From the NCBI RefSeq assembly GCF_028745735.1, contig NZ_JAQZSM010000011.1, positions 62,001 through 126,000 on the forward strand: a DNA stretch of 64,000 nucleotides. Direction: 5' to 3'. Within the stretch, counting starts at the first letter, position 1. The number at the start of each line of letters is the position of its first letter. The translations under genes were made by a program, and so were the position numbers. Origin of the DNA: Roseinatronobacter alkalisoli. Its GTDB lineage: Bacteria > Pseudomonadota > Alphaproteobacteria > Rhodobacterales > Rhodobacteraceae. Below are positions 1 through 64,000 of this stretch, in pieces. The notes under the pieces are model-generated. The model saw only the letters and a list, made by a program, of their open reading frames with translations. It did no database searches and was not told where the DNA came from.

Positions 1-19
1 ACAGCAAAGGCGTGCACGC

Positions 20-538
20 ATGAATCATCACGATTGTAGGTCCTGCTGGTTTTTGGCGCAGATCAAACCCAACAGCCATCGCATCGCCGAGCGCAATCTT
101 GCGCGGCAAGGGTTTAGGACCTTCCTGCCGCTGCATGAGGAGACCAAACGCGCTCGTGGAAAGTTTCGCACACAACAGAGCCCGCTTTTCCCCGGCTATG
201 TCTTCGTGGAGTTTGATTTGTCACATGGGAGCTGGCGCACTGTTAATTCTACCTACGGCATCACACGGCTTGTGAGCTTTGGCAATGCGCCGACTCCTGT
301 CCCGCTTGATCTGGTCAACCAATTAATGCTTCGCTGCAACCGTGACGGCAGGCTCGTGCCACCCAAGCTGCTCAAACCAGGTGATCAGGTGACGCTGACG
401 AAGGGGCCATTTGCAAATTTCGTGGCAACTATAGAACAAGTTGCCCCAGATCGTCGTATCTGGGTGTTGATGGACATTATGGGCGGGCAGACGCGTGTGG
501 CGGTTGATGCTACCAGTGTCCAGACAATCCGCCAATGA
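20..538 (+). CDS. NusG/RfaH-like specialised transcription antiterminator
   Basis: 172 aa, the size of a NusG-family elongation factor without extra domains. The N-terminal NGN domain is recognisable: WFLAQIKPNSH, a middle FLPLHEETKRARGK segment and the FPGYVFVEFD motif. A KOW-like C-terminal domain begins near LKPGDQVTLTKGPF at about residue 120. RfaH and other operon-specific NusG paralogues bind paused RNA polymerase at ops sites and prevent early termination in long polysaccharide operons. That role fits here because an exopolysaccharide cluster follows and an ops-like element lies at 1037-1048. The start has AAAGG about 8 nt upstream. It could in principle be the housekeeping NusG, but the secE/rplK neighbours are absent. 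Confidence 0.85.
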   Translation: MNHHDCRSCWFLAQIKPNSHRIAERNLARQGFRTFLPLHEETKRARGKFRTQQSPLFPGYVFVEFDLSHGSWRTVNSTYGITRLVSFGNAPTPVPLDLVNQLMLRCNRDGRLVPPKLLKPGDQVTLTKGPFANFVATIEQVAPDRRIWVLMDIMGGQTRVAVDATSVQTIRQ

Positions 539-929
539 AAGTCACCATTACCCATGCTGCTGAAAGCTCGGCGTCATGAGTAGTATGATTCCGTTGTGAC
601 GATTCGTTCAAGCTGTCGTGTTCCATCCGCTTGAACATAGCCTCTGGAATGTCGACTCTAGAAGGCCATTCAGCGCAGGTGTTTGCTGCAGAATAGCAGT
701 CGGACAGGCATTCTCGTGGTAACGGCTTTGTTGTCGCTCCGCGTGGGCGCCTTTGTGTATCAGCGATATTTCGCAGGTGCAGAATTCCGGTGTTGCGGGA
801 CCATTCCCAAGCTATTACCTTGCCGGTGATGTCGTTTCCGTCGGCAGCTATGTCGATCCGTGCGTTTTGCTAAATTGTAGCGATTTTGGACAGCCCCGTC
901 TTTTCCTCACAGTCAAACAAGTTTGCTGG

Positions 930-957
930 TTGCAGGCCAACGCAGATGCAGTATATA
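930..957 (+). promoter_or_regulatory. Candidate sigma70 promoter for the exopolysaccharide operon
   Basis: TTGCAG at 930-935 and TATATA at 952-957 with a 16-base spacer. Transcription would start near 965 and give a leader of about 100 nt that includes the ops-like element. Prediction by eye only. Confidence 0.35.
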
Positions 958-1036
958 GCTCAAAGTTGAGCAATTATGTTAGTAATGCTTCTTTTTGCTA
1001 AATCAGACTCCCAAGGCACCCTATGGGCAGTCCTTG

Positions 1037-1048
1037 TGCGGTAGCCTG
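1037..1048 (+). promoter_or_regulatory. ops-like (JUMPstart core) element
   Basis: TGCGGTAGCCTG matches 10 of 12 positions of the enterobacterial ops element GGCGGTAGCGTG, including the whole GCGGTAGC core. It lies on the coding strand 17 bases before the MarR-EPS start and downstream of the candidate promoter, as expected for a pause site that recruits an RfaH-like factor. Such a factor is encoded just upstream. Whether alphaproteobacterial NusG paralogues read this sequence is inference. Confidence 0.45.
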
Positions 1049-1065
1049 CGAGAAAGCCCCAAGTC

Positions 1066-1443
1066 ATGACAACCCAACGCGACAAGTTGCGTGAAGATGT
1101 GCAGTTTCGCATTCTGCGCCTTCTTCAGGAAAACCCCGAGTTGACGCAGCGCGACCTAGCTAGGGCCGTTGGCGTAAGTACGGGAGGGATACACTATGTG
1201 CTCAACGCTCTGGTAGAAAAAGGCCTTCTAAAGTTAGGCAATTTTACCTCTGCTGCGGACAAGCGCCGGTACGCCTACAAGTTAACCCCGCAAGGGATCG
1301 TCGAGAAGGCAACGATGACGCGCAAGTTTCTTGTCCGTAAGATGGCGGAATATGAAGCGCTGAAGGCCGAGATCGAAGACGTGCGCGGTGATCTTTCCGA
1401 TCAGGAGCTGGCGGCGATCAGGTCCGACGTTAAGAGCCAGTAG
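1066..1443 (+). CDS. MarR family EPS-associated transcriptional regulator
   Basis: 125 aa with a winged helix-turn-helix in residues about 10-75: the recognition region reads LTQRDLARAVGVSTGGIHYV, followed by a wing around KRRYAYKLTPQGI. A short helical, charged C-terminus (KMAEYEALKAEIEDVRG) probably forms a dimerising coiled coil. Size and sequence match the small MarR-EPS family found at the start of proteobacterial exopolysaccharide clusters. It is followed by ugd and probably controls this locus. A GAGAAAG stretch about 9-10 nt upstream of the ATG can serve as ribosome binding site. Confidence 0.85.
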   Translation: MTTQRDKLREDVQFRILRLLQENPELTQRDLARAVGVSTGGIHYVLNALVEKGLLKLGNFTSAADKRRYAYKLTPQGIVEKATMTRKFLVRKMAEYEALKAEIEDVRGDLSDQELAAIRSDVKSQ

Positions 1444-1641
1444 ATGAGCCCGGTGAATACCAACCCGCCACCCCCGCACTGCAAGGTCGACTTGCCCCTT
1501 GTCGGACACGGCATCGTGTTTATGCCCGCAACCGAGGCGAGATCCGACGCACTGCTTCTATTCAATAGTGTGCAGTATATCCTGTCTTCGGGGGAAGTTG
1601 CGAGAGCGGATATGGTAATCGAAAGGAAATTTAGACAATGA
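1444..1641 (+). CDS. Doubtful small ORF between MarR-EPS gene and ugd
   Basis: 65 codons filling the gap exactly: its ATG directly follows the regulator stop codon and its TGA overlaps the ugd ATG. That arrangement is suggestive, but I recognise no family, the sequence has no hydrophobic or cysteine pattern of note, and no clear ribosome binding site precedes it. Treat as possible translational-coupling ORF or chance. Confidence 0.2.
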   Translation: MSPVNTNPPPPHCKVDLPLVGHGIVFMPATEARSDALLLFNSVQYILSSGEVARADMVIERKFRQ

Positions 1642-2987
1642 AGATTGCAATGATCGGCACAGGCTATGTAGGCCTTGTCTCTGGGGTGTGTTTCTCCGAT
1701 TTCGGCCATGATGTGGTCTGCGTCGACAAGATGCCCGAAAAGATCACCATGCTGGAACGCGGCGAGGTGCCGATCTACGAGCCGGGGCTGGATGCGGTCA
1801 TGGCGCGCAATGTCGAAGCGGGCCGACTGACATTCACGACTGATCTGGCTACTGCTGTTGATGGTGCCGACGCAGTGTTCATCGCGGTAGGAACCCCGAC
1901 ACGCCGCGGAGACGGTCATGCTGACCTGACCTATGTCATGGCCGCTGCAGCAGATATTGCCCATGCCCTAACCGACTATACGGTAGTGGTGACTAAGTCG
2001 ACCGTTCCTGTGGGCACCAACCGCAAGGTGGCCAACGTCATTCGAGCCACGCGCGCGGACGCAGAGTTCGATGTGGCATCAAACCCGGAGTTCTTGCGCG
2101 AAGGCGCTGCGATTGATGACTTCATGAAACCTGACCGGGTCGTGGTCGGGGTTGAATCCGAGCGCGCAAAGCAAATCATGGGCGAAGTCTATCGCCCTCT
2201 CTTCTTGCGTGAATTCCCCATCGTCTATACCGATCTGGAATCGGCCGAGATGATTAAATATGCGGCCAATGCCTTTCTGGCGACCAAGATCAGCTTCATC
2301 AATGAAATTGCTGCGCTGTGCGAACGGGTCGGCGCGGACGTGAAATCCGTGGCTAAGGGCATGGGGCTGGATGGGCGCATTGGCAACAAGTTCCTGCATG
2401 CAGGCCCCGGCTATGGCGGGTCCTGTTTCCCCAAAGATACCAGCGCACTTGCCCGGATCGGACAGGAGTATGGTGTGCCCCAGCGGATCACGGAGACCGT
2501 GATCACAGTCAATGACATGACCAAGCGGCGCATGATCGATAAGGTGATGGACCTGTGCGGCGGATCAGTGAATGGCAAGACGATTGCAGTGCTGGGGGTC
2601 ACATTCAAACCCGAGACGGATGACATGCGCGACGCCCCTTCGCTGACTGTCGTACCGGCGCTGGTGGGAGGTGGCGCGCACGTGCGCGTGGTTGACCCCC
2701 ATGGCAGGCGAGAGGGTGAGGTGCTCTTGCCCGGCGTGGACTGGGTTGAAGACCCTTATGCCGCAGCCGAAGGCGCGGAATGCCTGCTGGTTCTGACTGA
2801 ATGGAACCAGTTCCGCGCATTGGATCTGAGGCGCTTGGCTGGCTCCATGGTGACCGCTCGTATAGCTGATCTGCGCAACATCTATAGCCGCGAAGACGCG
2901 TTGGCGGCAGGGTTTGTGGAATATGAAGGCGTTGGCCGCGCCAGCATCTCTGATCTGTCCGCTGCGATGAGAGATGCTGCCGAATGA
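1638..2987 (+). CDS. ugd: UDP-glucose 6-dehydrogenase
   Basis: 449 aa, typical for the bacterial enzyme. It oxidises UDP-glucose twice with NAD+ to UDP-glucuronate. The N-terminal Rossmann motif is GTGYVGLVSG (residues 7-16), the catalytic cysteine is in GGSCFPKDT (Cys263), and the C-terminal UDP-binding domain contains VTFKPETDDMRDAPSL. GAAAGGA about 11 nt upstream supports the ATG. The next gene, a UDP-glucuronate 4-epimerase-like enzyme, overlaps by 4 nt, so both act in sequence to supply uronic acid for the exopolysaccharide. Confidence 0.97.
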   Translation: MKIAMIGTGYVGLVSGVCFSDFGHDVVCVDKMPEKITMLERGEVPIYEPGLDAVMARNVEAGRLTFTTDLATAVDGADAVFIAVGTPTRRGDGHADLTYVMAAAADIAHALTDYTVVVTKSTVPVGTNRKVANVIRATRADAEFDVASNPEFLREGAAIDDFMKPDRVVVGVESERAKQIMGEVYRPLFLREFPIVYTDLESAEMIKYAANAFLATKISFINEIAALCERVGADVKSVAKGMGLDGRIGNKFLHAGPGYGGSCFPKDTSALARIGQEYGVPQRITETVITVNDMTKRRMIDKVMDLCGGSVNGKTIAVLGVTFKPETDDMRDAPSLTVVPALVGGGAHVRVVDPHGRREGEVLLPGVDWVEDPYAAAEGAECLLVLTEWNQFRALDLRRLAGSMVTARIADLRNIYSREDALAAGFVEYEGVGRASISDLSAAMRDAAE

Positions 2988-3985
2988 AACGCGCATTCAT
3001 TACGGGAACTGCCGGTTTTATCGGCTTCCATCTGGCTGAATTGCTGTTGCAGGAAGGCTGGGAAGTAGCAGGCTATGACGGCATGACCGACTATTACAAC
3101 GTCACGCTCAAACACCAGCGCCATGACATGCTGCGCCAGCATGCGCGCTTCACGGCGACCGAGGCGATGCTGGAAGATGCCGACACATTGTCCAAGGCCG
3201 TCGAGAATGCGCAGCCTGACATCATCGTGCATCTGGCCGCGCAGGCGGGCGTGCGCTATTCGATCGAAAACCCCCGCGCTTATGTTGAGGCCAATATCAT
3301 CGGCAGCTTCAACCTGATGGAAGCGGCGCTGTCGGCGCGGCCTGCACATTTACTGATGGCCTCGACCAGTTCGGTCTATGGCGCGAACACAGAAATGCCC
3401 TATGCCGAGCCCCACAAGGCCGACACCCAGATGTCCTTCTACGCCGCCACCAAGAAAGCCAACGAGGCTATGGCGCATTCCTGGGCGCACATTCACGGCC
3501 TGCCCATCACCATGTTCCGGTTTTTTACGGTCTATGGCCCTTGGGGGCGACCGGATATGGCGCTGTTCAAGTTCACGAAAGCGATCCTCTCAGGCCAGCC
3601 GATCGACGTTTATAACCACGGCCAGATGTGGCGCGATTTCACCTATGTCGACGATCTGGTGCGCGCCATCCGGCGGCTGATCGACGCAGTACCGGGTCAG
3701 GGTACGGAAGTTGAGGGGGACAGCCTGTCCCCCATCGCCCCGTGGCGGGTCGTGAACATCGGCAATTCAACCAAAGTGCGGCTGGAAGATTTCATCGACG
3801 CGATCGAGGCCGCAACCGGCAAACCCGCGATCCGCAACTACATGGACATGCAACCCGGTGATGTGCCCGCAACATGGGCCGATGCCAGCCTTTTGCGAGC
3901 ACTGACCGGCTATGCCCCGCAAACCGAGCTGTCCGACGGGGTTGCGCGCTTCGTTGACTGGTACAAGGGGTATCACTGTGGCTGA
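2984..3985 (+). CDS. UDP-glucuronate 4-epimerase-like NAD-dependent epimerase
   Basis: 333 aa extended SDR. The Rossmann motif is GTAGFIGFHLAELL at the N-terminus; the catalytic pair is in YAATKK with SSVYG upstream. The DYYNVTLKHQR segment after the first strands and the GMWRDFTYVDD-type block are characteristic of the UDP-glucuronate 4-epimerase (CapI/LspL) group. It would convert UDP-glucuronate from Ugd to UDP-galacturonate in the cytoplasm. Overlaps ugd by 4 nt (ATGA). UDP-glucose 4-epimerase activity is the main alternative, less likely given the neighbour. Confidence 0.88.
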   Translation: MKRAFITGTAGFIGFHLAELLLQEGWEVAGYDGMTDYYNVTLKHQRHDMLRQHARFTATEAMLEDADTLSKAVENAQPDIIVHLAAQAGVRYSIENPRAYVEANIIGSFNLMEAALSARPAHLLMASTSSVYGANTEMPYAEPHKADTQMSFYAATKKANEAMAHSWAHIHGLPITMFRFFTVYGPWGRPDMALFKFTKAILSGQPIDVYNHGQMWRDFTYVDDLVRAIRRLIDAVPGQGTEVEGDSLSPIAPWRVVNIGNSTKVRLEDFIDAIEAATGKPAIRNYMDMQPGDVPATWADASLLRALTGYAPQTELSDGVARFVDWYKGYHCG

Positions 3986-5312
3986 CATGCCAGATCGCTC
4001 CTCGCTGCGCACCCGCATCAGTGCGCGTCTGTTCGGTGGGGCCTCGGGCGGGGTGTTCCGGGGGATGGTGACACTGGCACTGGGCAGTGGCATTGGCCGG
4101 ATCATCGGCATTGCGTCGATCCCGGTTCTGACACGGCTCTACAGCCCCGAGGACTTTGGCGTGCTGGCGGTTTTTACCGCGCTTGTGGCAATCCTCGCAC
4201 CGCTGGTCACGCTGCGCTACGCACTTGCGCTGCCCTTGCCGCGCCATGACGGGATCGCGATGAACCTGCTGGTTCTGTCTACAGGGCTGATGCTGGGGCT
4301 GACGGGGTTTTTTGCGCTGACACTCTGGCTGTGGGGCGCGCCCCTGTTGGCGCTGGTCTCGATGCAGGTGCTTGCCCCCTGGTGGTGGCTGATTGCGCTG
4401 GGGGTATTGGGGACCGCTGCCTATGAACTACTGACCATGTGGGCCACGCGCAGGCGCGCTTACAAGGTGATTGCACAGACCAATGTGACCCAGAGCGCAG
4501 CAGGCGCACTGGTGAAGATCGGCCTTGGCCTGGCCGCGCTGCAGCCGCTGGGGCTGTTGGTGGGTCAGGTGATCGCACAGACAGGGGGCGTTGGCCGATT
4601 GATAAGCGGCTTTCAGGCCGAGATGCGCGCGAACTGGCGCCATGTCAGCGTGAGACGGATGCGCGCCGCGGCATGGCGACACCGGGGGTTCCCGATCTGG
4701 CGCGTGCCGTCGCAGTTCCTGATGGTGTTCTCGATGCAGGCGCCGATGCTCGCGTTCGCGGTGTTGTACGATAAAGGAGTGGTTGGCCAACTTGCGCTTG
4801 CGTTCAGTGTCATTGTAGTTCCTGTAAGTCTGCTTGGCCAAACAACTTCGCAAGCTTATTACGCTGAAATATCCAAATTGGGGCCGAGCAGACCAAAAAG
4901 TATTCTGCTTACCATGAAAAGCACATTGAGCAACATGTTATGGCTCTCGCTCGTACCAACATTAATAATCTTTTTTGGGGGAGGAGCGCTCTTTGCATTC
5001 ATTCTCGGTGCAGCATGGCTCCAATCTGGTGAGTTTGCGCAGATTCTCTCGATCTTTATGCTGACACAATTGCTGAACAATCCTATCTCAAGAACATTCT
5101 CCGTACTCGGAATGGAGTCAAGATATTTTCTCATGAACGCTCAGCGCGCTGCGTTAACCATCAGTAGTTTCACGATGAGTTACTTTTTTGCTCACGATCC
5201 TTTTCAAACACTCATTCTCTATGTTGCCCTTACTTCGGCACATCGTATACTCGTTATCCTCTATATTTTCCTAACCTTAAGAAGTAGGATTCGTCAGAAT
5301 GCCCATCTATAA
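3978..5312 (+). CDS. wzx: Wzx-type oligosaccharide flippase
   Basis: 444 aa, hydrophobic throughout with about 12 predicted membrane segments; the N-terminal GMVTLALGSGIGRIIGIASI followed by PVLTRLYSPEDFG is typical of the MATE/PST flippase family. It would move undecaprenyl-linked repeat units to the periplasm. A GTG start at 3978 is preferred because AAGGGG lies 7 nt upstream; it overlaps the epimerase by 8 nt (ATG at 3987 is the alternative). Base composition changes sharply near 4780: the first 800 bases are GC-rich like the flanking genes, the rest is AT-rich like the sulfotransferase, suggesting a recombination junction within the gene. Confidence 0.88.
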   Translation: MADMPDRSSLRTRISARLFGGASGGVFRGMVTLALGSGIGRIIGIASIPVLTRLYSPEDFGVLAVFTALVAILAPLVTLRYALALPLPRHDGIAMNLLVLSTGLMLGLTGFFALTLWLWGAPLLALVSMQVLAPWWWLIALGVLGTAAYELLTMWATRRRAYKVIAQTNVTQSAAGALVKIGLGLAALQPLGLLVGQVIAQTGGVGRLISGFQAEMRANWRHVSVRRMRAAAWRHRGFPIWRVPSQFLMVFSMQAPMLAFAVLYDKGVVGQLALAFSVIVVPVSLLGQTTSQAYYAEISKLGPSRPKSILLTMKSTLSNMLWLSLVPTLIIFFGGGALFAFILGAAWLQSGEFAQILSIFMLTQLLNNPISRTFSVLGMESRYFLMNAQRAALTISSFTMSYFFAHDPFQTLILYVALTSAHRILVILYIFLTLRSRIRQNAHL

Positions 5313-6132
5313 GCAGGCTGTAAATCACAACGTCACTTTGGGAAGATGGTTAAAATTCCAGATGCGAGATGCGCTTGTCAAATTACTGACACGAGACAAA
5401 GAAATCAAAATAAATCGTGCTCATCCCGTGTTCATTGTCGGCTGCGGCCATAGCGGGACGACACTCCTTGCAGATCGACTAGGTTTGCATCCTCATGTTC
5501 ACACCATCCGTCAAGAGACAAACATTTTTTTGCCAAGTCGTTTACGGTCGGCAGCATCGGATTGGCTCTCACATTCTCTTGATCTAGTTTCTGATATCGG
5601 GAAACATGTACTGATCGAAAAGACTCCTAAGCATGTTCATGCCATTGAGGATATTCTCCGGGTCTGTCCTCAGGCGGTGATCCTAGGTTTGTCAAGAAAC
5701 CCACTCGACAACATTGGCTCTCTGAAAAGAAGATTTGGCGCTATTGATCTCTGTATCGACCGATGGATGATTGATAATTGTGCGCTTCTGGATGCAACCG
5801 AAAAAGGCCAGGTTGAAACGATCAAATATGAGAGCCTAGTGTCAAATTATAATTATGTGATCGCAAGCGTGTTTGACAAGATCGGGGTCGAACCACTGGA
5901 TGCAGATTGGATTGAAGAACGAGCGAAGAAGAGAGAGCTTGTTCCTAAAAACGAAAATCAAAAAATCAGATATGCCGAGGTATCTCGCCAAATTGAGAAC
6001 AAGATTGGGTTCTCCGCATCATACCTCACTAACGAAGAAAAAGATGTAATCCTAGAGCGGACACATTCCGTATCTGAAAGACTAGGCTATTCGAAAGACT
6101 TCTTAAATGATCTAAAAGGCAAAAACAGATGA
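5299..6132 (+). CDS. Sulfotransferase family protein
   Basis: 277 aa. The 5'-phosphosulfate loop is FIVGCGHSGTTLLADRL (near residue 46) and the 3'-phosphate-binding region is VILGLSRNPLDNIGS (near residue 129), the two PAPS contacts of cytosolic-type sulfotransferases. It likely transfers sulfate from PAPS to a sugar of the repeat unit. Overlaps the wzx end by 14 nt and the following MurA-like gene by 4 nt. AT-rich compared with the rest of the cluster, so probably acquired with the distal part of wzx. The acceptor cannot be read from sequence. Confidence 0.85.
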   Translation: MPIYKQAVNHNVTLGRWLKFQMRDALVKLLTRDKEIKINRAHPVFIVGCGHSGTTLLADRLGLHPHVHTIRQETNIFLPSRLRSAASDWLSHSLDLVSDIGKHVLIEKTPKHVHAIEDILRVCPQAVILGLSRNPLDNIGSLKRRFGAIDLCIDRWMIDNCALLDATEKGQVETIKYESLVSNYNYVIASVFDKIGVEPLDADWIEERAKKRELVPKNENQKIRYAEVSRQIENKIGFSASYLTNEEKDVILERTHSVSERLGYSKDFLNDLKGKNR

Positions 6133-7397
6133 AGTTGAAAACAAATGCGGCTTCGATTTTGAACGGTTCCGTATCCGTCAGCGGCGCCAAGAATTCAGCG
6201 ACACGTGTACTCGCGGCCAGTTTGCTGAGCGACTACCATGTGACTTTGCGGAATTTCCCGCTCGAACTTGAGGACGTAAAGGCAAAGCTTGCGTTCATTC
6301 GTTCAATGGGGGCTGAGTTGGTAGCCTCGTCTGACACGGAAGAGCTGTGCGTCCACGGGCGAGATTTGAGTTTCGATCAGATTTCAGATTTCAATCTGCC
6401 GATCCGCACAACCTATTTGCTAGCCGGAGGGGCACTGGCGCGGCATGGTCATGCAAAGGTTCCATATCCCGGCGGGTGCAAGATCGGCAGTCGGGGCTAT
6501 GATCTACACATCATGGTCTGGAAGGCGCTGGGGTGCGAGGTCGAAGAACTGCCGGAGTATATCAGTGTAACCGGGCGGCTAAAGGGTGGTGAGATTGATT
6601 TTCCGATTTCCACTGTTGGTGGAACCGAGAACGCACTGATCTGCGCCGCGGTCGCGTCTGGCGACACACGGATCCGCAATGCTTATGTCACTCCCGAGGT
6701 GCATGATCTGATCGCGTTTCTACGCGAGATGGGTGCGCAGATTGAGCTGGAAGGAAGCAGTTTGATCAATGTGAGTGGCCGAGGCGGGCTACTGGGTAGC
6801 GCAACATTCTCCATCATGCCGGACCGGATCGAGGCGCTGACATGGATCGTGCTGGGTGCGGTCAGTGGCGGGCGGTTGCTGGTCCGGAATGTTCCATTGG
6901 ACACGATGCAAGTACCGCTGATCCACCTGCGTGATGCAGGGCTGGATTTTTTCACGAATTCCGACTCTGTCCAGATCGGACCTGAGTGTATAGGGCCGCA
7001 CGGTCTACAGCCTTTTGAGCTCGCAACGGGAACACATCCGGGTGTGATCTCTGACATGCAATCATTTTTCGTGTTTCTGGCGCTGTTCGCAAACGGTCGC
7101 TCGATCATCCATGACTACCGATATCCGGAACGGATTGCCTATGTTACAGAACTTGCAAAGTTCGCCCCCAATGCACTGGAAGCTGAACAAGGCAAGATAA
7201 CCGTTCGCGGGCCTACCAGCCTGATCGGCGCTCATGCGACTTCAACTGATCTGAGGGGCAGTATGGCGCAAATTATGGCGGCTCTGTGCGCCGAAGGTCC
7301 AAGCAGGGTTGATGGCGTGGAAATGGCGCTCCGCGGATACAATAGGTTGCCAACCAAGCTTCAGTCCTTGGGAGTGCAGGCAGAATGGACCGACTGA
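6129..7397 (+). CDS. MurA-like UDP-GlcNAc 1-carboxyvinyltransferase (EPS-cluster paralogue)
   Basis: 422 aa, full length for MurA/EPSP-synthase-fold enzymes, which transfer enolpyruvate from PEP to the 3-OH of UDP-GlcNAc. Active-site residues are kept: Lys21-Asn22 in SGAKNS, catalytic Cys117 in PGGCKIGSRGYDLH, the Asp in ISDMQS and the late RGYNRL arginine. It sits inside an exopolysaccharide cluster, with a 13-nt overlap to a MurB-like gene and no cell-division or peptidoglycan genes around. It is therefore likely a second copy making UDP-MurNAc or a related lactyl-ether sugar for the polymer. A role as the only cellular MurA cannot be excluded from this window. Confidence 0.88.
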   Translation: MKLKTNAASILNGSVSVSGAKNSATRVLAASLLSDYHVTLRNFPLELEDVKAKLAFIRSMGAELVASSDTEELCVHGRDLSFDQISDFNLPIRTTYLLAGGALARHGHAKVPYPGGCKIGSRGYDLHIMVWKALGCEVEELPEYISVTGRLKGGEIDFPISTVGGTENALICAAVASGDTRIRNAYVTPEVHDLIAFLREMGAQIELEGSSLINVSGRGGLLGSATFSIMPDRIEALTWIVLGAVSGGRLLVRNVPLDTMQVPLIHLRDAGLDFFTNSDSVQIGPECIGPHGLQPFELATGTHPGVISDMQSFFVFLALFANGRSIIHDYRYPERIAYVTELAKFAPNALEAEQGKITVRGPTSLIGAHATSTDLRGSMAQIMAALCAEGPSRVDGVEMALRGYNRLPTKLQSLGVQAEWTD

Positions 7398-8359
7398 GCG
7401 CCACCGATCTGGCCGAACTCTCCGCGCTTTGTCCTGGCGGCGTTGCGCGTGATGTCGACCTGTCGGCCATCAGCCAGTGGCGGATCGGGGGGCGCGCCGA
7501 TCTGGTTTTGCGACCAGAGGACACAGTGCAGGTCGCGGCACTACTTCGCTGGTTCGCGGACCGGTCCATTCATCCAGTTGTCATCGGACTGACCAGCAAC
7601 CTGCTCTTCGATGATACCGGCCTGCGCGCGCCCTGCATCCAGATCGGCACGCGCATGGCGCAAACGCGGATCGAGGGTGCCGATGTCCACGCCGCTGCGG
7701 GGGTATGGGTGCCGGGCCTTGCGCGTCGGCTCATGCTGGCCGGTCTGGGCGGCGGCGAACATATCTGCGGCATCCCCGGAACACTCGGCGGCCTGATCTG
7801 CATGAATGGCGGCAGCCAGCGCAAAGGGATCGGCAGCGCTGTGGTCACCGTGGACAGTGTTGACCTTGATGGCACCATCCACCAGCGCCGGGCCGATGCG
7901 TGCGGCTTCGCCTATCGCCGCTCGGTCTTTCAGACAAATGGCGAGATCATCACAGCCTGCCATCTGCGCCTTGCCTCGCGCCCGCGCACTGAGATCCGGG
8001 CCGAGATGCGCGCCATCCTGGCCGACCGGCGCCACAAGTTTCCGCGCAAAGAGCCCAATTGCGGCTCGGTTTTCAAATCGAACCCGGCGATGTATGCTGA
8101 AATCGGCGCCCCTGGTGCGGCAATAGAAAGCCTGGGCTTCAAGGGACAGCGCATCGGCGGAGCGCTGGTGTCACCGCGCCATGCGAATTTCATTGTCAAC
8201 ACGGGCGGGGCGCGCGCGCAGGACGTGTTGACCCTGATTGCGCGCATTGTGGAAGCGGTTGAGGTCGCCACGGGCTACCGGATGGAGGCCGAGGCGATCT
8301 TTGTCCACGCCGATGGCCGGCTCCAACCCGCTGATACAGTTCTGGAAGGATCGTCATGA
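7385..8359 (+). CDS. MurB-like UDP-N-acetylenolpyruvylglucosamine reductase
   Basis: 324 aa, length of MurB. FAD-binding PCMH domain: IGGRADLVLRPED then GLTSNLLFDDTG; substrate and catalytic parts: CGIPGTLGG, FAYRRSVF (catalytic Arg), NCGSVFKSNP with Ser228 matching the proton donor Ser229 of E. coli MurB, and EAEAIF near the C-terminus. It would reduce the enolpyruvyl ether made by the preceding gene to the D-lactyl ether. The two genes overlap by 13 nt, so they are translationally linked. GC-rich, unlike the block before it. Confidence 0.88.
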   Translation: MDRLSATDLAELSALCPGGVARDVDLSAISQWRIGGRADLVLRPEDTVQVAALLRWFADRSIHPVVIGLTSNLLFDDTGLRAPCIQIGTRMAQTRIEGADVHAAAGVWVPGLARRLMLAGLGGGEHICGIPGTLGGLICMNGGSQRKGIGSAVVTVDSVDLDGTIHQRRADACGFAYRRSVFQTNGEIITACHLRLASRPRTEIRAEMRAILADRRHKFPRKEPNCGSVFKSNPAMYAEIGAPGAAIESLGFKGQRIGGALVSPRHANFIVNTGGARAQDVLTLIARIVEAVEVATGYRMEAEAIFVHADGRLQPADTVLEGSS

Positions 8360-9300
8360 CCGAAACAATGCCCACGGTGTCTGTGGTCTGCGCCTGGTAT
8401 AATAGGGCCGACTATATCCGTGACACCATCGACAGCCTGCTGGCGCAGGATTACCCGAATTTCGATATCACTGTGGTCAATGATGGCAGCCCCGATCCGC
8501 GGGTGCGAGAGATCCTCGACAGCTACACGGACCCCCGGCTGCGGGTGATCCATCAGGACAACACAGGCTTCACCCGCGCCATCCGCCGCGCGATTGTTGA
8601 AAGCGACGGGACGTATATCGCCATCCAGGGGGCCGGGGATATTTCGCTGCCGGGGCGGTTGTCGGCGCAGGTGAGATATCTGGAGGACCGGCCGGATTTT
8701 GCTGTCGTGGGATGCCGTTATGTGAATCAGGTCAAGGGACCGGACGGAGATGGCGAGCGCAAGCTAGCTCGCGTTCGGACATTGGAACCGACGGCGCGCG
8801 ACATCATGCGGGGAAATCCATTCGGACATGGTGAGGTGACTATGCGGCGGGCCGCCTATGATGCAGTTGGCGGATACCGTGTGTTCTTCGAGAATTCGCA
8901 GGACAAAGACCTCTGGATGCGAATGAGCGTAAACTATCGATTGGGGATCATTGACGAAACCCACTATCAGCGCGTTATCTTTCTGGCTGACGGAATCGCG
9001 TCTAGTTTCGAGAAAACTCTGAAACAAATTGCTTATTCACGCGTGGCAGATGTGTGCCATCAGGAGCGCCTCAAGGGGGAGCGGGACTCAGTGGATCGTT
9101 TCGGCCAACTTGCTTTGATGAGGGTGCCAAAAGGATGGCGCACGACTTGGCGAATTGTGAGGGCAGTGAAGCAAGTGGCTTCTCAAAGGCTCTTAGCGTT
9201 TGAAGACTTCAAGATCACTCAAGAACTTTTTGGTACGTTTGCAGTGATTCCGAACCTGTTGTTCTATGTTGTATATCGAAAAGTATATGGTGTTCGATAG
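8356..9300 (+). CDS. Family 2 glycosyltransferase
   Basis: 314 aa, GT-A fold. N-terminal VSVVCAWYNRADYI and VVNDGSPDP are standard GT2 nucleotide-binding motifs. At the metal site the usual DADD is replaced by GAGD (AIQGAGDISLPGRL, about residue 92), so the first Asp of DxD is missing while the last is kept; this variant may still be active. Overlaps the MurB-like gene by 4 nt. The first 400 bases are GC-rich; beyond about 8850 the sequence drifts AT-rich into wzy. Probably adds a sugar to the lipid-linked repeat unit; donor unknown. Confidence 0.85.
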   Translation: MTETMPTVSVVCAWYNRADYIRDTIDSLLAQDYPNFDITVVNDGSPDPRVREILDSYTDPRLRVIHQDNTGFTRAIRRAIVESDGTYIAIQGAGDISLPGRLSAQVRYLEDRPDFAVVGCRYVNQVKGPDGDGERKLARVRTLEPTARDIMRGNPFGHGEVTMRRAAYDAVGGYRVFFENSQDKDLWMRMSVNYRLGIIDETHYQRVIFLADGIASSFEKTLKQIAYSRVADVCHQERLKGERDSVDRFGQLALMRVPKGWRTTWRIVRAVKQVASQRLLAFEDFKITQELFGTFAVIPNLLFYVVYRKVYGVR

Positions 9301-10566
9301 ATGTTCATCTACGTAGGCGCTTTACTCGTTGCATTTTGCGTTTCTATATTCGCTTTAAGGCGTCAGCTTGCTTTGGAAATAGCTGTGTTTCCAATAATTA
9401 TGATTCTGTACTTTTTAACTACCTTCTACATATTCGAGGTCGCTCACGAGATTCCAATTTTTATTCTTCACTATGAGAGAGGGGAGGAATATTTGTATGC
9501 TCTTATTGTCATTACGCTTTACCCGGCCGGAATTTTGCTGGGGTTTTCAATTCCAGCAAGATTGTCGGGAATGCGTTTTAATACTCGCCATGTAATTAAC
9601 TCAGCGATTTCCAATTTAAGGATGAGGAATGTAGCGAGGCGCAGCGTCTTTGTCGAACTATCTCTTTTCTTTGTGGGTATCGTGCCCGTGCTTATTATAC
9701 TAATTTTTGCAGACACCTCAGATCTCTACATTAGAGATACCTTCCCGCTTCGATCAATCGACGGGTTCGCGATGGGTTTGGCTGATACATTATTTTGGGT
9801 TTCTCTTATTGCGATACCCATTATTAAAAACCGTGCTCTCAAATATTTTTCACTGCTTGCATTGATAATAGTGTTTGCGGCCGCAGGCGAAAGGCAAGCG
9901 TTTGTTGCGCCTGTCGTATTCGTATTTTTCGAGCGGGCTGTATTTGGGAGAAAGAGTTTTGGGCATATTTTTTTAATTGCTTGCTCTTTCTGGTTGCTTG
10001 CTGTTCTGATATATTTAAGATATCAGTGGTTGGGTGGTTTGAAATATGTATCTCTGCTGTTTTTTTCGTTTGATGGTGATGTTATTGGATTTTTGGTGTT
10101 CTCTGTTAACTATATGTCGGTTTTTTCGGTTGTTACAGTGAGTGAGGCTATGATTGTGTTTGGGGAAGATTGGAGGGCATTTTGGTATGCAATCAACCCT
10201 CTTCCATCCAGCTTTGCTGACGGGCAACGTGAATTTTTGAATACAGCATCTCTACGACCTAATGTGCCATATTCGGGCTTGGCGATGATGCATAATCATT
10301 TAAATGTTGTTGGGGTTGTTGGGGTTGGGTTTGTTGTTGGATTGGTGGGATTTATCTCTGTTCTGCTTTCCCCCCGTGTCAATGCTTTGTCCGTGTTGCT
10401 TCTTTTGACTTTCTTGATGGTTCCATACATTTTCTCTTTGCAGTACAATCTTCGCGCATTTAGTAGGCTTATTTACTTTTCAGGTTTTATTTTTGTTTCT
10501 TATCAATTATTATTTCGAAGGCTGCGCTTTAATTTTTTAGGTATGCATGGGTTAAAAAATGTTTAA
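9301..10566 (+). CDS. wzy: Wzy-like oligosaccharide repeat-unit polymerase
   Basis: 421 aa, strongly hydrophobic with about 10-12 predicted membrane segments and one larger periplasmic loop containing NPLPSSFADGQREFLN, as in O-antigen polymerases. Starts immediately after the preceding stop codon. Very AT-rich with T-runs and a low-complexity VVGVVGVGFVVGLVG stretch, in sharp contrast to the GC-rich flanks; this is typical for wzy. Assignment rests on topology and position between glycosyltransferases, because Wzy proteins share little sequence. Confidence 0.75.
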   Translation: MFIYVGALLVAFCVSIFALRRQLALEIAVFPIIMILYFLTTFYIFEVAHEIPIFILHYERGEEYLYALIVITLYPAGILLGFSIPARLSGMRFNTRHVINSAISNLRMRNVARRSVFVELSLFFVGIVPVLIILIFADTSDLYIRDTFPLRSIDGFAMGLADTLFWVSLIAIPIIKNRALKYFSLLALIIVFAAAGERQAFVAPVVFVFFERAVFGRKSFGHIFLIACSFWLLAVLIYLRYQWLGGLKYVSLLFFSFDGDVIGFLVFSVNYMSVFSVVTVSEAMIVFGEDWRAFWYAINPLPSSFADGQREFLNTASLRPNVPYSGLAMMHNHLNVVGVVGVGFVVGLVGFISVLLSPRVNALSVLLLLTFLMVPYIFSLQYNLRAFSRLIYFSGFIFVSYQLLFRRLRFNFLGMHGLKNV

Positions 10567-10617
10567 CGAAGCGGTACTGATGCCCGCTTCGTTGCAAGAA
10601 TCCAACAAGAGATTTAG

Positions 10618-11757
10618 ATGAACGTGAATACTTTTGTTCTTATCACTAAGACCCTCACGAAGGGCGGAGCCGCCTCCGGAGCACGCAACCTACTTGGGGC
10701 ACTCCGGGCTGCCGGGGCAGAGGTGACAGTTCTGGATGCCTATGCTCAGATGCAGCTACACCCGATCCGCGCTGTGCGTGTCGCGGAACGGGTTGTCGAG
10801 CGGCTGGCACAGGATGCTGAGACGCATTTCCTGCGCCTTGGCCCGCCAACCTTCGATCTGAGGGCGGTCTACCGTCAATACAAGCCAGACGTTATCCAGC
10901 TATGCGACATTTCTGCCAATACGATCCGGTTCAGCGACATTGCGCATCTGCCGTGTCCGGTCGTGCATCGTATGAGTGATTTCTGGCCCTATAACGGTGC
11001 GCATCATTACGCCGAGACTCCGCCTCGACAGCCTGACCTTGCGGATCGGATGTTGCGGCGTCTGGTGTTTGACGGGCGCTCGATGCCCCATCGCCGCGTC
11101 GCGCCCTCTGATTGGCTGGCCTCACGTCTGGGCGGTCCAGACATCAGCGTGATCCGTAACGCGGTTGCTGTTCCGACGCACGTGGACCCAAGATCGTCGG
11201 TCGAGGGGGTAGTGCGGTTTGGTTTCATCTCAGGTCAGATCATGGACCCACGCAAGGGCTATGCTGCCTTGCCCTCGCTTCTGAATGCGCTTGCCGGTCG
11301 CGTAGACAAAAGGGTGCAGCTTCATGTTTTCGGGCGCAATGCGAATGGTAATCTTGCGCAGATTCCGGGCGTCGAGACCATTCATCATCCAGCTTTTTCC
11401 AGTTCCGATCTGGCGCGAGTCTATACGTCTTTCGATATCTTGCTCTGTCCGTCCCGTTTGGATAACTCCCCCAATGTTGTGACTGAGGCGCTGGCCCACG
11501 GCACCCCGGTCATCGGGCAAAAGGGCACCGGGATGGAAAGCTATATCCGGCAAGATATCGGGGGGCTGATCGACTTTCACCGGCTTAACGGTCCTGCTGT
11601 GGAGGAATTCTCTGGCGTCGTGCAGGCGATCAGCCGCAATTACGAACAGATATCTATGCAAGCGATGCGATACACGCGGGACGAGCTGTCCCCACCGGTG
11701 ATCGGAAAGCTATATCTCGATCTCTATGAGGAACTTCTGATGAAGGGCGTCAAATGA
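10618..11757 (+). CDS. Family 4 glycosyltransferase
   Basis: 379 aa, GT-B fold. The C-terminal donor-binding domain has DILLCPSRLDNSPNVVTEAL then AHGTPVIG, containing the E-x7-E motif of GT4 enzymes; the N-terminal LITKTLTKGGAASGARNLL is the usual acceptor-domain glycine loop. A retaining transferase that probably extends the repeat unit at the inner membrane. GC content returns to the cluster norm after the AT-rich wzy. It overlaps the next GT2 gene by 4 nt. Confidence 0.88.
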   Translation: MNVNTFVLITKTLTKGGAASGARNLLGALRAAGAEVTVLDAYAQMQLHPIRAVRVAERVVERLAQDAETHFLRLGPPTFDLRAVYRQYKPDVIQLCDISANTIRFSDIAHLPCPVVHRMSDFWPYNGAHHYAETPPRQPDLADRMLRRLVFDGRSMPHRRVAPSDWLASRLGGPDISVIRNAVAVPTHVDPRSSVEGVVRFGFISGQIMDPRKGYAALPSLLNALAGRVDKRVQLHVFGRNANGNLAQIPGVETIHHPAFSSSDLARVYTSFDILLCPSRLDNSPNVVTEALAHGTPVIGQKGTGMESYIRQDIGGLIDFHRLNGPAVEEFSGVVQAISRNYEQISMQAMRYTRDELSPPVIGKLYLDLYEELLMKGVK

Positions 11758-12500
11758 AAATCTCTGTCATCATGGCAGCCTATAATTCTCAGGCCACTAT
11801 TGGCCGGGCCATCGAGTCCTTTCTGGCCCAGGCCCATCCAGACAAGGAGTTGATCGTCATCGACGGTGCTTCGAAAGACAACACCTGCGCTATTGTCGAA
11901 AACTTCAACAGCCCGCTCATCCGCCTTCACAGCGAGCACGACAACGGCATTTATGATGCCATGAACAAGGGATTGCGGCGGATCTCGGGCGATGCTTTCG
12001 GCTGCCTCAATTCCGATGATTGCTACGCCCGTCCCGACGCTCTGGCCCTGATTGCCGATGCGTTGAAAGACGCAGATATCGTTTCGGGCCGCCTACATTT
12101 CGTGCGCGAACATGACGGCAGCGCACCGGTGCGCAGGTGGCATCCGGAATTGCATCGGCCCGGTGCTTATGCGCGGGGCTTCAGCCTGCCACATCCTACA
12201 AGCTATGCGCGCCGCACGGTGTTGGAGCGAGTGGGAGAGTTCAGCACGCAGTATCGTAGCGCCAGTGATTATGACTGGCTAATGCGCGCGCTCGAGATCG
12301 AAGGATTCTCACATGCGATCATCGATGAAGTGCTGGTGAATATGCGAATAGGCGGTGAGAGTACGGCAGGTCTCCGCGCTATCTGGAAGAACTCGCGCGA
12401 GCTTCTTGAGGTCCGGCAGAAACGATTGGGCAGCGGTGTGTTAGATATAGCAATGGTTCTGAATCTTTACAGAAAATTCATGCAGCGCGCTGGTCACTGA
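11754..12500 (+). CDS. Family 2 glycosyltransferase (WcaE/PGL-type)
   Basis: 248 aa, short GT2. ISVIMAAYNSQATIGRAIES and IVIDGASKDNTC form the nucleotide site; NSDD (CLNSDDCY, about residue 88) is the DxD metal motif. The block DNGIYDAMNKGL is characteristic of the WcaE-like subgroup found with GDP-fucose genes. Overlaps the GT4 gene by 4 nt and is followed by gmd, so it may use GDP-fucose, which is inference. Confidence 0.87.
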   Translation: MKISVIMAAYNSQATIGRAIESFLAQAHPDKELIVIDGASKDNTCAIVENFNSPLIRLHSEHDNGIYDAMNKGLRRISGDAFGCLNSDDCYARPDALALIADALKDADIVSGRLHFVREHDGSAPVRRWHPELHRPGAYARGFSLPHPTSYARRTVLERVGEFSTQYRSASDYDWLMRALEIEGFSHAIIDEVLVNMRIGGESTAGLRAIWKNSRELLEVRQKRLGSGVLDIAMVLNLYRKFMQRAGH

Positions 12501-12530
12501 ACAGCGTGGGAAGACAATAAGGACTCGATA

Positions 12531-13649
12531 ATGAAAAAAGCACTCATCACAGGCATCACTGGCCAGGACGGCAGCTATCTGGCGGAATTTCTGCTGGATA
12601 AAGGCTACGAGGTGCATGGGATCAAGCGGCGCGCATCGCTGTTCAACACACAGCGAATTGACCATATCTATCAGGATCCGCATAGCAATCACCAGCGGCT
12701 CAAGCTGCATTATGGGGATCTGACCGACAGCTCGAACCTGACGCGGATTCTGTCTGAGGTGCAGCCAGATGAGGTGTACAACCTTGGCGCGCAGAGCCAT
12801 GTCGCCGTGAGTTTTGAGGCGCCCGAATACACAGCCGATGTTGATGGAATGGGCACGCTGCGTCTGCTTGAGGCGATCCGGTTTTTGGGCCTGGAGCAGA
12901 AGACGCGGTTTTATCAGGCGTCCACATCCGAGTTATATGGGCTAGTGCAGGAAATCCCACAGCGCGAGACCACGCCATTTCATCCTCGTAGCCCTTATGC
13001 CGTTGCGAAGCTCTATGCCTATTGGATTTGTGTGAACTATCGCGAAGCGTACGGGATGTATGCCTGTAACGGCATTCTTTTCAATCATGAAAGCCCGCGC
13101 CGCGGTGAGACATTCGTGACCCGCAAGATCACCCGCGGGCTTGCCAATATTGCGCAGGGACTGGAGCCTTGCCTGTTCATGGGCAATATCGACGCGCTCC
13201 GCGACTGGGGGCATGCCAAGGATTATGTGCGCATGCAGTGGATGATGTTGCAGCAAGAGCAGGCGGAGGATTTCGTGATCGCAACCGGCGTTCAGTATTC
13301 AGTCCGCGAGTTCATCACATGGACCGCAGCCGAGTTGGGCATGATACTTGAATTCAGGGGCGAAGGCGTTGAAGAGGTCGCTGTCGTGGCCGATGTGCAG
13401 GGCGATAGCGCTCCAGCAGTCAAACGCGGAGATGTGATCATGCGCATTGACCCACGTTATTTCCGGCCCGCCGAGGTCGAAACCCTGTTGGGTGACCCGA
13501 CAAAAGCCAAAGAAAAGCTGGGCTGGGTGCCGGAAATCACCGCGCAGAAGATGTGTGCCGAGATGGTGGCCAACGACCTCAAGACCGCGCGTCGCCATGC
13601 CTTGTTGCGCCAGCACGGCATGGATCTTCCTGTTTCGCTGGAAGGGTAG
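12531..13649 (+). CDS. gmd: GDP-mannose 4,6-dehydratase
   Basis: 372 aa, length of the bacterial enzyme. Extended SDR with [16 protein letters not shown] at the N-terminus, catalytic Thr/Glu/Tyr/Lys in ASTSELYG and [10 protein letters not shown], and the [16 protein letters not shown] segment specific to GMD. It converts GDP-mannose to GDP-4-keto-6-deoxymannose, the substrate of the next gene. AAGGA about 8 nt upstream supports the ATG. Confidence 0.97.
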
Positions 13650-13652
13650 GGC

Positions 13653-14624
13653 ATGAAACGGATATTCATAGCAGGCCATCGGGGCATGGTGGGAGGGGCG
13701 ATCCTTCGAAAGCTTGAGGCACGCGCAGCGGCCGGGCACGCTATTACGATGATCACGCGGTCGCGCTCTGAGCTCAATTTGACTGACCAGCACGCTGTGC
13801 GCGACTTCATGCAGACGGAGCGGCCGGATGTTGTGATTCTGGCGGCGGCCAAGGTTGGCGGCATTCATGCCAACAACACCTATCCCGCAGACTTCATCTA
13901 CGAAAACCTGATGATTGAATGCAATGTAATTCATCAGGCTTTCCAGGCTGGGGTTCAGCGCTTGCTGCAACTGGGATCGTCTTGCATCTATCCACGCATA
14001 GTTGCCCAACCGATGCGTGAAGATGCCCTGTTGACAGGTGTCTTGGAACCCACCAACGAGCCCTACGCCATCGCCAAGATTGCAGGGATCAAGCTTTGCG
14101 AAAGCTACAATCGTCAGCATGGGACGGATTACCGCAGTGTCATGCCGACCAACCTTTATGGCCCTGGTGACAATTTTCATCCTGAGAACAGTCATGTCCT
14201 GCCCGCGCTGATCCGCCGTTTTCACGAAGCCGCGCAGTCAGGTGTCGATAGCGTGACGATCTGGGGTTCAGGGTTGCCGCGCCGGGAATTTCTGCATGTC
14301 GATGATATGGCCGATGCCAGCCTTTTCGTGCTCGACCTGCCAAAGGGCGACTATGACACCAACACCCAGCCGATGCTGAGCCATATCAACGTGGGCAGCG
14401 GCGTGGATATCTCGATCCTTGAGCTGGCGCAGATGATCGCGGACATCACCGGTTTCGAGGGCCAGATCAACACTGATCCCACAAAGCCGGATGGTACAAT
14501 GCGCAAACTGATGGATGTCGGGCGCCTCAAGGCTTTGGGATGGTCCGCAGGTATCGGTCTGCGAGCAGGAATAGAGGACACATATCAATGGTATCTGTCC
14601 CATCACGCCAAAGCACGTCACTGA
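13653..14624 (+). CDS. fcl: GDP-L-fucose synthase
   Basis: 323 aa epimerase-reductase. N-terminal [10 protein letters not shown] coenzyme motif, GSSCIYP and [16 protein letters not shown] catalytic region, and [20 protein letters not shown], the hallmark of GDP-fucose synthase. Makes GDP-L-fucose from the gmd product with NADPH. Three bases after gmd, with GGAAGGG as ribosome binding site inside the gmd end. Shows that the polymer probably contains L-fucose. Confidence 0.97.
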
Positions 14625-14643
14625 AAGCGAGAATATAGCCAAT

Positions 14644-16071
14644 ATGTCAACGCTCATTCATCCAGTTATTCTATGTGGTGGCGCAGGGACGCGATTGTGG
14701 CCGCTGTCGCGAAAAAGCTACCCCAAGCAGTTCACGCAAATTTTGGGTGATGAGAGCCTGTTTCAGGCTTCGGCGCGGCGGCTGTCGGCACCAATGTTTG
14801 CACCGCCCACAGTCATAACCGGGGCGGATTTCAGGTTTATCGTCATCGAGCAGCTTGCAAGCATCGAAATTGCGCCTGGCGCAGTGCTGATTGAACCGAC
14901 AGGCCGCAATACCGCGCCTGCCATTTGCGCCGCCGCACTGAAGTTGCAGCAGAACATGGACGATGCCGTCATGCTGGTTGCGCCGTCTGATCATGTCATT
15001 CCGGAAGACTCAGAGTTTCGCGATGCGGTCGCAGCTGCACTCCCCGCCGCGGCAGAGGGGAGGTTGATTACATTTGGCATTCGCCCGGACCGCGCCGAAA
15101 CCGGCTATGGTTGGCTGGAGCTTGGGCAGAGTATTGAGGGCATTGATGTCCCGATGGCCCTTAAGCGCTTTATCGAAAAACCCGAAGCCGATCTGGCGCA
15201 ATCGATGCTTGATGGTGGACAGCATCTGTGGAATGCGGGGATTTTCCTGTTCTCAGCAAATGCAATCCTCAAGGCGTTTGAGCGATTTGCGCCCGATATT
15301 CTAGAGGGCGCGCGCGCCGCGGTCGCGGGTGCGCAGAGTGATCTTGGCTTTACAAGGTTTGACCCGAAGCCATGGAACGACTTGCCTGACATCTCGATCG
15401 ACTATGCCGTGATGGAAAAGGCTGACAACCTTTCGGTTATGCCATATCGCGGGGCTTGGTCAGATCTCGGTGGATGGGAGGCCGTCTGGCGCGAGGCGGG
15501 ACCTGATGCGCAAGGCGTAGTCACCCATGGCCCTGCGCATGCTTTGGATTGTGAAAATTCACTGCTGCGCGCAGAATCCGAAAAACAGCAACTTGTCGGC
15601 ATTGGCTTGAAAGACATTGTCGCCGTGGCAATGCCGGATGCTGTGCTTATCGCACACAAGAGCTGTGCGCAGGATGTGAAACTTGCGGTAACGACACTCA
15701 AAGCGCAGGGAGTATCCCAAGCCGAAACACTGCCGCGCGATTACCGGCCATGGGGCTGGTATGAAAGCCTCGTCATGGGCGCGCGCTTTCAGGTCAAGCG
15801 CATTGTTGTGCACCCCGGCGCGGCACTTTCCCTGCAAAGCCACAATCACCGCTCTGAGCATTGGATTGTTGTGGAGGGCACTGCAAAGGTTACGATTGAT
15901 GACAGCGTGAAACTGGTGACCGAGAACCAGTCAGTCTATGTCCCGCTTGGGGCTGTGCACCGCATGGAAAACCCCGGCAAGGTACCGCTGACACTGATCG
16001 AGGTGCAGACCGGCAGTTATCTTGGCGAAGATGACATCATTCGCTACGAGGATGTTTATGCGCGCAGCTGA
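14644..16071 (+). CDS. manC: Mannose-1-phosphate guanylyltransferase / mannose-6-phosphate isomerase
   Basis: 475 aa, the bifunctional type II form. The nucleotidyltransferase signature is LCGGAGTRLWPLSRKSYPKQ at the N-terminus; FIEKPEADLAQS lies in the middle. The C-terminal ~110 residues form the cupin isomerase: RPWGWYESL, HPGAALSLQSHNHRSEHWIV with metal-ligand histidines. It turns fructose-6-P-derived mannose-P into GDP-mannose for gmd. The phosphomannomutase step is supplied by the gene at 18063. Confidence 0.96.
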   Translation: MSTLIHPVILCGGAGTRLWPLSRKSYPKQFTQILGDESLFQASARRLSAPMFAPPTVITGADFRFIVIEQLASIEIAPGAVLIEPTGRNTAPAICAAALKLQQNMDDAVMLVAPSDHVIPEDSEFRDAVAAALPAAAEGRLITFGIRPDRAETGYGWLELGQSIEGIDVPMALKRFIEKPEADLAQSMLDGGQHLWNAGIFLFSANAILKAFERFAPDILEGARAAVAGAQSDLGFTRFDPKPWNDLPDISIDYAVMEKADNLSVMPYRGAWSDLGGWEAVWREAGPDAQGVVTHGPAHALDCENSLLRAESEKQQLVGIGLKDIVAVAMPDAVLIAHKSCAQDVKLAVTTLKAQGVSQAETLPRDYRPWGWYESLVMGARFQVKRIVVHPGAALSLQSHNHRSEHWIVVEGTAKVTIDDSVKLVTENQSVYVPLGAVHRMENPGKVPLTLIEVQTGSYLGEDDIIRYEDVYARS

Positions 16072-16936
16072 CAAATTGCCCGTGTTGCTGGTTGGCGCCT
16101 CTGGGCGGGTCGGTCGCATGGTCACGCATCATTGGCCGCAAATGTCAGGCAGCTTGCCTATGGTGGCACAGTTTCGCCGCAGCACCACTCTGCCCGATTG
16201 CTTGATTTGGGATCCCTTGACTGGGCCAGAACCATTGCTGGATGCGGTGTCTATGACGGGTGGTTTCTCAGCCATGATCATGCTGGCTGGCGTGACGCCG
16301 GGGCCAGGTAAAGATCTTGCATTGAACCGGACATTGGCGGAGGCCTGCCTTGATGCGGCATCGCGCGCTGGGATCGGGCGGGTTCTGCTTGCGTCGTCCT
16401 CGGCGGTTTATGGTGCGGGAGCAGGCACGCCGTTGGCAGAAACTGCATCCTGCGATCCTGCCAATGCTTATGGGGCCGCTAAACTTGCGATGGAAAAGGG
16501 CTGTGCGTCTTGGCGTGCGCGCGGCATGGACCTTTGCATGCTGCGGATTGGGAATGTGGCCGGGGCCGATGCCTTGCTTCTAAACGTGGCAAAATCTGCG
16601 CCGGATCAAGCCATTGAGATCGATATTTTTGATGATGGCCGTGGGCCGGTCCGCTCCTATATCGGGGTGCAGACCTTGGCATCGGTCCTTCAGTCGCTTT
16701 GCCTGCACCCTGACCAATTGCCGGAAATTGTCAACATTGGTACGCGCGAGCCGATTTCGATGGACGCCTTGGGTGATGCTGCGCGCCACCCCTGGCTTAA
16801 GCGAAGCCCTTCTGGGTCTACCCCTCAGAGCATCACGCTCGATTGCAGTTTGCTTTCGACATTGCATGAATTCAACACGCTGGACTCTCGACCCGAAGAA
16901 ATGGTCCGGCAATGGAAAGAAACCCTTCAGCCATGA
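16058..16936 (+). CDS. NAD-dependent epimerase/dehydratase of unknown sugar
   Basis: About 292 aa extended SDR with VLLVGASGRVGRMVTHHWP as coenzyme loop, SSSAVYG and YGAAKLAMEKG as catalytic Ser/Tyr/Lys region, and PVRSYIGVQTLASVL late in the domain. The ATG at 16058 is chosen since GAGG lies 6 nt upstream; it overlaps manC by 14 nt. Probably modifies a nucleotide- or lipid-linked sugar just before priming. Substrate not predictable. Confidence 0.8.
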   Translation: MRAADKLPVLLVGASGRVGRMVTHHWPQMSGSLPMVAQFRRSTTLPDCLIWDPLTGPEPLLDAVSMTGGFSAMIMLAGVTPGPGKDLALNRTLAEACLDAASRAGIGRVLLASSSAVYGAGAGTPLAETASCDPANAYGAAKLAMEKGCASWRARGMDLCMLRIGNVAGADALLLNVAKSAPDQAIEIDIFDDGRGPVRSYIGVQTLASVLQSLCLHPDQLPEIVNIGTREPISMDALGDAARHPWLKRSPSGSTPQSITLDCSLLSTLHEFNTLDSRPEEMVRQWKETLQP

Positions 16937-17538
16937 CTTTTTCCAAGCGTGCCCTTGATCTTGTCGTCGCGATTATCCTGCTGGTCATTCTTGGCCCAAT
17001 CATCTTGATCACCGCTCTGATCATTCTGGTTCTGGATGGGCGACCGGTTCTCTATATTTCGGAACGCATGAAATCCCCCACAGAGGGTTTCAATCTGATT
17101 AAGTTCCGTACCATGAAACCTGTTGCCGAGGACAGTGGTGTCTCTGGCGGGGATAAATCAGACCGCATCACACGCACCGGCCCATTTCTGCGGCGTTCGC
17201 GGTTGGATGAGTTGCCACAGCTTTGGAATGTGATCCGCAGCGATATTAGTTTCATCGGACCTCGCCCGCCTTTGCGTCAATATGTAGAGCGCTTCCCAGA
17301 TCTTTATGCGCGGGTTCTGAAATCGCGGCCAGGCGTGTCGGGACTTGCCTCGATCTATTTTCATGCACATGAAGAACACCTTCTGGCGCGCAGCCGTAGC
17401 CGAGAGGAAACCGACACGATCTATTGCCGCGCCTGTATCCCGCGCAAGGCGCGGCTGGATCTGATCTATCAGGCCAGGCGCAACCTTTGTGTAGACATCA
17501 TGCTCATGCTCAAGACCGTGTTCAAGCGGCTAAGGTAA
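16933..17538 (+). CDS. Priming sugar transferase (undecaprenyl-phosphate sugar phosphotransferase)
   Basis: About 201 aa, the minimal catalytic domain of the bacterial sugar transferase family (WcaJ/ExoY/PglC-like). One N-terminal membrane segment (LDLVVAIILLVILGPIILIT), then FNLIKFRTM, RRSRLDELPQLWNVIRSD and FIGPRPPLRQYV, the conserved Asp-Glu and PRP motifs of monotopic phosphoglycosyl transferases. It would put the first sugar-phosphate on undecaprenyl phosphate. ATG at 16933 overlaps the epimerase stop (ATGA). Last gene of this long co-oriented set. Confidence 0.92.
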   Translation: MTFSKRALDLVVAIILLVILGPIILITALIILVLDGRPVLYISERMKSPTEGFNLIKFRTMKPVAEDSGVSGGDKSDRITRTGPFLRRSRLDELPQLWNVIRSDISFIGPRPPLRQYVERFPDLYARVLKSRPGVSGLASIYFHAHEEHLLARSRSREETDTIYCRACIPRKARLDLIYQARRNLCVDIMLMLKTVFKRLR

Positions 17539-18062
17539 TCCACAGCTGTTCTGCCTTCTTTGTCCGGAGACGGCAATCCACTGGGCTTCGAAGACATCTA
17601 CATTCCTTTCTCCATTCTTCGGAAAAGTTGCGCCGACTCGAACTGCCGATCTACACGCAGGGGGCGCTGAATACGGAAGTATTCGCAATGACTTCCATGC
17701 TAGCACCGAGGCATGAATGCAATGGGCGGATGCCCCTGTTCCGCTCACGCTTGGTGGGTAGCGACCGGCGATATACTGAAGTCAGAGACTTCGACAGAGC
17801 GTGCGGTCCCAACAGACGGCCAAGGGGTAGTGTCGCTCGGGACAAACGGTTGAGTGTGGATCGCCGATCCGAATAGAGATAAGGAGCGCCCTGAAAGTTG
17901 ATTGCTCATTTGGTGTAGGTCTTTCCCGAGCGCTAGATGGGCACGACGTGACTATCGTAGTGATGTCATATTCTCGATCTAAGCGAGCGAACGTTGTATC
18001 CGGTCGATGTATAACCAGTTTACAAATCTCCATAAGCTTATGATATGAAAGAAAAAAAGCCA
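17539..18062. other. Intergenic region before manB
   Basis: About 520 bases with no gene I can support; short open frames here have no recognisable family. It contains a GGTAGCG core (17757-17763), reminiscent of an ops core but with poor flanks, and turns AT-rich in the last 100 bases, where a promoter for manB probably lies. No clear -35/-10 pair was fixed. Confidence 0.5.
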
Positions 18063-19424
18063 ATGACGATTCTCACTTGCTTTAAAGCCTATGACATTCG
18101 GGGCCGCCTCGGTGTCGATCTTGATGAGAGCATCGCAAACCGTATCGGGCGGGGCTTTTCGCGCGCACTGAACGCCCAGCGGGTGGTGCTGGGGCGTGAT
18201 TGTCGCGCCTCTTCCAAGGCGTTGGCGCAAGCGGTCGCCGACGCACTCATGGCTGAAGGAGTCGAAGTACTGGATCTTGGACTGTCGGGCACGGAAGAAA
18301 TGTATTTTGCAACGACGTATTTCGGAGCTGATGGCGGCGTTTGCGTTACCGCCTCTCACAACCCGATGGATTACAATGGCATGAAAATGGTACGCGCAGG
18401 TTCTGCGCCACTGGATGCCGAGGGTGAACTTGCCCACATCCGCGCACTGGCCGAGGCCGATGATTTCGGCCCTCCCCGTGAGGGTGGCAGCCTGCGCGAC
18501 GTGGCAATCGAAGCGCGCGCTGCTTATGTCACTCGAGTGCTGTCCTTTGTCGATGTCACCGCATTGCAGCCCCTGAAGATTCTGGTCAATGCCGGGAATG
18601 GAGCAGCCGGTCCGACCTTCGACGCCATTGCAGCGGAACTCGCGGCGCATGGCGCACCATTGCAGTTCATCCGCATGCACCACGACGCCGATGGCAGCTT
18701 TCCCAATGGCATTCCTAACCCGCTCCTGCCAGAAAACCAGCCGCAAACCGCCAATGCCGTGCGCGCGGCAGGTGCAGATTTCGGAGTGGCCTGGGATGGC
18801 GATTTCGATCGCTGTTTCTTTTTCGACCATGCGGGTGATTTCATCGCTGGCGAATATCTGGTTGGACTCCTCTCGGAGGTGTTTCTGGGCAGGGAGCCGG
18901 GCGCGACCATCATCCACGACCCGCGCGTCATTTGGAACACACTGAATGTCGTGGCAGATGCAGGCGGTCAGGCGGTGCAGTCACGCACTGGGCATGCCTT
19001 CATCAAGCAGGCCATGCGCGATCATGGAGCGGTCTATGGCGGTGAAATGTCCGCGCACCATTATTTCCGTGATTTCGTCCATTGTGATAGCGGCATGATC
19101 CCTTGGCTGATGATCGCGGAACTGGTCAGCCGACGGGGCGCGTTGCGCGATCTAGTGGCTGCGCGGCGCGCAGCCTTTCCGTCTTCTGGCGAAATCAACT
19201 TCGTGCTGGACGATGTGCTAACAGCAGTAGCACGGGTGCGTGCTGCATTCGAGCCCGAGGCGACAGGCATCGATGAAACCGATGGGCTGAGCCTTGATCT
19301 GGGTGATTGGCGCTTCAACCTGCGCGCGTCGAACACCGAACCGGTCCTGCGCTTGAATGTCGAAACACGTGGTGATGCAGCACTTTTGGCGGACAAAGTT
19401 GCTCGGGTATCGGACATGTTCTAA
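18063..19424 (+). CDS. manB: Phosphomannomutase
   Basis: About 453 aa, alpha-D-phosphohexomutase family, CpsG type. LTCFKAYDIRG at the N-terminus, phosphoserine loop TASHNPMDYNGMK with Ser98, metal-binding DGDFDRCFFFD, sugar loop GEMSAHHYFRDF and C-terminal phosphate loop RASNTEPVLRLN. Converts mannose-6-P to mannose-1-P for ManC. The start at 18063 matches CpsG N-termini; an in-frame ATG at 18045 is the alternative and lacks a better ribosome binding site. Separated from the main cluster by about 520 bases and followed by broken insertion sequences. Confidence 0.94.
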   Translation: MTILTCFKAYDIRGRLGVDLDESIANRIGRGFSRALNAQRVVLGRDCRASSKALAQAVADALMAEGVEVLDLGLSGTEEMYFATTYFGADGGVCVTASHNPMDYNGMKMVRAGSAPLDAEGELAHIRALAEADDFGPPREGGSLRDVAIEARAAYVTRVLSFVDVTALQPLKILVNAGNGAAGPTFDAIAAELAAHGAPLQFIRMHHDADGSFPNGIPNPLLPENQPQTANAVRAAGADFGVAWDGDFDRCFFFDHAGDFIAGEYLVGLLSEVFLGREPGATIIHDPRVIWNTLNVVADAGGQAVQSRTGHAFIKQAMRDHGAVYGGEMSAHHYFRDFVHCDSGMIPWLMIAELVSRRGALRDLVAARRAAFPSSGEINFVLDDVLTAVARVRAAFEPEATGIDETDGLSLDLGDWRFNLRASNTEPVLRLNVETRGDAALLADKVARVSDMF

Positions 19425-19475
19425 CGGGGCATTGCCGAGTTATTTGGCGCGGATGATTTGGGTAGATGTTGAGCC

Positions 19476-19730
19476 ATGAAGGTTCCACCGTCCATGCCGC
19501 GCCTGAAAGGCTTTCGCTTCCCACGTGGGATCGTCGCCTACGCTGTTTGGGTTTACTACAGGTTTGCCCTCAGCGCGGCAGACGTTGAGGATCGTCTGGC
19601 GGGGCAGGGCGTCATCGTTAGCCTCTGGGTTAATCGCTTTGGTGTGCATTTCGCCGCTTGCATCCGCCGGGATCGGGCGTGCCCGGATGACAAGTGGCAT
19701 CTCGACTATACCCGCGCGATGGCCGCATAA
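19476..19730 (+). pseudogene. IS6-family transposase N-terminal remnant
   Basis: 84 codons beginning MPRLKGFRFPRGIVAYAVW, with LSAADVEDRLAGQGVIVS, WVNRFGVHFA and DDKWHLD, the order of motifs in IS6/IS26-like transposases up to the first part of the DDE domain. A few residues are missing between GVIVS and WVNRFG, and the reading frame ends soon after DKWHLD, so most of the catalytic domain is lost. Not functional. Confidence 0.7.
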
Positions 19731-19779
19731 ATGACGAGAGCCATCAAGGAAAACTCTTGCCAAGGGCGGCAGAAGGTTC

Positions 19780-19887
19780 GTGGGCGGACCAGAGGGACAG
19801 ATCAACCGCCTCAAAACTCTCAAACGCCAGATGTATGGACGCGCCAACATCGACTTGCTCAGAGCCCGGCTCATTGCAGCGTCCTGA
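19780..19887 (+). pseudogene. ISL3-family transposase C-terminal remnant
   Basis: 35 codons ending in TGA, with GQINRLKTLKRQMYGRANID then LLRARLI, the nearly invariant C-terminus of ISL3-type transposases. The N-terminal part is absent. The sequence 19907-19929, containing CACCAAAACTGCGTCAGATC, looks like the terminal repeat of such an element, so the right end seems preserved. Confidence 0.65.
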
Positions 19888-19910
19888 CAAGGAGGCATCC
19901 GACGCTGCAC

Positions 19911-19935
19911 CAAAACTGCGTCAGATCCAGTTTTG
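19911..19935. repeat. Inverted repeat near ISL3 remnant end
   Basis: CAAAACTG at 19911-19918 and CAGTTTTG at 19928-19935 are perfect inverted arms around nine bases. Probably the junction of an old ISL3 terminus with its surroundings. Confidence 0.4.
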
Positions 19936-20024
19936 CACACCGAAACACAGAGAAACGGGGTATCAGGTAGACTATTTGAGGGACTCAGTGTGTCGTAAAG
20001 GTCAAGCCTCTCCTGCGGCGTTTT

Positions 20025-20134
20025 GCTGATGGAATTACCCTTCGGAGCCAATGCTGCCCATGTACTGACGTTCTTCGATGATCGATAGCGATGCGGATCG
20101 TCAGAGCCACGAGCGCGCCGACACCCCGTATGGT
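20025..20134 (-). pseudogene. IS110-family transposase fragment
   Basis: Reading on the minus strand, TIRGVGALVAL in one frame continues after a small deletion as DDPHRYRSSKNVSTWAALAP in another. Together these match the C-terminal helix-hairpin-helix and following block of IS116/IS110/IS902 transposases (GVGPxTA ... DDPxRFxxS). Only this stub remains, frameshifted, next to the wza 5' region. Confidence 0.6.
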
Positions 20135-20378
20135 AGGTAATGAACTGTCGGCAGATGGGAGCGGAGTTGGCATGATCGCACAACAACTTCTTCAGACCAG
20201 CCTCAAAAATACCGCTCAAGTGGAAAAAAACCGCTCAGGCGGAATGAGGCACTGGATAGCGTGCTCCGGGTTCGCTACAAGGCAAAACAATAGATCTGAG
20301 ATGTGTGCCACATCCACCTTGAAGCGTGCGAGACGTATGTTTCGCTCGGCTTCTATGACGCGATTGAGGGAAGTTTCG

Positions 20379-21488
20379 ATGGACAAGGTTTCGTGGAGAG
20401 CGGAGAATGCCCTGATGCAGAGCAAGGTGCCTGTTTTTATTGCATTCCTGTTGATCATGGCCATCACAGCTTGCTCCGATGGATATGTTCAATTTCCGAC
20501 CGGGAAAGAGGCGCAGGGTTCTCTTGGTGACGACGTCGAAGTGATCGTTTTGTCATCAGAAAATATCAGTGATTTCACTCGCCCTGCACGCGGGCATCAG
20601 GTAACCCAATTGCCTAATCGGCGCGACTGGACCTATGCAGTTGGTGCTGGTGACATTCTTTCAGTCATTGTTTTCGATCACCCGGAATTGACGCTTCCCG
20701 CCGGGCCGCAGCGCAGCGCAGCCGAAAGTGGCTTTCAGGTCGCCAGCGATGGCACCATCACCTATCCCTATATCGGAGCAATACGAGCGAGTGGTCGTTC
20801 TGTCGGTCAAATCCGAAGTGATATCTCACAGCGCCTCGCAAATTTCATCCCCGATCCCCAGGTTGAAGTGCGCATAGCGGCCTACAATTCGCAATCCATC
20901 GTGGTGTCAGGTGAAGTGGCGGCGCCAAACCGCCAGCCTCTCACTTCTGTGCGGTTGAGCCTGGTTGAGGCGATCAATGCTGCGGGAGGCCTCACAGATG
21001 AAGCTGACCCCCGCATTGTCAGCGTTCAGCGCGGCGGGCACATCTACCATGTTGATGTGCTGGGCTTTCTTCAAGATGGTATCGAACAGAACAATCCTAT
21101 CTTGCGCAACGGTGATGTAGTGAACGTCCCCCGCCGCAGTGCCGAAGAAGCGTATCTTCTAGGCGAAGTTGCACGTCCCGATGTCGTTGATCTATCGCGC
21201 GAGGCAATCACGCTCACTCAGGCTATCACGCGTCGCGGGGGGTTGCAGCAGTCTCGCGCCAATGCCCGTGGGGTTCTGGTGTTCCGAGCGCATGGTGATC
21301 ACGTAACGCGTGTCTTTCAGCTTGATACGTCTTCACCAAGCGGTTTGCTGCTCGGCACCAAGTTTGTTCTTGAACCAAGGGATGTTGTTTACGTACTTCG
21401 CTCTCCGTTGCAGCGCTGGAATGATACGATTGTACGGCTATTGCCAACCGTGCAAGCCGTCAATACTGTCGATAGCGTTGTGAACTAA
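20379..21488 (+). CDS. wza: Polysaccharide export lipoprotein Wza
   Basis: 369 aa from ATG 20379, which has GAGGGAA about 6 nt upstream. A lipoprotein signal follows (KVPVFIAFLLIMAITAC, Cys at residue 32; from ATG 20415 the Cys would be residue 20, an equally plausible start). Next come the export domain, VGAGDILSVIVFDHPELTLP and YPYIGAIRASGRSVGQI, and soluble-ligand-binding beta-grasp repeats (VSGEVAAPNRQPL, YLLGEVARPDVVDL). Forms the outer-membrane export channel. The upstream open frame runs into insertion-sequence debris and should not be included. Confidence 0.93.
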   Translation: MDKVSWRAENALMQSKVPVFIAFLLIMAITACSDGYVQFPTGKEAQGSLGDDVEVIVLSSENISDFTRPARGHQVTQLPNRRDWTYAVGAGDILSVIVFDHPELTLPAGPQRSAAESGFQVASDGTITYPYIGAIRASGRSVGQIRSDISQRLANFIPDPQVEVRIAAYNSQSIVVSGEVAAPNRQPLTSVRLSLVEAINAAGGLTDEADPRIVSVQRGGHIYHVDVLGFLQDGIEQNNPILRNGDVVNVPRRSAEEAYLLGEVARPDVVDLSREAITLTQAITRRGGLQQSRANARGVLVFRAHGDHVTRVFQLDTSSPSGLLLGTKFVLEPRDVVYVLRSPLQRWNDTIVRLLPTVQAVNTVDSVVN

Positions 21489-21494
21489 TATACA

Positions 21495-21950
21495 ATGGGC
21501 GTAATGTTTCCATCCGTTCTGGTGGTCTGCGTAGGCAATATATGTCGATCTCCCGTCGGCGAACGCTTGTTGGCGACCAAACTTGCGCAGCATGGCTCCA
21601 CGATAAATGTATCATCAGCAGGGATCGCTGCGCTTGAAGGCCATGCTGCTGATGAAGATGCCGCCACAGTTGCAAAAGCGCATGGCGTGTCACTGGATGG
21701 ACACATAGCGCGACAGTTCTCACGAACACTTGGTGCTGAACATGCCCTGATTTTGGTAATGGAATCCGGCCACAAGCGAGAGATTATCAAATCTGCCCCC
21801 GATTTGTCTGGCCGAGTCATGCTGTTTGACCATTGGATTGGTGGCAAGGGCATTGCCGATCCCTATTGTCATTCGATCCAGTTTCATCAAGAGGTGTTTG
21901 CGCAAATAGAAGCCGCCGCCGCTGCGTGGACGGAAAAGCTGGTAAAATAA
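21495..21950 (+). CDS. wzb: Low-molecular-weight protein-tyrosine phosphatase Wzb
   Basis: 151 aa. The phosphate loop CVGNICRS (Cys12, Arg18) follows the first strand, and the general-acid Asp is in IADPYCHS near residue 121. It lies between wza and wzc, the usual order, and should dephosphorylate the Wzc tyrosine tail to allow cycling of polymer assembly. Starts 6 nt after wza; an in-frame ATG at 21504 is an alternative. Confidence 0.95.
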   Translation: MGVMFPSVLVVCVGNICRSPVGERLLATKLAQHGSTINVSSAGIAALEGHAADEDAATVAKAHGVSLDGHIARQFSRTLGAEHALILVMESGHKREIIKSAPDLSGRVMLFDHWIGGKGIADPYCHSIQFHQEVFAQIEAAAAAWTEKLVK

Positions 21951-22035
21951 GCTGGAGCAATGGGTTAGGTGAAGGATAGCTGTACTGCAGATCCTGACCT
22001 ATTGCGATTAGCCCAAAAATGGAAAACCTACGACC

Positions 22036-24207
22036 ATGACTGCCACGCAAAACTTGAGCGATGATGAGATCGATCTAGGCCAGTTGATTGGCACGCTGTG
22101 GCGGGGCAAATTGGCGATCGCCGCTGCAGCAGCGCTCGGAATAGCCATCGGCGCGTTTCATATTGCCAACACGAACCCCACGTTTCAGGCCGATGCTCTT
22201 TTACAACTCGAAGAAAAATCCGGGTCGCTCGCCCTGCCCAGCAGCTTGTCGACCATGGTTGACAATGATCCGCGCAGTGTAACGGAAATCGAGATACTGC
22301 GATCACGCATGGTTCTCGGTCGCGCGATTGCTGACCAGAACCTTGATTGGCGTGTCAGTCCGGACATCATGCCCTTCGTCGGAACGATGTTTTCGCGATA
22401 TCGCTTTCCTGTGCTTAGTTCTGCCCTGCCATCCAGATTTGCACGTCCTGGAGACAGGATTGAGCTGGAAAATCTGGTCGTGCCACCCAGCATGTTGAAC
22501 CAGAGCTTCGAACTGATTGTAACAAGCGAAACAGAATATCGCCTGATTTTTCCGGATAGCTTGCGCCTGGATGGAACTGTCGGACAGCCAACAACGCTCA
22601 CGGAGACAGGGTTTTCAATTACAATTTCCCGCGTCGAGGCCCCAGCCGGCCGGAGATTTTTTATCAGGCAGGTCGATGAACGGCGTGCAATCAATGACCT
22701 ACGAAGCAGACTTTCTATCAGCGAGCGTGGCCGCGCATCCGGTATCCTCGAGGCACGCCTGACCGGCGAGAACAGGACCGAGAATACTCGCGCCCTAGAA
22801 GCGGTAATTCAGGCGTATCTGAATCAAAATGTCTCCCGCAGTGCTGCCGAAGCTGAGAGCAGCCTGACGTTTATCCGCGAACAACTGCCTCAAGCAGAGC
22901 AAACACTGCGCACTGCGGAAGCTGCGCTGAACGCATTCAGGCAAGAACAGGTAACGGTTGACCTGTCCCTCGAGACGCAGACTATTCTGGGTCAGGTTAC
23001 GCGCATAGAAGGTGAGTTGGCAGACCAGCAACGCCGTGAAGACGAATTGGCGCAGCGCTTTACGCCCTCACACCCGACATACCGGCAATTGCTGGACGAA
23101 CGTGCGCGCTTGGAGGCACGTCTGGCAACGTTGCGCGATCAGGTTGGCGCTTTGCCAGAAACGCAACGACAAATTTTGAACCTGACTCGTGAAGTGGAGT
23201 TGGCACAACGCATTTACACCGAACTGCTCACCCGCGCGCAGGAAGTTGAAGTGCTGCGCGCCAGTACCATCGGAAATGTCCGGATAGTCGACGGCGCCAG
23301 CGCAGCGCCTTTGCCGATTGCGCCGCGCAAAGCACTGATTCTGGCCCTCAGCATGGTTCTTGGTACTATGGCAGGCATTGCCGTGGTGCTTGTCCGCAAC
23401 TGGATGCGAAAGGGCGTTCAAGATGCGAGCGAGCTTGAAAAGCTCGGTATGCCGGTTTTCGCGACAATCAACTATAACAAGGACGCTGACACAGATGGGC
23501 GCCGCGGCGGAAAACTGCCAATCTTGGCATTTGAGAGCTCGGCCGACCTGACGGTCGAGGCATTCCGCTCTCTAAGGACCAGCCTACATTTTGGGATGCT
23601 CGACGCCAGCACACCAAGCCTAACTATAACGTCTTCACATCCCGGCGCAGGGAAGAGCTTTCTTTCAGTAAATCTCGCGGCAGTGGCGGCACAGGCCGGG
23701 CAACGCGTCTGTGTGATAGACGCTGACCTCCGTCGTGGGCAGTTGCGCCGCTATTTTGACCTGCCACGCAACGCGCCGGGGCTAGCAGAAGTGTTGGCGG
23801 GCGATATTTCCTTCGACGACGCAGTTGTCCAGGGATCGCACGAAAACTTCTTTCTACTCCCAACAGGTCGGTATCCACCAAACCCGTCAGAATTATTGAT
23901 GCGCGCTGAATTGTCCAAATTGATCGAAACCTGCGCGCAATACTTTGATTTGACGATTTTTGATGCCCCTCCTGTTCTTGCAGTGACAGACCCGGTCATT
24001 CTCGCGAGAAATACCGGGTCAACCATTTTCGTGGCCAGACATGATATAACCCCGTTAGGAGAGGTGGAAGCGGCACAAAAAACGCTTTCTAGCGCTGGAC
24101 TGAAGTTTTCCGGCGCTGTCCTTAACGGGTTTGATCCCAAGAAAGCCGGCGGGCGGTATGGATATGGATATGGGTATCGCTACGAATACAAACAGCGCAA
24201 ACAATAG
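22036..24207 (+). CDS. wzc: Polysaccharide co-polymerase / tyrosine autokinase Wzc
   Basis: 723 aa. N-terminal Wzz domain with DLGQLIGTLWRGKLAIAAAA leading into the first membrane segment, a long periplasmic coiled-coil region (residues ~200-400), a second membrane segment near ALILALSMVLGTMAGIAVVL, then the kinase: Walker A SHPGAGKSFLSVNLA near residue 535, Walker A' VIDADLRRGQ, and a C-terminal tyrosine cluster GRYGYGYGYRYEYKQRKQ. It controls chain length and export with Wza and is regulated by Wzb. Confidence 0.96.
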   Translation: MTATQNLSDDEIDLGQLIGTLWRGKLAIAAAAALGIAIGAFHIANTNPTFQADALLQLEEKSGSLALPSSLSTMVDNDPRSVTEIEILRSRMVLGRAIADQNLDWRVSPDIMPFVGTMFSRYRFPVLSSALPSRFARPGDRIELENLVVPPSMLNQSFELIVTSETEYRLIFPDSLRLDGTVGQPTTLTETGFSITISRVEAPAGRRFFIRQVDERRAINDLRSRLSISERGRASGILEARLTGENRTENTRALEAVIQAYLNQNVSRSAAEAESSLTFIREQLPQAEQTLRTAEAALNAFRQEQVTVDLSLETQTILGQVTRIEGELADQQRREDELAQRFTPSHPTYRQLLDERARLEARLATLRDQVGALPETQRQILNLTREVELAQRIYTELLTRAQEVEVLRASTIGNVRIVDGASAAPLPIAPRKALILALSMVLGTMAGIAVVLVRNWMRKGVQDASELEKLGMPVFATINYNKDADTDGRRGGKLPILAFESSADLTVEAFRSLRTSLHFGMLDASTPSLTITSSHPGAGKSFLSVNLAAVAAQAGQRVCVIDADLRRGQLRRYFDLPRNAPGLAEVLAGDISFDDAVVQGSHENFFLLPTGRYPPNPSELLMRAELSKLIETCAQYFDLTIFDAPPVLAVTDPVILARNTGSTIFVARHDITPLGEVEAAQKTLSSAGLKFSGAVLNGFDPKKAGGRYGYGYGYRYEYKQRKQ

Positions 24208-24497
24208 GTTCTGGCCGTCAAAAATACTGACCGGGGGCGCGCATTATGGCTGTTGGCGTGATTCTGAGACGAGTACTTGAACCCCCGCCAGCAGGATGAA
24301 CATCTTGAAACTTGGCGATTGAGCCGTTGATCATTGCGTATTCAAGCCTGTTACCCCGCTCAACTCTTTTAATAGGCTATATGTAAATGCTGGCTTAAAT
24401 TCCCTACCTCACGGGGTCGGATGATTTCCCAGTGTTTGCTTGTACGACCCCGGGGATTTTTGCCCGCGAGGTCATTCATCGCCATCATGTCCCGTGT
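24208..24497. other. Convergent intergenic region between wzc and glmS
   Basis: 290 bases with no gene recognised. It holds one inverted repeat that may terminate transcription from one or both sides (24412-24461). Confidence 0.5.
24412..24461. terminator. Possible terminator hairpin between wzc and glmS
   Basis: CGGGGTCG (24412-24419) and CGACCCCG (24445-24452) are perfect 8-base arms with a 25-base loop, followed on the plus strand by GGGATTTTT. The loop is long and the T-tract is offset, so termination is plausible but not certain. Confidence 0.3.
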
Positions 24498-26315
24498 TCA
24501 TTCAACTGTCACAGATTTGGCCAGATTTCGTGGCTGGTCCACATCTGTCCCTCGTGCGAGGGCTGTGTGATAGGCGAGCATCTGAGCAGGAACAGAATAC
24601 ACGAATGGCGAAATAAAGGAGGGGACTGCTGGCAAGGTGATGGTATATTCTGCACCGCCAGTTGCGTTAAGTCCGGCTTTGTCGGAAATCAAAACGATCT
24701 TGCCACTGCGCGCCATCACCTCCTGCATGTTCGAGATGGTTTTACCGAACAAATCGTCTCGTGGTGCCATCACAACGACAGGCAGGTTTTTATCAATCAG
24801 AGCGATTGGGCCATGCTTAAGTTCCCCAGCCGCGTAGGCTTCAGCGTGAATATAGCTGATTTCCTTGAATTTGAGAGCAGCTTCCAGAGAGAGCGGGTAC
24901 ATCAGGCCGCGCCCTAAAAACAGCACATCATCATGTTTGGCAAGTATCTCGGCGATGGATCGATAATTGTCCTCTCGGTCTAGCGCCTGTGCGACATATC
25001 CAGGAACTGTTTGAAGGGCCTCCAGATGTTGGTCGCACGCCTTCGCATCAAGACGCCCACGATCCACCCCGGCTTTGAGAGACAGAAGGGCCAGGACGAG
25101 CAGTTGCGCTGTGAATGTCTTTGTTGAGGCGACACTGATTTCAGGACCAGCATGCAGGGGCAATGCCAGATCCGCCTCGCGCGCAATCGACGAGGTGGGT
25201 ATATTCACCACCGCAATCGTTTGCGCTATTTTACCTTTCACATGGCGCAAAGCTGCCAATGTGTCGGCGGTTTCACCGGATTGGCTGACGAAGATCGCGA
25301 TAGTTTTTGCGGTCAGCACAGGCGCTCGATATCGAAATTCCGATGCAATATCGATTTCAACGGGGACGTGTGCGATCTGCTCGAACCAGTATTTGGCGAC
25401 GTGACAAGCGTAGTGCGCGGTCCCACACGCCACAAGGATCACGCGATCGGCTTGTGCAAAATCGACGCCCTCCGGTAGCCCGGAGATGCCCGAATTTGGA
25501 ACGCCATAGAACCCGAGCGCGGCTTTAAGTATTGCTGGCTGCTCTGCCATTTCCTTGGCCATAAAATGTCGATGACCCGATTTGTCTATCCGGGTGTTCT
25601 GCTGTGAGATACGTGTCATTGGGCGCGAAACGATGTTTCCACTCGCATCGTGGACCTCTGCACCTTCTCGCGTGATGACTGCCCAGTCGCCTTCTTCCAA
25701 ATAAGTCAGCAGATCGGTCAGGGGTGCCAATGCGATAGCGTCAGAGCCCACATACATCTCGCCCTGACCATGACCTATCACCAAGGGTGACCCGCGGCGG
25801 GCTGCGATCATCAAGTTTTCTTCACCTTCAAATAGGAAGGCCAAGGCAAATGCGCCCTCAAGCTTCTTCAGTGTTTCCCGTGCGGCAACATCTGGACTCA
25901 TTCCCTGGTCCAGAAACTTGCTGGCAAGATGAACAATTGTTTCGGTATCCGTTTGTGACGTGAACTCAGAGCCATCCGCGCTAAGCTCTTCACGTAATGC
26001 GCGGAAATTCTCGATAATTCCGTTGTGCACGACAGCGACGCGGCCCTTGTGATGGGGGTGCGCATTGGCGACACTTGGTCCGCCATGTGTTGCCCATCGC
26101 GTATGGCCGATACCGGCTCTGCCCTTGAGCGGTTCATGGACGAGCAAATCAGAAAGATTGATCAGTTTTCCAAGTGCCCTGCGACGATCTATCTGCCCTT
26201 CGTCCAGCGTAGCAATACCAGCGCTGTCATAGCCCCGGTATTCCAGCCTCTGGAGGGCGTCGAGTATGAGCGGCGAAACCTCATGCTTGCCAAGAATGCC
26301 CACAATTCCGCACAT
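24498..26315 (-). CDS. glmS: Glutamine-fructose-6-phosphate aminotransferase
   Basis: 605 aa, full length. MCGIVGILG gives the N-terminal nucleophile Cys2; the glutaminase domain continues with GHTRWATHG and HNGIIENF. Two SIS domains follow, with SQSGETADTLAALRHVKGK and LGRGLMYPLSLEAALKFKEI, and the C-terminus ends DQPRNLAKSVTVE as expected. Makes glucosamine-6-P, the entry to UDP-GlcNAc, which the MurA-like enzyme of this locus would consume. Convergent to wzc. It may be the genome's only glmS or a dedicated extra copy. Confidence 0.96.
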   Translation of the reverse strand: MCGIVGILGKHEVSPLILDALQRLEYRGYDSAGIATLDEGQIDRRRALGKLINLSDLLVHEPLKGRAGIGHTRWATHGGPSVANAHPHHKGRVAVVHNGIIENFRALREELSADGSEFTSQTDTETIVHLASKFLDQGMSPDVAARETLKKLEGAFALAFLFEGEENLMIAARRGSPLVIGHGQGEMYVGSDAIALAPLTDLLTYLEEGDWAVITREGAEVHDASGNIVSRPMTRISQQNTRIDKSGHRHFMAKEMAEQPAILKAALGFYGVPNSGISGLPEGVDFAQADRVILVACGTAHYACHVAKYWFEQIAHVPVEIDIASEFRYRAPVLTAKTIAIFVSQSGETADTLAALRHVKGKIAQTIAVVNIPTSSIAREADLALPLHAGPEISVASTKTFTAQLLVLALLSLKAGVDRGRLDAKACDQHLEALQTVPGYVAQALDREDNYRSIAEILAKHDDVLFLGRGLMYPLSLEAALKFKEISYIHAEAYAAGELKHGPIALIDKNLPVVVMAPRDDLFGKTISNMQEVMARSGKIVLISDKAGLNATGGAEYTITLPAVPSFISPFVYSVPAQMLAYHTALARGTDVDQPRNLAKSVTVE

Positions 26316-27195
26316 GGTTGTCCCTAAAGCTAAGATTCTTAAGTAGTTTCTATCGTGCTCCGTATCGCGTTTGTCGTTACTTGACCAGCCTGCTCAGGCC
26401 GCCATGAGCGCTACTTGCTCCTCGGGCTTTAGCTTCGGCAGACATTCGCCTGCCGTCACGATCCCCGTGCGGCATCAGTATCCCCGTGCGGCATCAGCTG
26501 TCTGATCAATCGAAGTGGGCAAAACCTTGAAACAGAACCAAACCGCCATGTTTAGATTTGAAATAGACCATTTCCCGTCGAGAACAGCCACCTTAGCGAT
26601 GGTGACGTGGTTAGCTCCCTTTGGCGGCCACGTCGTCTGGCGGCACTGGCCCATGCGGGTGTTACCAATTGTCATTGTCACAGATTTTTGCGCGCGAAGG
26701 TGCGATTGGAAATCCCTAGAGATACCGCGAACCATAGTTGGTCAATGACCTCATGTGAACGGCAATATATGAGCAGAGTTCCCGGAATAGCACCAGCACT
26801 CCGCTTGCGGCGACTTGGACGGTAGCATCTTCCACAGTCGCCAAGCGCAATCTACTATGCGCTATAGAAGACATACTTCCACTGCCGTGATTTGGCATGC
26901 CACACGAACACCATCGCACGGTCTCGGTAGGACGCTGAAACTAGCCGGAATTCCGTTGATGTGCTTTCCGTGCGACAAGCTCCTATGGCTATGTCGACTT
27001 TTCAGCCATGCATTGAAATGGGCCGCCAGTCGAAAATGCGGCGCACAGGCTCTTAAATGGCCCTGCGGATCAGTTTTGTTAGTACTGGCTCGCGATCGGA
27101 GGTGACCGTGTTGGAACACTCTCCGTATCATCCGAAGCCCATCGAACCCTGACTCCGCCCCTGCTGACAAAGAGCCACGGCCAACAATCTCACAC
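26316..27195. other. Degenerate intergenic region upstream of glmS
   Basis: About 880 bases without a supportable gene. Base composition is mixed and open frames are short and unrelated to known families. A short minus-strand coding-like tail (about 26399-26460, ending PEEQVALMAA before a stop) and a 19-bp tandem duplication at 26461-26498 suggest decayed sequence. The glmS promoter should lie near 26320-26400 but no clear boxes were fixed. Confidence 0.45.
26461..26498. repeat. 19-bp tandem duplication
   Basis: Two adjacent copies of ATCCCCGTGCGGCATCAG plus one base. No further copies seen, so not a CRISPR or iteron array. Confidence 0.7.
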
Positions 27196-28053
27196 TCACA
27201 ACCTGCCGAGGTCAATCTCGATCGAGATAGGACAGTGATCTGATGGATAGCGCGCTGCTGCGCCGCTGAATGTTGTTTCAGTAAATGACCCTCGCAGCTT
27301 TGCAAATTGTGCTTCGTCGTTCAGGATCAGGAAATCAATAAACTCGCGATACTGAGGCAAACAATTGGGCCGAATACCTTCTCCGGCGATATGCAGGTCG
27401 CCGAATTCGTTCAGCACAGCCCAGAACACATCGCTTGAAACCTCGAGGCGCCGGTTCAAATCGCCGCCGATGAGCGCTGGCCCACTCAAGGCATCGAGCC
27501 ATGAGCGCAAGACTGGCAACTGCGCGAAGAGATCTCCACAAGCCTGACGCCCGGTGCCTTCAAAACAGCCCGATTTCAGATGCGTGTTGAGAATGGTCAG
27601 TGGGCGACTGGCCGACAGCTCGACCTGCACAGCGTGGCGCAGGGAGCCCCGTCCTGAGATGTCGAGTGCCGCAAGATCATGAAGGCGTCGATGCGCCACG
27701 TCATTGCGAACGACAATCGCAGTGGACTGCATCGACAAGCGCTGACCAGCCGTGTTCCGGCATTCGGGGTAAGACCGGCGTGGCTGCCGTTCCTCGATGT
27801 GAAACACCCACTCAGCTGCGTCGAACACCCGGGCGAGGGCCGCCTCACCTTCGATTTCCTGCAAGAGCCAGACATCGGCATCAACCTCTGCGATGACATC
27901 TCGCACGCGTTGGAAATCTGCCTCGTTGCGCGGGCGGCAACCTTGATCGAAACCTGCTACCAAATGCTCGATGTTCCAACTCGCGATGCGCAGGGTTTCT
28001 GCGCTGACCAGCGGTGCCCAAAGTATCGCGGCAATAACGAGCAGAGTACGCAT
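27196..28053 (-). CDS. Secreted endonuclease/exonuclease/phosphatase family protein
   Basis: 285 aa with a signal peptide (MRTLLVIAAILWAPLVSA, cut before ETLRIASWN). All catalytic motifs of the EEP (DNase I-like) fold are present: IASWNIEHL, LLQEIEG, NTHLKSGC, GGDLNR and YPSDHCPISI. It therefore probably hydrolyses a phosphodiester or phosphomonoester outside the cytoplasm, for example extracellular DNA or a lipid headgroup. It stands alone between two gene-poor stretches; no operon partner. Exact substrate cannot be read. Confidence 0.85.
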   Translation of the reverse strand: MRTLLVIAAILWAPLVSAETLRIASWNIEHLVAGFDQGCRPRNEADFQRVRDVIAEVDADVWLLQEIEGEAALARVFDAAEWVFHIEERQPRRSYPECRNTAGQRLSMQSTAIVVRNDVAHRRLHDLAALDISGRGSLRHAVQVELSASRPLTILNTHLKSGCFEGTGRQACGDLFAQLPVLRSWLDALSGPALIGGDLNRRLEVSSDVFWAVLNEFGDLHIAGEGIRPNCLPQYREFIDFLILNDEAQFAKLRGSFTETTFSGAAARYPSDHCPISIEIDLGRL

Positions 28054-28805
28054 TATGTCTCTCCAAAATTAGATTTCGCTCAACCACACAACCTCTGCCG
28101 GACGCCATTATCCGCCCCCGCGAGCAAGAAAGATATTTCCATCAATTATAGATGCTGGCGTACAGATGTGCCAGGCGCGAGGGCGGGAATTCAGCGATGA
28201 ACCGAACGCGCCGGGCCCGTGTATTCGTACTCTGCCCAAGGCAAAGCGACAGATGCCGTTTTGTTGTACCAGCCCTTCCGGGCCCACGTGTTGCACCACG
28301 AAATGACCTTTGGGGGCACTATAGCAGTTCCCCGCCATCATTCGCATTACTCTGCATTGGTCTCTCAGCCATGGTCCTGCCGCGCGACAATTTTCTCCAT
28401 AGCCGGAGAGGATTTTAAATGACAAACATGATTGATGAGAGGCCCAATGTGGTGCCAGAAGATTTGATGCGCAATTCTCAGGCCGAGGGCTACCTGCTGG
28501 AAGTAGTCTGCATCCAAAGCGGTGAGACGCGCCATAGCAGCCGGTACAACACATGGGTAGTGCGCGCAGTCTGATGATGGCAGTCCGACCATGCGGCTTG
28601 TTACCAGCCGCAGCTATCTCAATATCTCGAGTTCAAGACGATTGTCGGTCTGGCGGACTTCCTTGCGGATATGGGCTGCACAACAGCCAGCATTCCACTG
28701 AAAGAATTTGGGCGCGCGCGTCGCGCGGCCACTGGAAAACCTGTGTGAGTGCATTTTCTAACTGAGCATACTTGGACGTCCCCCGAATATGTCCATCGCC
28801 ACACT
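28054..28805. other. Gene-poor region between EEP gene and winged-helix gene
   Basis: About 750 bases. The only coding-like signal is a plus-strand frame from 28419 with a strong GGAGAGGA ribosome binding site but interrupted by two TGA codons (listed as possible pseudogene). The rest has no gene or RNA that I recognise. Confidence 0.45.
28419..28748 (+). pseudogene. Possible small gene broken by two consecutive TGA codons
   Basis: From ATG 28419, preceded by GGAGAGGA, 51 codons read in frame to TGA at 28572, followed at once by a second TGA (28575). The same frame then stays open for 56 more codons to TGA 28746, and this second part looks protein-like (KTIVGLADFLADMGC, PLKEFGRARRAATGKPV). 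Either a 51-aa hypothetical gene followed by unrelated sequence, or a former ~109-aa gene broken by nonsense changes. No family recognised. Confidence 0.3.
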
Positions 28806-29504
28806 TCATCTCACAGGCGCGGCGGCCTTGCAGAAATTCACCCATCGCTTCTTCACCGACGAGTCGTTGAACCCGATGCCGTGGCGCCTGAGATTGCCCC
28901 GGAATTTCTCCGCTACCCTGTTCATGCAAGGCCGCGATCGCCCGCCGGGCAGGTTGAGGCGCGCCAGATCAGCCCAGAACGTGTCATAGGTGATGGCGCC
29001 AGAGGCGGGGAAGGGCCCGGATGTCTTTTCCTGATCAGATTTTTCAGCGGTAATTGATTTATATTTCAAATCTTTCTTCTTGGGCGGACACTGGTTGTCC
29101 GGGGTCTTTTCGCGGCGCGCCTCAAACCATTCCCAGAACCCTTTGAGCCGCACGCGGTTCAGGAGGTTTTTGTAACGATGACGGGGGTTCTTACGGTATT
29201 CGCGTGCGATTAGGCCCAAGGCTTCGAGATGGGCCAACCAGCGCCGCGCGGAGCGAATGGTGACGCTGAAACGCGCGGCGATGGCGGCATTCGAGACAGG
29301 CCGTGTCTGGAACGCCCGCCCTCCACTGAAGTCATAGCGTTGCTGCTCGAGATAGCTCATCAGATCGATCAGGACCGAGACCTGCACACGGGTGACCTGT
29401 GCGCTCAGACGAGGGCGCACGACCTCATCAATATAGATGCGGAAACTCGCGCTGCTCGGCTTAAGCGTGCCTTGGGGCGTAGACATTTGGCTTCGATCTT
29501 TCAA
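28806..29504 (-). CDS. Winged-helix protein, plasmid replication-initiator-like
   Basis: 232 aa. Residues ~50-125 form a helix-turn-helix/winged-helix region (SNAAIAARFSVTIRSARRWL, HLEALGLIAREYRKNP) like that of replication initiators and phage replication proteins. A basic, lysine-rich linker follows (PPKKKDLKYKS). It lies next to a virB operon with TrbM-like genes, and inverted repeats sit just upstream (29576-29668), which fits a plasmid replication or transfer-control protein. Function is inferred; a plain transcription regulator is the alternative. Confidence 0.55.
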   Translation of the reverse strand: MKDRSQMSTPQGTLKPSSASFRIYIDEVVRPRLSAQVTRVQVSVLIDLMSYLEQQRYDFSGGRAFQTRPVSNAAIAARFSVTIRSARRWLAHLEALGLIAREYRKNPRHRYKNLLNRVRLKGFWEWFEARREKTPDNQCPPKKKDLKYKSITAEKSDQEKTSGPFPASGAITYDTFWADLARLNLPGGRSRPCMNRVAEKFRGNLRRHGIGFNDSSVKKRWVNFCKAAAPVR

Positions 29505-29575
29505 TCAGTCAGGCGACCGGCACAGCGCCATCCTTCGCACGGATGCGTTTTTTGCTTGTGACGGAGGAGAGAGAA

Positions 29576-29668
29576 GGCTAACAAGCCAATGGTTTTGTTT
29601 ATTTTTCCAAGGCGGACACCTTGGTATCTGTTAGCCCTGTATCTCCCCCGTAGGTCTCCTGCGGGGGA
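29576..29668. repeat. Nested inverted repeats upstream of the winged-helix gene
   Basis: GGCTAACA (29576-29583) pairs perfectly with TGTTAGCC (29629-29636); inside lies CCAAGG/CCTTGG (29607-29612, 29619-29624). Just beyond is TCCCCCG/CGGGGGA (29644-29650, 29662-29668). All lie between the winged-helix gene start and the end of the TrbM-like gene. They may be protein-binding sites, an attenuator or part of a replication origin. Confidence 0.5.
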
Positions 29669-29752
29669 TTTCAGTTTAGGGGTGGGGGCTCGACCTTTTC
29701 TCCTCTGGTTTGTGTGCTTGTCGCGCGCGCGGCCTGCAGGGAGACGCGCAGC

Positions 29753-30412
29753 TTAGTAATTCACAAATTCAGTGTGCTTGTTGCCCTCGAAATCTTCATA
29801 GCGGATCGCAACCACAGGCCTGTATCCAAGCAAAAACCCTCCCGCAGGCCAGTTCTCATAGTGTGAGACACGCCATTCCCAGCAACCATTGTCGGTCTCG
29901 CGTGTGCAAACCTGGATGGGCACGCGGCGGACGCGGTCCGACTCCGCCAACCATGCCGGTCCATGGCGCAGGCTGGCACCGACCCAGCGATGACTGCCAT
30001 CGTCCAGATAGGTACCGCGCTGCGTATGATCGCGCCAGGCACTGTCGGGCGCCTCATCATCCACGGGAGGGAATGTGCGTATGTGATAGATCTCAATCGC
30101 GTCGCGGTAACCACGCACCTCATCAGTCAGCCCGTCGGGTCCAAGACTGATCCCGGGGCTGCCCGGTGCGGCTGTAAATCCCGTCGGCAGGCCGAACGGG
30201 CAGTTCCAGAGTTGCAAGGGCGGTGACACCGGCCAGGGCGTAATGCGCCGGATCATGGTCAGTTTTGCGCTCGAACATTCAGCACTCGCGGGAAACCCGC
30301 CCGCAAGGCACAGAAGGATTGCGCAATCGATCGGATAGGCTCGGGCGGGAGGGCTATGCAGAATCGTTGCGCCAAGCACCAGGCTGGCGAGCGCTAAGCG
30401 TGAGAGTGACAT
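29753..30412 (-). CDS. TrbM/KikA-like exported protein of the T4SS locus
   Basis: 219 aa from ATG 30412, chosen because GAAAGGA lies about 8 nt upstream and a signal peptide follows directly (SLSRLALASLVLGATILHSP, ending ...ARA). The mature start IDCAILLCLAGGFPASAEC has the spaced cysteines and LLC-x-G pattern of TrbM/KikA proteins, which accompany conjugation systems. The rest (about 150 residues) is Trp/Arg-rich and not recognised. Divergent from the virB operon. The preceding gene on the same strand ends 68 bases upstream. Confidence 0.6.
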   Translation of the reverse strand: MSLSRLALASLVLGATILHSPPARAYPIDCAILLCLAGGFPASAECSSAKLTMIRRITPWPVSPPLQLWNCPFGLPTGFTAAPGSPGISLGPDGLTDEVRGYRDAIEIYHIRTFPPVDDEAPDSAWRDHTQRGTYLDDGSHRWVGASLRHGPAWLAESDRVRRVPIQVCTRETDNGCWEWRVSHYENWPAGGFLLGYRPVVAIRYEDFEGNKHTEFVNY

Positions 30413-30480
30413 GAGGGGTTCCTTTCTCTTGGATGGAAGGACTGTGCGGATCAAATCGCATAGCGGGTGAGGTGCACCGA

Positions 30481-31101
30481 TCACGGCGGTGCGCGGCGCA
30501 GGGAGTCTAGGAAGGTGCCATATTGTGCAGTGACCTGAGCAGCCTCACGCAAGGCGCGGTCGCGCTCGTCATCAAGGCAGCGGAAATACCGCGTTACCTC
30601 CGATAGGTACTGCTCGAACTCTTCGCGCAGTAAATCTTCGAATTCCCGCATGAGTTTATCATCCGCGGGCAAGATCGGCGGGATGAGGAGCAGGCAGTAT
30701 TCCGGGGCTATCTGGGCATGCACATGCCTATGCGGCGATGCGAGAGTCGCGAGCAGCAGTGCCAGCGCAGTACCTGCGTGGGCGCGGAATGCGTTGCGTC
30801 TTCCCTGCTGCTTCTCGGGCACGGGCGTCTGTCGAGGGGCACTCAGAACCGGCAGCCTCAAGATCTTCCCGGGCAGGGTGGGGCGAAAATCACCTTTGCG
30901 CGCGGGATGCCTTGGCTCGCGCGCCATCAGCGACCGTAGGGAGCAGAAGATTCGAGGGCGATTCGTAGCGCAAATCTGGTTTCGCATGCGGCTTCGATTT
31001 CGATATTTCGCACTGGCCCCAAAGCCTGTCACCGCCCACGTTAAGAGGGTGCAAATCATAGTTCGCGCAGAGCGCAGCAAGTGTAAAATAAGGTCTGTCA
31101 A
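30481..31101 (-). CDS. Hypothetical protein of the T4SS locus
   Basis: Up to 206 aa; the true start is unclear and may be the ATG at 30927 (148 aa) because the first 58 residues look non-coding. An internal hydrophobic stretch (HAGTALALLLATLASPHRHVHA) resembles a signal peptide ending before QIAPEYCLLLIPPILP. The C-terminal ~70 residues are charged and helical with one Cys in FRCLDDERD. The end overlaps the open frame of the TrbM-like gene but not its chosen start. No family recognised; probably belongs to the transfer system by position. Confidence 0.45.
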   Translation of the reverse strand: MTDLILHLLRSARTMICTLLTWAVTGFGASAKYRNRSRMRNQICATNRPRIFCSLRSLMAREPRHPARKGDFRPTLPGKILRLPVLSAPRQTPVPEKQQGRRNAFRAHAGTALALLLATLASPHRHVHAQIAPEYCLLLIPPILPADDKLMREFEDLLREEFEQYLSEVTRYFRCLDDERDRALREAAQVTAQYGTFLDSLRRAPP

Positions 31102-31618
31102 TTTATTTACTCATGGTTGTATTTTGAGGGTTGCCCCTCAAGAAGTAGCTGTTTAAGACACGCGAAAACACAATCTATAGGGGAGTATTTGTTCAATCCT
31201 GACATCTAGATATGCGTGAAATACCGCCGCCTATGTCGGATCAGAAGTTTTTCTGCAAGTGCAAAATATGGATTTAAGATATTGTAATGGTATGTATATT
31301 AAGAATCCTCGAGAATATTGCGGGGCGGGTTTGTGTGAGACAATGATCATTTGATCGTCTCCAAAGCGCACAACCATAAGTTGCATTATAAGCTCAATCC
31401 GGTCGCACCTTCCTAAAGAAACTGGTCAGAAACATTTTTGTAAATTTTGGCTGTCTCACGCGTGTTTTACGCTCGGTCAGCCCAGTTTCAACGCCACGCA
31501 ATTGCCTTGCGCGGACCGGTCTCTTGCATCCCCAAACCACGGCGCACGACGCAATCGATCTTCACGAAACGCACCAAAAGACGCCCCGAATGATGCAAGG
31601 CCAAGAAAGGGTATTTTA
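31102..31618. other. AT-rich divergent control region of the virB operon
   Basis: About 520 bases between the minus-strand hypothetical and virB1, distinctly AT-rich against the GC-rich surroundings and without a gene. It contains a 25-bp imperfect palindrome (31337-31361) and several TATA-like stretches; no single promoter could be fixed. Confidence 0.5.
31337..31361. promoter_or_regulatory. Imperfect palindrome, candidate operator for virB
   Basis: GAGAC (31337-31341) and GTCTC (31357-31361) are perfect outer arms around AATGATCATTTGATC; 8 of 12 base pairs match over the full 25 bases. Located about 260 bases before virB1. Confidence 0.3.
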
Positions 31619-32308
31619 ATGATTGACGAAATCTCGATCCGGGCGCTCACCCTCGCAGGCGCCGTGATCCTCGCCACACCAGCACTGGCTGGCGACGGGC
31701 TGATCCTGCGCTTTGACGCAGATGGCCGGTTCGGTCCCTCCGGGACCACGCGGGCGTTTGCCAAGCACTATTCTGGCGGCGGGGTGCTGTCCCATCCCCT
31801 ACAACAAGCCGCGCTGGATTCCGCCGAGTTGGACGGGCAGGGCAGGCGCTCAACTCCCCCAGCAGCACCCGTTTCCGCAAGCCCCAAAGTCCTCACAGCC
31901 ATTCTTGACGCCGCGATGCGCTATGCCGGGCACCCCGCTCTACGCGAGACGGGGCTAGGTGCGACAGACTGGGTGCTGCTGTTCCAATCCAATATCGAGA
32001 TTGAGAGCGCCTATAACCCGCGCGCGCTCTCACATGCGGGCGCCATCGGGCTTGGGCAATTGATGCCTGACACGGCCCGAGCACTTGGCGTCGATCCCCA
32101 TGACATGGATCAGAACCTTGATGGCTCTGCGCGCTACCTGCTCAAGCGGCTTGCACAGTTCGGCACGCCCGAACTGGCACTCGCCGCCTATAACGCAGGG
32201 GCTGCAGCGGTCATCCGCCATGATGGCATCCCCCCGTACCCCGAGACCATTGGTCATGTTCGCAAGGTCATGGCCGCATTTCACCGTTTGAAAGGAAAGA
32301 CGTCATGA
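31619..32308 (+). CDS. virB1: VirB1 lytic transglycosylase
   Basis: 229 aa from ATG 31619, preceded by AGAAAGGG. Signal peptide ISIRALTLAGAVILATPALA, a ~80-residue linker, then an SLT (lysozyme-like) domain: catalytic Glu in SNIEIESAYNP, GAIGLGQLMPDTARALGV, and ALAAYNAGAAAV. It locally opens peptidoglycan for assembly of the secretion channel. First gene of the virB operon; overlaps virB2 by 4 nt. A second protein with the same catalytic domain is encoded at 35408. Confidence 0.92.
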   Translation: MIDEISIRALTLAGAVILATPALAGDGLILRFDADGRFGPSGTTRAFAKHYSGGGVLSHPLQQAALDSAELDGQGRRSTPPAAPVSASPKVLTAILDAAMRYAGHPALRETGLGATDWVLLFQSNIEIESAYNPRALSHAGAIGLGQLMPDTARALGVDPHDMDQNLDGSARYLLKRLAQFGTPELALAAYNAGAAAVIRHDGIPPYPETIGHVRKVMAAFHRLKGKTS

Positions 32309-32601
32309 GACATGAGACTTTGGCGCTTGTAGTCCTGCTGGGCTTTGCGACCTTGCTGATTTCTGTCAGCCCTGCACTCGCGCAATCGATTGATCTCGAT
32401 CCGGTAACCAACCTGTTGCACGGGATCATCGACACGATCACGGGGCCGTTGGGCATGGCCATCGCAACGCTCGCAGTCGTAGGCATCGGCCTGAGCTGGT
32501 TTTTCGGGATCATCGATTTTCGGCAAGCCATGTTCGTGGTGATTGCCATCGCCATCGTGGCGAGCGCCGCCACCATCGTTAGCGCCATCTGGCAGACCTG
32601 A
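32305..32601 (+). CDS. virB2: VirB2 major pilin
   Basis: 98 aa. Signal peptide (LALVVLLGFATLLISVSPALA) followed by two hydrophobic helices around GPLGMAIATLAVVGIGLSWF and FRQAMFVVIAIAIVASAA, the layout of TrbC/VirB2 pilins. Forms the T-pilus or channel lumen. Overlaps virB1 by 4 nt and is followed by virB3. Confidence 0.93.
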   Translation: MRHETLALVVLLGFATLLISVSPALAQSIDLDPVTNLLHGIIDTITGPLGMAIATLAVVGIGLSWFFGIIDFRQAMFVVIAIAIVASAATIVSAIWQT

Positions 32602-32610
32602 GGGCGCGAA

Positions 32611-32889
32611 ATGCCGGAACGCTCAACACTCTTTCTGGGGCTTGTACGCCCGCCGCAGATGCTCGGTCTGCCGATCCTCTATGCGGTCTTGTGGATATTT
32701 GGCTCAGTCCTGATCCTCATCTGGTCGCAATCGCTCTGGGCCTTCGCGCTCTCAGGTCTGGCCTATCCGATACTCTGGGGGGCGGCGCAATGGGACCCGT
32801 ATTTCGTGGAAGTGGTGCGTGTCGTGACCGAGCGCACCCGCCCCACTAAGAACCGCGATATCTGGGGAGGGGACAGCTATGGCCCGTGA
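32611..32889 (+). CDS. virB3: VirB3 inner-membrane protein
   Basis: 92 aa with a hydrophobic core (LGLPILYAVLWIFGSVLILI, then LWAFALSGLAYPILWG) after the short polar LFLGLVRPPQM, as usual for VirB3/TrbD. Works with VirB4 in the inner membrane complex. Overlaps virB4 by 11 nt. Confidence 0.92.
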   Translation: MPERSTLFLGLVRPPQMLGLPILYAVLWIFGSVLILIWSQSLWAFALSGLAYPILWGAAQWDPYFVEVVRVVTERTRPTKNRDIWGGDSYGP

Positions 32890-35251
32890 TCTGGAAATGG
32901 GAATTGCGGGCACGCAGGTCATGCCCGCATGGGCAGGCGATGAGGCGCGGCTTGCCCATCACCTGCCCTATATCCGGCTGGTCGATGATCACACGATCCT
33001 GACCCGCGGCGCCGAATACATGCAATGCATCCGCGTCACGGGCGCAAACAGCTTCACGGCCCTGGATGCAGATCTCGACAAGGCCCGCGCGACACTAGCC
33101 ACCGTGATTGCCCAGAGCGGGGCAGGGTTCTCCTTCTATGTGCATAAAGTATCCGCGCGCGTGCCGGTTGATCTTACACCCGTCAGCACCGAGGGATTCG
33201 CGGACGCCGTCGATCAGCGCTGGCAAAGCCACCTTGCAGGCGCAGGGCTGCGCGATCGCACGCTGACCATCACAGTCGTGAAACGCCCCACAGCGCTGGA
33301 GCGTGTCTCGCTCTGGCCCCACCCGCGCGGTGGTAAACCCCGCGATGCGCAAAAAACCCAGATGGCACGGCTCACCGAAGTCGTGCGGTTTCTCATGCAA
33401 AGCCTGACTGGTATGGACGCCCGACTGCTTTCAGCCTCATCGGGCGAATTGCTGGGTTTTCTGGATGGGCTTAATACTGGGCTGGAGGGTCATACTTTCC
33501 CGCGCGGCTTTCCGTCGACAATCGCCGATGATGTCGCCAATGCCCGCATCACGTTTCGCGGCGAGAAATTCTTTGTGAGCGGCGGCTCGCATCCCGATCG
33601 CGTGGGGCAGATATTTTCCATCAAGACCTATCCGACCCAGACCGGGTGCACGATGTTTGATGATCTGGCGCTCCCGATCGATATGGTCGTGACCCATAGC
33701 TTCACGCCGGTGAACTCAAACCTCATGGGTGACCGGATCAAGCGCCAGATCCGGATGATGCGCGCGGGCGATGATGCCGCAATCTCGCTGCAAAACGATC
33801 TGGTGCAGGCCGCCGATGATCTGGCCTCGCAGCGCCTGATCTTTGGCGATCACCACATGACTGTGGCGACCTACGCCGATAGCGAAGCAGCACTTGACAC
33901 GATTTCGGCAGAAATCCGCAATATCTCGGCCTCCGTCGGCGTAAAACTGATGGTCGAGAGCTATGCCGCACGCGCGAGCTATTTTGCGCAGGCGCCCGCC
34001 AATGCCAGCTACCGAGCACGCCGCGCCACGATCACCAATCTCAATTTCGCCGATATGGCCGCCCTCCACCGCACACCACTGGGCAAACCCGGCACCAAGG
34101 CCCCCTGGGGTACACCGATCACGATGTTTCCCACGCCCGAACGCTCGGCCTATCGGTTCTCGTTCCATGAGAAGGGCAGCCCCGGATCCGAGCCCACCAG
34201 CGGGCATACCATCATTCTGGGCCGCTCGGGTTCGGGAAAATCTGTGCTGGCGAGTTTTCTGATGGCGCAGGCCCGGCGCACGGGCGCGCGAATATTTGCC
34301 TTCGATTATCGTTACGGGCTTGAGATGGGCCTCCGTGCCCTCGGGGGCAGCTATCAGTCAATTGAGCCGGGCCAGCCTACCGGGCTTAACCCACTCTGGG
34401 TAGAGACAGACGCAGGCGGGCGCGAATGGCTGACAGATTGTCTGGTGACACTCCTGGAATCACGCGGTGCACAGCTCACCCCGCAACAGACCCATGCGCT
34501 CCAGCAAATGGTTCGGCGCAACGCAGAGGCGCAAGACCCGAGCCTGCGGACATGGACGGAATTCGCAGGCCAGTTCCGCTCGGTCGATGATGGCGGAGAT
34601 CTGGCCGAGCGCGTACAGGAATGGACACCACAAGGCAGATTTGGCTGGGTGTTCGGCACCACAACGAAAGATACCTTCACGCTTGATGGCGATGTCGTGG
34701 GCTTTGACCTGACAGGCATTCTGGATACGGAAAACGAGACCGCGCGCATGGCGGTCCTGAGCTATATTTTCCGGCGTATCGAGCGCAAGATCGAGGATCG
34801 CCGCCCGACCATCGTGCTGATCGATGAAGCATGGAAAGCGTTTGATAACAGCTATTTCGCAAACAAACTTGAAGACTGGCTGGTCACCGCGCGCAAGCAA
34901 AATACCGTCGTTGTGATGATGACGCAATTTGCCTCGCAGCTCGAGAAATCGCGCGTGGGCGCGACCCTCATTCAAGCCCTGCCTACCCAGATTCTGCTGC
35001 CCAATTCCCGAGCCAAAGCCAGCGATTATGGCCCTCTACAGCTCAGCGACAAGGAGCTTGATGTGATGCTTGGCACGCTGCCTGCCTCACATCTGGCCCT
35101 CCTACGCGATGATCAAGGCTCGCATATCATCGACGCCGATCTCTCCGGCCTAGGCAGCCATCTCGCAATCCTTGGCGGGCTTTCCTCCGGCGAGGCCGTG
35201 GTGGGCCCCAACTATCGCGACATCCCTGATTTCTGGAGAACTGCCCCATGA
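32879..35251 (+). CDS. virB4: VirB4 secretion ATPase
   Basis: 790 aa, typical of the largest T4SS ATPase. The N-terminal CagE/TrbE/VirB domain is followed by Walker A GRSGSGKSVLASFLM near residue 450 and Walker B IVLIDEAWKAF near 645; the RASCH-like motif region ARKQNTVVVMMTQFASQLEKS follows. Energises pilus biogenesis and transport. Overlaps both neighbours. Confidence 0.97.
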   Translation: MARDLEMGIAGTQVMPAWAGDEARLAHHLPYIRLVDDHTILTRGAEYMQCIRVTGANSFTALDADLDKARATLATVIAQSGAGFSFYVHKVSARVPVDLTPVSTEGFADAVDQRWQSHLAGAGLRDRTLTITVVKRPTALERVSLWPHPRGGKPRDAQKTQMARLTEVVRFLMQSLTGMDARLLSASSGELLGFLDGLNTGLEGHTFPRGFPSTIADDVANARITFRGEKFFVSGGSHPDRVGQIFSIKTYPTQTGCTMFDDLALPIDMVVTHSFTPVNSNLMGDRIKRQIRMMRAGDDAAISLQNDLVQAADDLASQRLIFGDHHMTVATYADSEAALDTISAEIRNISASVGVKLMVESYAARASYFAQAPANASYRARRATITNLNFADMAALHRTPLGKPGTKAPWGTPITMFPTPERSAYRFSFHEKGSPGSEPTSGHTIILGRSGSGKSVLASFLMAQARRTGARIFAFDYRYGLEMGLRALGGSYQSIEPGQPTGLNPLWVETDAGGREWLTDCLVTLLESRGAQLTPQQTHALQQMVRRNAEAQDPSLRTWTEFAGQFRSVDDGGDLAERVQEWTPQGRFGWVFGTTTKDTFTLDGDVVGFDLTGILDTENETARMAVLSYIFRRIERKIEDRRPTIVLIDEAWKAFDNSYFANKLEDWLVTARKQNTVVVMMTQFASQLEKSRVGATLIQALPTQILLPNSRAKASDYGPLQLSDKELDVMLGTLPASHLALLRDDQGSHIIDADLSGLGSHLAILGGLSSGEAVVGPNYRDIPDFWRTAP

Positions 35252-35415
35252 AACGCGCTTTCATTCTCGGCCTGCTGGCCGTCATCCTCGCTGGTTGTGC
35301 CACCACATCAGCCGCCCCAGTCAAATCTGAATGTTTCCGCTCTGACGGCAGCGCGCGCTGCACATTCACCCCGCTGCCGGAACTGTGGGAAAGGGCAGGG
35401 GGGCGTAATGCGTGA
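35248..35415 (+). CDS. Small VirB7-like lipoprotein
   Basis: 55 aa. The signal AFILGLLAVILAGC ends in a canonical lipobox (LAGC, Cys17). The mature part is short with two further cysteines (ECFRSDGSARCTF), resembling VirB7 and other small T4SS lipoproteins that anchor VirB9 in the outer membrane. ATGA overlap with virB4, and 8-nt overlap with the next gene, so clearly part of the operon. Its position after virB4 instead of before virB8 is unusual. Confidence 0.8.
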   Translation: MKRAFILGLLAVILAGCATTSAAPVKSECFRSDGSARCTFTPLPELWERAGGRNA

Positions 35416-36574
35416 GAAGTTGCGTGCGAGCGTTCGCGGGCTGGCGGCGATGGGGGCTGCAGTTACAGCCCTGAGCAATGGCACTGCCAGCGCGCAAGGC
35501 GTGCCGATCTTTGATGCCGCGCAAGCCATTGAGCAGGCGCGCCAGATGGCTGAGCAGACGCAAGACCGGGTACTGCAGATCGGCAAGGGTGATCAGCGCG
35601 CCCGCCTGGACGAAATCAAGCGTGCGCAGCTTGAGGTGCTGGATTCTATCATTGAAAGCAGCACGATCAACCCAGCAGATGTGACTGCGACCATTCAGTC
35701 ACTGGAAGCAGGGCAGGGAGCGGAGACCGCCGCCACGACAGTCTATCCAGCCCAGGAGACCAACCTGCCTGCCACCCAACTTTTTGGCGATGCGCGCCAG
35801 AATATCGAGGAGATGATCATCGAAGGTGCGCGCGAGACACACAATCATCCTGGAGTGGCCAAGGCGGGTCTCTCACTCGTGCAGTGGCGCGCACTATTGC
35901 AGGCGCTGATCTGGCAGGAAAGCCGCTTCAACCCGGCCGCCGAATCCCATGTCGGAGCCTATGGGCTTACGCAAATCATGCCCGACACGGCCCGAGACCT
36001 CGGTATCTATCCCGCCTATCGCACCGATCCCTTGATGCAGGTACGCGGCGGTGCGCACTATCTTGCCTCGCGGCTCGATCACTTGGGCGGCAATATCACC
36101 CATGCGCTAGCTGCCTATAACGCTGGACTTGGCCGCGTTCAGCAATATGGCGGGGTACCCCCCTTTGCCGAGACACAGAACTATGTCGTCGTCATCCCGC
36201 GCAAGTACAACGAATATTTAGCCCGCTTGGGCGGTATCGACGCGCTTGGTACAATCGAGCCCACATATCTCGCCAACGGCGAATTGGCACTGCAGGGCTT
36301 AGCCGCGATCGGCTATGCGGAACTGGCCTATTCCACGATTCAGGCCGCCGCCCAAAGGCTCGCGCACCTCGTCGAACAGGTTGGCCAATCCAGGGACTGG
36401 GCGGCGGCCCAAGCACTCAACACCTATGCTCGCACGGAAATCGCGCGCCTGCTGGTCCTGAGCATGCGCCTGCAGGCAGTGCGCGCAAAACCACTAAGCG
36501 CTGCACAGCTCGCAGTCATGGCCCAGATGGCCGACGAGAAGGGGTTTTCTGACATGACATTGCAGGAGTTTTGA
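35408..36574 (+). CDS. VirB5-like protein with embedded lytic transglycosylase domain
   Basis: 388 aa from ATG 35408 (G-rich ribosome binding site upstream). Signal peptide ends near ASAQ. The N-terminus AQGVPIFDAAQ and the C-terminus (NTYARTEIARLL..., EKGFSDMTLQEF) parallel those of the next gene, VirB5 (AQGVPTFDAQN; NTLVTAEIGIILL, EKAFSDLT). Between them, residues ~160-260, lies an SLT domain with catalytic Glu in IWQESRFNPAAESH, GAYGLTQIMPDTARDLG and ALAAYNAGLGRVQQYGG. It looks like a VirB5 paralogue into which a muramidase domain was inserted. Probably periplasmic, cutting peptidoglycan at the channel. Confidence 0.8.
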   Translation: MREKLRASVRGLAAMGAAVTALSNGTASAQGVPIFDAAQAIEQARQMAEQTQDRVLQIGKGDQRARLDEIKRAQLEVLDSIIESSTINPADVTATIQSLEAGQGAETAATTVYPAQETNLPATQLFGDARQNIEEMIIEGARETHNHPGVAKAGLSLVQWRALLQALIWQESRFNPAAESHVGAYGLTQIMPDTARDLGIYPAYRTDPLMQVRGGAHYLASRLDHLGGNITHALAAYNAGLGRVQQYGGVPPFAETQNYVVVIPRKYNEYLARLGGIDALGTIEPTYLANGELALQGLAAIGYAELAYSTIQAAAQRLAHLVEQVGQSRDWAAAQALNTYARTEIARLLVLSMRLQAVRAKPLSAAQLAVMAQMADEKGFSDMTLQEF

Positions 36575-36575
36575 T

Positions 36576-37373
36576 ATGTGGAGCAAGTTCAGGATATCAG
36601 TTTGCGCACTCAGCCTGGCCGCCATGCCGCTCGTCGCACCAAATCCGGCGCTGGCACAAGGTGTCCCCACCTTTGACGCTCAAAACCTTACCAACCAGAT
36701 CCGGCAGCTCCAGCATATGCTTGATGACATGGGCATTCAGACCGATCAGCTTGATACGCTGATCGAGCAGGTCACGTTGCTCGATGATCAGCTCTCCCAG
36801 CTGCAGGATATCCACGGTATCCTGACCAGCAGCAATCCGATGTCACAGCTTCTCGGTGGCGATCTTGACTGCGTGCTCGGGCAGGATTTCTCTGGGTTGA
36901 TGAATGTCGTCCACGGCATTTCTTCGGGCAGTATCGTCTCAACGCTCACGGGCGGCTGCGGGGACATCGGCGCCTCGGTCGAGCGGGTGCTGACCAGCGC
37001 TGGTCTGGGCCCGCAAATTGTCCAGCAGCTCTCCGGGTCCATCAATGCAGGCGACCGGCGGCTCGGACAGCAAGCCTCTGCTGCGGCGATGACCAGTGCG
37101 GCGGCCGAGAGCAGCTATGAGCGTTCGAATACCAGCGTGCGGCGCATCGAGATCATGGTGGGTGAGATTGGCAATCTTGCGGACGTCAAAGCCTCGGTTG
37201 ATCACAACACATTGGTGACTGCGGAGATCGGGATCATCCTGTTACAGATGCTGGAGCTGCAGGCCGCGCAAACCATGGCCGATGGGGTTGCAGGTGTCAG
37301 CACGGCCTCGCAACAGGCCGAAGAGAAGGCGTTTTCTGATCTGACCATGCCGCCCCTGAGGGTGCAACCATGA
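36576..37373 (+). CDS. virB5: VirB5-type minor pilus protein
   Basis: 265 aa. Signal peptide ends at NPALA before QGVPTFDAQN; the mature protein is mainly helical with a predicted coiled coil (IRQLQHMLDDMGIQTDQLD onward) and a C-terminal helix ending SQQAEEKAFSDLTMPP, as in VirB5/TrbJ proteins. AGGAG 9 nt upstream. Starts one base after the SLT-containing gene and overlaps virB8 by 4 nt. Confidence 0.85.
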   Translation: MWSKFRISVCALSLAAMPLVAPNPALAQGVPTFDAQNLTNQIRQLQHMLDDMGIQTDQLDTLIEQVTLLDDQLSQLQDIHGILTSSNPMSQLLGGDLDCVLGQDFSGLMNVVHGISSGSIVSTLTGGCGDIGASVERVLTSAGLGPQIVQQLSGSINAGDRRLGQQASAAAMTSAAAESSYERSNTSVRRIEIMVGEIGNLADVKASVDHNTLVTAEIGIILLQMLELQAAQTMADGVAGVSTASQQAEEKAFSDLTMPPLRVQP

Positions 37374-38053
37374 TGGGCTTTGGCAGGATGCGCGCGCCTG
37401 TGCAAGCTGACATCGCCGAGACTGTCACCGAAGAGTTGATCTATGGTGCGCTGAGGCGCGAGCGCCAATGGCAGATGATCGCACTTGGTAGCGCCGCTTT
37501 TGCGGCCCTGATGGGCTGTGGGATGATGGTCGTGGCGATGAAGCATAAAATGCCCACGCCGGAACTTGTGCCCTTTGACACATCGACGGGCACAGCCGTC
37601 CCTTGGGCGCAGGTCCGCGCGATCTCTGTTCATGAGGAACGCGCGGTGGCAGATTCGCTGATCTACGCCTATATCCGCGACCGCGAGACCTATAACCAGC
37701 TCGACAATGATCTGCGCGTGCGCGCGGTCATGCAGCGAAGCGACGGCGAGGCAGGCGCCAGCATGCGCCGGCTCTGGAGCAGCGCCAACCCGAATTACCC
37801 GCCCGCGCGCTATGGTGACACCGCACGAATGGATGTCGAGGTCATCTCGATTGCGTCGCTTTCGGGTAATCGCGCGCAGGCACGTATCCGCAAACGCCTG
37901 CGCGGTATAGAAGGCGAACAGATCGGCAATTTCACAGTGACACTGGCCTATGATTTCCAGCCCACGGAAGTGCGCGAAATCGCCGATGTCTGGGCCAACC
38001 CGTTCGGCTTCACAGTCACGGACTACGCCATCACCTCTGACCGGTTCGAATGA
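37370..38053 (+). CDS. virB8: VirB8 inner-membrane scaffold
   Basis: 227 aa. Short cytoplasmic N-terminus, one membrane helix (MIALGSAAFAALMGCGMMVVA, residues ~32-52), then the periplasmic NTF2-like domain, with VPFDTSTGTAVPW and the C-terminal VREIADVWANPFGFTV typical of the VirB8 family. Links inner-membrane ATPases to the core channel. ATGA overlaps on both sides. Confidence 0.94.
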   Translation: MMGFGRMRAPVQADIAETVTEELIYGALRRERQWQMIALGSAAFAALMGCGMMVVAMKHKMPTPELVPFDTSTGTAVPWAQVRAISVHEERAVADSLIYAYIRDRETYNQLDNDLRVRAVMQRSDGEAGASMRRLWSSANPNYPPARYGDTARMDVEVISIASLSGNRAQARIRKRLRGIEGEQIGNFTVTLAYDFQPTEVREIADVWANPFGFTVTDYAITSDRFE

Positions 38054-38751
38054 GGCCCCTTATGCACAATGCGCTCCTTCTATCCACCTGCCTCTGCCTT
38101 GTCGCCAGCGCAGCATTTGCGGAAGTAACACCGCGCCGCGGTGCACATGATGCCCGCGTGCGCGAGGCCCTCTTTGTTGATGGGCAAGTCTATACCCTGA
38201 TGCTGATGCTCGAGCGCGTCACCACGGTCGAGTTTCCCCGCAATGAGGAGATTGTCTCCGTGGTTGCAGGTGACACAGAAAGCTTTGATTTCGACGCAGT
38301 ACCCGGTGGTCGGGCTTTTGTGATCAAGCCCAAGCGCTCTGGCGCACGCACCAATATCACTGTCTTCACCAATCGGCGCAGCTACTACTTCACGGTGCAG
38401 GAATCCCGCGACACGGCCTTCTATGCCGTGCGATTCACGGTACCCTCGGAGCGTGACCAAGGTACTCGCACCCAGGTAGCTGCGTGGCCACCCAATCTGC
38501 ACTACGGCGCCAATGCAATGAACGCAATCACACCGCGCGAAGTCTGGGATGATGGTAGCTTCACCTATTTCCGATTTCACGAGACAGGCGAGATGCCCGC
38601 AATCTTCGCAGTCTCGGACGGCATGGAGCGGGTGGTAAACGCCCAGATCCAGCGAGATGGATCCGTGCGCGTCAGCGGTACCAGCCCCTATTGGGTGCTG
38701 CGGCTTGGCAAGACCGAGACTACCATCGCCGACCTAAAGGTGCCGCAATGA
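38050..38751 (+). CDS. virB9: VirB9 outer-membrane core protein
   Basis: 233 aa. Signal peptide ends LVASAAFA; N-terminal VirB9/TrbG domain begins EVTPRRGAHDARVRE, with GDTESFDFDAVPGGRAFVIKP and TNITVFTNRRSYYFTV as conserved beta-strands, and a C-terminal ITPREVWDDGSFTYFRF segment that contacts VirB10 and VirB7. ATG overlaps the virB8 stop. Confidence 0.95.
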   Translation: MRPLMHNALLLSTCLCLVASAAFAEVTPRRGAHDARVREALFVDGQVYTLMLMLERVTTVEFPRNEEIVSVVAGDTESFDFDAVPGGRAFVIKPKRSGARTNITVFTNRRSYYFTVQESRDTAFYAVRFTVPSERDQGTRTQVAAWPPNLHYGANAMNAITPREVWDDGSFTYFRFHETGEMPAIFAVSDGMERVVNAQIQRDGSVRVSGTSPYWVLRLGKTETTIADLKVPQ

Positions 38752-40085
38752 GCACAGACAGCGATCTCCCGACCCGTCTCAAGGAGCTTGAAGGTGAGTT
38801 TGAAGGCCCGCGTCGTGCCCGGTATTCACCTTCCCTGATCCTTGGCATTTTTGCTGCTGCCGCCGCGATGTCAGTGACGGTCTTTTTCTTGTTGCGCGAG
38901 AGTGACACAGCCCCGCGCCTTGCCACGCAATCGAGCCGGGAGTTTCAGACCGGTGGTTCAGCCTTCGGGGATATGGAGATCGCGCGCCGTGATCCACCGT
39001 CGCCCACAACGCGGCCTGAACCTGAAGCCCCCAGCGAAATGGCTCAGCTGCTCGAGCAACTGGCCGCGATGCAGGCAGAGCTGGCTGCCCTGCGCGCGGC
39101 CCCGGTAACTGCGAATAACGATGAGGACCCGGCGGCGGAACTCAGCGCCCTGCAGGCGAAGGTAACGCAGATGCAGGCGGCGGCCGATCAGGCACAACGC
39201 GAGGCACAAGAGGTTGCGAGGCGTCTCGACCGCGATCTCGCCGAGCGCAATCGCGAAATCACGCGGCTGGAAAGCGAGTTACAGATGGCGCGGATGGCAC
39301 AGCCCCCGGAGGCGTTTGAGGCCCGCGACCATGAACGCGAAGAGTTACAGAGACGGCGCGCGCAAGCCGAGGCCGAGCAGCAGGCGCGGCTGAACTCTTC
39401 CATGTTGGCCATTGGCGGGCGCAGTTCTTCCGCGGCGGGTGCCTCGGATCAGGATGCGCGGCGCCTTGATGACAATGAAGCCTTTGTACGCAGTGCAGGC
39501 AAGCCCGCGCCCGTTGAGCGCGCTGGCATCATCGTCAACCCGTCAAATACAATCACGCAAGGGACCGTGCTGCAGGCGTCGCTAGAGACCGCAATAAACT
39601 CCTCGCTGCCGGGCCCCATCCGCGCACTGGTCACGCAAGATGTGCATTCCTATGACGGCACGCGCATACTCATACCGCGCGGCAGTCGGCTCATCGGGCG
39701 CTATTCGGCCAATGTCAATATCGGGCAATACCGCGCCATGGTGGCTTGGGAACGTATCATCCTGCCCGACAACCAGACCGTCACGATTTCAGCCTTTGGT
39801 GGCGATCAGATCGGGCGCTCGGGCGTCTCGGGCCGGGTGAACACGCGCTTCGGCGAGCGCTTCGGCTCGGCCGCGCTGATCTCGCTGCTGGCCTCTTCAC
39901 CTGCGGCTGCGAGCCGGAACATGACAGATGAAACTGTCCGCGAGGCAACCGCGCGCGTCACGGGCGATCTACGCGATGCCACAGGCGATGCAGTCAGCGA
40001 GTTTCTTAACCTGCCTCCAATCATTACCATCGACCAAGGCGCACGCGTCACGGTTATGGTTGATCGTGATCTGGAAATCTTCTGA
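38748..40085 (+). CDS. virB10: VirB10 core-complex protein
   Basis: 445 aa from ATG 38748 (overlapping the virB9 stop). Cytoplasmic N-terminus, one membrane helix (SLILGIFAAAAAMSVTVFFL), a long charged coiled-coil stretch (residues ~100-220) and the TrbI/VirB10 C-terminal domain: VNPSNTITQGTVLQASLET, IPRGSRLIGRY, GLY-like linking strands and the antenna region. Senses energy from VirB4/VirB11 and spans both membranes. Confidence 0.95.
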   Translation: MSTDSDLPTRLKELEGEFEGPRRARYSPSLILGIFAAAAAMSVTVFFLLRESDTAPRLATQSSREFQTGGSAFGDMEIARRDPPSPTTRPEPEAPSEMAQLLEQLAAMQAELAALRAAPVTANNDEDPAAELSALQAKVTQMQAAADQAQREAQEVARRLDRDLAERNREITRLESELQMARMAQPPEAFEARDHEREELQRRRAQAEAEQQARLNSSMLAIGGRSSSAAGASDQDARRLDDNEAFVRSAGKPAPVERAGIIVNPSNTITQGTVLQASLETAINSSLPGPIRALVTQDVHSYDGTRILIPRGSRLIGRYSANVNIGQYRAMVAWERIILPDNQTVTISAFGGDQIGRSGVSGRVNTRFGERFGSAALISLLASSPAAASRNMTDETVREATARVTGDLRDATGDAVSEFLNLPPIITIDQGARVTVMVDRDLEIF

Positions 40086-41080
40086 TGGATGGGGCGAGTT
40101 ACTTTGCGCAGGAGATGAACCGGCTCGGCCCCATCGTGCGCGATCCAAACCTTGTGGAGCTCTGCATCAACCCTGATGGCCGGGTCTGGGTCGAGATGCA
40201 GGGAGATTCTGCCATGCGCAATACGGGCCAAAGCTTGTCGGCCACCGAAATGCTCGATCTGGCCAGCAACATCGCCTCGACGGGCAACAGCAGCCTCGGA
40301 CGCAGCCGACCCATCATCTCCGGCTCTGTACTCTATCAGGGCCGCGCGGTGCGCTATCAGGTCGTGGCCCCGCCCGTTGTCGCCCAAGGCCATTCCATCT
40401 CAATGCGGTTTTTTGCAACCCTCGCGCTGGACAGCATCGCGCTGCAATTCCTGCATGGCGGCCAAGTCTCACTGGAAGCGCGGCGCGCGGGATTGGGGCG
40501 CGCGCTGCAAGGCCTCGTCGCAAAGGGCGATATTGATGCAGCGTGTCGTTTCTGCATCGACTATAAGCTGAACCTGATCATCTCAGGAGGCACCTCGACT
40601 GGAAAGACCGTGCTGGCGCGCAAGCTTCTGTCTTTCATCGCGCCTGACGAGCGCATAATCACCATTGAAGAGGCGTCAGAGCTGTTGCCCACGCAGCCGA
40701 ATGTGGTGACCTTGCTATCGGATCGGGACAACCCGCTGCGCTCGACCGATGCGCTGCTGACCTCGTCGCTCAGGATGCGGCCCGACCGTCTGGTTCTGGG
40801 TGAGGTGCGCGGGGCGGAGGCCATGACATTTCTCGAGGCGATCAACACAGGTCATGGTGGCTCGATCACGACGCTGCATGCGGAAACCCCGCAGCTCGCC
40901 ATCTCGCGCCTTGCCATCGCCGCCCTGAAATCCAACCTCCCCCTGACCTATGACAATATGCGCGCCTATATCGAAAACTCGATCGATGTGATCATTCAGG
41001 CCGGGCGCTATAAGGGCCAGCGCGGGATCACCGAATTTCATCTCCCCTCCCATGCAACAGACCAGGAACCGATCCCATGA
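40085..41080 (+). CDS. virB11: VirB11 hexameric ATPase
   Basis: 331 aa. N-terminal domain, then Walker A GGTSTGKTVLARKLL (near residue 165), Asp box IITIEEASEL, Walker B RPDRLVLGEVRGAEAM and His box NTGHGGSITTLHAETP of the VirB11/PulE secretion NTPase family. Powers pilus and substrate transfer. TGATG overlap with virB10 and 4-nt overlap with the following gene. Confidence 0.97.
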   Translation: MDGASYFAQEMNRLGPIVRDPNLVELCINPDGRVWVEMQGDSAMRNTGQSLSATEMLDLASNIASTGNSSLGRSRPIISGSVLYQGRAVRYQVVAPPVVAQGHSISMRFFATLALDSIALQFLHGGQVSLEARRAGLGRALQGLVAKGDIDAACRFCIDYKLNLIISGGTSTGKTVLARKLLSFIAPDERIITIEEASELLPTQPNVVTLLSDRDNPLRSTDALLTSSLRMRPDRLVLGEVRGAEAMTFLEAINTGHGGSITTLHAETPQLAISRLAIAALKSNLPLTYDNMRAYIENSIDVIIQAGRYKGQRGITEFHLPSHATDQEPIP

Positions 41081-41547
41081 TCCACATCACGCTTGCCACA
41101 GCGCTTATCCTCGCCACGCCTTTGAGCGCCGGGAGCGAAGGGACGCCGCTCAATCCCAGCGGCCCGCCCGCCGCCATGAGAGGCACGCTCGATCTCGACC
41201 TGAGCCTGCCCGATCTCTTTGGCTCCAGCGAGCCGGATCGCGAGATCAATGGCTGCATCGTGCCCGGTCGCCCCGACTGGGTCTGGCAGATGGATCCAAC
41301 GACGACCAATGAACGCGCGCTGGCTAACGCTATGTATCAGCACCGCTGGTCCGCCGCCGTGGTAGAAAATCAAGATTGTGGCTGCGCGCTACGCTATCCC
41401 GATTGGCATGAAGTGATAGAGGAATTCCAGTCGAATTATGACGGAATGGACCCGCAGGAAATGTTTAAGATAATCATGGCATATCGATCAAAGTTCCACC
41501 AAGTAGTCTCTCGCGCCGACAGTATCTGCAGCGAGAAAACCCAGTAA
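41077..41547 (+). CDS. Hypothetical exported protein of the virB operon
   Basis: 156 aa with a signal peptide (ITLATALILATPLSAG). The mature protein is polar, with cysteines in EINGCIV, QDCGCALRY and DSICSEK, and a C-terminal helical segment DPQEMFKIIMAYRSKFHQVV. No family recognised; TrbM-like cysteine spacing is vague. It lies between virB11 and virB6 with a 4-nt overlap, so a periplasmic T4SS accessory role is the best inference. Confidence 0.6.
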   Translation: MIHITLATALILATPLSAGSEGTPLNPSGPPAAMRGTLDLDLSLPDLFGSSEPDREINGCIVPGRPDWVWQMDPTTTNERALANAMYQHRWSAAVVENQDCGCALRYPDWHEVIEEFQSNYDGMDPQEMFKIIMAYRSKFHQVVSRADSICSEKTQ

Positions 41548-41549
41548 AC

Positions 41550-42566
41550 ATGGGAATCGTCTCCTGGATCGTCGGCTCGGTTGATAGCTATCTCGCATCC
41601 GCAGGCCAAACGGCCTTCGGGGCGTTACTAGGCGCAGTCGGGATGATCGGCATGACGATGGCCACACTCGCCGTGATCTTAGTTGCGCTCAATGCCATGC
41701 TGCAGGTCCGATCGATCGATCTGCGCACCGCCGTTCTGCTGGGCGTCAAACTCGCGTTAGTTGGCATCTTCGCTCGGAACTGGGCGGAGTTCAATTCCGT
41801 GACCAATGCCATCGTCGGCGGGTCGGAATACCTCGCCGGGGTGATTGTTGGAGCCGCCGGTGGTCTAGGAGATGGCTCGGCCAGCAATTTTGCGCAGCAA
41901 TTCGATTCGATCATTGCCGACCTAGTTCGTACGGCAAACAATATCGGCAGCGCGATGAACTGGGTCGGCGGGGCCTTCTTCACAACTATTGCTTTCATCA
42001 TTCTCGCTGCCATGGGGGCATCTGCGGGCTTGATGATCGTCTTCGCCAAGCTGATGATCACTTTCTATGTCAGCATTGCGCCCATCATGATCACCATGTC
42101 CCTCTTGAACGCTACCAAGGACTACTTCCAGAACTGGCTGACCGGGATCATCAGCTATGCCTTCTATCCGATCGTGATTGCCGCAGTCTTCTCAGTCATC
42201 ATCTCGATGAGTGATCAGATGGCCACCAATGTGAATTCCGGCGATCTGGCCACCCTCGGTCAGGCAATCCCCTTCTTCGCCATGATCATCATGGCCTTCT
42301 TCGCAATCTTCCTGATCCCCGTGATCATGCGCCAGATCACGGGCAATATCCAAATGACCTCGGTGATGAGTGGCCCCATGGCGGCGCTGAGCACCTTGTC
42401 AGCCGCGCGCATGGCCGGTCTGACCGGACGGCCAGCACCCTTGCAGCCTCTCCCGCCAGGGGCGGGAGGCGCGACGCGTGGGCCAACACCACCAGCAAGC
42501 GGGGCCGCCTCTGGTGCCAGAGCTCGATTGGCGCGCTCAGCAAGATTGGCAGGAAGTAATGGATAG
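41550..42566 (+). CDS. virB6: VirB6 polytopic inner-membrane protein
   Basis: 338 aa with about 6-8 membrane segments (AFGALLGAVGMIGMTMATLA, AAMGASAGLMIVFAKLMITF and others) and the YVSIAPIMITMSLLNATKDYFQNWL region typical of TrbL/VirB6, with the conserved Trp. The last 50 residues are Gly/Pro/Ala-rich and cytoplasmic. Last gene of the operon; in the Agrobacterium order VirB6 precedes VirB7, so this placement is different. Confidence 0.93.
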   Translation: MGIVSWIVGSVDSYLASAGQTAFGALLGAVGMIGMTMATLAVILVALNAMLQVRSIDLRTAVLLGVKLALVGIFARNWAEFNSVTNAIVGGSEYLAGVIVGAAGGLGDGSASNFAQQFDSIIADLVRTANNIGSAMNWVGGAFFTTIAFIILAAMGASAGLMIVFAKLMITFYVSIAPIMITMSLLNATKDYFQNWLTGIISYAFYPIVIAAVFSVIISMSDQMATNVNSGDLATLGQAIPFFAMIIMAFFAIFLIPVIMRQITGNIQMTSVMSGPMAALSTLSAARMAGLTGRPAPLQPLPPGAGGATRGPTPPASGAASGARARLARSARLAGSNG

Positions 42567-42865
42567 TCTCTTTCAAGCGACGCAGTTAAACACACTCGCA
42601 AATGACCTGCCCCCGGTCATCCCTCAATCTGATGAAGAGCTTTGTTGCCTGTGATCCGACCCCCAACGTTGGACCGCCGGAAGCTGGATTTTTCTGGCTT
42701 CCGGTCCCTACTGGATGAAGGTTCAGTGGCAGGTCAGACAGGGCACCGGCGCAGGGAAATTCACAGTGATGGCGCAAGTGAACATACCCGATCAAAGGTC
42801 AAAAACTGCCGTTTGTTGGTGAGCTAAGAAATCACACCTTACCGACCAACTGAGGTTTGCTAGCG
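42567..42865. other. Region between virB6 and the response-regulator gene
   Basis: About 300 bases, convergent. Contains a perfect 8-bp inverted repeat CCGGAAGC/GCTTCCGG (42677-42684, 42697-42704) with a 12-base loop, possibly a terminator of the virB operon although no T-run follows. A 36-codon frame from 42715 is not convincing. No virD4 or relaxase gene is found here or elsewhere in the window. Confidence 0.45.
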
Positions 42866-43501
42866 TCAAAGTAAACGCCGTCGTGACGCTTCCAGCAGGG
42901 CCGCTCCGCGGCTGTTCACGTCGAGCTTGGAATAAATGCGCTTCACATGCGTCCGCACTGTCGACTCTGCAATTCCCAGAGACCGCGCAGCCTGCTTCAG
43001 CGTATGACCGGTGGAAATGCTATTCAGCACATCCTCCTCGCGCTGCGTCAATTCGACAGGTGCCATTTGTTCATCGGAAGGGGCGGCGAGGGAGTTCAGG
43101 ATATAACGCGCAACCTTCGGGCTGATGGGCGCACCGCCGGCCATCATCTGCGACAGCATTTCAATCAGACTGCTCCCGGCATTCTCTTTGAGGATATAGC
43201 CCGACGCTCCTTGGCGAATAGCCTCCAACACGGTTTTCTCATCTTCGAAAATCGTGCAGATGGCGCCCTCGACAGCCGGTTGCAACTTAGACAATTGCGA
43301 CAACACCTCAAGGCCGGAACCATCAGGCAGGCCCACATCTATCAGCGCAGCGTCGAAACGATATCGTCGCAGGGCAGACTCGGCGTCGCGGACGCTTGCA
43401 ACAAGGGCTGTTGCCTCAAAATTCGGCGCTAAGGCAAGGATATCTTGGAAATATGTCTGCCAATCCAGATCATCCTCTACCACCAGAACCCTATAGATCA
43501 T
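42866..43501 (-). CDS. NarL/FixJ-type response regulator
   Basis: 211 aa from ATG 43501, which has GGAGGAA 5 nt upstream. Receiver domain IYRVLVVEDDLDW with phospho-acceptor Asp in AALIDVGLPDGSG (about residue 53), then a LuxR-type helix-turn-helix: LTQREEDVLNSISTGHTLKQ, AARSLGIAESTVRTHVKRIY. Transcribed after the histidine kinase gene 64 bases upstream, forming a two-component system. Targets unknown; neighbouring virB genes are candidates by position only. Confidence 0.93.
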   Translation of the reverse strand: MIYRVLVVEDDLDWQTYFQDILALAPNFEATALVASVRDAESALRRYRFDAALIDVGLPDGSGLEVLSQLSKLQPAVEGAICTIFEDEKTVLEAIRQGASGYILKENAGSSLIEMLSQMMAGGAPISPKVARYILNSLAAPSDEQMAPVELTQREEDVLNSISTGHTLKQAARSLGIAESTVRTHVKRIYSKLDVNSRGAALLEASRRRLL

Positions 43502-43565
43502 TGCGTTCCTCCGCGAGTGCGCGCTCGCATGAAGGGCGTGCATTCGTCATGCTCTCCGTTGTATC

Positions 43566-45458
43566 TCAAAAATGCGCAACAGGGATAACGCATTCGACCG
43601 TCCAGCCGCGTTCACCTTGAGTGATAGTCAGTGTTCCTCCAAGGCGTGCCGCGCGGGAGCGCATAGTGTCAAGGCCACGACCGATCGGATTTTCCCGAGC
43701 TACGGTGCGCGGACACGCGGCCCCTATATCGGAAATACGCAGGATGAATTCCTCAGCCTTGCTGAGTAACCCCTGAACTTTGATCTCACGGCTTCCGCTA
43801 TGGCGCACCGCGTTCGACAGCGCTTCCTGTCCTATACGCAGAATGTTCAGCATCTGGGTTGGAGGCATCTGCAAAGCCCGCACCGGGGGCGTGCAATCAA
43901 GCAATATATCAATGCCTAACGCCTCTGCAGCACTTCGATTGATATGACACATATCGACTAAGGCCTCACCCACCGTGTGGACATCACGCGCAGTCATGAC
44001 AATGCGCAGATCGTCCAAGCAATCACGCAGAGATTTGACCCCTGGCAATTTCTGCGCTCGAAAAGTCGCAATCAACATCGACAGGCGGTTGCCAACCCCG
44101 TCATGTAGATCTTCGATTAGCTGCGCGCGTTCAGACGCGATGGTTTCGCGACGTTCCGCGATGATGCGTGCTTCATATTGCTGGTGCAGTTCTTTCCGCG
44201 CGGCCTCGATGCCTCTGTTGAGCTCGACATTGGCCTCATGCGCACGCACCCAGGCGCGCGCATAGCTGTTTGCGACTGTAACCGAAATGGCGAACATGAT
44301 TGTCGGCATCGCCACAGGCAACAAGAGAACTGTCTCGAATGGCAGCGCGCCTCTTAGCCAAGCCAGATCATTGATTGTAGGCGGCACGATCATCAACAGC
44401 GCAAGCGAAAGCAGGATAAGGTCACGCTCCGGGCGCATTATTGTTTTGACACAGATAAAAGTGATGCATGCGACCCCGACTGCCGTCAGCGGGACATAGA
44501 AAAACAGTGTCCGGTTCTCGGCGAAGTAGCTTTGTGGGAACAGGAACAGAACAGCGGTCCCCGCAACGGTCGCTACGATGATACACCTTTCTGGAAGTTG
44601 CCAAACCAATCCGGACTGACGCAGCAAGAAGATGGAAAAGAATGCAACTGCCCAAGCGAGGCTGGAACTGACAAGTGGCACCCAAATCTCAATTGGGATC
44701 GGCACTTCGCCTGCATGGACATGCAGTGAACGAAACGCAAAGATTACCATCGCCCCCGCAAGAAATCCGTATGATGAAAAATGTCGGTGGAAGGTGAACC
44801 TGCGGCCCTGCAACCAAATCAACAGCAGCGGAATCGCCATGACGAAGGTAGCCAAATTTGCAAATAGCGGTAAACTTTTCTGCAGGAAATTAAGTCGGTT
44901 TCCTATCGTCTCAACCATCGCGGTCGGCCCCAAAAAGAGCTTCGACAGGCCTGCAGTGCTATGGAAAGAAGCAGTGACCGTCACATTGAGGAGATTTTCG
45001 CCCTGACGTATCAAACCATCGGGCAGATCGACAAGCCGCGGCGTGTACCATTCCCAGCTTTTCATCGCATCCTGCTCGGACTCAGTGTAAATCAGTTCAC
45101 CGTTGAGCACCAAATCCATAGTCCGTGCGACACGCGGAATCAGTATGGCCTGAGAGCCCATAGGTTCATTAACCTGTGAGAAAGGAATCGTGTAATATCC
45201 TCGAACAAGACCCAGCGGTGCGCGCCCGTCCAATGAAACATTCATGCGCCAGTCTTGTGATAGGGTGAAATCGTGTTGACTGGCCAGAGGCTCAGCTGTC
45301 TCTGCAATAACAAACTCGACAGTATGGACATGGTCAAGAATGACTATCGGTGCTGAAGTCCGGTGTGGGTTATGATCTAAAATCAAAACGCTCGTCACCA
45401 TCAAGACGGCGGACAGTAGTGCGAATGTTGCTACTGAGAAAGTTGACTTTTTTGTCAC
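43566..45458 (-). CDS. Membrane sensor histidine kinase (7TM, NarL-partner type)
   Basis: About 630 aa from GTG 45458; a TTG at 45512 would add 18 residues. One N-terminal membrane helix (FSVATFALLSAVLMVTSVLI), an extracytoplasmic beta-rich domain of ~180 residues, then about seven membrane helices (residues ~200-385), resembling 7TMR-DISM receptors. The kinase part has the HisKA_3 H-box EDLHDGVGNRLSM, N-box QEALSNAVRHSG and C-terminal GRGLDTMRSRAARLGG. The usual DxGxG box reads SDIGAACP, slightly altered. Sensing is probably of an extracellular carbohydrate or small ligand, which is inference. Confidence 0.88.
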   Translation of the reverse strand: MTKKSTFSVATFALLSAVLMVTSVLILDHNPHRTSAPIVILDHVHTVEFVIAETAEPLASQHDFTLSQDWRMNVSLDGRAPLGLVRGYYTIPFSQVNEPMGSQAILIPRVARTMDLVLNGELIYTESEQDAMKSWEWYTPRLVDLPDGLIRQGENLLNVTVTASFHSTAGLSKLFLGPTAMVETIGNRLNFLQKSLPLFANLATFVMAIPLLLIWLQGRRFTFHRHFSSYGFLAGAMVIFAFRSLHVHAGEVPIPIEIWVPLVSSSLAWAVAFFSIFLLRQSGLVWQLPERCIIVATVAGTAVLFLFPQSYFAENRTLFFYVPLTAVGVACITFICVKTIMRPERDLILLSLALLMIVPPTINDLAWLRGALPFETVLLLPVAMPTIMFAISVTVANSYARAWVRAHEANVELNRGIEAARKELHQQYEARIIAERRETIASERAQLIEDLHDGVGNRLSMLIATFRAQKLPGVKSLRDCLDDLRIVMTARDVHTVGEALVDMCHINRSAAEALGIDILLDCTPPVRALQMPPTQMLNILRIGQEALSNAVRHSGSREIKVQGLLSKAEEFILRISDIGAACPRTVARENPIGRGLDTMRSRAARLGGTLTITQGERGWTVECVIPVAHF

Positions 45459-46007
45459 TGCCCGACCGCCTGCTTGCGCAACAAGCTTAGTCAGAGCCTT
45501 TCGTTGCGTCAACGGGCTTGCGTTTGCTACACTAGTCGCCTGAATTTGAAGTTCATGCTTGTGCTTTCTGGCAGAACTTTTTGACGGAGGTGAGGACTTC
45601 GTCTGCAGACTTGACCCTCTGGCGTCTTGTGGGTGGCGTAGTTCACCCTGGCGAGATGCATGTCTTGCCCCTCAAACTCTCTCCCGTCGATCTTCTTGAG
45701 GAAGTCGACGAACTCCGTCGTGCAGCGACGTTTGTAACACTTCCCGATCGCCGCTTCGGTGACAATCAACCAACAGAGCCGGAGGCCGCTAGGACAAAAT
45801 CATGCCGCCTGTTCCAAATCATTCGACGACAGACAGTCTCTCAAGAGCGCGATACACAGTCGAGCGGACCCAGAATTGCGCAGAGCCCGAATGCTACCCC
45901 TTGGCCACACAGAGCGACGCAGAACCCAATTAAGGGCTTTGGAATGAAAAAAGCGGCAGCCGGTAGGGCTTAACCACAGGCATGTACCATGACAGCCATT
46001 GATGCGA
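45459..46007. other. Intergenic region with IS630 debris
   Basis: Between the histidine kinase gene and the GatZ/KbaZ-like gene. Holds the deleted IS630 transposase described separately and further sequence with no recognisable gene (45746-46007). Confidence 0.5.
45553..45745 (-). pseudogene. IS630-family transposase, internally deleted
   Basis: On the minus strand GKCYKRRCTTEFVDFLKKID and NYATHKTPE match the middle of IS630 DDE transposases; directly afterwards, in another frame, KSADEVLTSVKKFCQKAQA and a stop codon match their extreme C-terminus. The DDE segment between (HFTPTSASWLNQVE region) is deleted. Marks an old insertion at the border of the T4SS/two-component block and the sugar locus. 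Confidence 0.7.
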
Positions 46008-47285
46008 TTACTGTGTCGCGGCTATATATGGTTCAAGCGCGTTCTCTATACTCGTCAACAGCATGACTTTTGCGTTGGGGCCGACAGTGCCCGCGCGAAG
46101 TTGGGGGGTGAGTCGCCCCAGGTACTGACTGACTAGGGAATCCGGGATAGGTTTCTCCCCAAGCAAATCCAAGAGCAGAGACACTGAAGTTTCGGCTTGC
46201 GACATCGGCCATGCATACCGGATTCGGTCGCTGAGGGAAAAGTGGCGCAGCAGACGCTGCTGGTCTGCTGTGCCCTTATAGTAGTCCTGCCAGAATTCTG
46301 GGTGATCCAGCAGAACCCTCTCCATGGTAGCGCGCAAGGAAATGGGGCGCTCGTTCGGAAAAAGCTCTGTTGCAATCTGGTCCAAGCCATACAGGGCCTC
46401 GCGCAGCGCAAAGGTAAGCCCTGGTCCGACCTTCAGGATTGCAAAGCCATCGCGTACAAGGGCAGCAAGGGCCCCCGGAGTTTGATAATCGGTCGAATGG
46501 GCCTCGAACACCATACCAGGAAGTTCTGGCAGAACTGCACTCAGTGCGCGCGCGGCGTTTGGGTCATAGTCGATGACGTTGTGGTTACCAAATTCCACGC
46601 CTGGCTGAACTACAAGGCCGATCACGCGGCGCAAGGCAGAGTCAAGACCAGCGGCAACAAACGCCTTGCGATGGATCTCGACAGTGGCAAGCGCTGCGTC
46701 GGCAGTTGTGACAGCCAGTTTTCCAGGTTCTTCCATAGCGCCCCCGGGGATCGGGACTTCGGTGCCGATGATATAGACCGGAGGCGGCGCTGGCGCGCCG
46801 GGTAGCGCTGCTTCGGCAGCGGCGGCGAGGCGCGCGGCGCGGTCCGCGGTCTGCTGATCGTCAAGCGCCACCGGTTCGCCCGCGCAGCCCATCGAGCAAT
46901 CGAGATGCAGTTTGGTGAAACCGGCGCGGACATAGGCGGCGATCATGACACAGGCGTTTTGCATGGCCTGCTCACTGGGCAGTGCTTTCCAGGGGTTTGG
47001 GCCCAGATGGTCCCCGCCGAGGATCAGACGATCCTGAGGAAAGCCGACGCGTTCCGCGATCCCGTCAACCAGATCACGAAAATCCTGCGGGGTCATGCCG
47101 GTATACCCCCCCTCCTGATTGACCTGGTTGCAGGTGGCTTCGATCAGAAGCGGCAGGGCAGAGGGCAAGGTTGCGCGCATCGCGGCTTCCAGAACGAAAG
47201 GATGCGCGGAACACACCGATGGAATGCCACGCGGTCCCTGCCTTTGCGCCCATGTGGCGATATCGGCAAGCGGATGCGTCGTCAT
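46008..47285 (-). CDS. GatZ/KbaZ-family protein (tagatose-6-phosphate 4-epimerase or aldolase subunit)
   Basis: 425 aa, COG4573 family. GIPSVCSAHPFVLEAAM, EATCNQVNQEGGYTGMTP, GGDHLGPNPW and KLHLDCSMGC are conserved blocks. The family was named as non-catalytic subunit of class II tagatose-bisphosphate aldolase, but Agrobacterium members were reported to epimerise D-tagatose-6-P to D-fructose-6-P. That fits here: it overlaps a PfkB kinase gene by 4 nt and no GatY-type aldolase is present. It would link tagatose-6-P to glycolysis. Last gene of the ABC operon. Confidence 0.88.
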   Translation of the reverse strand: MTTHPLADIATWAQRQGPRGIPSVCSAHPFVLEAAMRATLPSALPLLIEATCNQVNQEGGYTGMTPQDFRDLVDGIAERVGFPQDRLILGGDHLGPNPWKALPSEQAMQNACVMIAAYVRAGFTKLHLDCSMGCAGEPVALDDQQTADRAARLAAAAEAALPGAPAPPPVYIIGTEVPIPGGAMEEPGKLAVTTADAALATVEIHRKAFVAAGLDSALRRVIGLVVQPGVEFGNHNVIDYDPNAARALSAVLPELPGMVFEAHSTDYQTPGALAALVRDGFAILKVGPGLTFALREALYGLDQIATELFPNERPISLRATMERVLLDHPEFWQDYYKGTADQQRLLRHFSLSDRIRYAWPMSQAETSVSLLLDLLGEKPIPDSLVSQYLGRLTPQLRAGTVGPNAKVMLLTSIENALEPYIAATQ

Positions 47286-48229
47286 GAGAGAGCCTTTTGT
47301 TTCTTCAGAAAATCATCAATCTCGGCGTTCGTCGACGTCCCCTCCATCGGGCCCAGACGGGTTACAGCAAGGGCACCGGCGGCATTGGCGCGATGCAATG
47401 CATCCGCGGGCCGGGAACCTGCAAGGCGCAGCGCAACATACACCCCGCCGAAACTGTCCCCTGCGCCTGTGGGATCGACCTCTTCGACCGGGACAGGACC
47501 CACATCGAAGCGTTCTTCCGAACTGAAAAAGCTGGCACCCTGCGCACCGCGTTTCAGCACAATCTCGCGGATGCCCCGCGCCAGAAGATCGGTGACGGCG
47601 TGTGCCTCAGTCTTGTCATTCGAGAAAAGGAAAAGCTCGCGTCCCGAAGGCATGAAAATATCAGTCTGGGCCAGAATCTTGTCCAGACGATCCCGCATGC
47701 CGGGCGTGTCGATAAGCTCCGGGCGCAGGTTCGGATCGAAACTGAGTGTGCCGCCGCGCGCTTTCACTCGACGTAGGGCTTCAAGCGCTGTATCGGCCAT
47801 GCCGGGCGCGGCCAGTGCCGTGCCCATGATATGCAGGTGATCGCAGCTTTCCATCAGCGCGGCACCGGAAGGGGTGACCGAAAGCATTGCTGTGGCGCTC
47901 TGGTGCATCGTGAACAGAAACGCGCGGGAGCCGTCCTCGCGGTAGCGGACAAAGGCGCAGCCGGTAACTTCGCCGGGCGCAATCTCAATGCCTGAAATGT
48001 CAACGTCATCCCGGGCTAGGCGGTCGATATTCAAGTGACCGAAATCATCGTCACCGACGCGTCCGATGATTGCCGCCGCGCCTCCAATCTTGCCGACCTG
48101 ATCCACGAAGATCGCAGGTGCTCCAGAAGGGAAAGGGCCAAAAAATGGCTGTGCGTCGCGAAACCCATCTCCCTTTGTGGTGGCCACCAGTTCGACGAGA
48201 ATTTCACCAACGGTTAAGATTTTTGGCAT
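47282..48229 (-). CDS. PfkB-family sugar kinase (probable ketohexose kinase)
   Basis: 315 aa ribokinase fold. N-terminal ILTVGEILVELVA, first signature GKIGGAAAIIGRVGDDDFG, second signature DPTGAGDSFGGVYVALRL with the catalytic Asp near residue 255. Overlaps the GatZ/KbaZ-like gene by 4 nt. Given that partner, phosphorylation of tagatose or a related ketose is the likely role. Lies 71 bases after the ABC ATPase gene, with a strong hairpin in the gap. Confidence 0.88.
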   Translation of the reverse strand: MPKILTVGEILVELVATTKGDGFRDAQPFFGPFPSGAPAIFVDQVGKIGGAAAIIGRVGDDDFGHLNIDRLARDDVDISGIEIAPGEVTGCAFVRYREDGSRAFLFTMHQSATAMLSVTPSGAALMESCDHLHIMGTALAAPGMADTALEALRRVKARGGTLSFDPNLRPELIDTPGMRDRLDKILAQTDIFMPSGRELFLFSNDKTEAHAVTDLLARGIREIVLKRGAQGASFFSSEERFDVGPVPVEEVDPTGAGDSFGGVYVALRLAGSRPADALHRANAAGALAVTRLGPMEGTSTNAEIDDFLKKQKALS

Positions 48230-48256
48230 GGGCTATCCGTGGAATTATTTGAGTAC

Positions 48257-48290
48257 GCGCGCCTGCACTCTTCATATCATGCAGGCGCGC
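48257..48290. other. Intercistronic hairpin between ABC ATPase and PfkB genes
   Basis: GCGCGCCTGCA (48257-48267) and TGCAGGCGCGC (48280-48290) are perfect 11-base arms with a 12-base loop. There is no T-run on either strand, so it is more likely an RNA-stability or processing element that lowers downstream kinase expression than a full terminator. Confidence 0.55.
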
Positions 48291-48300
48291 GGGGTCGGGG

Positions 48301-49041
48301 TCAGAGCGTGGCGCCCATCATCATGCGGACAATTTCCTCGTCATTGGTTTCCGTCGGCCGGCGTTCGCCAGCCACCATGCCGCGGGCCAGCACGATAATC
48401 CTGTCTGCAGCGGCAAAGATGTCAGGCAGATTGTGTGAAATCAGGATGATACCCACACCTTTCGATTTCAGGCGCTCGATCAAGGCCATGACTTCGCGCT
48501 GCTCGGGCACACCAAGTGCGGCTGTCGGCTCGTCCATGATGACGATCTCGGCTTGCCAATGAATTGCTCTGGCAATGGCGATCGCCTGGCGTTGGCCCCC
48601 TGACATGTCGCGCACCGGGGCTGCCGGATCAGGCACCACGATGCCCAGGTTGCGCATGACCTCTACGGCGTCCTCGCGCATTTTCTTGCGGTCAAGGAAA
48701 GGAATGCCGAAGACGCGCCTGGTCACTTCGCGTCCCAGATACAGGTTCAGTCCCGGGTCAAGATTATCTGCCAGCGCAAGATCCTGATAGATCGTTTCAA
48801 TGCCCGCGCTGCGCACCGCTTCGGGAGATTTACCGGTCAGCAAGGTGCCATTCTTGTAGACCTTGCCATCGGTTGGCTGATAGACGCCCGACACCATCTT
48901 GATGACGGTGGATTTGCCCGCCCCATTGTCGCCTGCCAGCACGACGCATTCGCCGGGATTGACCTCGAAGCTGACATCGCGGACCGCTTCATTGCCGCCA
49001 AATGTTTTCTTCAGGCCGTCGATTTTCAGAAGTGGGGTCAT
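48301..49041 (-). CDS. Sugar ABC transporter ATP-binding protein (FrcA-like)
   Basis: 246 aa from ATG 49041, overlapping the permease stop. Walker A GDNGAGKSTVIKMVSG, signature DMSGGQRQAIAIARAI, Walker B EIVIMDEPTAALG and switch ILISHNLPD are intact. It has a single ATPase domain, as in FrcA, not the duplicated RbsA/AraG form. Works with the permease and binding protein upstream to import a monosaccharide or polyol. Confidence 0.95.
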   Translation of the reverse strand: MTPLLKIDGLKKTFGGNEAVRDVSFEVNPGECVVLAGDNGAGKSTVIKMVSGVYQPTDGKVYKNGTLLTGKSPEAVRSAGIETIYQDLALADNLDPGLNLYLGREVTRRVFGIPFLDRKKMREDAVEVMRNLGIVVPDPAAPVRDMSGGQRQAIAIARAIHWQAEIVIMDEPTAALGVPEQREVMALIERLKSKGVGIILISHNLPDIFAAADRIIVLARGMVAGERRPTETNDEEIVRMMMGATL

Positions 49042-50069
49042 GATCGGTCTCCCACAATACGCTCTTTCGACTGGTCGACGAGGACGGCAATAATGATCAC
49101 AAGGCCGACGGCGACAAACTGCCAATAAGGGGGCAGGCCGGAATAGACGAGGCCGAATTGGATCACTGCAATGATGAAGGCGCCAATGACGGTGCCGCTG
49201 ATGGTTCCCTGCCCACCAGTCAACGATGCGCCCCCGATGAACACTGCGGCAACGGCATACAGCAGGATCGGCTCACCCGCATTGGCGGCCCCGGCCGAGA
49301 AGCGGCTGGTATAGATCAGCCCACCGATACCGGCAGTAATGGCAGACAGAACAAAGAGCTTGATCAGAAGCTTCTTCACGTCGACACCAGCGCGTTCTAC
49401 TGCCGCACGGTTCGCGCCAAGCGCATAAGTGTGGACACCAAAGCGCGTATGCTTGAGCAGGTAATGGCAGCCGAGCGCCAGCACCCCGGCTACAACCAGC
49501 GGGATCGGTATGCCAAGAATGTCGCCATTGCCAAGTGCGCGGGTATGGTCATTGCGGATCGACACAGTGGCGCCGCCCGCCACAATCAGGGCCGCGCCCC
49601 GCGCGATCCCATAAGTGCCGAGTGTCCCGATAAAGCTAGGCACATTCAGATAGGCGACAAGCCAGCCATTCACCAGACCGACAGCCGCCGCAGCGCCCAG
49701 ACCTGCCAGTATCGCAAGCCCCACAATCATCCAGCCTGCATCCACGCCAGCTGCCCGGATGATCAGCGCCATGACGACAGCCGCAAGCCCGGTGCTGAAG
49801 GCAATTGACAGATCAATCTGGGCAGCGACGATTACGAGCGTCAACCCCAGCCCCAACAACAGGATTTGTGATGCGGCAATCGAGATGGATTGCAGGTTGT
49901 GGATGCGGAACAGGAAGGTGCTTCCGGTCTGAGTCTGCGCATAAATTTCAAAAAAGCCCAGGATCAGGATCAGAAACAACCATGACCAGGCGTCCAGAAG
50001 GGACCTCGCAAACGAGGCCCCCCTGGAATGCTTCTTGGTTTTCACCTCATTCATCATGTCGGTTATCAT
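49038..50069 (-). CDS. Sugar ABC transporter permease (RbsC/FrcC-like)
   Basis: 343 aa, about 8-10 membrane helices; AFSTGLAAVVMALIIRAAGV, GLVNGWLVAYLNVPSFIGTL and LTGGQGTISGTVIGAFIIA are typical of the BPD_transp_2 permease family. The ATG at 50069 overlaps the stop of the binding-protein gene by 4 nt. One permease gene only, so a homodimer is expected. Confidence 0.95.
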   Translation of the reverse strand: MITDMMNEVKTKKHSRGASFARSLLDAWSWLFLILILGFFEIYAQTQTGSTFLFRIHNLQSISIAASQILLLGLGLTLVIVAAQIDLSIAFSTGLAAVVMALIIRAAGVDAGWMIVGLAILAGLGAAAAVGLVNGWLVAYLNVPSFIGTLGTYGIARGAALIVAGGATVSIRNDHTRALGNGDILGIPIPLVVAGVLALGCHYLLKHTRFGVHTYALGANRAAVERAGVDVKKLLIKLFVLSAITAGIGGLIYTSRFSAGAANAGEPILLYAVAAVFIGGASLTGGQGTISGTVIGAFIIAVIQFGLVYSGLPPYWQFVAVGLVIIIAVLVDQSKERIVGDRS

Positions 50070-51037
50070 TCCGAATAGATGAATTTAGCAATGTTCTCAT
50101 CATCGACATTATCTGCGTCGATTACAGTGAAGCCGGTGCCGATTGTTGTCGGGATGGACTGACCTGTGAGCGCGGCATATGCGGCTACAACACCAAAATA
50201 CCCGATTTCTGCGGGGTGCTGGGCAATCGCTGCGTCAACCAGCCCCGAAGTGATGTTGTTGACAATCGATTCAGGCGCATCGAAAGCGATCACGGTCACC
50301 TGATCTTCCATTCCGGCGCTTTCCACACCATTGGCCGCACCCAGTGCCGAGAAGAGATTCGCGCCGAAGACACCGGAAATGTCAGGATTGCGCGCCAAAA
50401 CGGCCTGGAACTGCGATGCTGCCAGCGAGGCGTCGTTTTCGTTATACTGAGTCTGCAGAACCTCGATTTCGGGATAGTTCTCGCTCATTTCGGCCATGAA
50501 GCCTTCTTCGCGCTGGTCGGTTGTCGAAATGCCGGGCCGGACGTTGGACACGTAGACCTTGCCTGCCGCACCCATGGCTTCGGCCATGTAGCGCGCCGCC
50601 ATACGTCCACCGGCGATGTTGTCCGACGCGATGTAAGACAGCGGGAAATCCGCATCCCCAGAGCCGGTCTGATACATGCCATCACCGATGAAAGTATCGA
50701 CAGTTATAATTGGGATGCCCGCATCCGCAGCCCGGCGCAATGGCTCGATCATCTGGTTGCTGTCGGTCGGTGCAATCAGGATCGCATCCGGGCCGCGGCC
50801 AATGACAGCATCAAGGACCGGGGTCTGCAAGACGGGATCAAACTCTTCTGCACCTTGAAAATTCACTGTTATGCCGAGGGCCTCGGCCGCGGCCTGTGCA
50901 CCACGGTTCATGGTGATATAAAATGCATCGGTTGTCAGGCCCGGAATCAGGGTGATGGTGAGATCTTCCTGGGACTGGGCCGCACCTGCAGAGCCCAGAG
51001 CAGCCGCAAAGACAGCTGTCTTGAAAAAGTTCTTCAT
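50066..51037 (-). CDS. Periplasmic sugar-binding protein (RbsB/FrcB-like)
   Basis: 323 aa from ATG 51037, chosen for GGGAGGAAA upstream and the signal peptide KNFFKTAVFAAALGSAGAA that follows at once. Type I periplasmic-binding fold: TITLIPGLTTDAFYITMNRG, DAILIAPTDSNQMIEPLRRA, GIPIITVDTFIG, VFGANLFSALGAANGVESAG. First gene of the minus-strand operon and so the most strongly expressed. Substrate not determinable, but the enzymes around it point to a ketose or sugar alcohol. Confidence 0.93.
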   Translation of the reverse strand: MKNFFKTAVFAAALGSAGAAQSQEDLTITLIPGLTTDAFYITMNRGAQAAAEALGITVNFQGAEEFDPVLQTPVLDAVIGRGPDAILIAPTDSNQMIEPLRRAADAGIPIITVDTFIGDGMYQTGSGDADFPLSYIASDNIAGGRMAARYMAEAMGAAGKVYVSNVRPGISTTDQREEGFMAEMSENYPEIEVLQTQYNENDASLAASQFQAVLARNPDISGVFGANLFSALGAANGVESAGMEDQVTVIAFDAPESIVNNITSGLVDAAIAQHPAEIGYFGVVAAYAALTGQSIPTTIGTGFTVIDADNVDDENIAKFIYSE

Positions 51038-51150
51038 AAGGTTTCCTCCCTTGAGCGTGCGGCATTCCGGTTCATTGAGGTTTGCACGCCCCTTCCTCAT
51101 CAGGGCGAATCAATGACCGAAATCCGACATGCGAAGATTGCCGGAGATAT

Positions 51151-51190
51151 CCATCTCTGACAAGATGGAAATATCAGAAATATATTTCCA
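51151..51190. promoter_or_regulatory. Operator region between ABC operon and SorC-type regulator
   Basis: The perfect palindrome GAAATATATTTC (51177-51188) is nested with outer arms TGGAAATA/TATTTCCA (51166-51173, 51183-51190); CCATCT/AGATGG (51151-51156, 51163-51168) lies next to it. The same 12-mer occurs before the LacD-like operon (52239-52250). Likely binding site of the SorC-family regulator encoded here. Confidence 0.6.
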
Positions 51191-51289
51191 CGTTCTGGGA
51201 TCCGGGCGCGCATCTGCTGAAAGCATTTGCTATTTCGTGTCGTCTCCTGCAGTAAATTTACATCAGCAACAAATTTCAGTGGAGCACTG

Positions 51290-52228
51290 ATGAAGCGCGC
51301 GAAGCCCGGAAAACTGCTTAATCGCCGCATGATGCATACTGCGGCCAAGCTTCATTATTTGCAGGGATTATCGCAAGTCGAAGTGTCCCGACGTATGGAT
51401 ATCTCAACTGCGACGACATCACGCCTGCTGGGTCTGGCCCGCGAAGAAGGTATCGTCCGCATCCGGGTGTTGGACCTTGATGAGTTTGATGGCCTGAGCG
51501 ACAAACTGGCTGAAGCACTGCGCCTGAAATCAGTGCGGGTGACGGAAAGTGGCAAGGCAGCGGCGCTCAGCACGCAGGTGGGGACACTGCTTGATGAAGC
51601 GAAGCTTGCGCCAGGTTCCGTGGTCGCAATTGGGTGGGGGCGCACGATACAAAGTATCATTTCGGCAGGGTTGCCCAAATTGCCGGAGGTCGAGGTAGTG
51701 CCGATGACAGGCGGGATGCATGAGGCGGCTTCTCACTTTCAGATCAACGAGTTTGTCCGCATGGCTGCCGAACAAACGGGCGGCGCGGCACGGTTTCTGT
51801 ATGCGCCCTTTATGGTGTCGCCAGAGTTGCACTCAGTTCTCATTCGCGATCCGCGAACAGCGCAGGTGATCGAGCTTTGGGCGCGGGTCGAAGCTGCAAT
51901 TGTGGGGATCGGCGCCTATGTCCGTGATGGAATCCAGACCGAAGTGGGCTTCAGCGAAGATGAGGTAGAGCGCGTCGTGGGCGATGTGATCCGGCATTAT
52001 TTTGACAGTCAGGGCCGCGAAATCCGTTGGCCGGGGCAGGAGAACCAGATGTCGATCGCGCGCGCACAGCTTGAGCGGATTCCGCTGTCAATCGGCGTGG
52101 CGATGGGGCGCGAGAAGGCAATGTCCATCATCGGGGCGGCACGTTCCGGGATGATCAATTCACTGGTGACAGACACAGCGACAGCAAGCGAGATTCTTGG
52201 CCTTCTGGAGGAATCCGAAGATATTTGA
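51290..52228 (+). CDS. SorC-family sugar-responsive transcriptional regulator
   Basis: 312 aa from ATG 51290 with GGAG upstream. N-terminal helix-turn-helix LHYLQGLSQVEVSRRMDIST, then the SorC/DeoR-like sugar-binding domain: VVAIGWGRTIQSIISAGLP, EVVPMTGGMHEAASHFQIN and the late VAMGREKAMSIIGAARSG. Binds a phosphorylated sugar and controls both arms of this locus. Divergent from the ABC operon and co-oriented with the catabolic genes. Confidence 0.93.
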   Translation: MKRAKPGKLLNRRMMHTAAKLHYLQGLSQVEVSRRMDISTATTSRLLGLAREEGIVRIRVLDLDEFDGLSDKLAEALRLKSVRVTESGKAAALSTQVGTLLDEAKLAPGSVVAIGWGRTIQSIISAGLPKLPEVEVVPMTGGMHEAASHFQINEFVRMAAEQTGGAARFLYAPFMVSPELHSVLIRDPRTAQVIELWARVEAAIVGIGAYVRDGIQTEVGFSEDEVERVVGDVIRHYFDSQGREIRWPGQENQMSIARAQLERIPLSIGVAMGREKAMSIIGAARSGMINSLVTDTATASEILGLLEESEDI

Positions 52229-52232
52229 CTTA

Positions 52233-52260
52233 TTGACAGAAATATATTTCAGCAAATAAT
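52233..52260 (+). promoter_or_regulatory. Promoter with embedded operator for the catabolic operon
   Basis: TTGACA (52233-52238), a 16-base spacer and AATAAT (52255-52260) give a near-consensus sigma70 promoter. The palindrome GAAATATATTTC fills the spacer from 52239 to 52250, so a bound SorC protein would block RNA polymerase. The rest of the gap to the aldolase start at 52485 shows nothing else. Confidence 0.6.
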
Positions 52261-52484
52261 TGTTGATACATGCGAGCGCGCTCGCTAATCCTGTCATCAG
52301 TTTTTTGGGGGGTAGGATAGCCAAGGCGAATCACGTTTCTCGATTCGATGGGAAAGATTTTCCTAAAAAGATGCTCCGGCACGCGGCGATGGCCTGGGTG
52401 ACGGGCCCCCAGAAACGGTAAACTGCAGCAAGCACAACCGGCAAGCGCTGGTTTTGAGCATATTTGAGACAAGGATCAGCCCAA

Positions 52485-53384
52485 ATGACCGAAGCGATGA
52501 CGACTGCTGAACGCCGCGGATATCAGCAGATTTGTGCGGAAAATGGCCTGATGATGGTCGTGGCCTGTGATCAGCGCGGCGGGATGCGCAAGGTGCTGGC
52601 CGACACCCCCGAAGCACAGGCCGCCATCAATGAGGCAGCGCTTGGCGTGGTGAAAACGGGCATCGTCCGTCATTTGGCCAACAAGGCGTCCTGCGTGCTG
52701 CTGGACGCGGTTTGCGCTGTGCCCGGTGTGGTGGACGAAGGCGCGCTGTCGCGTGACACCGGCCTTCTGATCGGCCTTGACGCGTCCGGTTGGGATACCG
52801 ATGCCAACGGCTATCAGATTTCGAAGCTTGTTCCGGGGATCACGGCGCGGCGGGTGCGTGAACTTGGTGGGACCGGCGCAAAACTCATGGTCTATCTGCG
52901 GCCCGACAAGCCAGAGGCAAATGACGTCAATATCGGCATCATCCGCGAGCAAATCGCAGATTTCGCGGCGGAAGACCTGCTGCTTGTGGTCGAGATCCTG
53001 ACATATAAACTCGAAGGCGAAAGTGATGAAGCGTACCGCGCGGTTTTCCCAAGCCTGATCGTGGAAAGTGCCCGGATTTCGATAGAGCTTGGCTCGAAAG
53101 TGCTCAAGCTGCCCTATCCCGGAACGCCCGAAGCTTGTGCAGAGATTACCGAAATCTGTGGTGACGTGCCCTGGGCCGTCCTTTCTGCCGGTGTCGACCA
53201 TGAAACCTTTATTGGTCAGGTCGAAATTGCGATGCAGAACGGGGCGTCGGGCGTTATCGCCGGGCGCGCATTGTGGAAGGACTGCATCTCCCTGGATCCG
53301 GAGGTGAGCAAAGACAGGCTGGAAAAGATTGCCAGCAGCCGCCTGAAGCAGATCCAGGCAGTGTTGGACCGCCATGCAAAATAA
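52485..53384 (+). CDS. LacD-like class I aldolase
   Basis: 299 aa. Class I tagatose-1,6-bisphosphate aldolase (LacD) family, which also contains the sulfofructose-phosphate aldolase YihT. MVVACDQRGGMRK, SCVLLDAVCAVPG, AKLMVYLRPD, SKVLKLPYPGTPEA (Schiff-base Lys region), WAVLSAGVDHETF and GVIAGRALWKD are visible. Cleaves a ketose (bis)phosphate to triose phosphates. First gene of the plus-strand operon; AAGGA about 10 nt upstream. Its end overlaps the ROK gene by 11 nt. Substrate open. Confidence 0.88.
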   Translation: MTEAMTTAERRGYQQICAENGLMMVVACDQRGGMRKVLADTPEAQAAINEAALGVVKTGIVRHLANKASCVLLDAVCAVPGVVDEGALSRDTGLLIGLDASGWDTDANGYQISKLVPGITARRVRELGGTGAKLMVYLRPDKPEANDVNIGIIREQIADFAAEDLLLVVEILTYKLEGESDEAYRAVFPSLIVESARISIELGSKVLKLPYPGTPEACAEITEICGDVPWAVLSAGVDHETFIGQVEIAMQNGASGVIAGRALWKDCISLDPEVSKDRLEKIASSRLKQIQAVLDRHAK

Positions 53385-54273
53385 AGCTGAAACGGCGATC
53401 GGCGTAGATGTCGGGGGAACCCGTATACGGGTCGCGCGCATTTCAGCAGATTGCCGCATGCTGGACCGGGTGATCGAACCGGTGCGTCAGGACCGGGCAG
53501 GATTTGTGGCGCAATTGCTGCGACTGATCAACGACCTGCGCGACAACGCCTGCGCTGTCGGGATTGGTATTCCCGGACGTGTCCACGGGCACAGCAAAAA
53601 CATTCTGTCAGCGGGATATTTGGATATCGGCGATCTGGATCTTGCACATGAGGTCAGCCAAGGAACCGGACTGCCCGTCCGGGTGGAAAACGACGCGACC
53701 ATGGCCTTGATTGCCGAGGGGCGAAGCCGCCCGGATTGCAGCGCGGGCCTTGTGTTCATGGTCACCATCGGAACCGGTATCGGCGGAGCGGCCCTGCTGG
53801 ATGGCGCACCGTGGTATGGTGGGGGGCTGGCCGGGCAATTCGGCCATATCGTGGTGTCCGCAGACGGAGAGGCATGCAAATGCGGGCGGCGGGGCTGTGT
53901 CGAAACCTTCAGCTCGGGCACCGCGCTTGGCCGACTTATCGCTGAAGCCGGATTGCCTGCCGACCTGCGTGCGGAGGCGCTGCTTGCACGTGCAGAGGCG
54001 GGCGAGCGCCATGCACAGTCACTTCTGGCGGATTGGGCAGCGCCGCTTCAGCGGGCGTTGCAATCGCTGGTATCCGTGGCCGATCCGAAGCTGATCCTGG
54101 TGGGCGGCGGTCTGGGGCGCGAGATGACAGCGGCGCTTGCAGGCATTCCTGACGAGTCCCACTGGTTCAGGGTTCCGGTGGACGCCGCCCGGCTTGGGGA
54201 TACCGCAGGCGTGATCGGGGCGGGCCTTGCTGCACTTGATCTGCCCGACAAGAGGGAGGCGCGCGTTCCATGA
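53374..54273 (+). CDS. ROK-family sugar kinase
   Basis: 299 aa. Phosphate-1 motif IGVDVGGTRIRVA at the N-terminus, ENDATMALIAEG and GTGIGGAALLDG in the middle, and the zinc site CKCGRRGCVETF with the preceding His (FGHI). No DNA-binding domain, so a kinase and not a NagC-type repressor. Phosphorylates a hexose or amino sugar. Overlaps both neighbours. Confidence 0.92.
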   Translation: MQNKAETAIGVDVGGTRIRVARISADCRMLDRVIEPVRQDRAGFVAQLLRLINDLRDNACAVGIGIPGRVHGHSKNILSAGYLDIGDLDLAHEVSQGTGLPVRVENDATMALIAEGRSRPDCSAGLVFMVTIGTGIGGAALLDGAPWYGGGLAGQFGHIVVSADGEACKCGRRGCVETFSSGTALGRLIAEAGLPADLRAEALLARAEAGERHAQSLLADWAAPLQRALQSLVSVADPKLILVGGGLGREMTAALAGIPDESHWFRVPVDAARLGDTAGVIGAGLAALDLPDKREARVP

Positions 54274-54830
54274 GATGTGCGGTGTTGGTCAACGGCGTGC
54301 CCGCCAGCGGCAAATCCACAGTTGCGGCGCAACTGCTGGCGCAATTACTCGAAGCTGGCCTTGCGCCGGTGCCTTTGGCGCTGGATACAGTTAAAGAAGG
54401 GCTTTTTGCGCATGTCGGAACCGGTGACCGCGAACATAACCGGATGCTGGGGCGGGCGAGTTATCATGCTATTTTCAACTCCATCGCCGCTTTTCCGGAT
54501 ACCCTTGTTCCAGTGATCGACGCATGGCACGGGTTCCAGCCCGCTGATGTCCTGCGCGAGCATATTGCGCGGGCGGCGATTGACCAGGTGGTCGAGGTTT
54601 GGGTCGCGGTCACGCCAGAGGTCGCTGCGGCACGGTATCGCGCGCGGTCGGAACACCGGCATGGGGGCCATTTGCCTGCGTCCTACGCCAATGAACTGTT
54701 TGATCTGGCGGCTATGGCGCGGCCGATGGCCTTTGGGCCGGTGATCAAAATCGATGGTGATGCGCCAGTGCCTGCAAACCTCGGTTCACAGGTCATTGCC
54801 GCGATGCGCGTGGGGGGCCACGATGTCTGA
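54270..54830 (+). CDS. Small P-loop kinase-like protein
   Basis: 186 aa. Walker A VNGVPASGKSTVAAQLL directly at the N-terminus, DTVKEGLF and PVIDAWHGF later; lid-like arginines in ARYRARSEHRHGG. Resembles small nucleoside/sugar kinases of the AAA_33 group. 4-nt overlap with the ROK gene and 8-nt overlap with the next kinase. Specific substrate unknown. Confidence 0.75.
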   Translation: MRCAVLVNGVPASGKSTVAAQLLAQLLEAGLAPVPLALDTVKEGLFAHVGTGDREHNRMLGRASYHAIFNSIAAFPDTLVPVIDAWHGFQPADVLREHIARAAIDQVVEVWVAVTPEVAAARYRARSEHRHGGHLPASYANELFDLAAMARPMAFGPVIKIDGDAPVPANLGSQVIAAMRVGGHDV

Positions 54831-55455
54831 TGGTCAAAAGCTGCGTCTGGCAGAGCTTGCGGGCATCCTAGCGGAAGCGCCGGGGCAACGCCGACTGATC
54901 GCGCTGGCCGGTCCGCCCGGGTCCGGCAAATCGACAACAGCGGAGAAGCTTTGCACGATGCTTGCCCGGTTGGGGCGCTCGGCGGCGGTACTGCCAATGG
55001 ACGGCTTCCATTATGATGATGCAGTTCTGAAGGCGCGCGACCTGCTGCCCCGCAAAGGGGCGCCGGAAACGTTTGACGTGGCCGGGTTGGAACATATCCT
55101 TGCCCGCCTGCGCGACAACAGCGCGCCAGAGGTGGCCGTGCCGGTTTTCGACCGCACGATCGAAGTTTCGCGCGCCGGTGCCCGGATCATCCCCTCGACT
55201 GTCGATCTGCTGATCGTCGAAGGCAACTATCTTCTGCTGGACCGCGCCCCGTGGCAGGCGCTGAAAACACATTTCGACACAACCGTGCGGATTGATACAC
55301 CGATGGATATTCTGGAACAGCGGCTTGTGCAGCGTTGGGTCAGTCTGGGGCTGCCCGCAGAGGAGGTGGCGCGCAAGGTCGGGGAAAACGACATGTTGAA
55401 TTGCTTGATCGTGACGACAGAAACAGGCCCGGCCGATTACATCATCGCGACCTGA
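54823..55455 (+). CDS. FrcK-like kinase (uridine kinase/pantothenate kinase fold)
   Basis: 210 aa from ATG 54823 inside the end of the previous gene. Walker A LAGPPGSGKSTTAEKL, LPMDGFHYDDAVL, RKGAPETFD, VPVFDRTIEV and LLIVEGNYLLLDR match the nucleoside-kinase-like proteins found next to frc-type fructose ABC operons in rhizobia. Likely phosphorylates a ketose or cofactor precursor. Two adjacent P-loop kinases plus a ROK kinase in a row are unusual. Confidence 0.85.
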   Translation: MSDGQKLRLAELAGILAEAPGQRRLIALAGPPGSGKSTTAEKLCTMLARLGRSAAVLPMDGFHYDDAVLKARDLLPRKGAPETFDVAGLEHILARLRDNSAPEVAVPVFDRTIEVSRAGARIIPSTVDLLIVEGNYLLLDRAPWQALKTHFDTTVRIDTPMDILEQRLVQRWVSLGLPAEEVARKVGENDMLNCLIVTTETGPADYIIAT

Positions 55456-55484
55456 CTGGTCACACAGAGGGAGGAGGAACAGAC

Positions 55485-56213
55485 ATGGCTGACTATGACA
55501 AGGGGGCGATCCTCGTAACCGGGGCCAGCGGTGGCATCGGCGGTGAGACGGTGCGCCTGCTATGCGCGAAAGGCGCCGATGTGATTGCCGCCGGGCAGAA
55601 CCTGGAAAAACTCGGCGCCCTAGCGCAAGAGACCGGTTGCCGCACGCTGGCCTTCGATCTGACGTCTGAAGAAAGTGTCGAAGCTGCACTTGGAGAACTC
55701 GATCTTTGGGGTGTGGTGAATTGCGGGGGGTTCGGCGGCGAAATCGCAACGCCGATGGAAACGGATATCTCTGTCTTTGACAAGGTGATCTCGATCAATG
55801 CGCGTGGCGCATTGCTGGTGACGAAATACGCGTCACGCTCGATGATCCGGCTGGGTCAAGGTGGGACGATTGTCAATGTGTCAAGTCAGGCGTCGCTAGT
55901 CGGGTTGAAGGGGCATATTTCCTACGGGTCGTCCAAGGCCGCACTGGACAACATTACCAGAGTGTCGGCGCTGGAGCTGGGGCAATACAACATCCGCGTG
56001 AATGGGGTGCATCCGACTGTGGTGATGACACCGATGTCCGCATGGTACTGGGGCCGCCCCGAAATCGAAGGGCCGTTCCTGAAACAAATGCCGCTGGGAC
56101 GCTGGGCCACAGAGCCAGAAATCGCGGCCCCCATTGCCTTTCTGCTGTCTGACGGCGCGTCGATGATTTCTGGCGTCTCCTTGCCTATTGATGGCGGCTT
56201 TACGGCGGTCTGA
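55485..56213 (+). CDS. SDR dehydrogenase, L-xylulose reductase-like
   Basis: 242 aa from ATG 55485, which has GAGGGAGGAGG upstream. Classical SDR: VTGASGGIGGETVRLL, catalytic NVSSQ, and YGSSKAALDN. The C-terminal part NGVHPTVVMTPMSAWYWG and PIDGGFTAV strongly resembles dicarbonyl/L-xylulose reductases. Probably oxidises a polyol to a ketose or the reverse. Confidence 0.9.
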   Translation: MADYDKGAILVTGASGGIGGETVRLLCAKGADVIAAGQNLEKLGALAQETGCRTLAFDLTSEESVEAALGELDLWGVVNCGGFGGEIATPMETDISVFDKVISINARGALLVTKYASRSMIRLGQGGTIVNVSSQASLVGLKGHISYGSSKAALDNITRVSALELGQYNIRVNGVHPTVVMTPMSAWYWGRPEIEGPFLKQMPLGRWATEPEIAAPIAFLLSDGASMISGVSLPIDGGFTAV

Positions 56214-56214
56214 G

Positions 56215-57675
56215 ATGGGCAAGGCAATACCTCTTTCAAACACGGCAGTGATCCCGGATTCAGGGAATGTGACCTGGCCAAAGTATGACCGGCACGCGCT
56301 TACGGCAGGCGTGGTGCATCTGGGTGTTGGGAATTTCCACCGTGCGCATATGGGTGTATATTTTGACCGTCTGGCCGCCAGCGGTCATACGGATTGGGCA
56401 ATTCTTGGGGCCGGAATCATGCCGGGCGATGCGCAGATGCGCGACCGGCTTCTTGCGCAGGATTGCCTGACCACAGTGGTTGACCTTGACGCAGGCGCGC
56501 TGACGGCGCGGGTCACAGGTGCGATGATCGATTTTCTGCCAGTGGTGCCTGCGGCGATAATCGCGGCCATGTCCGACCCGGCGATCAGAATCGTGACACT
56601 GAGTGTGACAGAAGGCGGCTATTTTCTGGACAGTTCACGGCGTTTCGACACACAGCGCGCCGAGGTGCAGCATGATGCATCCAATCCCAATGATCCGCAG
56701 ACCGTCTTTGGCATTATCCTTGCCGCGCTGCGGGCCCGTCGCGCAGCCGGGCACAGCCCCTTTACCATACTTTCCTGCGACAACCTTCTGGGCAACGGAG
56801 AGGTCGTGCGCGCGGCGGTGACCGGGTTGGCCGCACTCTCTGATCCCGGTTTTGCCGAATGGATTCGCCAAAATGTATCTTTCCCCAATGCTATGGTGGA
56901 CTGCATCACCCCCGCAACCACCGAGCGCGAGCGCGCACGTGTGCGCGATCACTTTGGCATTGACGATTCTGTCCCTGTGGTATGCGAGCCCTTCCGCCAA
57001 TGGGTGATCGAGGATCACTTTCCGGCAGGGCGTCCGCCGCTTGAGAAAGTCGGGGTTGAGTTTGTCGAAGACATCACGCTGCATGAGTTGATGAAGCTTC
57101 GCCTGCTGAATGCCTCGCATGTGTCAATGGCGGCGGCATCGATGCTGCTGGGGCATGAATTTGTGCACGCGGCCATGGCAGACCCGCTTGTTCAACGCTG
57201 GCTGGAGGCGCTGCAGACCCGCGAAATAATACCAACATTGCCCGGCGGCACCGGTACGGTCTATTCAGACTATCTTGGCAGTGTGTTCACGCGGTTTGCC
57301 AACCCGGCGGTTGGCGACACCATCGCACGACTGGCAGCAGACAGCACTGAACGGCAGGAAAACTTTATCCTGCCGATCCTGCGCGATGCACTGTCGGCAG
57401 GGCCGCAGCATGACGGTCTGTGTCTCGAAATCGCACTCTGGGCGCGGTTTCTTGAGGGGAAGGACGAGGCAGGACGCGTTATGACTATTGAAGACACGCG
57501 CCGCCCGGTGACAGCGCCCGACATGCAGCACCCCGCGCCTGATACCCCGGCAGTCCTTGCATCTATTGGGGCTGATCCAATAATTGCGGATAAGGTTACA
57601 TATTGGCGCAGCATGCTGGCAGAACAGGGGGTGCGCCGCACGTTGAGTCATTACATCGACAGGGATGTGTCCTGA
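56215..57675 (+). CDS. Mannitol dehydrogenase-family enzyme
   Basis: 486 aa, the length of long-chain mannitol 2-dehydrogenase / fructuronate reductase. GVVHLGVGNFHRAHMGVYFD (Rossmann entry), VTLSVTEGGYFLD, catalytic Lys-Asn-His set in MKLRLLNASHVSMAA and YSDYLGSVFTRFANP. Interconverts a polyol and a ketose (or a hexuronate) with NAD(H). Two bases after the SDR gene; the ribosome binding site is weak, so coupling is likely. Confidence 0.93.
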   Translation: MGKAIPLSNTAVIPDSGNVTWPKYDRHALTAGVVHLGVGNFHRAHMGVYFDRLAASGHTDWAILGAGIMPGDAQMRDRLLAQDCLTTVVDLDAGALTARVTGAMIDFLPVVPAAIIAAMSDPAIRIVTLSVTEGGYFLDSSRRFDTQRAEVQHDASNPNDPQTVFGIILAALRARRAAGHSPFTILSCDNLLGNGEVVRAAVTGLAALSDPGFAEWIRQNVSFPNAMVDCITPATTERERARVRDHFGIDDSVPVVCEPFRQWVIEDHFPAGRPPLEKVGVEFVEDITLHELMKLRLLNASHVSMAAASMLLGHEFVHAAMADPLVQRWLEALQTREIIPTLPGGTGTVYSDYLGSVFTRFANPAVGDTIARLAADSTERQENFILPILRDALSAGPQHDGLCLEIALWARFLEGKDEAGRVMTIEDTRRPVTAPDMQHPAPDTPAVLASIGADPIIADKVTYWRSMLAEQGVRRTLSHYIDRDVS

Positions 57676-57727
57676 TAAACGGTGCGGAGGATCGCCGGGA
57701 CACCACCAAATAAACGGGAGGGACTTT

Positions 57728-58552
57728 ATGAAACAGGCACGGATGAACCGCTTGTTCGGCATATCGGGCAATTGCTTTGACGTGGCGATTGATCATGGCA
57801 TGTTCAATGAGAAAACTTTTCTGAACGGCATCGAGAACATGCGCAACGCAATCGAGACTGTAGCTTCGGCGCGGCCTGATGCGATCCAGCTGCCGCCAGG
57901 GACTGCGCGCATCCTGCAGGAACGTCCGGGCAAGGATCGCCCGGCGCTTGTTCTGCGCACCGATATCGCCAATGTTTATGGCACACCCTTGCCGCGTAAG
58001 CTGTTCTCGGAGGTGATTGACCGGGCCGTGGAACAGGGCGTGCGGCTGGACGCGGCCTGCGTCGTGGTGAATCTGTTGCTGCTGCCGGATGAGCCCGAGG
58101 TCTATGAAGCCTGCGTGCGCAATATCAACCGTCTCAAACCTGCATGCGACGATATGGGCATGCCGCTAATGGTCGAGCCATTGTTGATGCAGGACAATTC
58201 CAAGGGCGGCTATATGGTTGATGGTGATCTGGACAAGATCCTGCCGCTGGTCCGGCAGGCCGCAGAACTGGGGGCCGATATCATCAAGGCTGATCCCTGC
58301 GACGACCCGACCGAATACCACCGGGTGATCGAGATCGCGCAGGGCATTCCCGTGCTGGTGCGCGGCGGTGGTAAGGTCAGTGACGAAGAGATTCTGAACC
58401 GCACCAAAGTTCTGATGGAACAGGGGGCGCGCGGCATTGTCTATGGCCGCAACGTCATCCACCACGCCAACCCCGCGGGCATGACGGCCGCGTTGATGGC
58501 GATCGTGCATGACGGGGCCACGGTGCCCGATGCGCTTGCAATGTTGGGCTGA
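57728..58552 (+). CDS. DhnA/LsrF-type class I aldolase
   Basis: 274 aa from ATG 57728 with GGGAGGG upstream. DeoC/LacD-superfamily barrel: FDVAIDHGMFNEKTF, DAIQLPPGTA, PLMVEPLL, ADIIKADPCDDPTEY with the Schiff-base lysine, VLVRGGGKVSDEEI and GIVYGRNVIHHANP phosphate-binding loops. Similar to LsrF and archaeal-type fructose-bisphosphate aldolase. The locus therefore has two different class I aldolases. Substrate unknown. Confidence 0.88.
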   Translation: MKQARMNRLFGISGNCFDVAIDHGMFNEKTFLNGIENMRNAIETVASARPDAIQLPPGTARILQERPGKDRPALVLRTDIANVYGTPLPRKLFSEVIDRAVEQGVRLDAACVVVNLLLLPDEPEVYEACVRNINRLKPACDDMGMPLMVEPLLMQDNSKGGYMVDGDLDKILPLVRQAAELGADIIKADPCDDPTEYHRVIEIAQGIPVLVRGGGKVSDEEILNRTKVLMEQGARGIVYGRNVIHHANPAGMTAALMAIVHDGATVPDALAMLG

Positions 58553-58555
58553 GCC

Positions 58556-59704
58556 ATGAAAACCATTCGTTTCGGCATTATCGGTTGCGGTCTGATGGGG
58601 CGAGAATTCGCCTCTGCCGCCGCCCGTTGGATGCACCTGCAGGACATGCGGGCCCGGCCCGAGATTGTGGCAGTATGCGACACCAATCCGGGCCTTATGG
58701 ACTGGTATTCGGATCATCTGCCCTCGGTGCGCCTGAAGACCACGGATTACCGCGCGCTGCTGGCCGATGATCAGATCGACGCACTCTATTGTGCGGTTCC
58801 CCATGTTCTGCATGGGGATATCTACCCAGAGATTATTGCCTCGGGCAAGCATCTACTGGGGGAAAAGCCCTTCGGCATGGACCGCGCCCAGAACACCGCC
58901 ATTATGGCGGCGCTGGCCAGACGCGCGCAGGGGCAACTGATCCGCTGTTCATCCGAGATGCCCTTTTATCCGGGGGCGCAAAAGGTTCTCGACTTCGCGC
59001 GCGCGGGGCGGGCGGGCGAAATCCTCGAAGTGGAATGTGATTTCCTGCATTCATCCGACATAAACCCGGACAAGGCAATCAACTGGAAACGGATGGTCGG
59101 GGTGAACGGGGATTATGGATGCATGGGCGATCTTGGCATGCATGTCTGCCATGTGCCACTCAGGCTGGGCTGGGCCCCGGACACGATTCATGCAAGCCTT
59201 GTGAAACGGGTCACGTCGCGGCCCGATGCCACAGGTGCGCGTGTCCCATGCGAGACCTGGGACAATGCCACGATCCATGGCCGGGTAGGTGACGGGCCGG
59301 GGGCCTTTCCACTGACGCTGCGCACATGGCGCATCGCGCCGGGCGAGTCGAACACCTGGCGCATCAGGATTCTGGGCATGCATGGATCAGCGGAGTTTTC
59401 TACCAAGTCGCCGCGACAATGGCAGTTCATGGACTATACTGTCGGCAGCCCCCAGTGTTGGCAAGTCGAGGATCTGGGCTATCAGTCACTGTTTCCGACA
59501 ATCACGGGCGGCATCTTTGAATTCGGATTTACCGATGCCATCCTGCAGATGTGGGCGGCCTTTGTCGACGAGGCGGCTGGGGGCGATGCCCGCGGTTTCC
59601 CTTGCGCAACACCCGAAGAAGCAGCGAAACACCACGCCATCCTGACCGCCGCACTAACAGCGGGAACAGAGGATCGCGTCGTCCAAGTGGAGTACCATAC
59701 ATGA
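58556..59704 (+). CDS. Gfo/Idh/MocA-family oxidoreductase
   Basis: 382 aa. N-terminal Rossmann domain FGIIGCGLMGREFASAAARW, the family motif GEKPFGMDRAQNTA with the catalytic Lys, and a C-terminal domain with NGDYGCMGDLGMHVCHVPLR. NAD(P)-dependent oxidation of a sugar or sugar phosphate. Four-nt overlap with the lyxose-isomerase gene. Fits a pathway that needs C-2 or C-3 epimerisation by redox. Confidence 0.9.
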   Translation: MKTIRFGIIGCGLMGREFASAAARWMHLQDMRARPEIVAVCDTNPGLMDWYSDHLPSVRLKTTDYRALLADDQIDALYCAVPHVLHGDIYPEIIASGKHLLGEKPFGMDRAQNTAIMAALARRAQGQLIRCSSEMPFYPGAQKVLDFARAGRAGEILEVECDFLHSSDINPDKAINWKRMVGVNGDYGCMGDLGMHVCHVPLRLGWAPDTIHASLVKRVTSRPDATGARVPCETWDNATIHGRVGDGPGAFPLTLRTWRIAPGESNTWRIRILGMHGSAEFSTKSPRQWQFMDYTVGSPQCWQVEDLGYQSLFPTITGGIFEFGFTDAILQMWAAFVDEAAGGDARGFPCATPEEAAKHHAILTAALTAGTEDRVVQVEYHT

Positions 59705-60372
59705 GGAGATCCGCCATCAATTCAGCCATCCGACAAGCCGAAGCCATGCTATCCGATCATGGCTGGGTGCTGCCGGATTTTGCCAACTGGACACCCCAGG
59801 ATCACATCGCCAATCGCGCGCGCAGTGCATGGTTGTCAGAGCGTCAGATCGGCTGGGACGTTACCGATTTTGGCCTCGGGCGATTTGAAACATGTGGCCT
59901 TGTCCTCTTTTGTGTGCGCAACGGGCTGTATGGTGTCGCGGGTGAAAGACCCTATGCCGAGAAATTGCTGTTTGTCGGTGTCGATCAAGAAACACCTTTC
60001 CACGCCCACCGGATGAAGCTGGAAGATATCATTGTACGCGGCGGCGGGACGCTTTGCGTCGAGTTCACACACGAGGGTATGGTCGAGCCTATCACCGGCG
60101 AGCCGGTGGCCGACGAACTGCGTATTGATGGTGAGGTTTTTCCGGCATTCGGACAGGTTCACCGCATACGCGCAGGGCAGGGGATCACCATCCCCAGAGG
60201 GCTTCAGCACCGCTTCTGGGGCGAGGATGCCCCGGTTTTTGTCGCCGAGGTCAGCCAATGCAATGACGACCGGGGCGACAATTTCTTTCTGGAACCGATC
60301 GGGCGTTTCTCGGAAATCGAAGAGGATGAGCCGACGCATCGCCTGCTGTGGAACGAAGGGGGCAATGCGTGA
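59701..60372 (+). CDS. D-lyxose isomerase-family protein
   Basis: 223 aa cupin, close in size and pattern to the 227-aa E. coli O157 D-lyxose isomerase: begins MRRSAINSAIRQAEAML, IGWDVTDFGLGRF, metal ligands His-x-His and Glu in TPFHAHRMKLEDII and His in GLQHRFWGED, C-terminal NDDRGDNFFLEPIGRF. These enzymes interconvert D-lyxose/D-xylulose and D-mannose/D-fructose. ATGA and GTGA overlaps with both neighbours. Confidence 0.92.
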   Translation: MRRSAINSAIRQAEAMLSDHGWVLPDFANWTPQDHIANRARSAWLSERQIGWDVTDFGLGRFETCGLVLFCVRNGLYGVAGERPYAEKLLFVGVDQETPFHAHRMKLEDIIVRGGGTLCVEFTHEGMVEPITGEPVADELRIDGEVFPAFGQVHRIRAGQGITIPRGLQHRFWGEDAPVFVAEVSQCNDDRGDNFFLEPIGRFSEIEEDEPTHRLLWNEGGNA

Positions 60373-61367
60373 CCGGACGACGTGGTGTCGCCTGTGCAGG
60401 GAACTGGATCCTTGATATCGTGCATGACATTTCTGCATGGCCGGAGAAATCCGAACTCGTGCGCATTCTGGGCCAGACCAGCGGGTTGGGCGGGGGGGCC
60501 GCGAATGTCGCGGCCAATCTGGTGGCGATGGGTGCAAACTATCCGGTGGTGCCTATCGGGTTGATTGGCACAGACTTTATCGGCGACGAGGTCCTTGCGC
60601 ATTGCAAGGCTGCGGGTCTTGACACCGCACGGATCGTACAGACAGAGGCGGCGGCGACCTCGCAATCTCATGTGATGAACCTGCCGGGGGACAGCCGGAC
60701 CTTCTTCTATCACCCCGGTGCCAATGATCTGCTCAGCTCTGCGCATATCGACGTCGATGCGCTGGCCGCATCGTATCTGAGAATCCTTTATATCGGGTAT
60801 ATCAATCTACTGGCCGGGCTGGATAAAACAGGCCCGAACGGCAGGCCTGTGGCAGCGGATGTTCTTGCCGATGCACGGTCGGCAGGGATCATGACCTGCA
60901 TTGATCTAGTGTCGTCGCACAGCGCGACGTATCACGACACCGTCTTCGGCGTTTTGCCCGAGGTCGATATCCTGTTCCTGAATGAGGTCGAGGCCGCGCG
61001 CGCAACGGGTCTTGCTATCAATGGCGAAACAGATGATGCGGGCATGATCCGGGCCGCGAAGGCGCTCGCAGACGGAGGGGTGCGCCGTGCGGTTATCATG
61101 CATTCTGCCGCCCGCGTCGTATGGATGGAAGCGGGTGACGCCATGATTCATGTTCCGCAGAAAGTCCCTGCAGCGAACATCCTTAGCCCGGTTGGGGCAG
61201 GGGATGCCTTTGCTGCGGGTGTGATCCATGGGTTGCACGAGGGGTGGTCGCGGGATGCGGCGATCAATCTGGGGTGTCGGGCAGCCCGGGCCTGTCTTGG
61301 CGCACAAACGGCGACAGGGGGACTGGGACGCGATTTACTCCATCCACCGCCGACGGATCAGACCTGA
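60369..61367 (+). CDS. Second PfkB-family sugar kinase
   Basis: 332 aa from GTG 60369 (GTGA overlap with the isomerase gene). First signature GLGGGAANVAANLVAMG, second signature LSPVGAGDAFAAGVIHGLHE with the catalytic Asp, plus SQSHVMNLPGDSRTFFYHPG. Only moderately similar to the PfkB protein at 47282, so a different substrate is likely. Last gene of the catabolic operon. Confidence 0.9.
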   Translation: MTGRRGVACAGNWILDIVHDISAWPEKSELVRILGQTSGLGGGAANVAANLVAMGANYPVVPIGLIGTDFIGDEVLAHCKAAGLDTARIVQTEAAATSQSHVMNLPGDSRTFFYHPGANDLLSSAHIDVDALAASYLRILYIGYINLLAGLDKTGPNGRPVAADVLADARSAGIMTCIDLVSSHSATYHDTVFGVLPEVDILFLNEVEAARATGLAINGETDDAGMIRAAKALADGGVRRAVIMHSAARVVWMEAGDAMIHVPQKVPAANILSPVGAGDAFAAGVIHGLHEGWSRDAAINLGCRAARACLGAQTATGGLGRDLLHPPPTDQT

Positions 61368-61562
61368 GGCATGGCGCAATCATTTGACTGACTCCGCCGT
61401 TATTCCAGCCATGATGTACCGCAAAGAAATAAGATATATCAGCAGCTGCGGCTGCGATTCAGGCACATTCATCGCCATCATCTGGTTCCAGGCAAAAGCC
61501 TGCTACCCCTTCGCCACATAGAGTAAGGCAGCACCACCGGAGTTGAGATGAGCACCTAATCG
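61368..61562. other. Convergent intergenic region
   Basis: 195 bases between the second PfkB gene and the Slam-like gene. No gene recognised and no clear terminator seen. Confidence 0.4.
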
Positions 61563-62834
61563 TCAAAAACTCCGTGTCAAACCGACAGAGACGCGCGCAT
61601 TCTTGAAATTATACAGCTCGATGGTGGAGTTGCGCCGTTCGAGCAAGAGGTCGAGACGCGGCGCGTACCCCCTGAACTCAATTTCACGATGCAGCAGGCC
61701 GAAAGTAGCCGTGGTCGTGCGATCAGATCTCACCGTCTGAAAAAGCGTTGAAGCTCCATCGCGGCGTTCGCGCGCATAGCCAAGATCCAAAGCAGTCACC
61801 AAGCCACCTTCAAAGACATAGGTCGCACCAAAACTCAGTCCTGATTGCATCCCGCTTTCAACATCGCTTTCGGCCTTGGTTCGGGTCAGGAAGCCGCCGC
61901 CCCGCAGTCCGAATCTCGGCGTCATTACATGGGTGAGGTTGAGCTGTAGCTTTTGACGTGTTCCGTCTCGGCGGGTCAGCGTGTCATGACGGAGGCGTTC
62001 GTAATCACCACGGAACCGCAATCTTGTCCGCGGCGTCAACCTTATCTCGTAATTTCCATAGACCCCGATACTGTGCGCAAAAGGCGAAGAACCGATCCAG
62101 CGCCGCGATGCACTCAGCCCAATTCCGGCTTCGCGCCCACCATCGCCTCGAAGAACCAGCCCCGCTTCTATGCCTGCACGAATATCGTTCAAGTCACTGT
62201 TTTCGAACACCCTTGCGTCAAGGGATGCTGATAATCTTGCGTTTAGATCGCGGCCGATACGAGGAAGATAGGTCAAGCGCCCAGTCACGTGCAGTGCTGT
62301 CGCCGCCTCGGCATCTTGACCTAATCTGAACTCACCACCCAAAAGTGAAATGGTTTCGGCATTAGTTCTGCGCGCAGGGTTGGATTCCGGAGCAATAGAA
62401 AAGCTTAACTGCGCCTCCCAGCGCTTGCGCTCGCGGATACGCTCTTGATACTGGAAAACCGCATCACGGGTGGCGTCAGGCAGGTTTGCGCCAAGAGACT
62501 GCTCGAAATGGAACGCGGCCTTTTCATCATCCTGAACCAGAAAATAGGCGCGGGCAAGCTCGAGCCGGAAGCGATGCTCGGCGGGTGCAAACGTCACAAG
62601 GCGCTCCAGAATTAGGATGGCTGCACGGGGGCGGTCTGCGCGCATGTGCCCGACAGCTTCGACCCATGCCGGCAAAATCGCTCGTTCAAGAAACTCTTGC
62701 TGGGAAACTGTTTGCGTCCCGGAATCGCGCGAACCAGACCTCGCATCAGAAACAGTCTGCGCACCCACCAAAGCTGGAAGCACGAGGATTGAGAAGACGG
62801 CACCAAGCAGGTATCGCAACTTCGAATGTTTCAT
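61563..62834 (-). CDS. Slam-like outer-membrane protein (surface lipoprotein assembly modifier)
   Basis: 423 aa from ATG 62834 (AGGAAA just upstream; a TTG at 62843 is the alternative). Signal peptide LLGAVFSILVLPALVGA, then a TPR-like helical part (RPRAAILILERLVTFAPAEH, FRLELARAYFLVQDDEKAAFHFEQ region, residues ~55-125), then about 290 residues of alternating strands ending in the barrel signature GLTRSF with terminal Phe. This layout is that of Slam (DUF560) translocons, which move lipoproteins across the outer membrane. The gene 86 bases upstream encodes a matching lipoprotein. Confidence 0.82.
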   Translation of the reverse strand: MKHSKLRYLLGAVFSILVLPALVGAQTVSDARSGSRDSGTQTVSQQEFLERAILPAWVEAVGHMRADRPRAAILILERLVTFAPAEHRFRLELARAYFLVQDDEKAAFHFEQSLGANLPDATRDAVFQYQERIRERKRWEAQLSFSIAPESNPARRTNAETISLLGGEFRLGQDAEAATALHVTGRLTYLPRIGRDLNARLSASLDARVFENSDLNDIRAGIEAGLVLRGDGGREAGIGLSASRRWIGSSPFAHSIGVYGNYEIRLTPRTRLRFRGDYERLRHDTLTRRDGTRQKLQLNLTHVMTPRFGLRGGGFLTRTKAESDVESGMQSGLSFGATYVFEGGLVTALDLGYARERRDGASTLFQTVRSDRTTTATFGLLHREIEFRGYAPRLDLLLERRNSTIELYNFKNARVSVGLTRSF

Positions 62835-62919
62835 TTTCCTCAACTAATCTTGCAATATATGTGCAGCACCCGGTTTGGATGCTGCACATTTTCAGGTAAC
62901 GCGACAAACACGCGGATCG

Positions 62920-63561
62920 TCAGTCCTTGTCAGCTGAGAAAATGCCGTCAAAGTCATCTATGGATCCATCACCATCTGTGATTGTTCCTGCCAGAATACC
63001 GATCACCTGGCCCCCACCATCAGTCAGGAATGTTCCCTCAATGGTGCCGGAGAAGTCAAAGCCATCATCGTCCGGATCGAATAGCGTGCCGCCCAAGTTG
63101 GTCCCCAAGAAAGAACTGCCGGTTATGACCCCATTGGTAAACGTAAGTTCACCGGTAATTGCCACAGTCTCTTCATCGCCGAAAGCTGTGAAGCTGCCGA
63201 GTTCACCACTGATCGAGTCATGGTCGAAATCCGCCGTCAATCCAATTTCGCCGAGCAGGATTGTCGGGTTCTCGTCATCTTCATTGTCGTCAATGGCCAT
63301 CGCTACAGCGCCGGAGTAAGTCGCTGGCCCAGCCAACGTGCTGGCATCGCTCGGGGTCCCACTGTTGCGTTCCTGAAACTCGGTGACCAGATCCTGCAGT
63401 TCTGGCGGCATTGCCTCGAACTCCTCGCTCCCCGGCGCAGGCACATCTGAATCATAAATTTGGCCACCCCCGTTACTGCCGCCACCGCCTCCGCCACAGG
63501 CAGAGACTGATATCACAAGTGGCAACATCAATCCCAACGCCACAGACCTTTTCATGCCCAT
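62920..63561 (-). CDS. Surface lipoprotein with TbpB/fHbp-like barrel, probable Slam substrate
   Basis: 213 aa from ATG 63561 (GAGGG 6 nt upstream). Signal ALGLMLPLVISVSAC, lipid Cys followed by a long glycine/serine linker, then an acidic ~80-residue region and a C-terminal domain with repeated G-strand motifs: IGLTADFDHDSISGELG, AITGELTFTNGVITGSSF, FSGTIEGTFLTDGGGQVIGI and LAGTITD. This pattern resembles the transferrin-binding-protein-like beta-barrel recognised by Slam. Ligand unknown. Confidence 0.8.
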   Translation of the reverse strand: MGMKRSVALGLMLPLVISVSACGGGGGGSNGGGQIYDSDVPAPGSEEFEAMPPELQDLVTEFQERNSGTPSDASTLAGPATYSGAVAMAIDDNEDDENPTILLGEIGLTADFDHDSISGELGSFTAFGDEETVAITGELTFTNGVITGSSFLGTNLGGTLFDPDDDGFDFSGTIEGTFLTDGGGQVIGILAGTITDGDGSIDDFDGIFSADKD

Positions 63562-63838
63562 TGTCTTCCCTCTTAGGTTATTCAAAACTAATTTAAGTTA
63601 TCAATTGGGCATATGCCCCGCGTCCCCCGTTCGGGGGATGAGAAAAAGTTTTGTAGCAACTTAGGTTATCGCAGAATCGAAATAGGCTTGCATGAACCCG
63701 ATGACTCGGAAACGATGTCGCTATTGGCGTGAATGGCGTGTCTTATGAAGACGGTAGGCTTCCTTGGTATCGGATGCCACCGCCCGTCAGGTGGGCATGG
63801 TCGCACGCTTAAAATGCCGCGCTCTCCGCTAATGGCAT
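63562..63838. other. Upstream region of the Slam operon
   Basis: About 280 bases without a gene. Contains the perfect palindrome GGGCATATGCCC (63607-63618) and a GC hairpin TCCCCCG-TT-CGGGGGA (63623-63638), and the promoter of the lipoprotein gene should lie here on the minus strand. Confidence 0.45.
63607..63618. promoter_or_regulatory. Perfect 12-bp palindrome upstream of the Slam/lipoprotein operon
   Basis: GGGCATATGCCC, about 46 bases upstream of the lipoprotein start. A possible regulator site; only one copy seen in the window. Confidence 0.3.
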
Positions 63839-64000
63839 CTATTGGCTACGAGTCGTAGTCCTTCGGTCATCCGAACGACCTACTTTATTCCCACTTGGCC
63901 AAAATACATAGGGAGCAGCAAGCACCACGGTGACACCAAATGCGCCCGCCCAAGGAACCCAACCCGCAAGGTCGCGCGTGGCCAACACATAATATGTCAC
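63839..64000 (-). CDS. C-terminal end of a membrane protein (partial)
   Basis: 53 codons plus stop, running off the window edge on the minus strand: a hydrophobic segment (LAGWVPWAGAFGVTVVLAAP, then YVFW) followed by a short basic tail ending TTTRSQ. Open in this frame to the window end with coding-like composition. The family cannot be told from this tail. Confidence 0.5.
   Translation of the reverse strand: MTYYVLATRDLAGWVPWAGAFGVTVVLAAPYVFWPSGNKVGRSDDRRTTTRSQ

Follow-up and report, generated by a model that had tools for sequence, protein, structure and literature searches.

Introduction

The enzymes most similar to those described here are MurA (EC 2.5.1.7) and MurB, which make ordinary UDP-MurNAc. 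MurNAc has been reported in the capsule of Vibrio vulnificus ATCC 27562 (PMC7247339) and in the LOS of Psychrobacter arcticus (PMC4515632). A second lactyl-ether sugar, 3-O-(1-carboxyethyl)-GlcA, is described from the polysaccharides of Alteromonas HYD657 and 1644; the HYD657 polymer further contains GlcA, Fuc and Man (PMC2901825) and is reported to be sulfated (PMC5852497). The MurA family also has a member outside peptidoglycan synthesis, NikO of the nikkomycin pathway, whose acceptor is UMP and for which no MurB partner is mentioned (PMC6801904). Our full-text literature search, of partial coverage, found no dedicated MurA-MurB pair tied to lactyl-ether polysaccharides.

We analysed a stretch of 64,000 nucleotides from Roseinatronobacter alkalisoli (the window), which carries a murA-murB pair in a polysaccharide gene cluster. 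The V. vulnificus capsule resembles our reading of this cluster in having a lactyl-ether sugar in a surface polysaccharide. The Alteromonas polysaccharides resemble it in the lactyl ether at O-3, and the GlcA, Fuc and Man of HYD657 match the sugars predicted for the window cluster. They come from a different organism.

Results

The murA-murB pair and its gene cluster

Both ORFs are intact and overlap by 13 bases. They lie where the first-pass annotation had placed them (Table 1) and hold the two active-site residues it had named, Cys117 of MurA (Cys115 in E. cloacae) and Ser228 of MurB. The murA ORF shares 4 bases with the sulfotransferase ORF before it, and murB shares 4 with the GT2 glycosyltransferase ORF that follows; Pfam agrees with the earlier description of both flanks. 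A priming transferase, a Wzx flippase and a Wza/Wzc export pair were all found. The pair is thus embedded in an exopolysaccharide cluster, as had been proposed, and by gene content the operon is of the Wzx/Wzy type. That it stands away from any cell-wall cluster agrees with the annotated genes of the window, whose right half is annotated in part. The putative Wzy polymerase had no Pfam or NCBIfam match.

Table 1. Features of the murA-murB locus, in window positions
Feature	Position	Strand	Basis
UDP-glucose 6-dehydrogenase (ugd), would yield UDP-GlcA	1638..2987	+	match to 4a7p, E 1.8e-169
NAD-dependent sugar epimerase/dehydratase	2984..3985	+	best solved relative 5u4q, then 6zl6
Wzx-type flippase	3912..5312	+	PF13440
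Sulfotransferase, low-GC insert (GC 0.435)	5299..6132	+	PF13469, base composition
MurA-like enolpyruvyl transferase, 422 aa, cassette clade I	6129..7397	+	profile scores, Pfam, tree, alignment
MurB-like FAD reductase, 324 aa, Ser228	7385..8359	+	profile scores, Pfam, tree
GT2 glycosyltransferase of the cassette, candidate lactyl-sugar transferase	8356..9300	+	Pfam, linkage
Amino-terminal half of this GT2	8356..8691	+	identity and GC3 profile
Hydrophobic protein (by eye), low GC, probably Wzy polymerase	9301..10566	+	hydrophobicity, base composition
GT4 glycosyltransferase	10618..11757	+	Pfam
Second GT2 glycosyltransferase	11754..12500	+	Pfam
gmd, fcl, manC: supply of GDP-mannose and GDP-fucose	12531..16071	+	protein models
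Priming sugar-phosphate transferase	16912..17538	+	PF02397
Phosphomannomutase-like	18045..19424	+	best model NF011943, under cut-off
Wza-like export protein and Wzc-like tyrosine kinase	20091..24207	+	best models, under cut-offs
glmS, extra copy	24498..26315	-	protein models

The window MurA contains the Pfam domain EPSP_synthase (E 1.5e-55). Its AlphaFold2 model has a mean pLDDT of 90.7, is weak at residues 117–122 (the Cys loop), and matched MurA structure entries with TM 0.84–0.90 by query length and 30–33% identity. The alignment showed that PEP-binding residues and K22, N23, R91, R120, D305, R331, D369, R371 and R397 are all retained; the latter nine, with C115, we take to be the catalytic residues of MurA. 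However, it scored 342.1 bits against the NCBIfam murA equivalog TIGR01072, below the cut-off of 392.7, and it further differs from MurA in its separate clade, its altered sugar pocket (see below) and its place in an EPS operon. NikO (4fqd) has the same fold (TM 0.84–0.85), but it is a weaker, partial match (E 3.9e-24) with 23% identity.

The window MurB has FAD_binding_4 and MurB_C domains (the latter at E 1.4e-26) and retains Arg178 and Glu303. With 161.1 bits it is above the TIGR00179 cut-off (144.5), and it narrowly missed that of NF010480 (252.5 against 259). It differs from MurB in that it does not stand beside ddl and that its nearest housekeeping relatives in the tree are of a Desulfuromonadales type, not the other MurB of its own genome.

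A further murA was found in this genome on contig C120 and a further murB on contig C43, the latter adjoining a ddl-like ORF, and the MurA tree separated the window copy from the housekeeping copies. The pair is thus not the sole murA and murB of the genome, and in the trees its MurA does not fall among the housekeeping enzymes.

The glmS that had been noted beside the cluster is present as well. It is one of two full-length copies in the genome and is 70% identical to the other, which lies behind a glmU-like ORF on contig C54. This second glmS would suit an amino sugar. As a regular partner of the pair it was rejected, being found near 1 of 85 other loci.

Recurrence in other genomes

The murA-murB pair is part of a widespread but sporadic cassette. 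A murA was found within 2 kb of this type of murB in 44 of 80 related genome loci. We examined 37 genomes of the 44 loci, and all had two MurAs and two murB genes. One MurA was above the TIGR01072 cut-off and one below it in 36 of these, while both were below it in Pelagicoccus. Across the 37, the second MurA scored 294–382 bits. At least one homologue of Wzx, Wzc, Wza, a priming transferase or a glycosyltransferase was present at 37 of the 43 non-redundant loci, and the other six showed no match to any of the genes in this search. Within the order, the set was found in at least 2 of 390 genomes, the one studied here and that of Maritimibacter (a lower bound, with five candidates scored per genome); L208 is identical to L041 and hence does not count as an independent carrier. 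A clade I cassette also occurs in Alteromonas lipotrueae, and a Thioalkalivibrio locus holds a clade I MurA remnant of 73 residues. In L209, a genome of the same genus, wzx and the GT2 occur with a clade II murA, and no murB lies between these genes. Reduction is thus not always encoded in place.

The MurB type itself could not serve as a clean cassette marker. At 29 of the 80 loci a Desulfuromonadales-type MurB occurs without murA, and in 11 of 13 such genomes examined no other MurB was found, so these copies look like housekeeping ones. Seven further loci lacked murA, partly from contig ends.

The glycosyltransferase partner and mosaic structure

The GT2 downstream of murB belongs to the murA-murB module. 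Its family was found at 23 of the 43 loci and went undetected at 20, some of which have cut flanks. Among 72,556 plasmid records searched, eight have an adjacent pair, and the seven best GT2 matches fell in seven of these eight. Qingshengfaniella has a hexapeptide acyltransferase, murA, murB and GT2 as a unit that is not part of an EPS cluster.

The window cluster is mosaic, with low-GC stretches. The Maritimibacter pair is intact and shares 80% identity with the window MurA and 75% with the window MurB. Compared as DNA, the two loci match at 64–81% through both mur genes and some 112 codons into the GT2; past that point the match is 42–52%. The amino-terminal half of the GT2, presumably the donor side, is 87% identical to its Maritimibacter counterpart and the remainder 32%; GC3 is 0.78 and 0.54, respectively. 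This sharp drop is defined by the DNA profile and base composition. The sulfotransferase has no counterpart between wzx and murA in Maritimibacter. As controls for half-identity we used one protein in a first set and five proteins in a second, which gave seven pairs, all of 25–35% identity. In these pairs the halves differed by 12.3 on average, more than the 7.3 seen for GT2 family members of like identity. With no control pair at higher identity, this control is too small to be informative.

The sugar pocket of the cassette enzymes

In the MurA tree, 43 cassette sequences and 54 housekeeping ones, the latter drawn from five phyla or more, are parted by a single branch (SH-aLRT 99; 100 in an earlier tree), "housekeeping" being a label given by score and position, not by function. 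Eighteen of the housekeeping rows were additions: 13 of Desulfuromonadales type, two from other carriers, and one each from Bacteroidota, Verrucomicrobiota and Actinomycetota. All 18 grouped with the housekeeping enzymes, and with this sampling the idea that the cassette MurA is the housekeeping MurA of another phylum was rejected; the last three and L110 are long branches of unsure exact placement.

Position 327 (E. cloacae numbering) is Arg in each of the 42 cassette MurAs that have a residue aligned at this site, while all 54 housekeeping MurAs have Ile or Val. Glu188 is found in none of the 43 cassette MurAs and in 54/54 housekeeping ones; the window enzyme has Thr there, and Arg at 327. 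Further joint changes of the pocket are V161 to S/T/R, A92 to T/N and T304 to S. The catalytic residues are kept in the alignment, and Cys115, the fosfomycin target, is present in 42/42 cassette MurAs with a letter at this site. Val327 has been grouped with Asp305 in the active-site area of MurA (PMC11628175); our search of the literature on this active site returned inhibitor and docking papers only. Arg327 and the loss of Glu188 suggest, from the sequences, a different and perhaps acidic UDP-sugar.

In the cassette MurBs, Ser228 and Arg178 are present in 49/49 and Glu303 in 48/48 with a letter there; we presume all three to be catalytic. The MurB tree included seven true housekeeping MurBs; the others of the 31 loci fetched for it (L004 and L151–L180) were below the BLAST cut-off or repeats of cassette copies. 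Only three sites differ between the cassette MurBs and their nearest housekeeping relatives at 80% or more conservation in both groups, so there is little in MurB to point to a new sugar.

Discussion

We consider it probable, at roughly 80%, that this module builds a UDP-3-O-lactyl sugar and attaches it to the polymer. The module, murA-murB-GT2, would be a mobile unit for polysaccharide synthesis in which MurA and MurB supply the donor, the UDP-3-O-lactyl sugar, and the GT2 transfers it to the polymer. MurA would accept either GlcNAc, which leads to MurNAc, or a hexuronic acid, for instance GlcA, which leads to 3-O-lactyl-GlcA. The first-pass annotation had proposed a polymer with muramic acid or a related lactyl-ether sugar. 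We favour a dedicated lactyl-ether sugar, given the second pair, the separate tree and the recurrence, mostly with polysaccharide genes and often with one glycosyltransferase family; Arg327 and the missing Glu188 make muramic acid itself less certain.

That the pair makes ordinary UDP-MurNAc, so that the polymer contains muramic acid, is one form of this reading, to which we give somewhat less than an even chance. It has precedents in the capsule and LOS cited above. The cassette MurB lies next to MurBs that are mostly the sole copy in their genomes, with few differing sites, and a second glmS adjoins the cluster. However, glmS is rare at the other loci, and the joint changes at 327, 188, 161, 92 and 304 are unexpected for a UDP-GlcNAc substrate.

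The other form is that MurA may act on a UDP-hexuronic acid, yielding UDP-3-O-lactyl-GlcA or -GalA, a di-acidic sugar; we hold this tentatively, as a serious possibility. The invariant Arg327, at a position placed with Asp305 in the active-site area, is consistent with it. The UDP-glucose dehydrogenase and the epimerase lie 5' in the same operon, and a clade I cassette occurs in A. lipotrueae, a species of the genus with the two carboxyethyl-GlcA polysaccharides. Against it, MurB is little changed. Nor is a hexuronic acceptor required by gene context, as ugd was found in the flanks of just 12 of the 38 loci of clades I and II. Genes for ugd are common in EPS clusters.

More speculatively, and with some doubt, we propose that the two deep clades of MurA-like enzymes with Arg327 and no Glu188 may be 3-O-enolpyruvyl transferases of UDP-hexuronate rather than UDP-GlcNAc. 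With a MurB derived from the Desulfuromonadales type and a GT2 whose donor half travels along, they would form a transferable route to 3-O-lactyl-uronic acids like those of Alteromonas. At murB-less loci such as L209, the polymer may bear an unreduced enolpyruvyl ether.

It is very unlikely that the pair backs up peptidoglycan synthesis, the alternative offered by the first-pass annotation, or that it is a stress copy or a fosfomycin-tolerant target. The fold and catalytic residues are those of MurA, but the cassette enzymes form separate clades with a changed pocket, keep the Cys that fosfomycin targets, stand mostly among polysaccharide genes, often with one GT2 family, and belong to a set that is rare in the order. 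Both peptidoglycan back-up and fosfomycin bypass were rejected as the main reading on these grounds. Decayed or silent passenger genes, for which the mosaic cluster with its low-GC stretches and the Thioalkalivibrio remnant might speak, are hardly credible against intact, overlapping ORFs that keep their catalytic residues and their high identity to an intact Maritimibacter pair.

Lactyl-ether sugars are already known from capsules, LOS and marine polysaccharides. A recognisable cassette would allow polymers with lactyl sugars to be predicted from genomes, and it would supply enzymes for the synthesis of di-acidic sugars. The labels "murA" and "murB" inside polysaccharide clusters should be checked before such genes are counted as cell-wall genes. 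The cassette would show that peptidoglycan enzymes have been reused for a new sugar.

Genomic setting of the MurA-MurB pair

The window corresponds to bases 62,001-126,000 of contig C13 (134,877 bp) in a genome assembly of 130 contigs and 4.84 Mb, with an estimated completeness of 100%. The first-pass annotation had placed a MurA-MurB pair with overlapping genes inside an exopolysaccharide cluster, and our analysis of the ORFs agreed with this: sulfotransferase, murA, murB and GT2 overlap successively by 4, 13 and 4 bases. The cluster encodes, in order, NusG/RfaH-like protein, UDP-glucose dehydrogenase, epimerase, Wzx, sulfotransferase, MurA, MurB, GT2, a hydrophobic protein (probably Wzy), GT4, GT2, gmd, fcl, manC, SDR, priming transferase, phosphomannomutase-like, Wza-like and Wzc-like proteins. 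The cluster is a mosaic, with low-GC genes on both sides of the cassette. The glmS reported next to the cluster is present as an extra full-length copy; the only other one in the genome, on contig C54, is 70% identical and lies behind an ORF resembling glmU by eye. A type IV secretion set was also found, and the contig may therefore be a plasmid or an integrative element.

Coordinates of the features in the window and in the compared loci
Feature	Position	Strand	Remarks
Polysaccharide cluster	20-24,207	+	NusG/RfaH-like to Wza-like/Wzc-like genes
Low-GC region	5299-6132		GC 0.435
MurA-like	6129-7397	+	
MurB-like	7385-8359	+	
Cassette GT2	8356-9300	+	
Low-GC region	9301-10566		GC 0.400
glmS	24498-26315	-	
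Type IV secretion set	32879-41080		VirB4-like, lytic transglycosylase, TrbI/VirB10-like, VirB11-like
Apparent sugar catabolism region	46008-58552		GatZ/KbaZ-like protein, ROK kinase, DeoC/LacD aldolase
L043 (Thioalkalivibrio)	4501-6293		Clade II MurA, clade I MurA remnant, then directly murB
L037 (Qingshengfaniella plasmid)	13404-17205		Acyltransferase-murA-murB-GT2
L209 (same genus)	2-3077	-	wzx, clade II-like murA, cassette GT2

A second MurA and MurB distinct from the housekeeping copies

The window MurA and MurB are a second pair in this genome. The search for further copies found another MurA on contig C120, with the usual Cys loop kept (AroA is on C87), and another MurB on C43, adjoining an ORF resembling ddl by eye. 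On the NCBIfam murA model (TIGR01072) the window MurA scored 342 bits, under the equivalog cut-off of 392.7, and it was 33–37% identical to the other matches listed from the order (132 of 196 genomes with a match at E <= 1e-60, this genome counted in).

Two MurA trees, made by a quick method without bootstrap and having long branches, separated the two kinds: among 94 rows (89 different, a few being one gene taken twice), 41 housekeeping MurAs fell on one side of a branch with SH-aLRT 100, apart from cassette clade I (23 rows, including the window), clade II (29 rows) and the MurA of locus L110, and 97 different rows split cleanly into 54 housekeeping and 43 cassette MurAs (SH-aLRT 99). The latter tree had 18 new housekeeping rows, from Desulfuromonadales-type and other carriers, Bacteroidota, Verrucomicrobiota and Actinomycetota. 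In neither tree is the window MurA among the housekeeping copies. In the MurB tree, which contained only seven true housekeeping MurBs, the cassette MurBs grouped with the Desulfuromonadales-type, apart from the other MurB of this genome. The Desulfuromonadales-type MurB was the sole MurB found in 11 of the 13 Desulfuromonadales-type genomes examined (of 29 loci).

MurA and MurB have not always travelled together, since four loci (L042, L043, L044 and L056) carry a MurB of the window's group yet a clade II MurA. The clade I remnant in L043, 73 residues with 70% identity to the window MurA, is a trace of MurA replacement. The same-genus locus L209, from a genome 79% complete, has no murB between its wzx, clade II-like murA and GT2 (the latter 81% identical in its first half); the sole MurB found in that genome lies elsewhere and scores like a housekeeping MurB, and no housekeeping MurA was found in it.

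Recurrence of the cassette

The eight best MurB matches on plasmids (45–55% identity; Haematobacter, Qingshengfaniella, Agrobacterium MA01 and five Rhizobium records) each adjoin a MurA match by their coordinates; five of the eight records were inspected, and ORF pairs were checked. A MurB-alignment scan of 84,980 genomes confirmed 119 relatives, and in 44 of the best 80 loci, which were retained, MurA lies within 2 kb of MurB; the remaining 36 comprise 29 of the Desulfuromonadales-type group and seven scattered ones. Of 37 carrier genomes examined (from the 44), 36 had two MurAs of which one scored above the cut-off and the other below, and Pelagicoccus had both below it. All 37 had two murB genes. 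In three of the 37 genomes there was also a weak third match, at ~77 bits. Carriers include Alpha-, Beta- and Gammaproteobacteria, Bacteroidota, Verrucomicrobiota, Planctomycetota, Actinomycetota and one Sumerlaeia bin, and within the order the set is rare (at least 2 of 390 genomes, this one included). Such a scattered distribution is what horizontal transfer would give. No paper describing a murA-murB(-GT2) cassette was found in the part of the literature searched, so that an earlier description may exist.

The 51 loci with a cassette MurB came down to 43 once 8 near-duplicates were removed; two loci, L049 and L053, contain no murA. A homologue of Wzx, Wzc, Wza, a priming transferase or a glycosyltransferase was present in 37 of these, and of one of the first four in 26; none of the polysaccharide genes sought was found in the other six (L049, L052, L058, L087, L097 and L109). 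Around the four-gene unit of L037, the other genes annotated within 14 kb of the match serve the metabolism and transport of choline, proline and sugars, an EPS cluster being absent. In Albimonas (L196) a cassette-type MurA with Arg327 lies ~15 kb from MurB on one contig. The L053 genome, Marinobacter segnicrescens, has three MurB genes and three MurAs, of which one passes the cut-off and two fall below it.

Active site

The catalytic residues K22, N23, R91, C115, R120, D305, R331, D369, R371 and R397 (E. cloacae numbering) are retained by clade I and clade II cassette MurAs alike at every position where a letter is present; R331 is missing from one housekeeping row of the 97-row alignment. 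Position 327 is Ile or Val in 54/54 housekeeping MurAs and Arg in all 42 cassette MurAs that have a residue aligned at this site; position 188 is Glu in 54/54 and Thr, Ser or Arg in 43/43, respectively. Residues 92, 93, 303, 304, 309, 325, 329 and 330 are also altered in most cassette MurAs, and the changes near the sugar go together. A modelling study names Val327 along with Asp305 in the region of the active site and lists ligand contacts at Glu188, Val327 and Phe328 (PMC11628175), and docking gives contacts with Val327 and Phe328 (PMC10816260). From these residues we infer that the acceptor sugar of cassette MurA may be acidic. MurB is little altered: three sites (>=80% conserved per group) separate cassette from Desulfuromonadales-type MurBs, and both differ from other housekeeping MurBs at several sites, e.g. 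R146, K218 and S232.

The cassette glycosyltransferase

By clustering, the commonest neighbour families in the 43 loci are MurB (42), MurA (41) and the cassette GT2 (23), followed by Wzx (17), epimerase (16), dehydrogenase (14) and hexapeptide acyltransferase (12), the last in 11/22 clade II loci and L110 and in 0/16 clade I loci. Among the 34 loci whose sequence extends 2 kb or more past the end of murB, the GT2 lies within 2 kb of murB in 18 and within 150 bases in 11. The GT2 search over 72,556 plasmid records had its top seven matches (E <= 1e-37) in seven of the eight pair-bearing records, the other five at E <= 1e-20 being weaker.

The DNA of the window and of the related intact pair of Maritimibacter is 64–81% alike over murA, murB and roughly 112 codons at the start of the GT2, and 42–52% beyond. 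The GT2 protein halves are 87% (first) and 32% (second) identical, the control for this comparison being too small, and GC3 within the window GT2 falls from 0.78 in the first half to 0.54. The amino-terminal half of GT2 enzymes binds the nucleotide sugar, so the module seems to be one that makes a donor and binds it; judged from these alignments, the donor half seems to belong to the module and the acceptor half to have been exchanged.

Proposed pathway and sugar

As expected from their families, MurA would convert PEP and a UDP-sugar to UDP-3-O-enolpyruvyl-sugar, and MurB, with NADPH and FAD, would reduce the enolpyruvyl ether to a lactyl ether. GT2 may then move the lactyl sugar onto a lipid-linked unit, which Wzx may flip before polymerisation. 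The sugar supply genes predict Man, Fuc and GlcA in the polymer, with sulfate besides. The extra glmS favours an amino sugar somewhere in it, and Arg327 together with ugd favours an acidic one. The lactyl sugar could be MurNAc, as described in the Vibrio vulnificus ATCC 27562 capsule (PMC7247339) and Psychrobacter arcticus LOS (PMC4515632), or 3-O-lactyl-GlcA, as likewise described in two Alteromonas polysaccharides (PMC2901825); the two are nearly level as candidates for the polymer of this organism.
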